Assembly (NCBI GenBank): GCA_013152945.1
Contig: JAADFL010000021.1
Location: 1 to 34,509 of the forward strand
Length of the DNA: 34,509 bases
Source of the DNA: Deltaproteobacteria bacterium
Lineage (GTDB): Bacteria > Myxococcota_A > JAADFL01
Reading direction: 5' to 3'
The position numbers and the translations under genes are program-made. Each line of letters starts with the position of its first letter. Positions within the stretch are counted from its first letter, which is position 1. This document shows positions 1 to 34,509 of the stretch, piece after piece. Under the pieces are notes generated by a model, which was not told the DNA's origin, did not search any database, and saw only the letters and a list, made by a program, of their open reading frames with translations.

Positions 1-18
1 AAAAAAGGTCACTTAACA

Positions 19-61
19 TTGACAGCAATGCCTCAAACTGGTAAACAGGTACTTGTTTACC
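19..61 (+). promoter_or_regulatory. Promoter and palindromic operator of the Rrf2 gene
   Basis: A perfect -35 hexamer TTGACA lies at 19-24. Seventeen bases later TAAACA (42-47) is the best -10 candidate, and it is weak (3 of 6). The -10 sits inside a 22-bp near-perfect palindrome at 40-61 with arms GGTAAACA and TGTTTACC; 20 of 22 positions are symmetric. A repressor bound there would cover the -10 and start site. Because the next gene encodes an Rrf2-family DNA-binding protein, autoregulation is the simplest reading, but that is inference. The first base of the -35 coincides with a possible in-frame TTG codon, which is therefore unlikely to be a start. Confidence 0.6.
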
Positions 62-75
62 AAGGAGGTTCGCTT

Positions 76-546
76 CTGGAAAAGCTGCTGAATATTTCCG
101 AGGCCGCATCACTTGCCTTGCATGCGGTTGCCTTCATGGCGGGCAATGACAGTCCGGACAAGTCCACTACCAGGGAAATAGCGCATGTAATCGCCGCCTC
201 CGAGCACCACCTCTCCAAGGTGATGCAGCGCCTCACCAAGGCCAAGCTCGTGAGGCCCATACGCGGCCCTAACGGCGGATTCATGCTTGCGAGACCGGCA
301 GGAAAAATAACATTACTCGAGGTCTTCGAGGCAATCGACGGCAAGCTGGAAACCGGCGACTGTCTCCTGGCCGAACCTGTATGCGTTGGTCCTGGATGTA
401 TCCTGGGCAACCTGCTCAAGAATATAAACAACCAGGTCCGGGATTACCTCGACGGCACCAGGTTGTCTGACCTGAAGGTAAGATATAAGGCTGTCTCGAG
501 AAATTTAAAAAGGGTTTCAAGCCCAAGCAAGTACAGGAGGAGATAG
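76..546 (+). CDS. Rrf2/BadM-family transcriptional regulator with Fe-S type cysteines
   Basis: This is a winged-helix regulator of the Rrf2 family, 156 aa, close to the usual length. It begins with a helix typical of the family (NISEAASLALHAVAFMA), followed by the recognition region (SEHHLSKVMQRLTKAKLV) and the wing (RGPNGGFMLARP). Three cysteines, C96, C103 and C108, lie where IscR/NsrR-type members hold a [2Fe-2S] or [4Fe-4S] cluster, so sensing of redox, iron or NO is likely. The CTG at 76 is chosen as start because a full AAGGAGG ribosome site (62-68) sits 7 bases before it, and because a start at TTG 19 would place promoter and operator inside the gene. The next gene starts 3 bases after the stop, so the two form an operon. 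Confidence 0.88.
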   Translation: MEKLLNISEAASLALHAVAFMAGNDSPDKSTTREIAHVIAASEHHLSKVMQRLTKAKLVRPIRGPNGGFMLARPAGKITLLEVFEAIDGKLETGDCLLAEPVCVGPGCILGNLLKNINNQVRDYLDGTRLSDLKVRYKAVSRNLKRVSSPSKYRRR

Positions 547-549
547 GTC

Positions 550-1311
550 ATGAGCAAGATGATGTGCCCCGGGCAGGATACGAGATATTGGCGGCCCGGA
601 GATATTTTCGAAGTAACCTGCGCAAAATGCGGTTACGCCGTGGAGATGTTCAAGGACGATGCACGGAGACGCTGTCCCAAATGCGGAAACATTGTTAAAA
701 ATCCCAGGCTGTCCCTCGGGTGCGCACAATGGTGCGAGCACGCCAAGGAATGCCTCGGTTATGATCCAAGGGAAACCATTCCGGTTCAGGAGAATAGTTA
801 TGGTACGGCGTTGGTGGACCAACTGATAATGGGAATGAAGAAAGTCTTCGGCAAGGATCAAAAACGCATCGACCATGCATTCGCGGTGCTCTCCCATGCC
901 AAGGAAATCATCAAGGCTGAGAAAGATGCAGACCCCAAGATCGTGATGGCTGCCGCAATACTCCACGACATAGGAATTCACGAGGCCGAGGCTAAGCATG
1001 GCTCATCCGCCCCGAATTACCAGGAACTCGAAGGACCCATAGTAGCCGGTCCAATATTGGACGAGTCAGGCATGGACCCGGAATCCAAGGAGCACGTGCT
1101 CAAGATAATAGCAAATCACCACAGCGGCAAAAACATCGACACCATCGAGTTTCGAATCGTATGGGACGCAGACTGGCTTGAAAACTTCGAATCCGTGTTC
1201 CCGGAACTGGATGACGACCAAAAACAGAAGAAAATAGAAAGGCTGTTCAAGACTGCCAAGGGTAAAGAAATGGCCCTGGCGGTTGGTACAGGAAAGACTG
1301 CCGCCGAATAA
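550..1311 (+). CDS. HD-domain phosphohydrolase with N-terminal zinc ribbon
   Basis: A 253-aa protein. Residues 24-45 hold C24-x2-C27 and C42-x2-C45, a zinc-ribbon pattern, and further cysteines at 58, 62 and 68 (plus C6) suggest a second metal or Fe-S site. The C-terminal half is an HD domain: H109, the H139-D140 pair in LHDIG, H190/H191 and D206 (WDADW) are the expected metal ligands. HD proteins hydrolyse phosphomonoesters, nucleotides or cyclic nucleotides; the substrate cannot be read from sequence. It follows the Rrf2 gene after 3 bases with an AGGAGGAG ribosome site upstream, so it is probably the regulator's co-transcribed partner. It converges on cydB, 28 bases away, with no clear terminator between them. 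Confidence 0.82.
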   Translation: MSKMMCPGQDTRYWRPGDIFEVTCAKCGYAVEMFKDDARRRCPKCGNIVKNPRLSLGCAQWCEHAKECLGYDPRETIPVQENSYGTALVDQLIMGMKKVFGKDQKRIDHAFAVLSHAKEIIKAEKDADPKIVMAAAILHDIGIHEAEAKHGSSAPNYQELEGPIVAGPILDESGMDPESKEHVLKIIANHHSGKNIDTIEFRIVWDADWLENFESVFPELDDDQKQKKIERLFKTAKGKEMALAVGTGKTAAE

Positions 1312-1339
1312 CATGCGCCGTGGGCCGGACACGATGGCT

Positions 1340-2359
1340 CTAGTAAACTTTCTGCCCCGGGTCCACCTTGCCCCAAAACACCCTGTAAGCCCACAGTGTA
1401 TATAAAAGAACGATAGGTACCCCGATCAATGCCATGACAAGCATGGCTGTCAATGTAAGCTCTGACGAAGAAGAATTCACTATACTCAGGCTCTTGGCCG
1501 GATCCTCCAGGGCCGGCACGATCAAGGGAAACAGAGAAGCTCCGGTGATACCCCACATGGATGCAATCGCAAGGGCCGACCACAGGAACGCCGAACCGGC
1601 CTTTGCTTTTTTTATGTAAAAGCCGGCCAAGCCTATGGATACGGCCGCAAACAAGGGGATGAGCCATAACACAGGCAGGTTCCTGAAATTTACCGTCCTG
1701 CGGGGAAACCAAACCAGTGTCACAATAGATACGACCACGAACAATGTTGCAAAGATCGTCCAGGAAAGCCTTGCCCATCTTGCAGCCTTTACAGCCAGGT
1801 CTCCCCCTGCCTTCAGCATGATCCAGACAGCACCGTGAGTCACTATCATGGAGAAGCCAAGGACGCCGATCAAAAGCGCATACGGGTTCAAAAGGGTGAA
1901 GAAGTTGCCCGTGAAGTTCATGCTCGCATCCAGGGGCAAACCCCTTAAAATATTACCCAGTGCCACCCCGAACAGCAGGGCGGGCAACGCGCCTGACAGG
2001 CCGAAGGCCAAGTCCCATTTGGACCTCCACGAATTTGATTCTAATTTTGACCTGAATTCGAGTGAAACGGCCCTGAAAATAAGCGCGTACAAGACCAACA
2101 TCAGGGCTAGGTAAAATCCGCTGAAAACCGTCGCGTACACGTGGGGAAAGGCTGCAAACAAAGCACCACCGCCTGCCAGCAACCAAACCTCGTTGCCGTC
2201 CCAGACAGGACCCACCGAGTTTAATAGAATGCGCTTTTCCTTGTCGCTGGATATAAATAAAGACCAAAAGCCCACCCCGAGATCGAATCCATCCAGCACC
2301 GAGTACATAACAAACAGGAATCCCACCAACACGAACCAAATAATTTGCAAGGTAGTCAT
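1340..2359 (-). CDS. cydB: Cytochrome bd quinol oxidase subunit II
   Basis: A 339-aa polytopic membrane protein, the typical length of CydB. The N-terminus has the family signature of a first membrane helix followed by LDGFDLGVGFW (about residues 22-32), and most of the remainder is hydrophobic helices. CydB pairs with CydA to form the quinol oxidase that reduces O2 to water in the cytoplasmic membrane. Its start codon overlaps the cydA stop by four bases (ATGA), so the two are translationally coupled. In an otherwise anaerobic gene set the likely job is high-affinity oxygen scavenging. No cydC, cydD or cydX is visible in the window. Confidence 0.95.
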   Translation of the reverse strand: MTTLQIIWFVLVGFLFVMYSVLDGFDLGVGFWSLFISSDKEKRILLNSVGPVWDGNEVWLLAGGGALFAAFPHVYATVFSGFYLALMLVLYALIFRAVSLEFRSKLESNSWRSKWDLAFGLSGALPALLFGVALGNILRGLPLDASMNFTGNFFTLLNPYALLIGVLGFSMIVTHGAVWIMLKAGGDLAVKAARWARLSWTIFATLFVVVSIVTLVWFPRRTVNFRNLPVLWLIPLFAAVSIGLAGFYIKKAKAGSAFLWSALAIASMWGITGASLFPLIVPALEDPAKSLSIVNSSSSELTLTAMLVMALIGVPIVLLYTLWAYRVFWGKVDPGQKVY

Positions 2360-3720
2360 GCTTTGGCCCTCCCCTCGGCAGGATTGGAGGCGCCCGGTTC
2401 AGTTTCCCGTACACCAAAGCCCTTGTTCATTTCCCGCTTGATCAGAAAAACCCAAAGGAAAAACAACAACCCGTATATCACCACGAACAAGAGCAAACTC
2501 AAGAGCAACTGCCAGGCGGGTACGGAAACAGAAACAGCATCGGCGGTCTTCAGCATCCTGTATACTATCCAGGGCTGCCTGCCCACCTCTGCAGTCATCC
2601 AGCCCAGTTCATTGGCAAGCAACGGCAGGGGCAGGGAGAACAAGGCCAATTTCAAAAACAGCTTGTTGTCGAATAACCGGCCCTTAAACCACAGCAAAGC
2701 GCCCAGCAATGTGAAACCTATAAAGTACATGCCAAGCGCTACCATCAGATGAAACGGATAGAATGTGAGCATCAGGGGCGGCCATTCATCTCTTGAAAAA
2801 TCGTTCAACCCCCTTACCTCGGCATCAGGATCTCCAGTGGCCAGTAATGAAAGAGCCTTGGGAATCTTTACCGCAAAGTCGACCTTTCTCTTTTCATAAC
2901 TGGGCACTCCGAACAAGAGAGCGGGTGCACCCTTCATGGTTTCGAAATGCCCTTCCACTGCAGCGAACTTCTCGGGCTGTGTTTCGAAAACCTGTATTGC
3001 ATGCCAGTGTCCGGTGCCGAGTTGAGCGAGTGAAGCAACCAAAGCCAATGAAAGCGATACCTTGAGAGATATCTTGGCATACGACTGTTCCCGGCCTTTT
3101 AAAAGAAACCATGCACTTATGCCCATGACAAAGAATGAGCCTGTTATCAATGCCCCTGCCACTGTGTGGAAGTACCTGGGCAAGGTGGAGGGGTTGAAGA
3201 CCGCGGCCCAGAAATCCACGAGCTCCGCCCTGCCCCCGGTGATCTGGTAACCCGCAGGCGTCTGCATCCACGAATTGGCTACTATGATCCAAAAGGCTGA
3301 AAGCGTAGAGCCCACGGCTACCATGAGAGCCGAAAACCACAGGGTCTTCCTGGATACCTTGTTCCACCCGAACACGAGTACGCCCAAAAATGTCGATTCC
3401 AGGAAGAAGGCAAAGATAGCTTCGGCTGCCAGGGGCGCACCGAAAATGTCGCCCACATACCTGGAATACCCGGACCAATTCGTTCCGAATTGAAACTCCA
3501 TGGTTATTCCAGTGGCTACTCCGACTGCAAATACGATGGCGAATATCCTCGTCCAGAAATAGGATACCTTTTCAATTTCAGAGCCCGGGCCTCCATGCTT
3601 ATAGTTTTTCCAAAGAAGGTATGTAAGCACCCATCCCATTCCTATGGATATGGGTGGAAACAGGAAGTGGAAAATTATTGTAAAGGCAAATTGCAATCTG
3701 GCAAGCATTATAGAATCCAT
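2356..3720 (-). CDS. cydA: Cytochrome bd quinol oxidase subunit I
   Basis: A 454-aa catalytic subunit carrying the three hemes. By position and context H18 matches the heme b595 ligand (E. coli H19), H185 and M326 match the b558 ligands (H186, M393), and E100/E108 match the membrane glutamates near the d/b595 site (E99, E107). In the quinol-binding Q-loop, K251 and E256 in QPEKFAAVEGHFE match E. coli K252 and E257. The loop is short, so this is a short-Q-loop type. The GRQPW motif follows near the C-terminus. The gene begins 94 bases after the rubredoxin gene on the same strand, so it may be the distal part of the same oxygen-defence unit or have its own promoter in that gap; I see no strong terminator or promoter there. 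Confidence 0.96.
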   Translation of the reverse strand: MDSIMLARLQFAFTIIFHFLFPPISIGMGWVLTYLLWKNYKHGGPGSEIEKVSYFWTRIFAIVFAVGVATGITMEFQFGTNWSGYSRYVGDIFGAPLAAEAIFAFFLESTFLGVLVFGWNKVSRKTLWFSALMVAVGSTLSAFWIIVANSWMQTPAGYQITGGRAELVDFWAAVFNPSTLPRYFHTVAGALITGSFFVMGISAWFLLKGREQSYAKISLKVSLSLALVASLAQLGTGHWHAIQVFETQPEKFAAVEGHFETMKGAPALLFGVPSYEKRKVDFAVKIPKALSLLATGDPDAEVRGLNDFSRDEWPPLMLTFYPFHLMVALGMYFIGFTLLGALLWFKGRLFDNKLFLKLALFSLPLPLLANELGWMTAEVGRQPWIVYRMLKTADAVSVSVPAWQLLLSLLLFVVIYGLLFFLWVFLIKREMNKGFGVRETEPGASNPAEGRAKA

Positions 3721-3814
3721 TTCATGATCCTTTTATTGGCCCGGCTCTACGAATCAATGATCCCAGAATCGTTGTAAATAAAAAGCAATACCGGAGAAGC
3801 TGGCGGTAACGGCT

Positions 3815-3988
3815 CTATGCCTTTGCCTCGAACTTGTCCTTGCTGGCGCCACAAACCGGGCACACCCAGTCTTCGGGCAGATCTTCGAATGCCGTTCCCG
3901 GTTTGATGCCGTTTTCGGGATCACCTTGTTTGGGGTCATATTCATATCCACACATGCTGCAAACATAGTTCTTCCCGGCAACATCCAT
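3815..3988 (-). CDS. Rubredoxin
   Basis: A 57-aa protein with the complete rubredoxin pattern: C10-x2-C13-G-Y and C43-P-x-C46-G, with conserved YDP, PGT and F-DLP-W segments between them. The four cysteines bind one iron. Rubredoxin carries electrons in the cytoplasm to superoxide reductase, rubrerythrin or rubredoxin:oxygen oxidoreductase. The start ATG has AAAGGAG 8 bases upstream. It is the seventh gene of the perR run, with its partners rubrerythrin and desulfoferrodoxin upstream, which fits a role as their electron donor. Confidence 0.95.
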
Positions 3989-4057
3989 GTCTTCATCTCC
4001 TTTCCGGGTTGCAGACCCGGCATCGGGGCATTCCTCTGAACCTCCCCTTTTTGTTCT

Positions 4058-4723
4058 TTACCCGGCAGCCCCAAGGACAAGCCGGGAACCTATCGAAGCC
4101 AGGAACCATGGCTTGAGTCCGCCTGTATCGAAATCATAGAAGTTTATTTCTTTCTCCACTGTAGGCAATGCCAATGCTTCACCGACCTGCACGAATACAT
4201 CCAGGTCCGCTCCGGCCATGGCAAGTAAAGCTCCCGCCCTTTCATTGGGATTGCCTTGCACTGCGATATGTTCGAGCCTGCGTCTATTTTCACGAACCAG
4301 GCCGGGCTCTTTGGATGCCAGCCTGGCCATGGCCCTGCAGGCGCTCTCTAAAAAACAACCATCCTCTTCCAACAGGTTGGCCAGGAGCCGCCCGTATTCC
4401 CCAAACAGGGAAGGTATGTTTACAAGGATCTCCGCAATAGCTTCCGGCGCCATCCAGCCCAACCCGCCGGACTCGTCATTGGTCAGCCAAAAAAGACGCC
4501 TCAAAAAGTCCCGAACATGTTCCAGGCCTTTTTTTTGTGCTATTACGGCGGCCACTCTGCCGAGAGCATCAATCGATCTGAAACGGATCAGCAGGTCTGC
4601 ATCATAGGTGAAGGTGAAGAGCAACGAGAGCATACTCCCCCTGTCTTTCGCCATGGCCTCAAGCCCATCGAAGTCTCCGGCATCAAGCATACGCCGGACA
4701 AATGGTTTCATCCTCTTGGACAC
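4058..4723 (-). CDS. DVU0298-type alpha-helical (HEAT-like) protein
   Basis: A 221-aa soluble protein without signal or membrane segments. The N-terminal half (DGLEAMAKDRGSMLSLL, then DADLLIRFRSIDALGRVAA) has the paired-helix look of HEAT-like repeats and resembles proteins named DVU0298 family in sulfate reducers; this match is from memory of the family. The end reads YDFDTGGLKPWFLASIGS. Function is unknown. It lies between ferritin and rubredoxin on the same strand with 9 bases to the upstream ferritin gene, so it is probably co-expressed with the oxidative-stress genes. ATG 4723 is used; ATG 4711 is an alternative. Confidence 0.75.
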   Translation of the reverse strand: MSKRMKPFVRRMLDAGDFDGLEAMAKDRGSMLSLLFTFTYDADLLIRFRSIDALGRVAAVIAQKKGLEHVRDFLRRLFWLTNDESGGLGWMAPEAIAEILVNIPSLFGEYGRLLANLLEEDGCFLESACRAMARLASKEPGLVRENRRRLEHIAVQGNPNERAGALLAMAGADLDVFVQVGEALALPTVEKEINFYDFDTGGLKPWFLASIGSRLVLGAAG

Positions 4724-4732
4724 AGGCGCAAG

Positions 4733-5245
4733 CTACCCGGCCTGGACCGGAGGGGTGAACACCCTCGTGCCAAGCTCGCGGTCGATCATGAACAGGCCGT
4801 TCTTTGACTCTTCCACCAGTTTGAGCTTCTGGACAATGGCCTTGGCTGAAGCCTCCTCTTCGACCTGCTCGTTTACAAACCAGTGGAGAAAGAATTCCGT
4901 GGCATGGTCCTTCTCAGCCCTGGCCAAATCCACGAGTTTGCCAATCATGGCCGTTACTTTCTGCTCGTGATTGTACGCCGCGGAAAAGGCATCGAGCGCG
5001 GACGACCACTCGGCAGGCGGAGATTCTATGGCCTTGATTACGGCCCTTGCGTCACGTTCCATTACGTAATCGAAAATCTTCAAGCCATGAATGATCTCTT
5101 CCTGGTACTGGATTCGCATCCAGTTGGCCGCACCAGGCATGTCCACGCTGTCGAACCATGCGGACATGGAGAGGTAAAGGTGTGCCGAGTATATCTCGGC
5201 TGCAACCTGGTCATTCAAAGCGTCCTGCATCTTTCCACTAAGCAT
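4733..5245 (-). CDS. ftnA: Non-heme ferritin
   Basis: A 170-aa ferritin subunit with the ferroxidase centre in register with E. coli FtnA: E17, Y24, E50, H53, E94, Q127 and E130. It oxidises Fe(II) with O2 or H2O2 and stores ferric mineral in a 24-subunit shell. Storing iron limits Fenton chemistry, which fits its place in a PerR-headed run between superoxide reductase and rubredoxin. The start lies 9 bases after the desulfoferrodoxin stop, with a GAGGTGG ribosome site before it. Confidence 0.94.
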   Translation of the reverse strand: MLSGKMQDALNDQVAAEIYSAHLYLSMSAWFDSVDMPGAANWMRIQYQEEIIHGLKIFDYVMERDARAVIKAIESPPAEWSSALDAFSAAYNHEQKVTAMIGKLVDLARAEKDHATEFFLHWFVNEQVEEEASAKAIVQKLKLVEESKNGLFMIDRELGTRVFTPPVQAG

Positions 5246-5254
5246 TTTCCCACC

Positions 5255-5641
5255 TCATGCTTTCCAGAGCCCGTGCAGGTTGCAATAGGCCCTTACTGTA
5301 ATCTCATCATCTGTCTCCAATTCGAACTCCGCCTCCGGCGCATCTCCCGGCTTCAGGAACTTGGTATAAGACCGTTCTTTGGACAAAACCTCGATCCACT
5401 CAATATAATGATCATTTTCCATGGGATGAAGAACACTTCCGACCTTGACCGTAATCTTCGAACCGGCCTTCTCCACTACCGGTACGTGTTTCTCCAAAGC
5501 TGCATCCGTGGTATTCTCCTCCAGTAGTTTCATGGGCTTCCCACAACAAACCAGTGCAGGTTTGCCTGCGTGTACCACCTCGATGATATTCCCGCAGATC
5601 TCGCACCGGTAGACTTGAAGCTTTTCAATAGTTCTTGCCAT
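5255..5641 (-). CDS. dfx: Desulfoferrodoxin (superoxide reductase, two-iron type)
   Basis: A 128-aa protein with both iron centres. The N-terminal desulforedoxin domain has C13, C16, C32 and C33. The C-terminal superoxide reductase domain has the E-K-H-V-P motif (H52), H72, H78, C120 and H123, the four-histidine one-cysteine site that reduces superoxide to hydrogen peroxide. E50 and K51 are the conserved active-site pair. The start at 5641 (MARTIEK) is preferred over a longer frame because GGAGG stands 6 bases before it and the desulforedoxin fold begins there. Rubredoxin, the usual electron donor, and rubrerythrin, which removes the peroxide product, are in the same gene run. Confidence 0.97.
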
Positions 5642-5740
5642 TTCATTCCTCCATTTGTTCCAAGCCCCCAAAACAAGGGGGCCCATTGTTGATACATGTG
5701 CCGGTACAGTCCGGATACGCAGACCGACTCGGCAACGACC

Positions 5741-6313
5741 CTAGTAGTTCTCACCCAGCAATTCGAAGTAGGCCTGTGGATGGGCGCACGCCGGACAAAC
5801 CTCCGGAGCCTCATCTCCCTCGTGGAGATACCCACAGTTCCTGCAACGCCATACGACCTTGCCGTCACGCTTGAAAACCCTGCCGGCCTCCAGGTTATTT
5901 ACGAGGTCGTTGTAACGCTTCTCATGTTGCTTCTCCGCAACTGCGATTGCTTCGAACACCTTTGCAATATTTTCAAGCCCCTCTTCACGGGCTATCCCGG
6001 CGAACTCCGGGTACATCGTGGTGTGCTCGAAGTTTTCGCCGGCTGCAGAGGCCTTCAGGTTGTCCAGGGTCGTTCCTATTACGCCGGCCGGAAAAGCCGC
6101 GCTTATCTCCACCTCGCCTCCCTCGAGGAACTTGAACAGCCTCTTGGCATGCTCTTTTTCCTGGTTGGCCGTCTCCTCGAATATGGCCGCGATTTGTACA
6201 AGCCCCTCCTTTTTTGCCTGTGATGCAAAGAAAGTGTACCTGTTACGCGCCTGCGATTCACCGGCAAATGCAGTAAGCAGATTCTTCTCGGTTCTCGTTC
6301 CCTTCAATGACAT
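5741..6313 (-). CDS. rbr: Rubrerythrin
   Basis: A 190-aa protein. Residues 1-145 form the four-helix di-iron domain with E19, E52, H55, E93, E96, E127 and H130, in step with Desulfovibrio rubrerythrin. Residues 155-180 are a rubredoxin-like domain with C157-x2-C160 and C173-x2-C176. It reduces hydrogen peroxide to water in the cytoplasm using electrons from rubredoxin or NADH systems. The start at 6313 is chosen for the AAAGGAG site 6 bases upstream and the family-typical MSLKGTRTEKNL opening; an in-frame start 36 bases earlier lacks these. Confidence 0.96.
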   Translation of the reverse strand: MSLKGTRTEKNLLTAFAGESQARNRYTFFASQAKKEGLVQIAAIFEETANQEKEHAKRLFKFLEGGEVEISAAFPAGVIGTTLDNLKASAAGENFEHTTMYPEFAGIAREEGLENIAKVFEAIAVAEKQHEKRYNDLVNNLEAGRVFKRDGKVVWRCRNCGYLHEGDEAPEVCPACAHPQAYFELLGENY

Positions 6314-6345
6314 CTCTTTCTCCTTTCCGGTCTCCCTGTCGAGAC

Positions 6346-7266
6346 TCATGTTGATGCTACTTCGGCATCATTTGAAAATTCATTCTTCAAGGTCGCATAG
6401 AATGACGGCCCATCACCCCAAATTCCATGTCTTGTCAAGGCAAAGTCGTACCTTGCCGGGTCTTTCGGCACAATCCTCTCGAAGCCGGATGTAACCTCCA
6501 GCACTGACTTGAGATCCGCTGTGCGTCTCCTGGTAAAGCCAAGGGCGGTGCCCACGGCAAACATGTGGGTATCCAGGGGGATCAACAATTTTGAAGCAGG
6601 CACCTTTGTCCAACCGCCCGGATCCACATCATCCTCCCGCACCATCCAACGCAGGTACAGGTTCAATCTCTTGCACGCGCTTTTATCCCGTGGAGAAGGC
6701 AACAGGAACTTCAAGTCTTCAGCAGATCTCCTCCTGATATGTTCACAAAATCCCTCCTGGGCGTGTAACATTTTTGCATGCCCTGAATCAAGATGTTCCG
6801 CGAAGCAGCCTTCAAGGGAGCCGAAATCATCCCTTGTCTTTTTTACACCCCACAACAAAGCCGCAATCTGGCGGCCCGTTGTAAACCTGTGTCTAAAGCC
6901 CCCAAGCCTCCTGCCCAGTTCCTGTCTACTCGTACCGTCAATAAAGCTCGCAGGAGAATCACCGAGCAGATCAAGCAAACCAGCCACACTCGTCAGTATC
7001 TGGGAAACCCTGCCGTACGCAAGGCAGGATGCCACGAGTCCAACTATCTCCCTGTCTTCGACATTCTTATATCTGTAAAGAAACTCCAGGGGATCAGGAT
7101 GCACGAAAGCGCGGGAATTGTACCTCGCGTAAAGCTCTTCGAGAAACACCGGCAAGTTGGAATCACTCGACGGTTTTCGGGATGTTGTTTTGCCACCCGT
7201 TAAACTCGACTTGCCCGGCCCCCTCTTCCTTGACGGCTTTTCTGCATTCCTTCTATGAATACCCAT
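6346..7266 (-). CDS. TIGR02757/DUF2400 family protein
   Basis: A 306-aa protein of a widespread uncharacterised family. The family pattern is visible in FVHPDPLEFLYRY, DREIVGLVASCLAYGRVSQI, and near the C-terminus KLLIPLDTHMFAVGTALGFT and RYDFALTRHGIW. The layout recalls helix-hairpin-helix DNA glycosylases, which would fit DNA repair, but no activity can be claimed. The first 40 residues are basic and poorly conserved-looking. The ATG overlaps the perR stop (TAATG), so translation is coupled to perR; an in-frame ATG 30 bases upstream inside perR is less likely. The TIGR02757 assignment is by recognition of motifs. Confidence 0.82.
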   Translation of the reverse strand: MGIHRRNAEKPSRKRGPGKSSLTGGKTTSRKPSSDSNLPVFLEELYARYNSRAFVHPDPLEFLYRYKNVEDREIVGLVASCLAYGRVSQILTSVAGLLDLLGDSPASFIDGTSRQELGRRLGGFRHRFTTGRQIAALLWGVKKTRDDFGSLEGCFAEHLDSGHAKMLHAQEGFCEHIRRRSAEDLKFLLPSPRDKSACKRLNLYLRWMVREDDVDPGGWTKVPASKLLIPLDTHMFAVGTALGFTRRRTADLKSVLEVTSGFERIVPKDPARYDFALTRHGIWGDGPSFYATLKNEFSNDAEVAST

Positions 7267-7667
7267 TACTTGGCCTCTGTCCTGCACAAAGGGCACAGCC
7301 CATAGAATTCGGTATTACAACCAAGGACTGTGTAACCCGAAACATCCCGGACCTTTGAAATCATGCTGGTGTCCACATCAATAGGAACATCGTCCACCCT
7401 GCCACACCGGATGCAACGTATATGGTAATGATCATTTGTACGGCCGTCGAAACGGGCCGGCCCTTTACCTGTATCCAGCCTCAGGGCCATTCCATCGCTT
7501 GCAAGTCTCTCCAGGTTCCTGTAAACAGTACTCAAACTAATACCAGGCATTTCCTTTTTTACCATTTCGTACAGCTCCACGGCTGTCGGATGGCTGTAAA
7601 CACGACTCAATACGTCTTTGATAAGCTGTCTATGGCGTGTATTTCTAGTTTTTCTCCGTTTTTCCAA
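7266..7667 (-). CDS. perR: PerR-type peroxide-sensing Fur-family repressor
   Basis: A 133-aa Fur-family repressor. Every PerR metal ligand aligns with Bacillus subtilis PerR at a constant offset of 11: H26 (H37), D74 (D85), H80 and H82 (H91, H93) and D93 (D104), plus the structural zinc cysteines C85, C88, C125 and C128 (C96, C99, C136, C139). Aspartate rather than glutamate at the 104 position is the mark of peroxide-sensitive PerR over iron-sensing Fur. The start is TTG 7667, with AGAGGG 7 bases upstream; an upstream in-frame ATG would extend over the candidate operator and promoter. It heads the rubrerythrin/desulfoferrodoxin/ferritin run that PerR would be expected to control. Confidence 0.92.
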   Translation of the reverse strand: MEKRRKTRNTRHRQLIKDVLSRVYSHPTAVELYEMVKKEMPGISLSTVYRNLERLASDGMALRLDTGKGPARFDGRTNDHYHIRCIRCGRVDDVPIDVDTSMISKVRDVSGYTVLGCNTEFYGLCPLCRTEAK

Positions 7668-7682
7668 TATATTACCCTCTTT

Positions 7683-7705
7683 TTGCAAATGCTTCTCCTT
7701 TGCAA
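7683..7705 (-). promoter_or_regulatory. Inverted repeat, candidate PerR operator
   Basis: A perfect inverted repeat with 7-bp arms, TTGCAAA and TTTGCAA, separated by 9 bases. It lies between the predicted -10 and the perR start, about where transcription would begin, so a bound protein could block initiation. It does not match the Bacillus PerR box well, so assignment to PerR rests on position only. Confidence 0.4.
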
Positions 7706-7711
7706 TAACAA

Positions 7712-7740
7712 AGGATAGGGTCAAAGTAAGCTATTGTCAA
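7712..7740 (-). promoter_or_regulatory. Sigma-70-type promoter of the perR operon
   Basis: Read on the minus strand, a perfect TTGACA (7740-7735) is followed after exactly 17 bases by TATCCT (7717-7712), four of six matching the -10 consensus. The perR start is 44 bases beyond the -10. This is the clearest promoter in the window. Confidence 0.7.
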
Positions 7741-7902
7741 GCACTTTTTTTGTCATGTGGTAGCCGAATTAAAATGTCAGTGGGAAGGGGATTCGTCCCT
7801 TAGGGGAATTTTGGGGAACTTTCGACCGATCGCGGTGCAATGACATGATGTACGGGTGTACGAATTGTATGGCGCCGGCTTTTTCAGTAGGTCGTAACTT
7901 CT
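7741..7902. other. Non-coding stretch upstream of the perR promoter
   Basis: No credible coding sequence in either direction. It holds a short hairpin at 7785-7801 (arms AAGGG and CCCTT around a TTCG-containing loop) without a following T-run in either direction, so it is not a convincing terminator. The remainder shows no recognised site. Confidence 0.4.
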
Positions 7903-8015
7903 TTAGATTGCAAGAGGTTTTGGACAGTGCGGAATTCAACCTGGGTGGGGTGGCTGCTGGGTTAGATTGCAAGAGGTTTTGGACAGTGCGGAATTCAACC
8001 TGGGTGGGGTGGCTG
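7903..8015. repeat. Perfect 54-bp tandem direct repeat, two copies
   Basis: Two identical 54-base copies at 7903-7956 and 7962-8015, a 59-bp period with 5 different bases between them. Each copy starts TTAGATTGCAAGAGG and ends GGGTGGGGTGGCTG. They lie just past the stop of the response regulator gene (8027) and are not translated in any plausible frame. Identity over 54 bp points to a recent duplication or to an element kept identical by selection. Its nature is unknown. Confidence 0.9.
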
Positions 8016-8026
8016 TGTGGCCGGAC

Positions 8027-8983
8027 CTATGACCTACCCCTGCGAGAAGGCTGGTAAAAATAATCGAAATGCTGGTAAAGGCAGATCCTGTTCCCACCTT
8101 CATCCTTGGCCCTGGAAAGGGCTCTGTCCGCAAACCTCAACAGGCTTTCTTTATCCCTGATTCCCTTACTCGGATAAAATGATATCCCCATGCTGGCCGT
8201 GAGGAATACATCCTCTCCATCAATATCGATCGGACTGTCATTCAGGTCGTTCCAAATCCTTTCTGCAACAGACAATGTGCCGGAAAAATGGGTTTTTGGT
8301 AAAATAATTAAAAATCTGTCACCGCCGAACCTGGTTACTATATCTATCTCCCGGACATCCTGCTTCAAAAGTTCCGCCACTGACTTCAACAACCTATCCC
8401 CCGCCTCTTCTCCGAGTTCCCGGTTGACCTTCTTGAATCCATCCAAGCCTAAAAGCAGGCAAGACAACGGGTCACTGTAACGCTCCGCCCGCTTGAACTC
8501 CTCGTCCAGCCGTCTCGTCATCTGGTAATGGCTCAAAACGCCTGTAAGCGGGTCTCGTGAGGAAAGCCTGTCCGAGGCCTTTCTGCTGGCACGAATCCTT
8601 TCCTGCAGATCTTTTATCCTCAGCATGGCACGGACCCTTGCCATAAGTTCCCTGTTGTTAACCGGCTTGCACAGGTAATCATCTGCACCTGATCGCAATC
8701 CTCTGACCTTACTGTCCACATCGTTTCTGGAGGTTATAAGTATTATGGGAATGAAGCGGTCACCCAGCTTGCTCTTGACTCTCTTACAGGTTTCTATTCC
8801 ATCGATGTCAGGCATTATGACGTCGAGAAGAAATAAATCAGGTAATTGTTCAGGGTCGTTGATTTTCTCCAGCACTTCTCTGCCGCTTGAAACAGCCTCG
8901 GCGTTTATTCCCTCCGAACGTATCAGTTCGGAAAGAAAATCCGCTGTGTCCAGATCATCGTCTGCGATCAGGACCTTGTGCAT
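8027..8983 (-). CDS. Response regulator with degenerate GGDEF domain
   Basis: A 318-aa protein. Residues 1-120 form a receiver domain with the acidic pair D9/D10, the phospho-acceptor D54 (LLDVIMPD), T84 and K106. Residues about 142-305 form a GGDEF domain in which the signature reads GGDRF (220-224): arginine replaces the catalytic glutamate, and the usual N-D and G-H pairs nearby are N-R and G-E. The inhibitory-site motif RxxD (R211, D214) is intact exactly five residues before the signature. So it probably binds c-di-GMP as an effector rather than making it. The start is ATG 8983, with AAAGGAAG upstream; no histidine kinase gene lies nearby. Confidence 0.88.
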   Translation of the reverse strand: MHKVLIADDDLDTADFLSELIRSEGINAEAVSSGREVLEKINDPEQLPDLFLLDVIMPDIDGIETCKRVKSKLGDRFIPIILITSRNDVDSKVRGLRSGADDYLCKPVNNRELMARVRAMLRIKDLQERIRASRKASDRLSSRDPLTGVLSHYQMTRRLDEEFKRAERYSDPLSCLLLGLDGFKKVNRELGEEAGDRLLKSVAELLKQDVREIDIVTRFGGDRFLIILPKTHFSGTLSVAERIWNDLNDSPIDIDGEDVFLTASMGISFYPSKGIRDKESLLRFADRALSRAKDEGGNRICLYQHFDYFYQPSRRGRS

Positions 8984-9093
8984 GGCTCTTCCTTTGACAG
9001 ACAGCACGACACCTTACTCAAAAAAGCTATCATGTTGCATACTACCAGAGCAATCACGGACAAGCAAGTATCCTTCACATGAACCGATAGGCA

Positions 9094-9112
9094 CATGTTG
9101 TTCTTTAACATG
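9094..9112. promoter_or_regulatory. Inverted repeat upstream of the response regulator gene
   Basis: CATGTT and AACATG form perfect 6-bp arms around 7 bases, in the 194-bp gap between the glycosyltransferase stop and the response regulator start. It could be an operator or an RNA hairpin; there is no T-run. The rest of the gap has no convincing gene. Confidence 0.25.
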
Positions 9113-9177
9113 GAACCGTTTCCCGGCCATCCATGAACGAATCCACATGACCGAATCCACGGAAACAGTGAGAGTGA

Positions 9178-9945
9178 TCAATCTTCCAGCCTGCGAACCG
9201 ACAACAATGGGAATATCCGCCCGGACAGAACCCATCGCTCTCTGAACAACTTTTCCGAATGCTTGTAGATTTCATCCAAATCCGGCCTGGTCTTGAAGCT
9301 GGCCGATTCTTCGTGTATCAACTCGGCCGTAGGTTCGTATACCGATATGAAACCCATTTCCCGAAACTTGAGCCCAAGGTCACAATCATCGTACATTCCT
9401 ATGCCGAATGCCTCGTCATATCCTCCGGCCTGCATAAAAGCGCTGGTGCGAAAAAGTACGGCTGCATGTGTAACCATGGCATACGCCCTGGGCTCGCATA
9501 CCTCCATTGCCTGCCTGGTGAAATACCGGTATACATGCCTTGGAAGTCCGGATCTCTTGTCCAGATCCACGCCTGCATGCTGAACCGTGACCAGGTCCGG
9601 GAACAACAGCTTGGCTCCTACTGCCGCTGCATCCTCGTGCCTGTCCATAGCATTCCACATGTTTTGATCCCAACCTTCAAGTGGAACGACATCCGTGTTC
9701 AACAGGAAAAAGCGATCGCTCCGAACCATTGACGCTCCCTTGTTTGCAGCAACTGGAAAGCCCCTGTTGTGCTCCATCGACACAAAGCGGTTGCCGGCCC
9801 GGCTTCCAATCTCTTCGACCGCCCTTCTGGTCTGGATGTCCGGCGAGCAATCATCGATCAATATCAGATTGTGTCCATCAAGATGACGGACAATGTTCCA
9901 AAGCAGGTCCGCCCTGCCGTAGACCGGTATCACGACCACAGCCAC
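9178..9945 (-). CDS. Family 2 glycosyltransferase
   Basis: A 255-aa GT-A-fold enzyme. It opens directly with the family strand MAVVVIPVYGR, followed by the nucleotide-sugar motif LILIDDCSPD (28-36), HNRGFPVAANKG, the DxD-like LLNTDVVP (81-88) and later DDCDLGLKFREMGF, the acceptor-side motif of GT2 enzymes. There is no membrane segment. Donor and acceptor are unknown. GTG 9945 is taken as start because AAGGGAG lies 8 bases upstream; this overlaps the end of the radical SAM gene by 16 bases, so the two are coupled and probably act on one product such as a polysaccharide or modified peptide. Confidence 0.85.
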   Translation of the reverse strand: MAVVVIPVYGRADLLWNIVRHLDGHNLILIDDCSPDIQTRRAVEEIGSRAGNRFVSMEHNRGFPVAANKGASMVRSDRFFLLNTDVVPLEGWDQNMWNAMDRHEDAAAVGAKLLFPDLVTVQHAGVDLDKRSGLPRHVYRYFTRQAMEVCEPRAYAMVTHAAVLFRTSAFMQAGGYDEAFGIGMYDDCDLGLKFREMGFISVYEPTAELIHEESASFKTRPDLDEIYKHSEKLFRERWVLSGRIFPLLSVRRLED

Positions 9946-10847
9946 GGTGCATGCTCCCTTGAAAGATAGGACAAACTGTACGGGCCGTCTATGAAACACT
10001 CATTTTTGAAGCAATCTTCCGCTTCGGCCCCCCGGACCATTGCCTCCCACCGGGACGACACTTTTTCAATAGGCAAACCGCCAGGGTGTGAATGACAAAT
10101 CCTGAAGGTACAATCCGGCTCAACCACGCCCGACAACCGTTTCGCCTGACACGGCCTGTGACTTCCCGTACGCAAAAATTCAGGTATGGCCGCCGTGAAT
10201 TCAAGGTTGCCCCGCGCCCGTTTCGGCAGCCTGCTCAACAGAATTTCAAGCTCATCTATTTGGGCCGCACTCCATCCCGTGTCCATCCGTGCCCTGAAAT
10301 AAGACCCGGATACAGCAGGCCTCAATGCAATTTCGCAATCATAGTAATCCGCTATCTGTGCGACCTGGGCCAGACCCTGCACCTCTCCCGGAACGAGTGT
10401 GACCGACAGCCTGGGCTTCTTTGTGAACAACTCCCTGACACAAAGCAATGCACGAAGGACCTCATCATAGGAACCCGGGACGCCCCTCCTGCGGTCGTGA
10501 ATCGGAGCAAAACCGTCGAGGCTCAGACACACCAGCAAATCCGGATCGACTTTCGCCAGTTTTTCGAGCGCAGGTACAATCCGCCAGCCGTTGCTTACCA
10601 CCGCCCTTTCCCTTGCATCCGGAAACCGATCTCTGGCCATGCGCACGGCGCGCTCCAGGCCGGGATGCAGGAAGGGCTCGCCTCCAAACCAGTTGATATA
10701 CTCCAGCCTGTCGAAAAAAGAGCCCTCAAGGCCGTGAAAAAGCCTGTCGATGTCCAGGAAAGGGGGATTGTCGACCTTCCACAAGTTACATGTACGGCAT
10801 TGGAAATTACATGCCCATGTTAGAGATATACTAAGCAACTTTATCAC
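9930..10847 (-). CDS. Radical SAM protein
   Basis: A 305-aa protein with the radical SAM cluster motif C13-x3-C17-x2-C20 (ACNFQCRTCNLW) and the glycine motif NWFGGEPFLHP that binds SAM. The C-terminal part has additional cysteines (RPCQAKR, EPDCTFRICHS, DCFKNECF) in a spacing like SPASM auxiliary-cluster domains, which suggests a peptide- or sugar-modifying enzyme. The substrate cannot be read. GTG 10847 is preferred as start (GGTGGAG 7 bases upstream); ATG 10868 would add seven residues. It is followed by the overlapping glycosyltransferase. It reads away from the DUF1566 gene across a shared 215-bp region. Confidence 0.82.
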   Translation of the reverse strand: MIKLLSISLTWACNFQCRTCNLWKVDNPPFLDIDRLFHGLEGSFFDRLEYINWFGGEPFLHPGLERAVRMARDRFPDARERAVVSNGWRIVPALEKLAKVDPDLLVCLSLDGFAPIHDRRRGVPGSYDEVLRALLCVRELFTKKPRLSVTLVPGEVQGLAQVAQIADYYDCEIALRPAVSGSYFRARMDTGWSAAQIDELEILLSRLPKRARGNLEFTAAIPEFLRTGSHRPCQAKRLSGVVEPDCTFRICHSHPGGLPIEKVSSRWEAMVRGAEAEDCFKNECFIDGPYSLSYLSREHAPWLWS

Positions 10848-10916
10848 TGATTTACTCCACCATTGCACTTCTTCACCGCATGGCAGCGGCCATGTTCGGC
10901 AGTCCCGAATCTAGGA

Positions 10917-10940
10917 AACTTTACCTATATTTGTAAAGTT
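10917..10940. promoter_or_regulatory. 24-bp inverted repeat in a divergent promoter region
   Basis: Perfect 8-bp arms AACTTTAC and GTAAAGTT separated by 8 bases. It sits between the divergent radical SAM (minus) and DUF1566 (plus) genes, 70-120 bases from both starts, in AT-rich sequence. This is the form of a dimer-binding operator that could control both directions. The protein is unknown. Confidence 0.5.
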
Positions 10941-11062
10941 GCAGTGTCAAAAAAAACTATCGCCAATGTTTCAAACTCTTGCAAGTCGGATGTTTCCGAT
11001 GTAGGAAGACATCAAGATGTTTTTTTGGCTTTTTACGAATTGTACAAAAGGAGAAGAATGTC

Positions 11063-11575
11063 ATGAAAAGAAAGCCGACTGGAATTACATTGGCTGTATC
11101 CGCATTAATCATCTTGGCCGGAGGCATGGCGATTGCCGAAGGCCAGGCAAGCCAGTCTCGATGGAAAATCAATACTGAAACCGTGGTCGATACCCAGACC
11201 GGTTTGATGTGGCAGAGGAAAGCCCCCCGGGTCACCTTGTTTTGGGAGCAAACGCAAAGGTATTGCGAGGGGCTCAAACTGGCCGGTTTCTCGGACTGGC
11301 GCATGCCCACGGCAAAAGAGCAAAAAAGCCTGGTACAGGGCTGCAAGACGGATAAGACCTGCAAGCCGGGAAAAGGCCCCGGAGAGAACGGCTGCTACTG
11401 GCAACCCGCAATATGGTCAGGTGGCTGCACCCGGTACTGGAACTCCGATTCCACTGGTGATAAAGGTTTCGGTTATGCACTCGACTTTCGTGACGGGAGT
11501 ATGAAAAAGTATTTCAAGGACGGTAACGTGGTAGGACCGTATGTCCGTTGCGTACGGGGTCCTGTCACCAAGTGA
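11063..11575 (+). CDS. Secreted DUF1566 domain protein
   Basis: A 170-aa protein with an N-terminal signal peptide (basic MKRK, then a hydrophobic run, cleavage likely after AIA near residue 25). The rest is a DUF1566 (Lcl-like) domain: VVDTQTGLMWQR, FSDWRMPTAKE, a cysteine-rich centre and a closing FRDGSMKKYF...YVRCVRG. Such domains are found in exported proteins of unknown role. An AAAAGGAG ribosome site precedes the ATG. No clear partner gene; the next gene, aroB, is 116 bases downstream and probably separately expressed. Confidence 0.82.
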   Translation: MKRKPTGITLAVSALIILAGGMAIAEGQASQSRWKINTETVVDTQTGLMWQRKAPRVTLFWEQTQRYCEGLKLAGFSDWRMPTAKEQKSLVQGCKTDKTCKPGKGPGENGCYWQPAIWSGGCTRYWNSDSTGDKGFGYALDFRDGSMKKYFKDGNVVGPYVRCVRGPVTK

Positions 11576-11691
11576 CAGAATCCCGATTCCCCCGCAAACC
11601 GGACTCTCCGGGTTCTCCCGATGTCACCGATCCAAAACAGTGCATTTGAATTTTATTAGCACTGAACGATATGGGATATACAAGGAGGTTT

Positions 11692-12825
11692 ATGCCCGGA
11701 AACCACTTGTCGAACCGGGGAAAACCACGCGGAGCAGGTACCGTATTCATGCTTGTAATTGAAGATTTTGGATACAAGGTCATTATTGGACACGGCGTCC
11801 TTGGTAAACTCGTGGATGCCTTGAATCCGGGGGCTTCATCCGTATGCATCGTGGCCGATGAACGGGTGTATTCGATACATGGACAAAAATTGATTTCATG
11901 CCTGCCCGAAACCATGCGGGTCGAAAAAATAACCTTTCCCCCGGGAGAGGCCGGCAAAACCAGGCAAACCAAGGAATTTATCGAAGACACCATGCTTGGG
12001 GCCGGGCTGGACAGAGATACGAATGTGCTTTCCTTTGGTGGAGGCGTGACATCCGATCTTGCAGGCTTTGTAGCAGGCACCTACATGAGGGGAATTCAAT
12101 GGACTTCTGTTCCAACTTCTTTGCTGGCGGCCGTCGATGCATCCCTTGGCGGCAAAACAGGAGTGGACACGAAGTACGGCAAGAACCTTGTAGGCATGAT
12201 ACATCAGCCGAGAGCCGTTCTCATCGACGTCGATCTCTTGTCCACCCTGCCTGCCGGCGAAGTCGAGAACGGCCTGGCCGAGATGGTCAAGCATGCGGTG
12301 CTTGCAGATCGTTCCTACCTGTCGAGCCTGGTGCGGGCAGGACCGATGTTCACATCCGATCCCGTTCATTCGGTTGATCTCATAGCCGAATCCGTGAAGA
12401 TAAAGGCAATTTTTGCAGCACATGATATTCATGACCATGGAACGAGACGTATTCTGAACTTCGGCCACACAATCGGACATGCCCTGGAACTGGCCACAGG
12501 CTATGGCATCAGCCACGGCCGGGCTGTTTCCATCGGCATGTGTGCCGAGCTATGGGCAGCCGTAATATCCGGTCTCTTCGAAAGTGCTGACCTGGAGTAC
12601 GTCTGCCAGGCCCTGTTAAATCTGGGCCTCCCGGTAAGCCTGCCCAAGGGTGTTTCACCGGAAGAAATATTGCAGGCTATGACCATGGACAAAAAGAGAG
12701 CCAACGGCCGTATCTTTATATCTCTGCCCCGGGGTATGGGAAAACCGTATGCAAACATGGAGCGTCCTGTCGTCGTGGTACAAGAGGACACCGTGCTCTC
12801 CGCGCTCGAGAAGGTGGCCAAATGA
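11692..12825 (+). CDS. aroB: 3-dehydroquinate synthase
   Basis: A 377-aa enzyme that closes DAHP to 3-dehydroquinate, the second step of the shikimate pathway, using NAD and zinc. Visible motifs are FGGGVTSDLAGFVAGTYMRG (nucleotide site), VPTSLLAAVDASLGGKTGVD, KNLVGMIHQP, NGLAEMVKHA with a zinc-ligand glutamate, and the zinc histidines in LNFGHTIGHALE and SHGRAVSIGM. ATG 11692 follows AAGGAGG by a short 3-base gap; ATG 11671 (upstream, no site) and ATG 11749 (MLVIEDFGYKV, homology-like start) are alternatives. It overlaps aroDE by 4 bases and heads a four-gene operon. Confidence 0.95.
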   Translation: MPGNHLSNRGKPRGAGTVFMLVIEDFGYKVIIGHGVLGKLVDALNPGASSVCIVADERVYSIHGQKLISCLPETMRVEKITFPPGEAGKTRQTKEFIEDTMLGAGLDRDTNVLSFGGGVTSDLAGFVAGTYMRGIQWTSVPTSLLAAVDASLGGKTGVDTKYGKNLVGMIHQPRAVLIDVDLLSTLPAGEVENGLAEMVKHAVLADRSYLSSLVRAGPMFTSDPVHSVDLIAESVKIKAIFAAHDIHDHGTRRILNFGHTIGHALELATGYGISHGRAVSIGMCAELWAAVISGLFESADLEYVCQALLNLGLPVSLPKGVSPEEILQAMTMDKKRANGRIFISLPRGMGKPYANMERPVVVVQEDTVLSALEKVAK

Positions 12826-14306
12826 TCTGCCTTACGGGAAGTGAGGCACGTCTAGACCAGGTAGCCCGAAGGATTGAGGGCAATCAGGATTGTGATTTGT
12901 TCGAAATCAGGCTCGACCTGCTCGAACACCTTTCTGCTCCGGGTGATCCTCCGGGCCCTGCCGGAAAACTCATCGTCACATGCCGGCCTGCCAGGCAGGG
13001 CGGCGGATTCAACGGAACAGAACGTGAACGGCTCCTCGTACTCTCGAAATTCTTGAGCCGCTGGAAACCCGGCTGGCTGGATATCGAGTTCGACACTCCA
13101 AAGCCGATGAAGAAAGAGATCCTGGAGCAGGCGGGAAAAATCTCCACCAAGGTAATTGTATCCGACCACGAGCTGAATGGTTTTCCAAGACAGGGCCTAT
13201 CCGATGCCTTGGAACAGCTTGCCGCCGAAAATACGGACGCTTTCAAGTTCGCTGTAACAGTACACGACGCAGGGGACCTAAAAGACATACTGGAATACGG
13301 CAAGAGCTTCTCCTCGCGCAAGGAGCATGCGGTATTGATCGGAATGGGACCTGCCGGGCTGCTTTCCAGGGCGCTTTACGACCGCTTCGGCTCATCATGG
13401 TGTTACCTGGCCCAAAGCCGGTCTATGACCACCGCTTCCGGTCAAATGGACACCGATACGTTCAAGTCCTATGGACTGCCGTTGAAACCCGGGGCGGAAT
13501 TGTACGTGCTGATGGGGGGGCCTCAGGTTATGCTTTCACCCGGTCCCGCCGTATACAACAAGCTTTTCCGGGAAACCGGCTTCAATGGCGTTTACTTGCC
13601 GGTGATCACGAAACGCCCGGGGGAAACACTGGACCTGCTGGCCTTGCTTGGTTGCAAGGGAGCAAGCGTCACCATGCCCCTCAAGGCTCGCTGCCTAGCC
13701 TCGACGGATCGCGTATCCATCGAGGCGGAACGCTCGGGTTCCTTGAACACGCTGACCTTTGAAAGCCGGGGATCTTTGAGAGGTCACTCGACCGACGGCC
13801 TTGGCGCAACAGCCGCCTTGAGAACTAAAATTAGAGATCTAAAGGACAAGAAAGCCGTTGTCCTGGGCACGGGCGGAACCGCATCATCTATCGCATATGC
13901 ACTCCAAAGAGCAGGAACCGCGGTTACTATCCTCGGAAGAGACCTGTCCAGGGCCAAGACGCTCGGACACAGGCTCGGAGCCGGGGCAGGCCGTCTGGAT
14001 GAGCTTTCAGGCCTGAATTTCGACATACTTGTAAATGCCACACCCGTAGGCATGAACCGTGAAGAAGAGAGCCTGGTGCGGGATACGAGTCTGCTGGCAG
14101 GCAAGGTCGTGCTGGACGTGATTCTCTCACCGAGCACAAGGCTTCTGCGCGACACAATCGATGCGGGTGGTACTCCAATAAGCGGCGTCCGAATGTGGGC
14201 CGAGCAAGGCAGGCTCCAGTTGGAGGATTGGGGCATAGTAAACATACATGGAGATCGCCTTTTCGCCGAGGCCACCGCTTTTTTCGAGACCATGGAGAAA
14301 CAATGA
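12822..14306 (+). CDS. aroDE: Fused 3-dehydroquinate dehydratase (type I) / shikimate dehydrogenase
   Basis: A 494-aa bifunctional enzyme for steps three and four of the shikimate pathway. Residues 1-225 are a type I dehydratase: E29-R30 (FEIRLDLLE), H116 (SDHE), the Schiff-base lysine K142 (FKFAV), MGPAGLLSR and R200. Residues 226-494 are an AroE domain: SPGPAVYNKLF in place of the usual SP-HN motif, K288 in GASVTMPLK, NT at 309-310, D325 in GHSTDGLGA, and the NADP loop GTGGTA (349-354). Fused AroDE is well known in plants and chlamydiae. Substrate-site changes (Y-N for H-N, GASVT for GANVT) are mild. It overlaps aroB and aroA by ATGA junctions. Confidence 0.93.
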   Translation: MICLTGSEARLDQVARRIEGNQDCDLFEIRLDLLEHLSAPGDPPGPAGKLIVTCRPARQGGGFNGTERERLLVLSKFLSRWKPGWLDIEFDTPKPMKKEILEQAGKISTKVIVSDHELNGFPRQGLSDALEQLAAENTDAFKFAVTVHDAGDLKDILEYGKSFSSRKEHAVLIGMGPAGLLSRALYDRFGSSWCYLAQSRSMTTASGQMDTDTFKSYGLPLKPGAELYVLMGGPQVMLSPGPAVYNKLFRETGFNGVYLPVITKRPGETLDLLALLGCKGASVTMPLKARCLASTDRVSIEAERSGSLNTLTFESRGSLRGHSTDGLGATAALRTKIRDLKDKKAVVLGTGGTASSIAYALQRAGTAVTILGRDLSRAKTLGHRLGAGAGRLDELSGLNFDILVNATPVGMNREEESLVRDTSLLAGKVVLDVILSPSTRLLRDTIDAGGTPISGVRMWAEQGRLQLEDWGIVNIHGDRLFAEATAFFETMEKQ

Positions 14307-15514
14307 CCGTCCCACATGTCGAGATCAAGGTGCCGCCCTCCAAAAGTGCCACCCAGAGGGCACTGGTGCTGGCCTCCCTTGGAGAAAGGGCCTGCAACAT
14401 ACGCAACCCCCTTGATTGCGACGATTCACGAATGCTCCGAAATGCCCTGGCAGAGTTTGGCGTACAAGTGTCCGGACACAAAGAAGGCTGGATAGTTACT
14501 CCTCCGGACAAATATCAGGTGCCTGCCGGTGTATTGTTCCTGGAAAATGCGGGCACGGCCGTCAGGTTCCTGGCCGGCTTGTCGATTGTACTGCCTGGAC
14601 CTTATACAATAGATGGAAACAAGGCCATGAGATCCAGGCCGATGTCTTCGCTTCTTGATGCGCTTAGACGATACGGGGTGCAGGTAAACGAACAGGGCAA
14701 GCCGGGGTGCCCCCCTGTCGAGCTTTATAACAGCTTCACAAACAAGAAATCAGTTGCGTACCCGCCGGTCGTATTGAGATTGGTCACAGGCATATCCAGC
14801 CAGGAACTCTCGGCCATCTTGCTGGCCGGAGCCGCATTCAAGCAAGGACTGGATTTGGTTCTCGATGGAGATATACCCTCACTGCCGTACGTGCGCTTGA
14901 CCCTGGGCATGTTGAGGTCCTTTGGATTGCACGCAGATGAAAAAAAACCGGGCTTATTCGAAGTCAGGGGAGGACCACCAAGAATATCCGGTTACGAGGT
15001 GGAAGGAGACTGGTCTAGCGCAAGCTACCCCCTTGCAGCAGGTATGCTCACAGGCAGGAAGGTCGAGCTGGAAAACGTCCGGCAGGATTCTCTACAGGGT
15101 GACAAGGCTATCCCCGGGATCCTCGAAGAACTCGGACAACCCGAAAACATTGATCTCGACATGGGAGAAACTCCGGACTTGGTCCCGACCGTTATTGCTT
15201 GTGCCCTTTTCAGGAAGTCTGATACGCGGATCACCAATGTAAGTCATTTGAGATACAAGGAGAGTAATCGCCTCCTCGTCCTGGTGAATGAACTGGCCAA
15301 ACTCGGGGCCCTGATTGAAGAAACCCCCGACGGCATACACGTCCGGCCGTCCCGGCTCAAGGGTGAAGTGACCCTGAACCCCCACAAAGACCACAGGATG
15401 GCCATGGCATTCGGGCTGGTTTCTCTACGCGTGCCCGGAATACGAGTAATGGATCAATCCTGTGTATCCAAATCATACCCGGGTTTCTGGGAAATGCTGG
15501 AGGCTTTCAGGTGA
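14303..15514 (+). CDS. aroA: 3-phosphoshikimate 1-carboxyvinyltransferase (EPSP synthase)
   Basis: A 403-aa enzyme joining PEP to shikimate 3-phosphate. Motifs: K14 in PPSKSATQRALVLASL, NAGTAVRF (82-89) which binds PEP, SRPMSSLLDAL, SSQELSAILLAG, DWSSASYPLAAG, TPDLVPTVIACAL with the catalytic aspartate, LRYKESNRL and DHRMAMAFGLV. The length is slightly short of the usual 420-440. The start ATG overlaps the aroDE stop and has GGAG before it; an earlier frame start at 14195 inside aroDE is rejected. It overlaps aroK by 4 bases (GTGA). Confidence 0.95.
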   Translation: MTVPHVEIKVPPSKSATQRALVLASLGERACNIRNPLDCDDSRMLRNALAEFGVQVSGHKEGWIVTPPDKYQVPAGVLFLENAGTAVRFLAGLSIVLPGPYTIDGNKAMRSRPMSSLLDALRRYGVQVNEQGKPGCPPVELYNSFTNKKSVAYPPVVLRLVTGISSQELSAILLAGAAFKQGLDLVLDGDIPSLPYVRLTLGMLRSFGLHADEKKPGLFEVRGGPPRISGYEVEGDWSSASYPLAAGMLTGRKVELENVRQDSLQGDKAIPGILEELGQPENIDLDMGETPDLVPTVIACALFRKSDTRITNVSHLRYKESNRLLVLVNELAKLGALIEETPDGIHVRPSRLKGEVTLNPHKDHRMAMAFGLVSLRVPGIRVMDQSCVSKSYPGFWEMLEAFR

Positions 15515-16056
15515 AGCTCATACTTGTTGGAGTCAGGGGTTCGGGCAAAACCACTGTAGGCTCCATGGCGGCCGAGGAGATTGGAGCCGGATTTATCGAC
15601 ATGGATACCGAGATCGAAGCGGTTGCAGGCAACAAGATAAGTGATATCTTCGCAGGCACCGGCGGGGAGAGCAAGTTCAGGAGCCTCGAGTCCCTTGTGC
15701 TTTTAAGAATTGCCGACATGAATCCACCTGAAAAGGATTTGATTATATCCACGGGCGGCGGCATTGTGATCGAGAGAAGAAACAGGAAGATTCTCCGCAG
15801 GATGGGGCACGTTGTCTGGCTGCAGGTCAGCGCGGATCAGGCCGTCTCCAGAACAGCAGGCTCGGACAGGCCCTCCCTGACCGGGCTTTATCCTCTCGAT
15901 GAAGCAAAAAAAATGATTTCCAGTAGATGGAACCTGTACGAATCAATTGCCGACAGCGTGGTTGTTACAGACGCAAGGACGATACAAGACGTATGCAACG
16001 AAATCGTTACAATCTGGCACGAACTCAATCCAGCCGAATTCAAATCAGGCAGATGA
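15511..16056 (+). CDS. aroK: Shikimate kinase
   Basis: A 181-aa P-loop kinase that phosphorylates shikimate with ATP. Walker A GVRGSGKT (7-14), the shikimate-binding D30-x-D32 (FIDMDTEIE), R57 (ESKFRSLE), STGGGIV (80-86) and the lid RPSLTG are all present. It starts at GTG within the end of aroA and is the last gene of the aro operon. Its end overlaps the end of hpnE, which comes from the opposite strand, by about 12 bases. Chorismate synthase (aroC) is not in the window. Confidence 0.93.
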   Translation: MKLILVGVRGSGKTTVGSMAAEEIGAGFIDMDTEIEAVAGNKISDIFAGTGGESKFRSLESLVLLRIADMNPPEKDLIISTGGGIVIERRNRKILRRMGHVVWLQVSADQAVSRTAGSDRPSLTGLYPLDEAKKMISSRWNLYESIADSVVVTDARTIQDVCNEIVTIWHELNPAEFKSGR

Positions 16057-17379
16057 CAAAACCGCTTCCGCGGCGTTTCTACCGCTGATAACGGCACTTT
16101 CCATTGTAGGCGGGAGACCGGTGGAGGTCCAGTCGCCGGCCAGGAAAAGGTTATCCAGGGAAGTATTGGCTCCGGGTCTCGATAGCCACTGCCCAGGTAC
16201 CGGCGGAATGGTGGCCCGTTTTTCTTTGAGCACCAAATGATTTTTCACAACAGCCTTTCGCATTTTCGGCAGGTAATGCTCAATCGCATCCAATGCCTGC
16301 TTCAGAGCATCGGCAGGAGGAATAGCAACGGCTTCCCTGGCGCAACTCGTTACGACGGAGTACCTGTATCCTTGCCGCCGGTTGCCTGTACCGTTGAATG
16401 AATGGTTGAAGATCCAATGTACGGGTCCCTCGATGAAACCGATAAAGGCATCGCTCATGACAGGTCTATCCAACCAAAGGTTAATTGTGACTATGGGAGA
16501 GCACGACCATGTATATCCGTGCTGCTTCAGTTCACCGAATACCGATTCGAGTTTTTCCATGTTCCAGGGCGGTACGGCCAGCACGAATTGCCCGGCTTTC
16601 CACGTACGGCCCTTCCTGTCGATTATTGCGGCGACCCTGTTACCTTCCACCTCGAAACTCACGACCTTGGCGCCATATTCCACCCTGGCCCCAAGCGCCT
16701 CCAGCTTGGCGGCGGCTGGCCGTGCAAAAAGATCCGACAAACCGGTTGTCGCCAGCATCGGAGCAGCCCGGGCCGCACCTGCGAAAAAACCTTGCTTCAT
16801 CACCACAGCCAGGGCCAGCGCTGATACACGGGACGGTTCCTCGTTCAGGGCGGATACGATCATGGGACGCCAAAAGCCCTTCAGAACCTTTTTTGACTGT
16901 CCCAGGTCCAGCAGCCATTGCTCGGCATTCGTATCATCCCATGCCGACCTTTGGTCTTCAGATGCGGTTTCAAGGGCAAGGGCGACCCTGCCGAGAGACA
17001 GGCGCTCCATTAATGAAAGGTGATTCAAGTGCAGGACCGCAGCAGGCATGAACAAGAGACCGGGCAAGTCGATCAAGGACATGCGCCGTCTCTTGCAGCC
17101 GGCATCGACAAGCACATACTCCGAACCGGCTTTTTTCAACATGTAACGCGTACCGAGCAGTTCCAGTAGTGACAGGGTCTCCTCGAAGGCGCCGATGAAC
17201 ATGTGTTGACCGTTGTCGACTTCCTCTCCTGTCGACCGGTTCTTCACCGACCGGGTCCGGCCACCGAGGGCGCCGCCGGCTTCGAGCAGCAGCGTATCCA
17301 TGCCCCGGCCTGCACATGTAAGGGCGGCAGTCATTCCGGCGAGTCCGCCGCCGACCACTATCAAATCCGCGTCACTCAT
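16045..17379 (-). CDS. hpnE: Hydroxysqualene dehydroxylase
   Basis: A 444-aa flavoprotein of the squalene-associated amine oxidase/desaturase type. The FAD dinucleotide fold is at the N-terminus (VVGGGLAGMTAAL, then LLEAGGALGGRTRS), followed by VDNGQHMFIGAF, and the C-terminal FAD motif LAGDWTSTGLPPTMESAVISG. HpnE reduces hydroxysqualene to squalene, the last step of the oxygen-independent route from FPP. It lies directly after hpnD (21 bases) and ends the isoprenoid operon. The adjacent hpnC and hpnD make the assignment firm. Confidence 0.94.
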   Translation of the reverse strand: MSDADLIVVGGGLAGMTAALTCAGRGMDTLLLEAGGALGGRTRSVKNRSTGEEVDNGQHMFIGAFEETLSLLELLGTRYMLKKAGSEYVLVDAGCKRRRMSLIDLPGLLFMPAAVLHLNHLSLMERLSLGRVALALETASEDQRSAWDDTNAEQWLLDLGQSKKVLKGFWRPMIVSALNEEPSRVSALALAVVMKQGFFAGAARAAPMLATTGLSDLFARPAAAKLEALGARVEYGAKVVSFEVEGNRVAAIIDRKGRTWKAGQFVLAVPPWNMEKLESVFGELKQHGYTWSCSPIVTINLWLDRPVMSDAFIGFIEGPVHWIFNHSFNGTGNRRQGYRYSVVTSCAREAVAIPPADALKQALDAIEHYLPKMRKAVVKNHLVLKEKRATIPPVPGQWLSRPGANTSLDNLFLAGDWTSTGLPPTMESAVISGRNAAEAVLSSA

Positions 17380-17400
17380 CCAGCCAGCGAAATTCCTTTC

Positions 17401-18255
17401 TTAAACCACTGCCACGAGAGCGGCTATGAGACGTCTCTTCACCGCTATTTTCGCCTTTGTCAACGCAGGAGGCCGTGCCTGTCCGACTTTTGGAGAAAGG
17501 GCGGACCGTTCCTCTACCCTGTCCAGCAGGGAGGAATAGATCTCCCGCAATATTTCACCGAAATAAAAGGCCCGCCTTTTTGACGGCTCCAGCGAAGCCT
17601 TTGCCATCCTGTAGTATTCCCGCGCTCGCGCAATTTCGAACATCATCAGTCGATACACGGCGCCGGCATTTCGACCAAGTACGAGGTCTTGTTCGCTGAC
17701 CCCGTTGTCATGAAGATCCTCGAGAGGAAGGTATATCCGGCCCCGTGCGGCGTCTTCTGAAACATCCCTCAGGATATTCGTGAGCTGCATTGCAATTCCA
17801 AGGTTCTCCGCGTACATGTCCACGTCTCTTCCGGTGAAACCAAGCAGCCTGGTGCAAACCAAACCGACAACCCCGGCGACCCTGTAACAATAAGCATACA
17901 GATCGGTAAAGGATTCGTACCTGTCTTTGTCCAGGTCCCAGGAAACTCCCTCGATTATTGCCAAGAGCCACTCCTTGGGTACGCCGCTCTTTGCAAGTGC
18001 CGGCGCCAGGGCCTTCATCACGGTCTCCCGGGCACCCCTGCCGTAACTCCTGTTCACTTCATCGGTCCAGTATCGAAGGCGCCCGGACTTCTCGGCCCAA
18101 GTGCCTGCACAATCGGCTGCATCGTCCACGGCCCTGCAAAAGGCATAGAAAGAGACCAGGCTGTTCCTCTGCTCTCCCGGGAGTGACAAAATCGCGGCGG
18201 CCATGTTGCTGTGAGCCTTTTTCAATGCTTCGATGCAGTAATTTACAGGATCCAT
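17401..18255 (-). CDS. hpnD: Presqualene diphosphate synthase
   Basis: A 284-aa all-helical trans-prenyltransferase. The first aspartate motif is FCRAVDDAAD (39-48), then AYCYRVAGVVG, and the second is NILRDVSEDAARGRIYLP (160-177). HpnD condenses two FPP into presqualene diphosphate. It is told apart from hpnC by its sequence type and by its place next to hpnE. GAGGTGG precedes the ATG. Nine bases separate it from hpnC upstream. Confidence 0.92.
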   Translation of the reverse strand: MDPVNYCIEALKKAHSNMAAAILSLPGEQRNSLVSFYAFCRAVDDAADCAGTWAEKSGRLRYWTDEVNRSYGRGARETVMKALAPALAKSGVPKEWLLAIIEGVSWDLDKDRYESFTDLYAYCYRVAGVVGLVCTRLLGFTGRDVDMYAENLGIAMQLTNILRDVSEDAARGRIYLPLEDLHDNGVSEQDLVLGRNAGAVYRLMMFEIARAREYYRMAKASLEPSKRRAFYFGEILREIYSSLLDRVEERSALSPKVGQARPPALTKAKIAVKRRLIAALVAVV

Positions 18256-18264
18256 TTCACCACC

Positions 18265-19197
18265 TCAAGAAGCCAAATCGGCAATAGAAAGAAGCAATAC
18301 CTTCAGCCTTGCGGCCTGGGACAGTTTGGGCCTCTTTCTGAATATCCCGGCCTTGAGGTTGCAAACCGATTGGAGCACTGAAAATCCGCCTCGCCAGACC
18401 ATGGATAAATAGAGACTGGCCGGAAAAGACACCAACCTTGGAAGGACCCGCGAATTTTCATACAGGGGAAACACGCGTGATGTAAGCTCAATCAACAGGT
18501 TTTCCAATTGGTAACTTTGCCTGCCGATCAATAAGTCATCCGGGGAAAGGGAAAACGCATCCATGTCTTTTCCGGGCACGTAAACCCTTCCACGCGGCAA
18601 GTCCACCGACAGGTCCTGCCAGAAATTGGTGAGTTGGAGCGCAGTGCACAGTTCGTCCGATGCCTTTATCAACCTCTTGTCGGAGTCCAGACCCAGTACC
18701 CGCAACACGAGTCTTCCAACAGGGTTGGCGGACCTGCTGCAATAATCCAAAACCTGGGGATACGTATCATACCTGAACCCGGCTGCATCCTGCCTAAAAG
18801 CTGAAATCAGATCCTGAAACGGTTCGATCTCCAGTTGGAATTGTTGCCTGGCCCTTGCCAAGGCAATAAAGACCGGGTGGGTCGACCTGCCGTCGAAGCA
18901 ATCCTCGAGTTGCCGTTGCCAGTCATCCAGGTAATCAAGGCCCTTTTCCTTGAAGGCGGGCTCATCGGCAAAATCATCGGCTGTCCTGGCAAAGGCATAG
19001 ATTGCGCTCAAGGCCTCCACAACATGGCGATCGAACAGTGTAAAGGCGACCGGGAAATTCTCGTAGTGCCCCATGGCGGTTTGAACAACATACCGCACCG
19101 ATTGTTCATTGGTCCATTCGCCTGCAACCGGAATCCCTGTAACAGGGCTCCATGGAGCGTGTGACGTTACGGCCCTAGACTGCCTTGCGCGCAGCAT
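18265..19197 (-). CDS. hpnC: Hydroxysqualene synthase
   Basis: A 310-aa homologue of HpnD. Recognisable segments are HYENFPVAFTLF, IYAFARTADDFADEP (first aspartate motif, about 66-80), ANPVGRLVLRVLG, and LTNFWQDLSVDLPRGRVYVP (second motif). HpnC turns presqualene diphosphate into hydroxysqualene. The N-terminus is about 30 residues longer than the core fold. ATG 19197 is preferred, with AAAGG 7 bases upstream; TTG 19203 is possible. The start overlaps the HMG-CoA reductase end by 23 bases, placing squalene synthesis and mevalonate genes in one transcript. Confidence 0.92.
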   Translation of the reverse strand: MLRARQSRAVTSHAPWSPVTGIPVAGEWTNEQSVRYVVQTAMGHYENFPVAFTLFDRHVVEALSAIYAFARTADDFADEPAFKEKGLDYLDDWQRQLEDCFDGRSTHPVFIALARARQQFQLEIEPFQDLISAFRQDAAGFRYDTYPQVLDYCSRSANPVGRLVLRVLGLDSDKRLIKASDELCTALQLTNFWQDLSVDLPRGRVYVPGKDMDAFSLSPDDLLIGRQSYQLENLLIELTSRVFPLYENSRVLPRLVSFPASLYLSMVWRGGFSVLQSVCNLKAGIFRKRPKLSQAARLKVLLLSIADLAS

Positions 19198-20392
19198 GCT
19201 CAAGCCTTTCTTTTTCCATCCGTCTCTGGTGGAGCTTCATGTGCCCCTTCTGAATTCCTTCCGTGGACAGGGCACGCAAGGCCGCCAGGTTACTTGCCAG
19301 GCCTGCCGAAGCAGTTATCCGGCTTAATTGCATTGCAGTTGGATTGCCAAGAAGCTTTATAGCGAATGCAGCCGCAGGATGCACCCTGGTTGTTCCACCC
19401 ACAGTGCCCATTACAAGCGGCATTTCCATTTTTCCGACAAGCTGTCCGTCTTCTCCCACATGCCAGGTCGCAAGCGGCCTGTAACCCTTGCCCTTGCCTG
19501 CATAGGCGTGGGCCCCGGCCTCTACTGCACGCCAGTCGTTGCCCGTGGCCAAAACCACGGCGTCTATACCGTTCAGAATGCCCTTGTTATGTGTAGCCGC
19601 CCTGTAGGGATCCGACTCGGCGAACCTGCTGGCGCCGACTATTCCATCCCTTACCCTCTCACCGGCGTAATCTCCGAACGACAGGGTATGGGGTGATATC
19701 TCAACCCATACACGCACCATCCTATGGTCTGCAAGGTTGGAGAGAATCTTCAACCCGGGATAGCCGCCGCATGCCTCGGCCATTACCGGAGCCAACCGCT
19801 CGGCCATCGTGTTCACCATGTTGGCGCCCATGGCGTCACGACAGTCGACGAACAAGTGCACAACCAGTCTCCCGTCACCCTTGCCCACGTCAGGCCTGAA
19901 CTCCATGTCCCTGGCTCCGCCGCCCAGGGAGACCAATTGCGGCTGGGTTTCATTGGCTATGGCTATCCACTTGTCCTTGCTCTTTTCCAGTTCCCCGGCA
20001 GCGCCAAATGGATCATCCAGACCAAGGATCTCGATTTGGCTTATGGTCACCGGGTCGTCCGCTTCTGTGTGAAACCCCCCGTTTTCCCTTACCAGCACAG
20101 CGGCCTTCGATGCCGCCGCTACAACCGAAGGCTCTTCGATCACCATTGGTATCAAGTAATCCCTGCCATCCACCAAAAAATTGGTCGCCACTGCAAAAGG
20201 CAAGGCCATTGTTCCCACTACGTTCTCTATCAGTCTGTCTGCATGGAATACATTCAGGCCGCCCTGTGCCAAGGCCCATTCGATCGAGGTCCTGTCCATT
20301 CCGGCAAAGCCTGCCACAATCCTGGCCCTCTCCTCAATCGACCTCTTGAAAAATCCGGAAATCCTGGAACTCTGTTTTTCTGCCTCATTCAT
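19175..20392 (-). CDS. mvaA: Hydroxymethylglutaryl-CoA reductase, class II-like
   Basis: A 405-aa enzyme that reduces HMG-CoA to mevalonate, the committed step of the pathway. Class II features: ENVVGTMALPFAVATNF, EEPSVVAAASKAA (catalytic glutamate 86 or 87), DCRDAMGANMVNTMAE, HNKGILNGIDAV (K270), TGNDWRAVEAGAHAYA (D286), MGTVGGTTRVHP and the C-terminal catalytic H384 in IQKGHMK. These match Pseudomonas mevalonii E83, K267, D283 and H381 in order. It has no membrane domain, as expected. Although class II enzymes can be degradative, the surrounding kinases show a biosynthetic role. AAAGGAG lies 7 bases before the ATG. Confidence 0.95.
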   Translation of the reverse strand: MNEAEKQSSRISGFFKRSIEERARIVAGFAGMDRTSIEWALAQGGLNVFHADRLIENVVGTMALPFAVATNFLVDGRDYLIPMVIEEPSVVAAASKAAVLVRENGGFHTEADDPVTISQIEILGLDDPFGAAGELEKSKDKWIAIANETQPQLVSLGGGARDMEFRPDVGKGDGRLVVHLFVDCRDAMGANMVNTMAERLAPVMAEACGGYPGLKILSNLADHRMVRVWVEISPHTLSFGDYAGERVRDGIVGASRFAESDPYRAATHNKGILNGIDAVVLATGNDWRAVEAGAHAYAGKGKGYRPLATWHVGEDGQLVGKMEMPLVMGTVGGTTRVHPAAAFAIKLLGNPTAMQLSRITASAGLASNLAALRALSTEGIQKGHMKLHQRRMEKERLEHAARKAV

Positions 20393-20409
20393 AGTACCAC
20401 TCCTTTACA

Positions 20410-21462
20410 CTAATAATGCTCCTCGGCATTTCGATTACCATCCCGGTCCCAAACACGACCGGCCCGATTAACGTTCTTTCTCGTACCTGCTTCGACCCCG
20501 GCGCGGCTCGGCTCCAGATCCAGGACAAGCATGCCTGCCTTCCTTGCTTCCTCCTCAAATGCGTCCCTGTGGTCCGTATCCGTAAACAATGCCACGCCAA
20601 GGTCGCCAGCACCGGCACCCGATGGTTTGTACACACCGCCATGCATTGCCACGAGATCCAGCAGCTTCGGCGTCGTGCATTCCATCAGGGGCATTCCGCT
20701 TTTTATCCCCAGGCTCATGTACGCATCGGCACAATCCCGGTACGCGTCCAGCACTACTTTCTCATCGCCTTCACAAACAGCCGAAGCCAACCTGCGGGCG
20801 CTATTGGAAATGCAGTCCAGCGCCCCTGCAACTTCACCCCGCGGCATTGATTCGACCCACAACCAAAAACGCCTCAACATGTACGGAGTATTAGACGGCC
20901 TGCCGGTCCACACCACGCTCATCGGCGGCAACCCATCCATCGGCAAGCGTGTCACCGCAGGTTCTCCCCCTTCAGGCCTTTTGTACGAGAACAACCCGCC
21001 ATAGACAGAGGCAGCCACATCCGCCCCGCTGCCCCTTTCCCCCTGGACGATTGACTGTGCCTTGAAAGCACATTCGAATATCCGCTTCCTCGATTTTTTC
21101 GAGCCACAAGATATACCGGCCCATTGGAAGACCGCACCGCACACCCCTGCCGTTGTCGCAGCACTGCTTCCAAGCCCGAGCTTTTGTCCGTGTATGTACA
21201 TTGCAGAAGTATCCACTTCAATGGGGCCAGGGACCGGATCGATTCCACACTGCTCGACTGCCAGGCCGGCGGCAACCCGGGAAAGCCTGGAACCCATCTT
21301 GCGTCCTCCAACACCGGTAATGTCCCTGCCCAGGGTGACGCACGCATTCCTGTTCACTGCGACAACCACTGCATCTCCCCCGAGCACCACCGCGTATTCA
21401 CCGGCGAGCATGAGTTTGCCCGGAGCGGTTACAGTCAGATATTCACCATGGATGCGGTTCAT
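20410..21462 (-). CDS. Phosphomevalonate kinase (GHMP family)
   Basis: A 350-aa GHMP kinase: TAPGKLMLAGEYAVVLGG (substrate and N-terminal motif), KLGLGSSAATTAG (P-loop), ERGSGADVAASVYGG, and the C-terminal GAGAGDLGVALF. It lies between the decarboxylase and HMG-CoA reductase in a mevalonate operon where the other two GHMP enzymes are accounted for, so phosphomevalonate kinase is the remaining step; this is partly by elimination. ATG 21462 (or GTG 21465) follows GGAG by 6-9 bases and lies 13 bases past the decarboxylase stop; upstream in-frame ATGs inside that gene lack a site. Confidence 0.87.
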   Translation of the reverse strand: MNRIHGEYLTVTAPGKLMLAGEYAVVLGGDAVVVAVNRNACVTLGRDITGVGGRKMGSRLSRVAAGLAVEQCGIDPVPGPIEVDTSAMYIHGQKLGLGSSAATTAGVCGAVFQWAGISCGSKKSRKRIFECAFKAQSIVQGERGSGADVAASVYGGLFSYKRPEGGEPAVTRLPMDGLPPMSVVWTGRPSNTPYMLRRFWLWVESMPRGEVAGALDCISNSARRLASAVCEGDEKVVLDAYRDCADAYMSLGIKSGMPLMECTTPKLLDLVAMHGGVYKPSGAGAGDLGVALFTDTDHRDAFEEEARKAGMLVLDLEPSRAGVEAGTRKNVNRAGRVWDRDGNRNAEEHY

Positions 21463-21475
21463 CACGGGTGTCTCC

Positions 21476-22516
21476 TCATTCATGCTCGACATCAACACTG
21501 GCGCCGGGACCGGGCCCGGCGGTTATAACGTGCCGGACTCCGTCCACCTCTTTTAAGATTTTTTCAAAAGCCCGGGCGTGCGCCGCCTCGCAAACCACCA
21601 TTGGGTTGGGTCCTGCATCCAAGGTGAAGTACCCCGGCAATCCCCGGGACCTGGCCCTGCGTACTGCATGAAAAGCCTGCATGGTCGGCCCGAGCCAGTA
21701 AACTATGCCGGGATCGGCAGCCATGGCGCAGGCATGCATACGCAGGCAGCTCCGTTCCACAACCGGCCCGAGACGATTGATATCCCTTTCCAGGATTGCA
21801 GATCTCGCCTCTTCTACATCATTAAAAGAGCTTTCGAGGAACGGCTTGTAAAATGGCGATGTCCCGGCAGTGGCTGCCATGCCTCTTCTTGAAGATATGT
21901 ACTTTTCCCCCCGGTCCACCACGCCTACCAGTATCTTGAGATCCCAGTGCATCGGATCAGCCACGATTCGCACCCGAAAGTCCAGGCCGGCCCGGTTATC
22001 TCCGGGAATGATTTCCGCAAAGCCCCCAACTATGCTTCTCGATGCCGATCCGGAGCCCATTCTTGCAAGACCTGCCATCTCCTGTTGGTTCAGGTCCATG
22101 CCGGCGGCACAGGTCGCAGCAAGCGCCAAGGCGGCAAACCCGGATGCGGACGAGGCCATGCCCGCTTTTGTCGGGAAATCATTATTCGTATCCACCCTGG
22201 CCCGGCCCGTAATGCCGGCCCTGGAACGTACCAGGTCCAGGAAGGATTCCACCCTCGATGCGAACCCCGGCTCGGCAGGCTTTCCATTGAAATAGATTAC
22301 ATCTTCTTTTCCGCCTGATTGGAAATCCACCGCAGTAGTCGTCTTAAGGCGATCCAAGGTCATGGAGATACTTGGACCTGCAGGCAGGTTCAGTTCAGCA
22401 TCCCTCTTGCCCCAATATTTCACCAGGGCTATATTGCTGCATGCTTTTGCAACAGCTTTCAACTCCTCCCCCTCTCCATACCCATGTTTACCGGCCCCGT
22501 GTCTATTGTCCGGCAA
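21476..22516 (-). CDS. mvaD: Diphosphomevalonate decarboxylase
   Basis: A 346-aa GHMP-family enzyme forming isopentenyl diphosphate from mevalonate diphosphate with ATP. Signatures: SNIALVKYWGKRD (near 27-39), SISMTLD, MASSASGFAALA (P-loop), MGSGSASRSIVGGF, and TLDAGPNP with the catalytic aspartate. The TTG start at 22516 has GGGAG 5 bases upstream and lies inside the end of the mevalonate kinase gene (58-base overlap); the catalytic domain starts near residue 20, so a later start cannot be excluded. Confidence 0.93.
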   Translation of the reverse strand: MPDNRHGAGKHGYGEGEELKAVAKACSNIALVKYWGKRDAELNLPAGPSISMTLDRLKTTTAVDFQSGGKEDVIYFNGKPAEPGFASRVESFLDLVRSRAGITGRARVDTNNDFPTKAGMASSASGFAALALAATCAAGMDLNQQEMAGLARMGSGSASRSIVGGFAEIIPGDNRAGLDFRVRIVADPMHWDLKILVGVVDRGEKYISSRRGMAATAGTSPFYKPFLESSFNDVEEARSAILERDINRLGPVVERSCLRMHACAMAADPGIVYWLGPTMQAFHAVRRARSRGLPGYFTLDAGPNPMVVCEAAHARAFEKILKEVDGVRHVITAGPGPGASVDVEHE

Positions 22517-23520
22517 CCCGCTCCCAAATCATTCCAATATTTGAGGACCCTGGCCTGTACAACAGTATCTCCGCCGGGTACCAGGGCGACTACACATCCA
22601 CCCCGTCCTGCGCCTGTCAGCTTGGCGCCCAAGGCGCCTGCTCTCATTGCCCGGTCCACCATCAAATCCATCATTGGGTGCGAGACTCCAATCTCCCTTA
22701 GCAGTCCATGGTTCTTTTTCATCGCCTTTCCCAGGCCTGCCGGATCCGCTGCAACAGATGCACGGGCGCCTTCCAGGGCGATATGATCCATTTCTTCCAA
22801 GATGGATTTGAACCATGCAGGCTTCATACTCTGCATACGCCTGACGTCTTCCACGACCTTCTTCGTGTTCCTTGGGATTCCTGTATTCCCAATCACCAGC
22901 CGTAAATCCACGGGTGCGGTGTACGCGCCGGACAAACCCGCTCCAAGGCTGTCAAAGCCTGCGGGAGGGGAAACATGTCCCTTGCCAAGGAAAAGACAGG
23001 CGCCTCCAAAAACACTGGTTGTGTTGTCTATTCCAGAGGGAATGCCATGGAATATCCGTTCCGCCTCCTTGGCAAGATCGTTCAGTTCGACCTTCGGGAG
23101 TTCCTTGCCGAGAACCGAGGACAAGGCCTTGAGCAGTCCGACACACAATGCAGCGGAGCTGCCCAAACCCGCACGACACGGCAGCCAGGTTTCGACGAGC
23201 AGTCTGTACCCGCATTGCACGGGAAACTTGTCGCGGACAAAGCGTAACAGTTCACCCACAATATCGTTGTCTTCATCGGACGAATAAAGATCCCACCCCG
23301 GCACAGATAATTCGAGGCGGATCGAATCCGAGGGCACCGCTTTTACACGCAATGCATCGGGAAGACCTACGGCCAGTGCAGTCATTCCATACACGACCGA
23401 ATGTTCTCCCAGTAATATCAACTTGCCATTGGCATCTGCCCTTGCATGCACCAAGGCCTGTTTCGATGGTTGCCCGCAACTGCCGCTGGTTTTCTCGGTT
23501 ACCAACCGAGTAACTGCCAT
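22459..23520 (-). CDS. mvk: Mevalonate kinase
   Basis: A 353-aa GHMP kinase for the ATP-dependent phosphorylation of mevalonate. Motifs in order: ANGKLILLGEHSVVYG (near 30-45), CRAGLGSSAALCVGLL (P-loop), FHGIPSGIDNTTSVFGG with the catalytic aspartate, and AKLTGAGRGGCVVALV at the C-terminus. The start is uncertain: ATG 23520 gives about 30 residues before the conserved core and leaves a 26-base gap after the isomerase stop; the frame stays open to GTG 23589, overlapping that gene. Confidence 0.92.
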   Translation of the reverse strand: MAVTRLVTEKTSGSCGQPSKQALVHARADANGKLILLGEHSVVYGMTALAVGLPDALRVKAVPSDSIRLELSVPGWDLYSSDEDNDIVGELLRFVRDKFPVQCGYRLLVETWLPCRAGLGSSAALCVGLLKALSSVLGKELPKVELNDLAKEAERIFHGIPSGIDNTTSVFGGACLFLGKGHVSPPAGFDSLGAGLSGAYTAPVDLRLVIGNTGIPRNTKKVVEDVRRMQSMKPAWFKSILEEMDHIALEGARASVAADPAGLGKAMKKNHGLLREIGVSHPMMDLMVDRAMRAGALGAKLTGAGRGGCVVALVPGGDTVVQARVLKYWNDLGAGCRTIDTGPVNMGMERGRS

Positions 23521-23546
23521 ATTTTCCAGGTCCGGGCCGGCCAATT

Positions 23547-24632
23547 TCAGCGTCCTTCTTTTTTCAAGGCCTGGCGTGTCCATGCCCACAGGACCGGCCC
23601 GATAACCCTTGGAGAATCGACAAGCTCCTTGAACGACTTACAGCCTGTCAAAAAGACCGCGAGCCTCAACTCCTCGATGAATTTCCGTAAAAATCCAGCA
23701 CAACCTTTTCGTCCGCCTGAAAGGTACGCCTCCATTACAGGCCCGGCAACGCCGCACAGCTTGGCTCCGAGGGCCAGGCACTTTGCCGCATCCAGGCCTG
23801 TGCGAAGCCCCCCGGAACCGATTAGGTCCAGCCCGGTACCGTCCAGCATCATCAGGCAGGCGGCAGTCGGTATTCCCCAGTCCCAAAAAGTTTCTCCCAG
23901 GCCCCCGGCTTCGCCCGAAGCCCTTCCTCTTAAAGCCTCGACGCCTACCCACGACGTCCCTCCTGCACCTGCCACATCCACAATTCGTACACCTGCATCT
24001 GCAACGGATCGTGCTGTAACCGGATCTATCCCGGAACCAACCTCCTTGATAATCACCGGTACATCGAGTTCCTCCACCAACCTCGAGAGGGATTCCAAGG
24101 ATCTCTTGAAATTCGAATCACCCTCGACTTGAACCGCCTCCATGGCAGGATTGAGGTGTACAAAGAGTGCATCTGCTCCGACAATATCGACTGCATTCAC
24201 AATCTTTTTTGTCTCGGCCTGGATAACCTGGGCGATCCCGATGTTCCCGCCGATAAAAACATCGGGGGCAATATGCCTCAACATGTAATCCTTTGCCCTG
24301 GCCGGGTTTTCCAGCATAGCCCTCTGGCTTCCGAGGCCGATACCCAGGCCCAGTTCGGCCGCAACTTCGGCCAGTTCCATGTTTACCTTTCCGGCCGTGC
24401 TTGTTCCCCCTGTCATGGAACTTATTAGGACCGGTGCGTTCATGCTCCTGCCGAGAAACTCGGTACGCAGATCCACCTCGTCCAGGCTGGTACCCGGCAA
24501 GGCTCTTGGAACAAGATCGACCTCCTCCAACAATGTCGTCTTGTTCCTGAACCTCGGCCCCCCGGATTCAAAGAGTTCGATATGCTCATCCTTTCTTTTT
24601 TCAGTCGCCCTGTGTGCCCCTAGTAATTCCAC
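23547..24632 (-). CDS. fni: Type 2 isopentenyl-diphosphate delta-isomerase
   Basis: A 361-aa FMN enzyme interconverting IPP and DMAPP, the first gene of the mevalonate/squalene operon. Motifs: TEKRKDEHIEL (10-20), LISSMTGGT (69-77), GLGSQRAML (99-107), NIGIAQV, FVHLNPAMEAVQVEGD (158-172), IIKEVGSGI and the glycine-rich FMN phosphate site DLIGSGGLRTG. In the active-site segment the usual HLN-x-x-Q-E reads HLNPAME: M164 stands where most members have the glutamine implicated in proton transfer; E165, which binds magnesium, is kept. GTG 24632 is chosen, with GGGAGG 8-9 bases upstream, since the conserved N-terminus begins there. Confidence 0.92.
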   Translation of the reverse strand: MELLGAHRATEKRKDEHIELFESGGPRFRNKTTLLEEVDLVPRALPGTSLDEVDLRTEFLGRSMNAPVLISSMTGGTSTAGKVNMELAEVAAELGLGIGLGSQRAMLENPARAKDYMLRHIAPDVFIGGNIGIAQVIQAETKKIVNAVDIVGADALFVHLNPAMEAVQVEGDSNFKRSLESLSRLVEELDVPVIIKEVGSGIDPVTARSVADAGVRIVDVAGAGGTSWVGVEALRGRASGEAGGLGETFWDWGIPTAACLMMLDGTGLDLIGSGGLRTGLDAAKCLALGAKLCGVAGPVMEAYLSGGRKGCAGFLRKFIEELRLAVFLTGCKSFKELVDSPRVIGPVLWAWTRQALKKEGR

Positions 24633-24942
24633 GGTCCGCACCTCCCGCCCCAAAGCCCTGGTTGAACCAATAAACATGTGCCTGTTCAAATAAGTGTTGC
24701 CAATAATGTGCCAGAAAAATAACACCATGTAATAAAAGCGATTTTCAGTTAATCTTAGGGAGAATGACTTTTCTTTCGTGCGGTTCTGCACAAAACCCGT
24801 GCACAAACGAACGACATAATTTAATTAAAGCACTTGCCGTCGGCAACCGTTCCAACCAAAACGGGATCTACGGCACGATGATTGCTTGGGATTTCGAACA
24901 TGTCCCAACGCTTACCGGGCCGATGGGTAAAAGGAGGTAGAC
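24633..24942. other. Divergent control region between the isomerase operon and FPP synthase
   Basis: A 310-bp AT-rich gap between divergent starts (minus-strand isomerase operon, plus-strand prenyltransferase). It must hold promoters for both. I see a short inverted repeat TGCAC/GTGCA at 24787-24803 and the AT-rich run ATAATTTAATTAAAG near 24816, but no promoter I can call with confidence. Translations across it look non-coding. Confidence 0.4.
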
Positions 24943-25872
24943 ATGGCCATGACAACAACAACGGCTGAAAGAAGCACCGGCAGCAACTCTTTCGACTTGC
25001 ACTCTTACCTGAAATACAACAAGGATAAAGTTGACAACGCCTTGAAGGAAGTCATGAAAACATATGACTGTCCTTCTCCATTGCAAGAGGCCATGCTTTA
25101 CAGCCTGGCGGCGGGCGGCAAGCGGTTGCGGCCCATCCTGGTCATAGCCGCGTCGAATCTGAACGGAAGTCCTGCCTGCGATCCCATGCCGGCCGCCTGC
25201 GCCCTTGAATTCGTCCATACCTATTCGCTGATACACGATGACCTGCCGGCTATGGACGACGATGATTTTCGGAGGGGGAAACCCACGAATCACAAGGTGT
25301 TCGGCGAGGCCCTGGCCATACTGGCAGGTGATGCACTACTCACCGAGGCATTCACCATCATATCCAAGGCCTATGGCTCTGAATTTCCCGCTATTGCAGC
25401 CGGGGTCACGGCCGAGCTAGCATCGAGCGCCGGCGCAGAGGGAATGGTGGGAGGCCAGGTGCTGGATACCATTGCAACAGGTAACACTCCCGACATCGTT
25501 GAAATGGAACGCCTGCACAGGATGAAGACCGGGGCCCTGATAAAGAGCGCACTTTTGATAGGAGGCATAGTCGGCGGTGTCGGCCCTGAAAAACTGGATG
25601 CATTGGAAAGGTATGGACTGGAATTGGGCCTGGCCTTCCAAATAACGGACGATCTCCTCGACGTAACAGGCGACCTCGTGTCACTGGGAAAGACCCCCGG
25701 CAGCGACGAGAGGATGAACAAGCCGACCTATCCCAAGCTCCTTGGAATCGAAGCCGCGCGCAGCCTGGCCGCCGAGGTGCGGGACAGGGCTATAGATTCC
25801 TTGAAGAGCTTTGGAAATAATGCAGAGCCATTGTGCGCTATCGCACATTACGTGGTGGAACGTTCGTTTTAG
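24943..25872 (+). CDS. ispA: Farnesyl diphosphate synthase (type II polyprenyl synthetase)
   Basis: A 309-aa trans-prenyltransferase. The first aspartate-rich motif is HDDLPAMDDDDFRRGKPTNH (from 98), with the two-residue insertion of bacterial FPP synthases and Y94 five residues before it as in E. coli IspA; the second is FQITDDLLDVTGD. AAGGKRLRP (57-64) binds IPP. The product is expected to be FPP, the substrate for HpnD encoded across the divergent region; a longer product cannot be ruled out from sequence. AAAGGAGG precedes the ATG. The gene stands alone and converges on the U32 gene with 20 bases between. Confidence 0.9.
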   Translation: MAMTTTTAERSTGSNSFDLHSYLKYNKDKVDNALKEVMKTYDCPSPLQEAMLYSLAAGGKRLRPILVIAASNLNGSPACDPMPAACALEFVHTYSLIHDDLPAMDDDDFRRGKPTNHKVFGEALAILAGDALLTEAFTIISKAYGSEFPAIAAGVTAELASSAGAEGMVGGQVLDTIATGNTPDIVEMERLHRMKTGALIKSALLIGGIVGGVGPEKLDALERYGLELGLAFQITDDLLDVTGDLVSLGKTPGSDERMNKPTYPKLLGIEAARSLAAEVRDRAIDSLKSFGNNAEPLCAIAHYVVERSF

Positions 25873-25892
25873 AACACCCTTAGCACCAAGAT

Positions 25893-27236
25893 TCAGGCCG
25901 GATGCTGACTGCTTCTCTTTTTAGCTACATACTTAACCATCTCCACGTAAGGCTTCACAAATCCTGAAGTCCGTCCGGGCTCGGGCTCTACCAATGTGCC
26001 CATGTACGAGTTCCAGAAAGATCCGTCATGCAACTCATCGAGTACGTTCGCAAAAAGGCCCAGTGCACGGTCGCGGTACGATGGATCGATTTGCACCACC
26101 TTGTCGGCCCACCTTTGGCAATACCCGCATCGTTCACAGTCCATGGCCTGGCAACCTTGTTTCAAAAACCTGTCTATGAAACCGTCAAGGGCCTTGTTGT
26201 CTATGTACACGCCGGGCTCGCCCGTCCTCGGGAACAAGAGCCCGATTGTACGCCCCAGGTCCACCACCTTTGCGAATTTCAACAAGTTGATAGCCTTGGG
26301 TTTCATGAAGTACTTGAGCAGCCTTCGAAGGCTGAAGAGGTCCTTCTCCCTCTTTGAGAACTTGTTTTCATCGTATGAAAAGAACTGAACCAGGTCCAGG
26401 AGGTTTCCATCGTAACTGCGATTTACATACGCATTGACACGTTCGAGGAGTATCTTCGTAGGTGTGTTTCTCTCGACGATCTTGAAATTTTCGTACCCGA
26501 TTGCCTCATAGTGATGCAGGTCCTCGGGTCTTATCCAGTTGGCCCTTAAGTAGTTGATAGGCTCTGAAAGCTTATAGTTGAGGCAAAACAAGATACTGTA
26601 GTCCAATGGAATGGATCTGCGGTCCCTGTCCTCGTCATCCTGGGATGCGTGTGAGAGCGAACATGCATGGTTGGCTGCTATGGCGCAATCTTGTCTGCAC
26701 GAGTTATTGACTATCAGTTGGAGATCACATTTAACCGACTCCCTGATAGCGCGAAGGGCCTCGAATTCGCGGTAGATGTTTACCTCGCTCACCACGATGC
26801 AATCCGCGCCGTTGTCCTCCCAGAACCTGGCCTTTCTCGCATTGTCCGTATACCTGTGTGAACTGACCCTGACCTTGAAATGAGGGTAGCGCCGCTTTAT
26901 TGTCTTCAGGAAATAAAGCGTTCCGACAGTGATCGAGTCCACACCTATTTCAGAAAGCCAGTCGAGCATCTTTCTCAGTTTTTGCTGCCCCTGCTTGGAG
27001 AACTCCAGGTTTGCCATACACGATGCATTGAGCAGGTAGTTGAATTCGATATTCCTTGCATGGTAATCCTTTACAGCTTGTTCGACTCCCTTTCGATCCA
27101 CCTTGGGCAGGTAAAAAGAGGGCCTGCCGCCTCCGAAAGGATCCGCCGTCAATTTGCCGTATACCTCGTACACCGGGAAACCTTCGAGCCTTTTTGGCAG
27201 GCTCGGATCGAAGTTACAGGCCACACTCAAACGCAT
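25893..27236 (-). CDS. U32-family Fe-S protein, candidate O2-independent hydroxylase
   Basis: A 447-aa member of the U32 (COG0826) family by overall pattern: an N-terminal barrel-like segment, then the four-cysteine set C180, C184, C192 (NNSCRQDCAIAANHACSLSH) and C218 (LFCLNY), typical of the 4Fe-4S site in UbiU/UbiV, TrhP and RlhA. Unusually it has a second cluster-like set near the C-terminus, C362-x4-C367-x2-C370-x2-C373. Family members once called peptidases are now known in several cases to hydroxylate quinone precursors or RNA without O2, with prephenate needed in the RNA cases. Here the gene overlaps the chorismate mutase/DAHP synthase gene by 10 bases. The substrate is unknown; a terpenoid is a hypothesis from context. 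Confidence 0.8.
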   Translation of the reverse strand: MRLSVACNFDPSLPKRLEGFPVYEVYGKLTADPFGGGRPSFYLPKVDRKGVEQAVKDYHARNIEFNYLLNASCMANLEFSKQGQQKLRKMLDWLSEIGVDSITVGTLYFLKTIKRRYPHFKVRVSSHRYTDNARKARFWEDNGADCIVVSEVNIYREFEALRAIRESVKCDLQLIVNNSCRQDCAIAANHACSLSHASQDDEDRDRRSIPLDYSILFCLNYKLSEPINYLRANWIRPEDLHHYEAIGYENFKIVERNTPTKILLERVNAYVNRSYDGNLLDLVQFFSYDENKFSKREKDLFSLRRLLKYFMKPKAINLLKFAKVVDLGRTIGLLFPRTGEPGVYIDNKALDGFIDRFLKQGCQAMDCERCGYCQRWADKVVQIDPSYRDRALGLFANVLDELHDGSFWNSYMGTLVEPEPGRTSGFVKPYVEMVKYVAKKRSSQHPA

Positions 27237-28333
27237 TTCACATCCTCCATTCTTTTAACCGGTGCCGGCGCGGCCCCTGGTATGATCCTTCTTACCGACT
27301 CGGCCAGTGCAGCGAACTCGTTAACCGTCAGTTGTTGCTCCGCATCCGATTTGGCCACAAGCGGATCATGGTGGACCTCGATCATCACCCCGTCCGCGCC
27401 GGCTGCAAAGGCTGCTGCGGCGAGCGGCTCCAGCAGATCTTTTCTTCCAACAGCGTGGCTGACATCGACGATGACAGGCAAGTACGTATTCTTCTTGAGC
27501 AGCGGCACTGCGCTTATGTCCAGGGTGTTTCTCGTGGATTTCACGAACGTCCTGATACCGCGTTCGCACAAAATGATATCATTGTTTCCGGCAGCCATTA
27601 TGTACTCGGCGGCATTTAGAAATTCATCCAGGGTAGCCATGAAACCCCGCTTCAGGAGAACCGGCTTGCCTATTCGTCCGACTTCTTTGAGAAGTTCGAA
27701 GTTTGACATGTTCCTGGTTCCAATCTGGAGGATACCGGCATGAGCTGCAACCAGTTCCGCACTTCTCGTATCCAGGACCTCTGTTACCGAGACCATGCCG
27801 TGCCTGGTCGCCACCTCCTCCAGTATGCGCAAGCCCTCTTCGCCCATGCCCTGAAACGAGTACGGAGAGGTGCGCGGTTTATATGCTCCGCCCCGCAATA
27901 ATCGAACTCCCTGCCTTGACAGGCCGGCAGCCACTGCATCCAACTCGTCCAAGCCTTCCACGGAGCACGGTCCGGCAATATACTGTGGATAGCGGCCGAG
28001 CGTAACGCCTGATACATCAATTACCTTGTCCTTGGCTCCGGGGCTCCTGTATACTCTCAATGACTCTATTGTCTTGCGGGACATGAGGCCCAGGCTTGCC
28101 TTGAAGACCTCCTTGAACAGGCTGCGGATAACCTCGTCCGGGAACGGGCCCTGGTTGGCCTTGATCAGGCGCTCCAACATCTCGTGTTCACGCCTGGGGT
28201 CGAAAAGGTCTTCTCCCTTCTTCTCCTTCAAATTCCGCATATGCGAAACCAGCGCACCCCGCTCTGAAAGCAAATCCAGGAGTTTTTCGTTGTTTTCGTC
28301 GATTAATCTTCGAAGCTCTGTTACACCATTCAA
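27227..28333 (-). CDS. Fused chorismate mutase / DAHP synthase
   Basis: A 368-aa bifunctional enzyme. Residues 1-90 are an AroQ-type helical chorismate mutase (ELRRLIDENNEKLLDLLSERGALV, DPRREHEMLERL), making prephenate. Residues 100-355 are a type I-beta DAHP synthase: YIAGPCSVE, LLRGGAYKPRTSPYSFQG, LLKRGF, CERGIRTF, VDVSHAVGRKDL and DGVMIEVHHDP. It thus catalyses the first shikimate step and a step after chorismate. Such fusions usually permit feedback control by prephenate or chorismate. TTG 28333 is the start, with AAAGGAGG 8 bases upstream. It is placed away from the aro operon, coupled to the U32 gene. Confidence 0.94.
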   Translation of the reverse strand: MNGVTELRRLIDENNEKLLDLLSERGALVSHMRNLKEKKGEDLFDPRREHEMLERLIKANQGPFPDEVIRSLFKEVFKASLGLMSRKTIESLRVYRSPGAKDKVIDVSGVTLGRYPQYIAGPCSVEGLDELDAVAAGLSRQGVRLLRGGAYKPRTSPYSFQGMGEEGLRILEEVATRHGMVSVTEVLDTRSAELVAAHAGILQIGTRNMSNFELLKEVGRIGKPVLLKRGFMATLDEFLNAAEYIMAAGNNDIILCERGIRTFVKSTRNTLDISAVPLLKKNTYLPVIVDVSHAVGRKDLLEPLAAAAFAAGADGVMIEVHHDPLVAKSDAEQQLTVNEFAALAESVRRIIPGAAPAPVKRMEDVKCV

Positions 28334-28408
28334 GTCAACAGCCTCCTTTCTTCTTTGTCTTCTTTCCGCCCTCTTCTTCTTCCTGCTCTTTCGCCCCGGA
28401 CGTTCGAA

Positions 28409-29815
28409 TCAGAAGGCAACCGTCATGCCTCCACCAAAGGCGAGCATGTGAGCTGAAAAAGTCGCGGCCCGGATTCTCGAAGCAACAACAGCCTTTTCCG
28501 ACTTCTCATACCTTCCGGCCTCCATCCACGAGTATTGCAAAAAGAGATCCAAAGAATAGCGCCAACCGTTTTCATCACCCGGTCCTGTTACAAGGGTCGC
28601 TCCCATGGTAAACATGTGCCTGTCGGAATCCAGCAGGTTGGTAATACGGGCATTACGCCCCTGATCGGGCGCGGGAGTTGGAGAAAACCGATATCCCGTG
28701 CGAATTCGAACACTGTCCGAAGGCTTCCATTCGATTCCCAGGGCTGGGGAAAAAGTTGATTTAAATTCCGGTGCTTGGCTTGCCTTCACATCATTGATGG
28801 TAACATTCGCCCCCGGAGTCTCGCGCAGTATGGTCCACTTGCCTGCTGGATTCCGGTAATCATCCCACCTAAACCACGTCAAATCAGCGGCCGCAACCAA
28901 TCCCTTGCCAAAATCATACGAGATACCGGCAGACAACTGATCGGGCTGGACCAGGAGAGAACGATCGAATATCATTTTTATATTCTCCTCGAAATAACCT
29001 TTGGTCGAAATCAATTGGACAAGGTGCATTTTATCCACGATCTTGCCCCGGAAGGAAAATCCCAGCTTGAACCCCGGCACGATATCTATTGTCATACCTG
29101 CTGTTGGTGTGACAAAGGTATAGGATGACACGTCGACCGCCTCCTCCGGCAGGGAGGCATCCTTGTCGCCCAGCAGAAACGAAGTGTCAACGCCTATGTC
29201 GACGCCGACGTCAAAAGCAAAGGAAACAATCAACCCGGCCCCTAAAGAGAGCCACGGGACCGGAGATACTGCGCCTCCAAGGTACAACAAGGTCCTTTCC
29301 GGCGGTTCAAACATGAAAAACATGGGCGTATCTTCATATGGAATGCGTTGATGTATTACTGTGTGTGTGGGAATCTCCGCAAACATCCCTATGCTCATCC
29401 TGGTTTTCAAGTACTCGTTTTCTATCAGAGAATCGAGTGGCAACAGCAAACCGATACCTAAAACGCCCATCACGTGTTCGGTCTTTGAAAGGCCTTCTTT
29501 AGGCAATGACAGGGTTCCACCATATGCATCGCTTGTTTCCAGGTCCTGCCTGGTCGACAACTTCTGATATCCAAATTGAACCGATAGCTCGGGGGAATCC
29601 ACCCAGACCAGGTTGGCCGGGTTGTAGTACAAGTCTCCCGGCCCGCCGGGAATCGCGGTTCGAGCACCGGCCATTCCACGGGAAGCTGAATCGAACCCGA
29701 ATACATGCGATGCCTGGGCCCATACCGGATAAGAAAGAAACTGTAATAATAAGCCGATAGAGAAAGGCAGCATGCAGGAATGTAAATAACAGGCTTTCCC
29801 TTTTTTGCTATTCAT
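28409..29815 (-). CDS. FadL/OmpP1-family outer-membrane transporter
   Basis: A 468-aa beta-barrel protein. A signal peptide (basic MNSKKGK, hydrophobic run, cleavage likely after VWAQA near residue 35) is followed by FGFDSASRGMAGARTAIPGGPGDLYYNPANLVWVD, the N-terminal pattern of FadL/TodX proteins, then many alternating amphipathic strands, ending with F as outer-membrane proteins do. FadL channels move hydrophobic molecules such as long-chain fatty acids or toluene across the outer membrane. It heads the run with the DAHP synthase fusion (75 bases downstream) and stands divergent to the triterpene cyclase, so passage of a hydrophobic terpenoid is a reasonable guess. Confidence 0.85.
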   Translation of the reverse strand: MNSKKGKACYLHSCMLPFSIGLLLQFLSYPVWAQASHVFGFDSASRGMAGARTAIPGGPGDLYYNPANLVWVDSPELSVQFGYQKLSTRQDLETSDAYGGTLSLPKEGLSKTEHVMGVLGIGLLLPLDSLIENEYLKTRMSIGMFAEIPTHTVIHQRIPYEDTPMFFMFEPPERTLLYLGGAVSPVPWLSLGAGLIVSFAFDVGVDIGVDTSFLLGDKDASLPEEAVDVSSYTFVTPTAGMTIDIVPGFKLGFSFRGKIVDKMHLVQLISTKGYFEENIKMIFDRSLLVQPDQLSAGISYDFGKGLVAAADLTWFRWDDYRNPAGKWTILRETPGANVTINDVKASQAPEFKSTFSPALGIEWKPSDSVRIRTGYRFSPTPAPDQGRNARITNLLDSDRHMFTMGATLVTGPGDENGWRYSLDLFLQYSWMEAGRYEKSEKAVVASRIRAATFSAHMLAFGGGMTVAF

Positions 29816-29895
29816 GGATTTTCCCCGGCATTCTTATTTATTCTTACTTTTTTGTTTCCCGGATATCCTTTTTCCTGTTTTAAGCAAGAACAGTG

Positions 29896-29924
29896 TTGCA
29901 AGATGTGCACCATAAATTCATAAA
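29896..29924 (+). promoter_or_regulatory. Possible promoter of the cyclase operon
   Basis: TTGCAA (29896-29901) and CATAAA (29919-29924) are 17 bases apart in the 216-bp AT-rich region between the divergent FadL-like and cyclase genes. Both hexamers are only partial consensus matches, and the leader would be about 100 bases. Confidence 0.3.
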
Positions 29925-30031
29925 TTTTTATCCGCTCCGACCCGGACCGCCGGCTGCACACCATGAGCTTGGCAAGTTGTTTGCACGAGACATGAAAAAC
30001 AAGATTGCAAATACCGGGCGGAGGTATCTCA

Positions 30032-32002
30032 ATGACTCAAATTGTCCACGATAACATTGAAAAGGCGCTGGCAAACCTGGCCTCTATCCAAGAGGAAAAC
30101 GGCGCATGGAACGGTGATTACAGCGGGTCGTTGTTCTTGACTCCTTTCTTCGTTTGCGCCTGTTATGTCGCAGACATCCGGCTCCGGGAGGATACAGTAC
30201 GAGGCTTCTTGCATTACCTGGACAGCAATCAGGAGCCTGACGGCGGATTCGGACTGCATGTTGAGGCCCCGAGCTGCATGTTTACCACTGTCCTCTCTTA
30301 CATTTCCTTTCGTATACTTGGCCGCGGTCCGGATCATCCGGCAGCACTCCGGGCAAGAGAATGGATACTCTCTCACGGCGGGGCCGAAGCCATTCCTCTG
30401 TGGGGGAAATACATACTCGCGGTCATGAACCTTTATGACTACCAAGGAGTAACTCCCTTGCCGCCGGAGTTGTGGCTGCAACCGAAAAGCTCTCCCTTGC
30501 ATCCGGGCAGATTCTGGTGCCATGCACGAATGGTATTACTGCCGATGTGTCATCTCTACGGAGCAAGGCATCACATGGTCGAGACCGATCTCACGAGAGA
30601 ACTTAAAACAGAAATTTTCTCCACGACATGGGATGAAATCGACTGGAGGCACTGCCGGAGCTTGGTTGCGGACACGGATTCTTATGTTCCAAGAAACCCG
30701 GTGCTGAAGTTGCTGGACCTCTTCCTGGTTGCATTCGAGCAAATCACGCCCGGTAAACTGCGACATAAAGCCCTTAAAGACACATTGGACAGAATAACTT
30801 ACGAGGACCGAACCACCAATTACATCGATATTGGTCCTGTCAACAAGTTGTTTCACACCATGGTGGCCTTTTTCGAGTACGGCCCTGATTCAGAGGCTTT
30901 CAAGTCACATATCTCACACCTGTATGACTACCTGTGGCAAGTCGACGGATTCGTCAAGGTAAACGGGTACAATTCCACCGAGCTTTGGGATACCGTATTT
31001 GCGTTGCAATCCGTGTTCGCAGCAGGAGCGGACAGGATGAAACCAGGTATAATAGAAAAAGCTTGCAAGTTCGTTGCCGAGGCCCAGGTCAAGGAAGACC
31101 TGCACCAGGGCGAGCGCTACTACAGGCACAAGAGCAAGGGCGGATGGCCGTTTTCGAACAATCCACACGGATGGCCCATCACGGATTGTACTGCCGAAGG
31201 CATCAAGACGTGCCTAATAACTGAAAAATTTCTTGGTCAATTACCTGTCTTGGAGAATTCCTTAAAGGATGCGGCGGACCTGATCCTGTCCATGCAAAAC
31301 AGGGACGGAGGTTGGGCATCCTATGAACTTACGAGGGGAACCAGGCTCTTGGAAATGCTCAACTCATCCGATGTCTTCATGAACATCATGATAGATTACA
31401 GTTATGTTGAATGCACATCATCATGCATTCAGGGACTGGCCATGTTCAATTCCAGGTTTCGAGATCACAGGAACAGCGACATCAAACTAGCCATTGAAAG
31501 AGGAAAAAACTTTCTCCTTCGGTCACAACAGGATGACGGCAGTTTCGTGGGTTCCTGGGGAATCTGTTATACATACGGCACTTGGTTCGGTGTAAAGGGC
31601 CTGCTGGCGGCAGGAGTGCCGCCGGATCATTCTTCGATCAAAAATGCGTGCAGGTTTCTCCTTGGCAAACAAATGCCTGACAATGGATGGGGAGAAAGCT
31701 GGCTTTCCTGCAAAGAAGGCAGGTACGTTCCCACTGAAAAAGGCCAGGTGGTCATGACATCCTGGGCGTTGATGACCTTGCTCGAGGCCGGAGGTAAGGA
31801 AAAGGAAGCCATTGACAAAGGGGTGGAATTCCTGTGCAGGCGGCAACTCGATGATGGAAGCTGGCCTGTGGAGCACATAGCCGGAATATTCAATAAGACC
31901 TGTGCAATAAACTATGACAATTACAGAAACTATTTTCCACTTTGGGCCTTGGCATTGTACGAGCAAAAGTTTCAAAAAAGAGGCGGACACATTGGGCACT
32001 GA
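30032..32002 (+). CDS. Oxidosqualene-cyclase-type triterpene cyclase (DCTAE motif)
   Basis: A 656-aa cyclase with repeated QW motifs (QEPDGGFG, QNRDGGWASYE, QQDDGSFVGSWG, NGWGESW, RQLDDGSWP). It belongs with sterol-type cyclases: the acid motif is D385-C386-T-A-E, not the DxDDTA of squalene-hopene cyclases. C386 and C461 (YVECTSS) match the cysteines beside the acid in human lanosterol synthase (D455, C456, C533), and H164 (FWCHAR) matches H232. Y313, H379 and I383 match the trio Y410, H477 and I481 that marks cycloartenol synthases. The expected substrate is 2,3-oxidosqualene, yet no squalene epoxidase gene is in view. ATG 30032 has GGAGG 7 bases upstream. The next gene overlaps by 11 bases. 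Confidence 0.93.
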   Translation: MTQIVHDNIEKALANLASIQEENGAWNGDYSGSLFLTPFFVCACYVADIRLREDTVRGFLHYLDSNQEPDGGFGLHVEAPSCMFTTVLSYISFRILGRGPDHPAALRAREWILSHGGAEAIPLWGKYILAVMNLYDYQGVTPLPPELWLQPKSSPLHPGRFWCHARMVLLPMCHLYGARHHMVETDLTRELKTEIFSTTWDEIDWRHCRSLVADTDSYVPRNPVLKLLDLFLVAFEQITPGKLRHKALKDTLDRITYEDRTTNYIDIGPVNKLFHTMVAFFEYGPDSEAFKSHISHLYDYLWQVDGFVKVNGYNSTELWDTVFALQSVFAAGADRMKPGIIEKACKFVAEAQVKEDLHQGERYYRHKSKGGWPFSNNPHGWPITDCTAEGIKTCLITEKFLGQLPVLENSLKDAADLILSMQNRDGGWASYELTRGTRLLEMLNSSDVFMNIMIDYSYVECTSSCIQGLAMFNSRFRDHRNSDIKLAIERGKNFLLRSQQDDGSFVGSWGICYTYGTWFGVKGLLAAGVPPDHSSIKNACRFLLGKQMPDNGWGESWLSCKEGRYVPTEKGQVVMTSWALMTLLEAGGKEKEAIDKGVEFLCRRQLDDGSWPVEHIAGIFNKTCAINYDNYRNYFPLWALALYEQKFQKRGGHIGH

Positions 32003-33098
32003 TTTCAAGGTGGTTGTCATCGGTGCCGGACCTGCCGGATCAGGTGCGGCCATCCGTTTACTACAAAGGGGAGTCGGACCCGTGCTCCTCTTGGACAGGC
32101 GCAAGTTTCCACGGGTCAAGCCATGCGCGGGAGGCATTTCAACAAGGGCGTCCAAGGCGCTGAAGGATCTCGGCGTATACAGTAACATTGAGGAACAAGC
32201 TTACGAAGTCACCGGTGCCGTAATTGTAAGTCCTTCGGGAAGATCCATGCATCTTGCAGGCGATAAAGGCGCGCTGGTCCTTGAAAGATCGCGCTTGGAT
32301 ACCCTGCTCAAGGATGCTGCTGTTTCAGAAGGAGCCGAGTTTGCGGACAAAACAATGATAGAATCCCTCCAACCAGAAAGACATGGAAGACTGGTGGTGC
32401 GGCCGGCCGGGGCCGAGCCGATATCCTGTTCATGGGTGGTGATAGCCACAGGTGCATCGGCATCCCTGGCCAAAACGCCCTTGATGCCTGAAACACTCCT
32501 GACCATGACAGGATGGTACAAGGGTATTGACTTTCTGCCCGGAACCATCGAGATGTTCTTCGACCAAGAACTTCATCCTCATTATGGATGGCTTTTTCCG
32601 GAAGGTGCGGGCAGGGCCAACATCGGTATCTGCATGGATCGAAGGAGGCTTGGTAACAGGAATATCAAGGCCGTGTTTTCATCGTTCCTGGACCGGCACT
32701 TTGCAAAGAGGCTTGTAAAAGCAGAACCGGTAAGAAAGGCCATGGGATACCCGATAGCAGCCTCCAAGGTGACTTTGAAACCAAAGACCCCCCCGGGGGT
32801 GCTGGTTGTCGGAGAGGCTGCGCGACTTGCCAACTACTTCACGGGCGAGGGAATATACCACGCCCTGGCAAGCGGCATATATGCTGCCGACGCAATAGCA
32901 AATGTGCAAACAAAGGGTCTTCCCAAGGCCCGGGCGGCTGAACAATATTTCAGGAAAACAAAAATGTCGCTTGGCCCGGCTTTGTACGCATATGCATCCA
33001 TCTCAGGTTTCATTCATCCTGCCATGGAACTCCTTACAAGGCTTCATACCATGCCCGGCATGAAACCATTTATCAGGGCCGCCCTGGCCAAGCTCTGA
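31992..33098 (+). CDS. Geranylgeranyl-reductase-family flavoprotein
   Basis: A 368-aa FAD protein of the p-hydroxybenzoate hydroxylase fold. FAD motif VVVIGAGPAGSGAAIRL (7-23) with D35 at the strand end; K-P-C45-A-G-G, the cysteine motif of geranylgeranyl reductases; HYGWLFPEGAGRANIGI; and the second FAD motif VVGEAARLANYFTGEGIYHALASG. Members reduce isoprenoid double bonds; the wider fold also contains monooxygenases such as squalene epoxidase. It starts at TTG 31992 with AAAGAGG 8 bases upstream, inside the end of the cyclase gene, so the two are coupled and it probably acts on the cyclase substrate or product. Confidence 0.87.
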   Translation: MGTDFKVVVIGAGPAGSGAAIRLLQRGVGPVLLLDRRKFPRVKPCAGGISTRASKALKDLGVYSNIEEQAYEVTGAVIVSPSGRSMHLAGDKGALVLERSRLDTLLKDAAVSEGAEFADKTMIESLQPERHGRLVVRPAGAEPISCSWVVIATGASASLAKTPLMPETLLTMTGWYKGIDFLPGTIEMFFDQELHPHYGWLFPEGAGRANIGICMDRRRLGNRNIKAVFSSFLDRHFAKRLVKAEPVRKAMGYPIAASKVTLKPKTPPGVLVVGEAARLANYFTGEGIYHALASGIYAADAIANVQTKGLPKARAAEQYFRKTKMSLGPALYAYASISGFIHPAMELLTRLHTMPGMKPFIRAALAKL

Positions 33099-33391
33099 TT
33101 TCTGTAATCAGCCTCGGGAGAACATAGAAGCATTGCTGTCCATCAACGCCATTGGCGCCGGCCTGAAGCTGGGCACGGCCAACGTGTGAGGCCGGACGAG
33201 TTCGAAAGGTTCGGCATCGTGTGCAAGGAGAAAGGGCTGTAAGCCGGAGAATTACTGGCGCCCATCATTCGCCCGGATCGAGCCTTTCCTGTATCAAGCG
33301 CTTCCTGCCAGGGCGAACTGTGCCTGCGTACAAGCCCTTGCATCTCGTTTCATTCCTTACAAGGTGACGCGTTCAAGGGTTTTTAAGCTGC
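33099..33391. other. Gap between the terpenoid locus and an accessory ATPase gene
   Basis: A short hairpin (CTGATT/AATCAG, 33095-33111) straddles the flavoprotein stop but has no T-run. The next 130 bases hold a decayed coding fragment (listed separately). The remainder up to 33391 shows no gene or site I recognise. Confidence 0.4.
33105..33241 (+). pseudogene. Decayed 3' end of an unidentified gene
   Basis: One frame reads CNQPRENIEALLSINAIGAG then LKLGTANV and stops at TGA; resuming after skipping two bases (a TG doubling near 33189) continues RPDEFERFGIVCKEKGL and a stop at 33239-33241. The joined text looks like the C-terminus of a real protein with one frameshift, lacking its front part. 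I do not recognise the family. It lies at the border between the terpenoid locus and an accessory gene, as expected of a deletion or insertion scar. Confidence 0.4.
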
Positions 33392-34509
33392 TCACCACCA
33401 GTTGTATGAATCGAGATGCCGCCACGAGAGCACCCTGACCCCTTCACGCGTGAAGCTGTCATTGCCTCCGTACACCAGCACGAGCTGCGGTTCCTTGGCA
33501 GGCTGCAGCTTATCCTGCACCCGGGAGGCAAGCGTTTGCAACGGTCGAAGCATATCTCCCGTGACAGTGGCGGCTGACTTGCACTCCACCAGCACGAGCC
33601 CCTGGGGCCGCTCGAGCACCAGGTCCACCTCCAGGCCGCGGGAATCCCTGTAGTGGTAAATTCGTGGCATTGATCCGCTCTGGCTGCATAGCTTGTACAC
33701 TTCGGACGCCACCCAGCTCTCGAACACGTTGCCCCGGAGCGGATGGTGGCGCAGTTGCCCGGGGTCGGTCAGGCCGAGCAGCCGGCACAAAAGGCCGCTG
33801 TCAAAGAAGTGGAGCTTCGGCGCGCGTACGATCTGCTTTCTAAGGTTGGGGCGCCATGCCGGCACCCTGAAGCAGATGAAGCTGGCCTCCAGGACCGAAA
33901 GCCAGGAGCGCGCCGTGTTGTGAGAGAGTCCGGCGTCGCCCCCGAGGGCCGAAAGGTTGAGAACCGTTGAGGCACGGCCGGCACAAAGCTTGATGTAGTC
34001 GGTGAAGGCAAGCAGGTCGGTGATGTTGAGAACCTGCCGCACGTCTCGCTGCACATAGGTGGTAACGTAGTCTCCAAGCCAGAGATCCGCCGGTATCCCC
34101 TGGTCGTGGATGCGCAGGTACCCGCCGGTCCACAGCAGCTCCATCAGGCCGGTAGGATACTTTGGAAATCGCTGCAGCTCGTCCATTGTGGCGCTCAGCA
34201 AGGTGAGCACACCTGTTCGTCCGGCAAGTGACTGGGTAATGTCCTGGATTAAGCCGAAGTGCTGGGAGCCCGTGACAATGAACCGGCCTGGTGTCGGATC
34301 GCGATCTACCTCCTCCTGGAGATAGCTGAACAGGGATGGCACGTGCTGAGCCTCGTCGAGGATTACCCCTTGCCGGTGCTCGTCAAGGAAGCCGCGCGGG
34401 TCAGAGTGTGCATACTGGCGGTTATCCAGGGGCTCGAGTGACACCAGCGGCAGGTGACTGAAGGCCTGGGTGCACAAGGTGGTCTTTCCTGCCTGGCGCG
34501 GCCCGATAA
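33392..34509 (-). CDS. AAA-type ATPase with DUF4143 domain, 5' end outside the window
   Basis: The gene runs off the right end of the window; 372 codons are visible. At the edge the frame encodes a Walker A loop, IGPRQAGKTTL, then Walker B VILDEAQHVPSLF and the sensor-like FIVTGSQHFGLIQDITQSLAGR. The C-terminal half is the DUF4143 region (LHFFDSGLLCRLLGL, GNVFESWVASEVYK) ending in EVDLVLE...LVLVECKSA, the core of a PD-(D/E)xK nuclease-like fold. Such ATPases are common, mobile and of uncertain role, often thought linked to DNA or toxin functions. It follows a decayed fragment and has no link with the terpenoid genes. Confidence 0.88.
   Translation of the reverse strand, partial: IGPRQAGKTTLCTQAFSHLPLVSLEPLDNRQYAHSDPRGFLDEHRQGVILDEAQHVPSLFSYLQEEVDRDPTPGRFIVTGSQHFGLIQDITQSLAGRTGVLTLLSATMDELQRFPKYPTGLMELLWTGGYLRIHDQGIPADLWLGDYVTTYVQRDVRQVLNITDLLAFTDYIKLCAGRASTVLNLSALGGDAGLSHNTARSWLSVLEASFICFRVPAWRPNLRKQIVRAPKLHFFDSGLLCRLLGLTDPGQLRHHPLRGNVFESWVASEVYKLCSQSGSMPRIYHYRDSRGLEVDLVLERPQGLVLVECKSAATVTGDMLRPLQTLASRVQDKLQPAKEPQLVLVYGGNDSFTREGVRVLSWRHLDSYNWW

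Follow-up and report, generated by a model that had tools for sequence, protein, structure and literature searches.

In the window, i.e. the whole stretch of 34,509 nucleotides analysed here, a gene for a U32-family protein overlaps a gene for a chorismate mutase/DAHP synthase (CM/DAHPS) and shares a cluster with an oxidosqualene cyclase (OSC), which raises the question of how the substrate of such a cyclase is made in a genome with no match to squalene epoxidase. From its gene context, the U32 protein is quite probably a squalene epoxidase that depends on prephenate but not on O2 and supplies the OSC; some role of it in the OSC pathway is almost certain. The features concerned are as follows.

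11671..16056, + strand: operon of aroB, fused aroD-aroE, aroA and aroK, for chorismate precursor supply
16045..17379, - strand: HpnE, hydroxysqualene dehydroxylase, completing squalene (NCBIfam family)
17401..18255, - strand: HpnD, presqualene diphosphate synthase (best family, but under the NCBIfam cut-off)
18265..19203, - strand: HpnC, squalene synthesis (NCBIfam family)
19175..20392, - strand: HMG-CoA reductase
20410..21498, - strand: probable phosphomevalonate kinase (placed by its location and conserved gene order; no NCBIfam match at 1e-30)
21476..22516, - strand: diphosphomevalonate decarboxylase
22459..23589, - strand: mevalonate kinase
23547..24680, - strand: type 2 IPP isomerase, Fni (family match)
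24943..25872, + strand: farnesyl diphosphate synthase-type polyprenyl synthase (FPPS; family match)
25893..27236, - strand: U32-family protein of 447 residues, candidate O2-independent squalene epoxidase (PF01136 profile, tree, model)
27227..28333, - strand: fusion of an N-terminal AroQ chorismate mutase with a DAHP synthase, proposed dedicated prephenate supply (NF009239, active-site residues)
28409..29815, - strand: FadL/OMPP1-family outer-membrane protein (family match)
30005..32002, + strand: OSC with a DCTAE motif; start at 30005 (TTG) or 30026 (ATG)
31914..33098, + strand: geranylgeranyl-reductase (GGR)-family FAD protein; true start probably downstream of 31914

As judged from their families, the genes from HMG-CoA reductase through HpnCDE would jointly give squalene from HMG-CoA. 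The terpenoid setting that a sequence-only reading of this DNA had claimed for the U32 pair is thus confirmed, as a mevalonate-squalene-triterpenoid cluster. The GGR-family protein scores 172.3 against TIGR02032 (cut-off 158.8), and the FadL/OMPP1-family protein possibly functions in lipid transport. Elsewhere in the window, cytochrome bd genes, ferritin, desulfoferrodoxin and rubrerythrin form an O2-defence region typical of anaerobes (1340-6349), and a radical SAM protein gene overlaps the glycosyltransferase family 2 gene downstream of it (9178-10868).

The best PDB match of the cyclase is human lanosterol synthase (E 5e-175). In the numbering of the human enzyme, the window protein keeps D455, C456, Y503, C533, H232 and F696, which serve epoxide protonation and cation steering in OSCs, and has Y/H/I at positions 381/449/453, the cycloartenol-synthase combination. 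D455 is the catalytic Asp of the DCTAE motif, with C456 and C533 as its partners. With such a lanosterol/cycloartenol-synthase-type active site, the cyclase should need 2,3-oxidosqualene. Its score against TIGR01787 is 603 bits, above the cut-off of 322.7; TIGR03463 is the top-scoring cyclase family (711), yet below its own cut-off of 851. An identity as squalene-hopene cyclase is rejected, the hopene model giving 255 bits, below its cut-off, and the motif being DCTAE and not DXDD.

The source genome (4.84 Mb, 94% complete) gave no match to squalene epoxidase (PF08491) in a genome-wide profile search, and none to P450s in a genome-wide search. The PF08491 profile detects even weak epoxidases (about 1e-15) in aerobic relatives. 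COX1 shows a weak match only (198 bits), probably a nitric-oxide-reductase-like subunit. The genome carries cytochrome bd, however, and traces of O2 may therefore be available, a point against the epoxidase reading.

The U32 gene starts with ATG, preceded by GGAGG at 27248-27244. Its product scores 44.6 bits against PF01136 (curated cut-off 22.4) and is the only match to this profile (n=1) in a genome-wide search of the source genome. The AlphaFold model (pLDDT 85) shows a TIM-barrel fold; its closest structure is that of the U32-family protein in PDB entry 5D88 (Z 22.6 over 228 residues; runner-up Z 15.2). Seven cysteines are invariant among 29 U32 homologues and fall into two groups, C180-X3-C184-X33-C218 and C362-X4-C367-X2-C370-X2-C373, which probably hold two iron-sulfur clusters within the single protein. 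The motif CX6CX15CX3C of characterised U32 oxidases does not fit the window protein, and the conserved glutamate of the U32 motif in known U32 oxidases is replaced by glutamine; the differing cysteine spacing and the missing glutamate count against the epoxidase reading. In a family tree, which had been suggested earlier as a check on grouping with RNA-modifying enzymes, the OSC-linked U32 proteins form a clade of their own (support 0.98) with E. coli UbiU, UbiV, TrhP and RlhA outside, and no such grouping is seen. Membership of any of these four groups is ruled out by the tree together with the cysteine pattern.

The CM/DAHPS gene starts with TTG, with AAAGGAGG upstream, and good ribosome-binding sites precede both its start and that of the U32 gene. 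Its TGA stop codon (27229-27227) falls within the start of the U32 gene, which together with the coordinates verifies the previously claimed overlap of exactly 10 bases. The fusion protein scores 480.7 bits against NF009239 (cut-off 279), and the E. coli AroQ site (Arg11, Arg28, Lys39, Arg51, Glu52) corresponds to R8, R25, K36, R48 and E49. In an alignment, the mutase residues are kept in every homologue with a complete N-terminal CM domain (the called start of locus L036 is incomplete, and the C-terminal mutase of Bacteroidetes was not scored). Outside the window, 19 of 36 homologous loci have a CM/DAHPS gene on the same strand within 300 bp of U32, five of them with 4-base overlaps, and because of this recurrence the pairing is not a matter of chance.

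The CM/DAHPS might nevertheless do no more than supply the first step that the nearby aro operon lacks, its link with U32 then being without functional meaning. This operon had been described as full; it is not, because DAHP synthase, chorismate synthase (aroC) and chorismate mutase are all absent from 11671-16056, where only aroB, aroDE, aroA and aroK are found. The lack of a DAHP synthase in the operon would suit such a role, but the U32-CM link recurs in 19 of 36 other loci, where apart from an aroA in L050 no aro operon adjoins it. Moreover, in the fusion of locus L020 (8886-10004) the DAHPS active site is mostly replaced (Cys to Leu, KPR to GLE, loss of the Glu and Asp ligands) while the chorismate mutase residues are retained, and in the Bacteroidetes loci L031 and L037 the neighbour of U32 at the same place is built differently, as a reversed DAHPS-CM fusion with the mutase at the opposite end. 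The common factor is prephenate supply, and a role confined to the aro pathway is very unlikely. The L020 locus derives from the same genome as L007 and L123, and a sulfotransferase gene precedes its CM/DAHPS fusion.

The distribution of the U32 clade was analysed in a sample of 377 genomes from the same phylum as the source genome. OSC occurs in 61 of these genomes and squalene epoxidase in 52 of the 61. All 14 genomes with a clade U32 (14/377) are among the OSC genomes (hypergeometric p about 2e-12), and U32 is present in 7/9 OSC genomes without epoxidase versus 7/52 with it (Fisher p 2e-4), both p-values being optimistic because the genomes are not independent and relatedness was ignored. 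Two OSC genomes, G020 and G155, have neither U32 nor epoxidase and count against the epoxidase role; G020, which has many P450s, shows a partial OSC match only, and G155 is 82% complete, and missing data may therefore explain both exceptions. The epoxidase lies within 6 kb of OSC in 29 of the 52 epoxidase-bearing OSC genomes. The position of U32 beside OSC is thus occupied by squalene epoxidase in aerobic relatives.

This distribution also bears on whether the U32-CM pair is an RNA modifier similar to TrhP and RlhA whose OSC company is accidental. As the sole PF01136 match of the source genome, the window protein could represent the only U32 function there, and a need for prephenate is common to TrhP and RlhA. 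Such a role is extremely improbable, however, in view of the separate clade, the co-occurrence with OSC in 14/14 genomes, the lack of the protein in the majority of the phylum's genomes, where tRNA and rRNA exist as well, and the direct operon linkage of U32 and OSC in several phyla.

A scan of named genomes, with the locus proteins taken by direct tblastn extraction, yielded 43 loci, 36 of which, all outside the window, were counted as OSC-linked U32 family. Seven (L040-L042 and L045-L048) were excluded as sister groups. L049, a short fragment, is absent from the tree. Every named homologue record is a MAG, from Myxococcota, Deltaproteobacteria, Spirochaetes, Fibrobacteres, Bacteroidetes and others. 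OSC is found genome-wide for 35 of the 36 family loci (exception L044/G093), and in the genomes of the seven set-aside loci it is missing or hopene-cyclase-like only. U32 lies within 3 kb of OSC in 20 of the 36 loci, 14 of which have both genes on the same strand with a gap below 250 bp, several with 4-base overlaps. The linkage of U32 with the cyclase across genomes, proposed earlier as a check, is thus present both genome-wide (14/14) and locally (20/36 within 3 kb). Either OSC or chorismate mutase adjoins U32 in 32/36 loci, and around U32 no further conserved partner (ferredoxin, UbiT-like) was found beyond CM/DAHPS, OSC, FPPS, GGR and isoprenoid genes.

The sister subfamilies (L040-L042, L048 and L045-L047) are 39-52% identical; the genomes that carry them (Nitrospinota, Firmicutes and unclassified) have no true OSC. 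In L042 the neighbours include YceI and a B12-binding radical SAM protein, in L045 an aminotransferase and a GHMP-kinase/methyltransferase fusion. Divergent U32 paralogues are also observed. A second one, with 37% identity, lies on an OSC-cluster contig (L137 1501-2712, G279:C30:4235-5413; also L138) and could perform a further O2-independent oxidation of the steroid. The genomes G179 and G294 (L143, L144, L146-L148, L150) each contain three or four such paralogues, two of them adjoining on one contig in G179, and have no OSC match.

Of 44 genomes searched for squalene epoxidase, 11 have it. In the dual genomes, with both U32 and epoxidase, U32 is mostly located beside CM and distant from OSC. 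The OSC tree shows U32-only, dual and epoxidase-only genomes intermixed, and the catalytic residues are common to nearly all OSCs in the tree (exception L035, where position 456 is Thr), an indication of a single substrate provided by two unrelated enzymes. P450s are absent from 26 of the 27 U32-bearing genomes without epoxidase. The FA-hydroxylase superfamily was considered as a source of an alternative epoxidase and rejected, being absent from the source genome and from 17 of these 27 genomes.

A further possibility is that a flavin oxygenase, e.g. the GGR-family protein at 31914-33098 or an unrecognised enzyme, makes oxidosqualene with trace O2, the U32-CM pair having some other low-O2 role. 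The GGR-family protein adjoins OSC in the window, seven further loci have a GGR-family gene in the vicinity of U32, the presence of cytochrome bd points to some exposure to O2, and true COX1 (defined as at least 320 bits) is present in 10/27 U32-bearing genomes without epoxidase, versus 11/11 epoxidase-bearing genomes. Nonetheless, this explanation is very unlikely: most U32-OSC loci, e.g. those of Spirochaetes and fen Myxococcales, have no nearby GGR-family gene, PF08491 picks up weak epoxidases in aerobic relatives and none in the source genome, and a GGR-family protein of Myxococcota has been characterised as a C-24 sterol reductase (PMC12004948).

The U32-CM pair might also tailor the cyclised triterpenoid at another carbon, with oxidosqualene coming from an unrecognised enzyme or the cyclase taking squalene. 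Known U32 enzymes are hydroxylases, the GGR-type reductase beside the cyclase shows that tailoring genes are present in the cluster, and dual genomes retain U32 despite their squalene epoxidase. Still, tailoring is unlikely, since it leaves the enrichment of U32 in genomes without epoxidase unexplained, the cyclase has the oxidosqualene-type DCTAE motif and not the squalene-type DXDD, and other oxygenase families (PF08491, FA hydroxylase, P450) were not found in the source genome. The sequence-only reading had proposed an O2-independent U32-CM oxygenation module acting on the finished terpenoid. The module itself is supported by the separate clade, the OSC linkage and a conserved CM link that survives loss of the DAHPS site, but hydroxylation of the finished product is less likely than epoxidation of squalene before cyclisation, a role for which both the chemistry and the oxygen donor are predictions.

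In the epoxidase pathway, the mevalonate genes would lead via FPP and HpnCDE to squalene, all within the cluster. The partner chorismate mutase would make prephenate, which may be the oxygen donor, in line with what has been reported or suggested for UbiUV, TrhP and RlhA, and U32 would convert squalene to 2,3-oxidosqualene by oxidation of its terminal C=C. Judging from its residues, OSC would cyclise the latter to a cycloartenol/lanosterol-type 3-hydroxy steroid, whose side chain may then be saturated by the GGR-family protein, in analogy to the related Bsr. Relatives that are facultative or aerobic have this U32, usually with CM, side by side with ordinary squalene epoxidase, just as UbiUV and UbiIHF occur together. 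Overall, a two-cluster U32 protein and prephenate-derived oxygen may well form a complete O2-independent entry of sterol type, leading to 3-hydroxy steroids and sterane fossils in fully anoxic habitats.

Every known sterol pathway begins with an O2-using enzyme, and introduction of the first oxygen on squalene without O2 has been thought impossible for sterols. This O2 need of squalene epoxidation underlies the use of steranes as evidence for oxygen and the view of sterols as a post-oxygenation invention. The searched literature regards bacterial sterol synthesis as aerobic: a 2016 survey found no anaerobes among OSC-bearing bacteria, taken as strong evidence for aerobic synthesis, and left room for an alternative pathway turning up in an anaerobe (PMC4919349). 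Nothing relevant was found that links U32 or prephenate with squalene or oxidosqualene in this literature, bioRxiv and most subscription papers being outside its scope, and a recent report could exist. The U32 family is already known; the substrate class, the reaction and the pathway role would be new. This U32 protein is a specific candidate, present in many uncultured bacteria from several phyla. Should the assignment be true, steranes would become weaker as an oxygen proxy, U32 chemistry would extend to alkene epoxidation, and a dedicated model would be obtained for how U32 enzymes use prephenate.

The literature agrees with the earlier statement that oxygenations by U32 proteins proceed without O2, and prephenate is needed for them or reported to be used (PMC6599085, PMC10470549, PMC11574389). 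TrhP and RlhA need it for tRNA and rRNA hydroxylation (PMC6599085), and it is reported as the oxygen source for UbiU/UbiV (PMC11574389). The window protein resembles UbiU/UbiV in its family, its Fe-S cysteines and its (predicted) lipid-pathway substrate, and as an O2-independent counterpart of flavin monooxygenases that occurs alongside them in facultative species. Unlike UbiUV, a heterodimer which acts on an aromatic ring and needs UbiT, it is a single protein, possibly with two clusters where UbiUV has two subunits, and it belongs to a separate clade with seven invariant cysteines and an adjoining chorismate mutase, with no UbiT-like neighbour found. With TrhP and RlhA it shares the U32 domain and, putatively, the prephenate requirement known for those enzymes, but these act on RNA and differ in clade and cysteine pattern. 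For known U32 enzymes the hydroxylated group is an aromatic or pyrimidine ring, whereas the proposed substrate is an isolated trisubstituted alkene; epoxidation of this type is undocumented for U32 enzymes, which counts against the epoxidase role. Squalene epoxidase (Erg1/SQLE, PF08491) would give the same product, 2,3-oxidosqualene, and has the same place beside OSC in aerobic relatives, but is an unrelated O2- and FAD-dependent flavoprotein which is absent from the source genome. The sterol clusters of Myxococcota likewise combine OSC and a GGR-family reductase (Bsr, the bacterial sterol C-24 reductase, of the same family as the window protein) with isoprenoid genes (PMC12004948). Aerobic sterol producers, however, use squalene epoxidase and P450s, whereas the source genome, without both, has the U32-CM pair.

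Follow-up and report, generated by a model that had tools for sequence, protein, structure and literature searches.

The oxidosqualene cyclase (OSC) encoded in the DNA analysed here (one stretch of 34,509 nucleotides, hereafter the window) is, in the reading that we favour and hold to be reasonably probable, supplied with oxidosqualene by an O2-independent squalene oxygenase of the U32 family that would use the oxygen of prephenate and would replace or back up squalene epoxidase (SQE). A broader proposition, on which we are evenly balanced, is that a full O2-independent sterol-forming pathway, with U32 epoxidation by prephenate oxygen and ordinary OSCs, operates across several phyla in bacteria that are anaerobic or microaerobic, and that some facultative bacteria have both the U32 route and SQE. 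Textbooks present sterol synthesis as dependent on O2, and the steranes of ancient rocks are taken as signs of oxygen. Should the U32 route exist, O2 would be dispensable for oxidosqualene and simple cyclised sterols, the sequence of steps in sterol evolution would need to be rethought, and alkene oxygenation would be a new reaction for U32 oxidases. Given that the proposal specifies one gene and one cosubstrate, it is testable.

The window is a contig of a 4.84-Mb draft genome that is 94% complete, and its features are listed in Table 1. The OSC reading frame, whose length was counted from ATG, matched TIGR01787 (squalene/oxidosqualene cyclases) at 603 bits (cut-off, 323), whereas its matches to TIGR03463 (2,3-oxidosqualene cyclase; 711 bits) and TIGR01507 (hopene cyclase; 255 bits) were below the cut-offs of those models (851 and 431, respectively). 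The best relative of solved structure was human lanosterol synthase (E = 5e-175). When the two proteins were aligned, D385, C386 and C461 of the OSC corresponded to human D455, C456 and C533; W319, F374, Y431, W509 and F620 corresponded to human W387, F444, Y503, W581 and F696; and the Y/H/I trio (human positions 381, 449 and 453) was found as Y313, H379 and I383. The DxDDTA motif of squalene-hopene cyclases was absent from the OSC, in which the site reads ITDCTAE. An earlier, sequence-only reading of this DNA had described a cyclase with these acid-supporting residues and this trio but without DxDDTA, and the alignment to the human enzyme bore that description out.

Relatives of the OSC were collected as 344 stretches among the contigs of 84,980 species genomes. 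In the resulting tree, the window's enzyme grouped with OSCs, away from squalene-hopene cyclases, and fell inside the bacterial OSC radiation; its nearest neighbour was L009, from a Myxococcota MAG (G057) that also lacks SQE (pair support, 98). The phylogeny that the sequence-only reading had proposed as a check on an unusual enzyme thus revealed no outlier, and the partner proved to be a second SQE-lacking Myxococcota MAG. Moreover, the OSCs of genomes that carry the U32 subfamily described below without SQE (U32-only genomes, which appear to be draft assemblies) matched the other OSCs in the catalytic Asp, in both Cys and at all aromatic positions of the cavity that were tested. Judged by its sequence, the window's cyclase is an ordinary bacterial OSC with all epoxide-handling residues intact, and because the catalytic and cavity residues are unchanged in U32-only genomes, the cyclase still looks made for oxidosqualene. 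Altered forms of DCTAE were observed in other cyclases: DCTAL in L031 and L039 (two Methylothermaceae MAGs), DCTGE in L009, and DCTGD in L087 and L088 (two Chitinophaga-labelled MAGs).

Table 1. Features of the window, in order of position
Feature	Coordinates	Strand	Basis or remark
Cytochrome bd oxidase subunits	1340-3720		
Ferritin-like protein and rubrerythrin	4733-5245, 5741-6349		Near the other contig end
Shikimate genes aroB, aroD-aroE fusion, aroA, shikimate kinase	11671..16056	+	TIGR01357, TIGR00507 and TIGR01093, TIGR01356, shikimate kinase models
HpnC, HpnD, HpnE (squalene synthesis)	16045..19203	-	TIGR03464 264 bits, TIGR03465 239 bits (cut-off 279), TIGR03467 366 bits
Mevalonate kinase, diphosphomevalonate decarboxylase, phosphomevalonate kinase-like, HMG-CoA reductase	19175..23589	-	TIGR00549, TIGR01240, TIGR01220 (weak), TIGR00532
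Type 2 isopentenyl-diphosphate isomerase	23547..24806	-	TIGR02151 374 bits
Farnesyl diphosphate synthase	24943..25872	+	NF045485 355 bits
U32-family protein, candidate O2-independent squalene oxygenase, 447 aa	25893..27236	-	PF01136, fold, co-occurrence
Chorismate mutase-DAHP synthase fusion, probable prephenate supply	27227..28333	-	NF009239 481 bits; PF01817, PF00793
FadL/TodX-type outer-membrane protein	28409..29815	-	PF03349 46.6 bits; between chorismate mutase-DAHP synthase and OSC
OSC, 656 aa, cycloartenol-synthase-type residues	30032..32002	+	TIGR01787, human lanosterol synthase, conserved residues
GGR-family flavoprotein, probable sterol C-24 reductase (Bsr-like)	31992..33098	+	TIGR02032 172 bits (cut-off 159)

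HpnC, HpnD and HpnE lie on the same contig as the mevalonate set, in agreement with the earlier statement that squalene is made by HpnCDE at this locus. SQE, which that reading had described as absent from the locus, was found neither in the window nor in the rest of the genome: PF08491 (SE domain) gave 0 matches in the whole 4.84 Mb, and when an HMM was built from 25 SQEs of bacteria, its sole match was one of 30 bits, to a FAD motif (real SQEs score 266-313 bits). Because these two whole-genome searches were negative, the earlier suggestion of an epoxidase gene elsewhere is unsupported. The genome also contained no P450 (PF00067), and hydroxylases of the AltSQE type (FA_hydroxylase, PF04116) were absent both from it and from 12 other U32-only genomes, so that the recommended search for squalene monooxygenase or an alternative epoxidase came back empty for all three families. 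PF04116 had one match each in G064, G070, G081 and G085.

The designation of the genome as anaerobe-like calls for a qualification. Cytochrome bd, the ferritin-like protein and rubrerythrin are oxygen-tolerance genes typical of anaerobes or microaerobes, and the one heme-copper match in the genome, a protein of 781 aa, looks like a quinol NO reductase; on the strength of cytochrome bd and this protein, the organism may be microaerobic. To the window's genome, 50 related OSC genomes were added, giving a set of 51. SQE was absent (PF08491) in 13 of the 50, and a 14th (G093) had a doubtful match, so that 15 of the 51, G093 doubtfully among them, were counted as lacking SQE. Strong aa3-type oxidases were present in 4 of these 15 genomes vs 31 of the 32 SQE-bearing genomes tested (p = 8e-7), and G057 and G102 contained neither a heme-copper nor a bd oxidase.

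Besides isoprenoid genes, the families that recurred near OSC in SQE-lacking genomes were U32 and chorismate mutase-DAHP synthase. The sequence-only reading had posed a real paradox, but had not connected these two neighbours to the cyclase. Scores against a model of the U32 subfamily were bimodal among the 51 OSC genomes (560 bits and above, or 184 and below), and the subfamily was present in 13 of the 15 genomes without SQE vs 6 of the 36 with SQE (p = 4e-6). When a phylum sample of 377 Myxococcota genomes was examined, several of them common to both sets, the subfamily was detected in 14 of 62 OSC-bearing genomes (a count that takes in G258 by a fragment) vs 0 of 315 OSC-free genomes (p = 3e-12); among the OSC-bearing Myxococcota, it occurred in 7/9 without SQE vs 7/53 with SQE (p = 2e-4). 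Position followed the same pattern. Of 17 U32 genomes that lack SQE, 14 had U32 and OSC on a single contig, vs none of 13 U32 genomes that have SQE (p = 5e-6), and in many SQE-bearing genomes SQE adjoins OSC instead. On the tree, SQE changed at least 6 times and U32 changed 9 times, and the independent pairs (4 opposite, 0 same) are too few to be significant alone.

Gene order was conserved as well. The order farnesyl diphosphate synthase, chorismate mutase-DAHP synthase, U32, GGR, OSC was kept in L011, L079 and L080, in which the GGR gene likewise adjoins OSC, and farnesyl diphosphate synthase was in the same cluster in these three loci and in L018, L245 and L246. In the window, the genes for chorismate mutase-DAHP synthase and U32 overlap by 10 bases. 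Chorismate mutase-DAHP synthase adjoined the U32 subfamily in 21 of 28 loci, some of them away from OSC, and stood beside 0 of 9 sister U32s, whose loci were available with a flank of 1.5 kb only. Long OSC reading frames in L009 and L018, considered as fusions, were rejected as miscalls; there, a different frame immediately upstream holds the U32 gene.

The pattern had exceptions. U32 was missing from four OSC genomes without SQE, G093 and G106 in the first set and G020 and G162 in the phylum sample. P450s were found in three of these four (G020, G093 and G106) and in none of 17 U32-bearing SQE-lacking genomes; by their P450s the three look aerobic, and may be aerobes whose SQE escaped recognition. 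Conversely, strong aa3-type oxidases were encoded by the U32-only genomes G070 and G081, and these oxidases, like cytochrome bd in the window's genome, make O2 possible for those genomes.

The U32 protein of the window matched PF01136 at 44.6 bits (cut-off, 22.4) and the U32 structure 5d88 at E = 2e-14, and hhalign related it to E. coli UbiU, UbiV, TrhP and RlhA with a probability of 96%. An AlphaFold model computed from 32 sequences reached pLDDT 88 and pTM 0.89 (pLDDT 73 from the first nine sequences). In a fold comparison (VIA-align), this model superposed on 5d88, the sole U32 structure among the matches listed, with Z 20.6 and an rmsd of 2.8 over 230 aligned residues; the next match had Z 12.7. 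All of the first nine members share eight Cys (7, 180, 184, 218, 362, 367, 370 and 373), with the spacing C7...C180-X3-C184-X33-C218 and C362-X4-C367-X2-C370-X2-C373, a number that would suit two Fe-S clusters in one chain. The motif CX6CX15CX3/4C of UbiU, TrhP and RlhA was absent from the window's protein, and at the Glu that stands eight residues before the first motif Cys (E162 of TrhP), hhalign placed Q173, which is unconserved. Lacking this Cys spacing and this Glu, the protein was left outside the subgroup of characterised U32 oxidases, and we propose by analogy that it may work as they do. Tyr replaces Cys7 in the U32 proteins of L154 and L155 (G089 and G092, closely related and SQE-bearing), where function is perhaps relaxed or changed.

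Oxygen chemistry of the kind proposed has precedent in this family. UbiU-UbiV are O2-independent hydroxylases in ubiquinone biosynthesis (PMC6747719, PMC10470549), and the RNA hydroxylases TrhP and RlhA depend genetically on prephenate (PMC6599085). A review names prephenate as the oxygen source in anaerobic ubiquinone synthesis and argues that more than one Fe-S cluster is needed (PMC11574389). With UbiU-UbiV, the window's protein shares the family, the predicted TIM-barrel fold, conserved Cys for Fe-S clusters and a setting in a lipid pathway; moreover, E. coli pairs O2-dependent with O2-independent hydroxylases, as do the genomes with SQE and U32. UbiU-UbiV, however, is a heterodimer with four Cys in each subunit, whereas the window's U32 is a single chain with eight conserved Cys of other spacing, is linked to chorismate mutase and OSC, and has an alkene as its proposed substrate. 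TrhP and RlhA, also U32 proteins that need prephenate from chorismate mutase, act on RNA and have the Glu-Cys-Cys spacing not found here. Against the proposal, the substrates known to be hydroxylated by U32 oxidases are aromatic rings or pyrimidines, rather than an isolated alkene as considered here. Bacterial OSC systems with SQE, for example in Myxococcota (PMC4919349, PMC12004948), have the same cyclase family with the same catalytic and cavity residues, squalene made upstream, and likewise a Bsr-type partner reductase; they differ from the window, where U32 and chorismate mutase-DAHP synthase stand beside OSC and SQE is missing. According to PMC4919349, none of the OSC-bearing bacteria it examined was an anaerobe, and that study left an alternate anaerobic pathway open. 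In the open-access literature searched, we found no earlier report of a U32-sterol link or of O2-independent squalene epoxidation.

The remaining genes of the locus fit around these steps. The GGR reading frame opens at 31914, inside the OSC gene, but translation more likely starts from an in-frame TTG at 31992. Its translation contains YGWLFP and KPC motifs, and the GGR homolog Bsr is the sterol C-24 reductase of Myxococcota (PMC12004948). Like Bsr, the window's GGR lies beside sterol genes and has YxWxFP and the active-site Cys; unlike in Bsr systems, its genome has no SQE or P450. Likened to Bsr by family and motifs, the flavoprotein is a probable sterol C-24 reductase. That it is a disguised epoxidase was considered, but was rejected as the preferred reading in view of its reductase motifs and its C-24-reductase homolog. 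The FadL/TodX-type protein could move hydrophobic substrates, a putative link to the pathway. An Rfam search of the window gave no matches.

From these gene families, a route can be drawn in which acetyl-CoA would pass through mevalonate to farnesyl diphosphate, and HpnCDE would form squalene. Chorismate mutase forms prephenate, and the shikimate genes of the window act upstream of chorismate and prephenate; the mutase fused to DAHP synthase would provide the cosubstrate. The U32 protein, with its two predicted Fe-S clusters, would transfer an O atom of prephenate to squalene, yielding 2,3-oxidosqualene, and the two-gene module of chorismate mutase-DAHP synthase and U32 would in this way stand in for squalene epoxidase. 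The OSC, its epoxide-protonating Asp and two Cys unchanged, would then convert 2,3-oxidosqualene to a cycloartenol-type product, and the GGR-family flavoprotein encoded by the overlapping gene would saturate the C-24 double bond. Since P450s and sterol-methyl-oxidase-type hydroxylases are absent, the pathway probably ends in a 4,4,14-trimethyl sterol whose side chain is saturated; C-14 demethylation in particular is unexpected where P450s are absent.

Other explanations were weighed against the same data. The OSC might cyclise squalene itself, with the U32 protein then hydroxylating C-3 (or another position) with prephenate oxygen. This scheme explains the same co-occurrence and adjacency and is nearer to the C-hydroxylation known for U32 oxidases, and two OSC residues deviate solely in two U32-only genomes, the window's being one (human P101 to S and Y237 to L). 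We nevertheless consider it not very likely, given that the catalytic Asp, both Cys and the tested cavity aromatics are common to U32-only and other OSCs, that 13 genomes have SQE, U32 and OSC together, and that SQE and U32 take turns beside OSC, a pattern suggestive of one and the same step. The option of a squalene-using cyclase, raised earlier, is accordingly disfavoured, because the active site is indistinguishable from that of OSCs in SQE-bearing genomes. It also seems unlikely that a divergent O2-dependent epoxidase, missed by the models, feeds the OSC in a microaerobe while U32 has some other role in the pathway. Cytochrome bd in the window and terminal oxidases in some U32-only genomes would accommodate such an enzyme, the GGR neighbour and SQE are members of one flavoprotein superfamily, and the GGR proteins of G102 and G103 match the SQE profile weakly (about 41-44 bits). 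Against this, PF08491, the 25-sequence HMM, PF00067 and PF04116 recovered no epoxidase from the window's genome, G057 and G102 lack terminal oxidases of both types, and GGR carries the YxWxFP and Cys motifs of a reductase and belongs to the family of the characterised C-24 enzyme.

The SQE of a draft genome could also lie in the unassembled 6%, with the U32-chorismate mutase pair standing near the OSC by chance (as, for example, a quinone or RNA hydroxylase). We regard this as very unlikely: SQE is equally absent from 13 U32-bearing OSC genomes of the 51 and from phylum-sample genomes that are 96% (G203) and 99% (G250) complete, and no U32 subfamily member occurred without OSC in the 377 genomes. 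NO dismutases, in which Asn replaces one His of a pair, would let the organism make its own O2 for an unknown oxygenase, and the sole heme-copper match is of quinol-NO-reductase type; this idea is extremely improbable, for GTAHHYYWFG in that protein retains the histidine pair and its apparent quinol site, TWHLQLA, seems intact (both read by eye), and no oxygenase able to use the O2 was found. The evidence thus favours the earlier option of an epoxide, or its equivalent, made by an unrecognised route, which we would assign to the U32 protein and prephenate.

Two further observations concern relatives of the genes discussed. A sister U32 group (L181, L183 and L185-L190; G186, G286, G301 and G426) scored about 240-380 bits against the subfamily model, with several copies within one genome and chorismate mutase not seen adjoining. 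Finally, in several Myxococcota, SQE and OSC matches shared one open frame of ~1150 aa (G337:C442:38458-41286, G404:C1:253705-256542, and in G226, G177 and G426); from their sequences, these frames are probable natural epoxidase-cyclase fusions.
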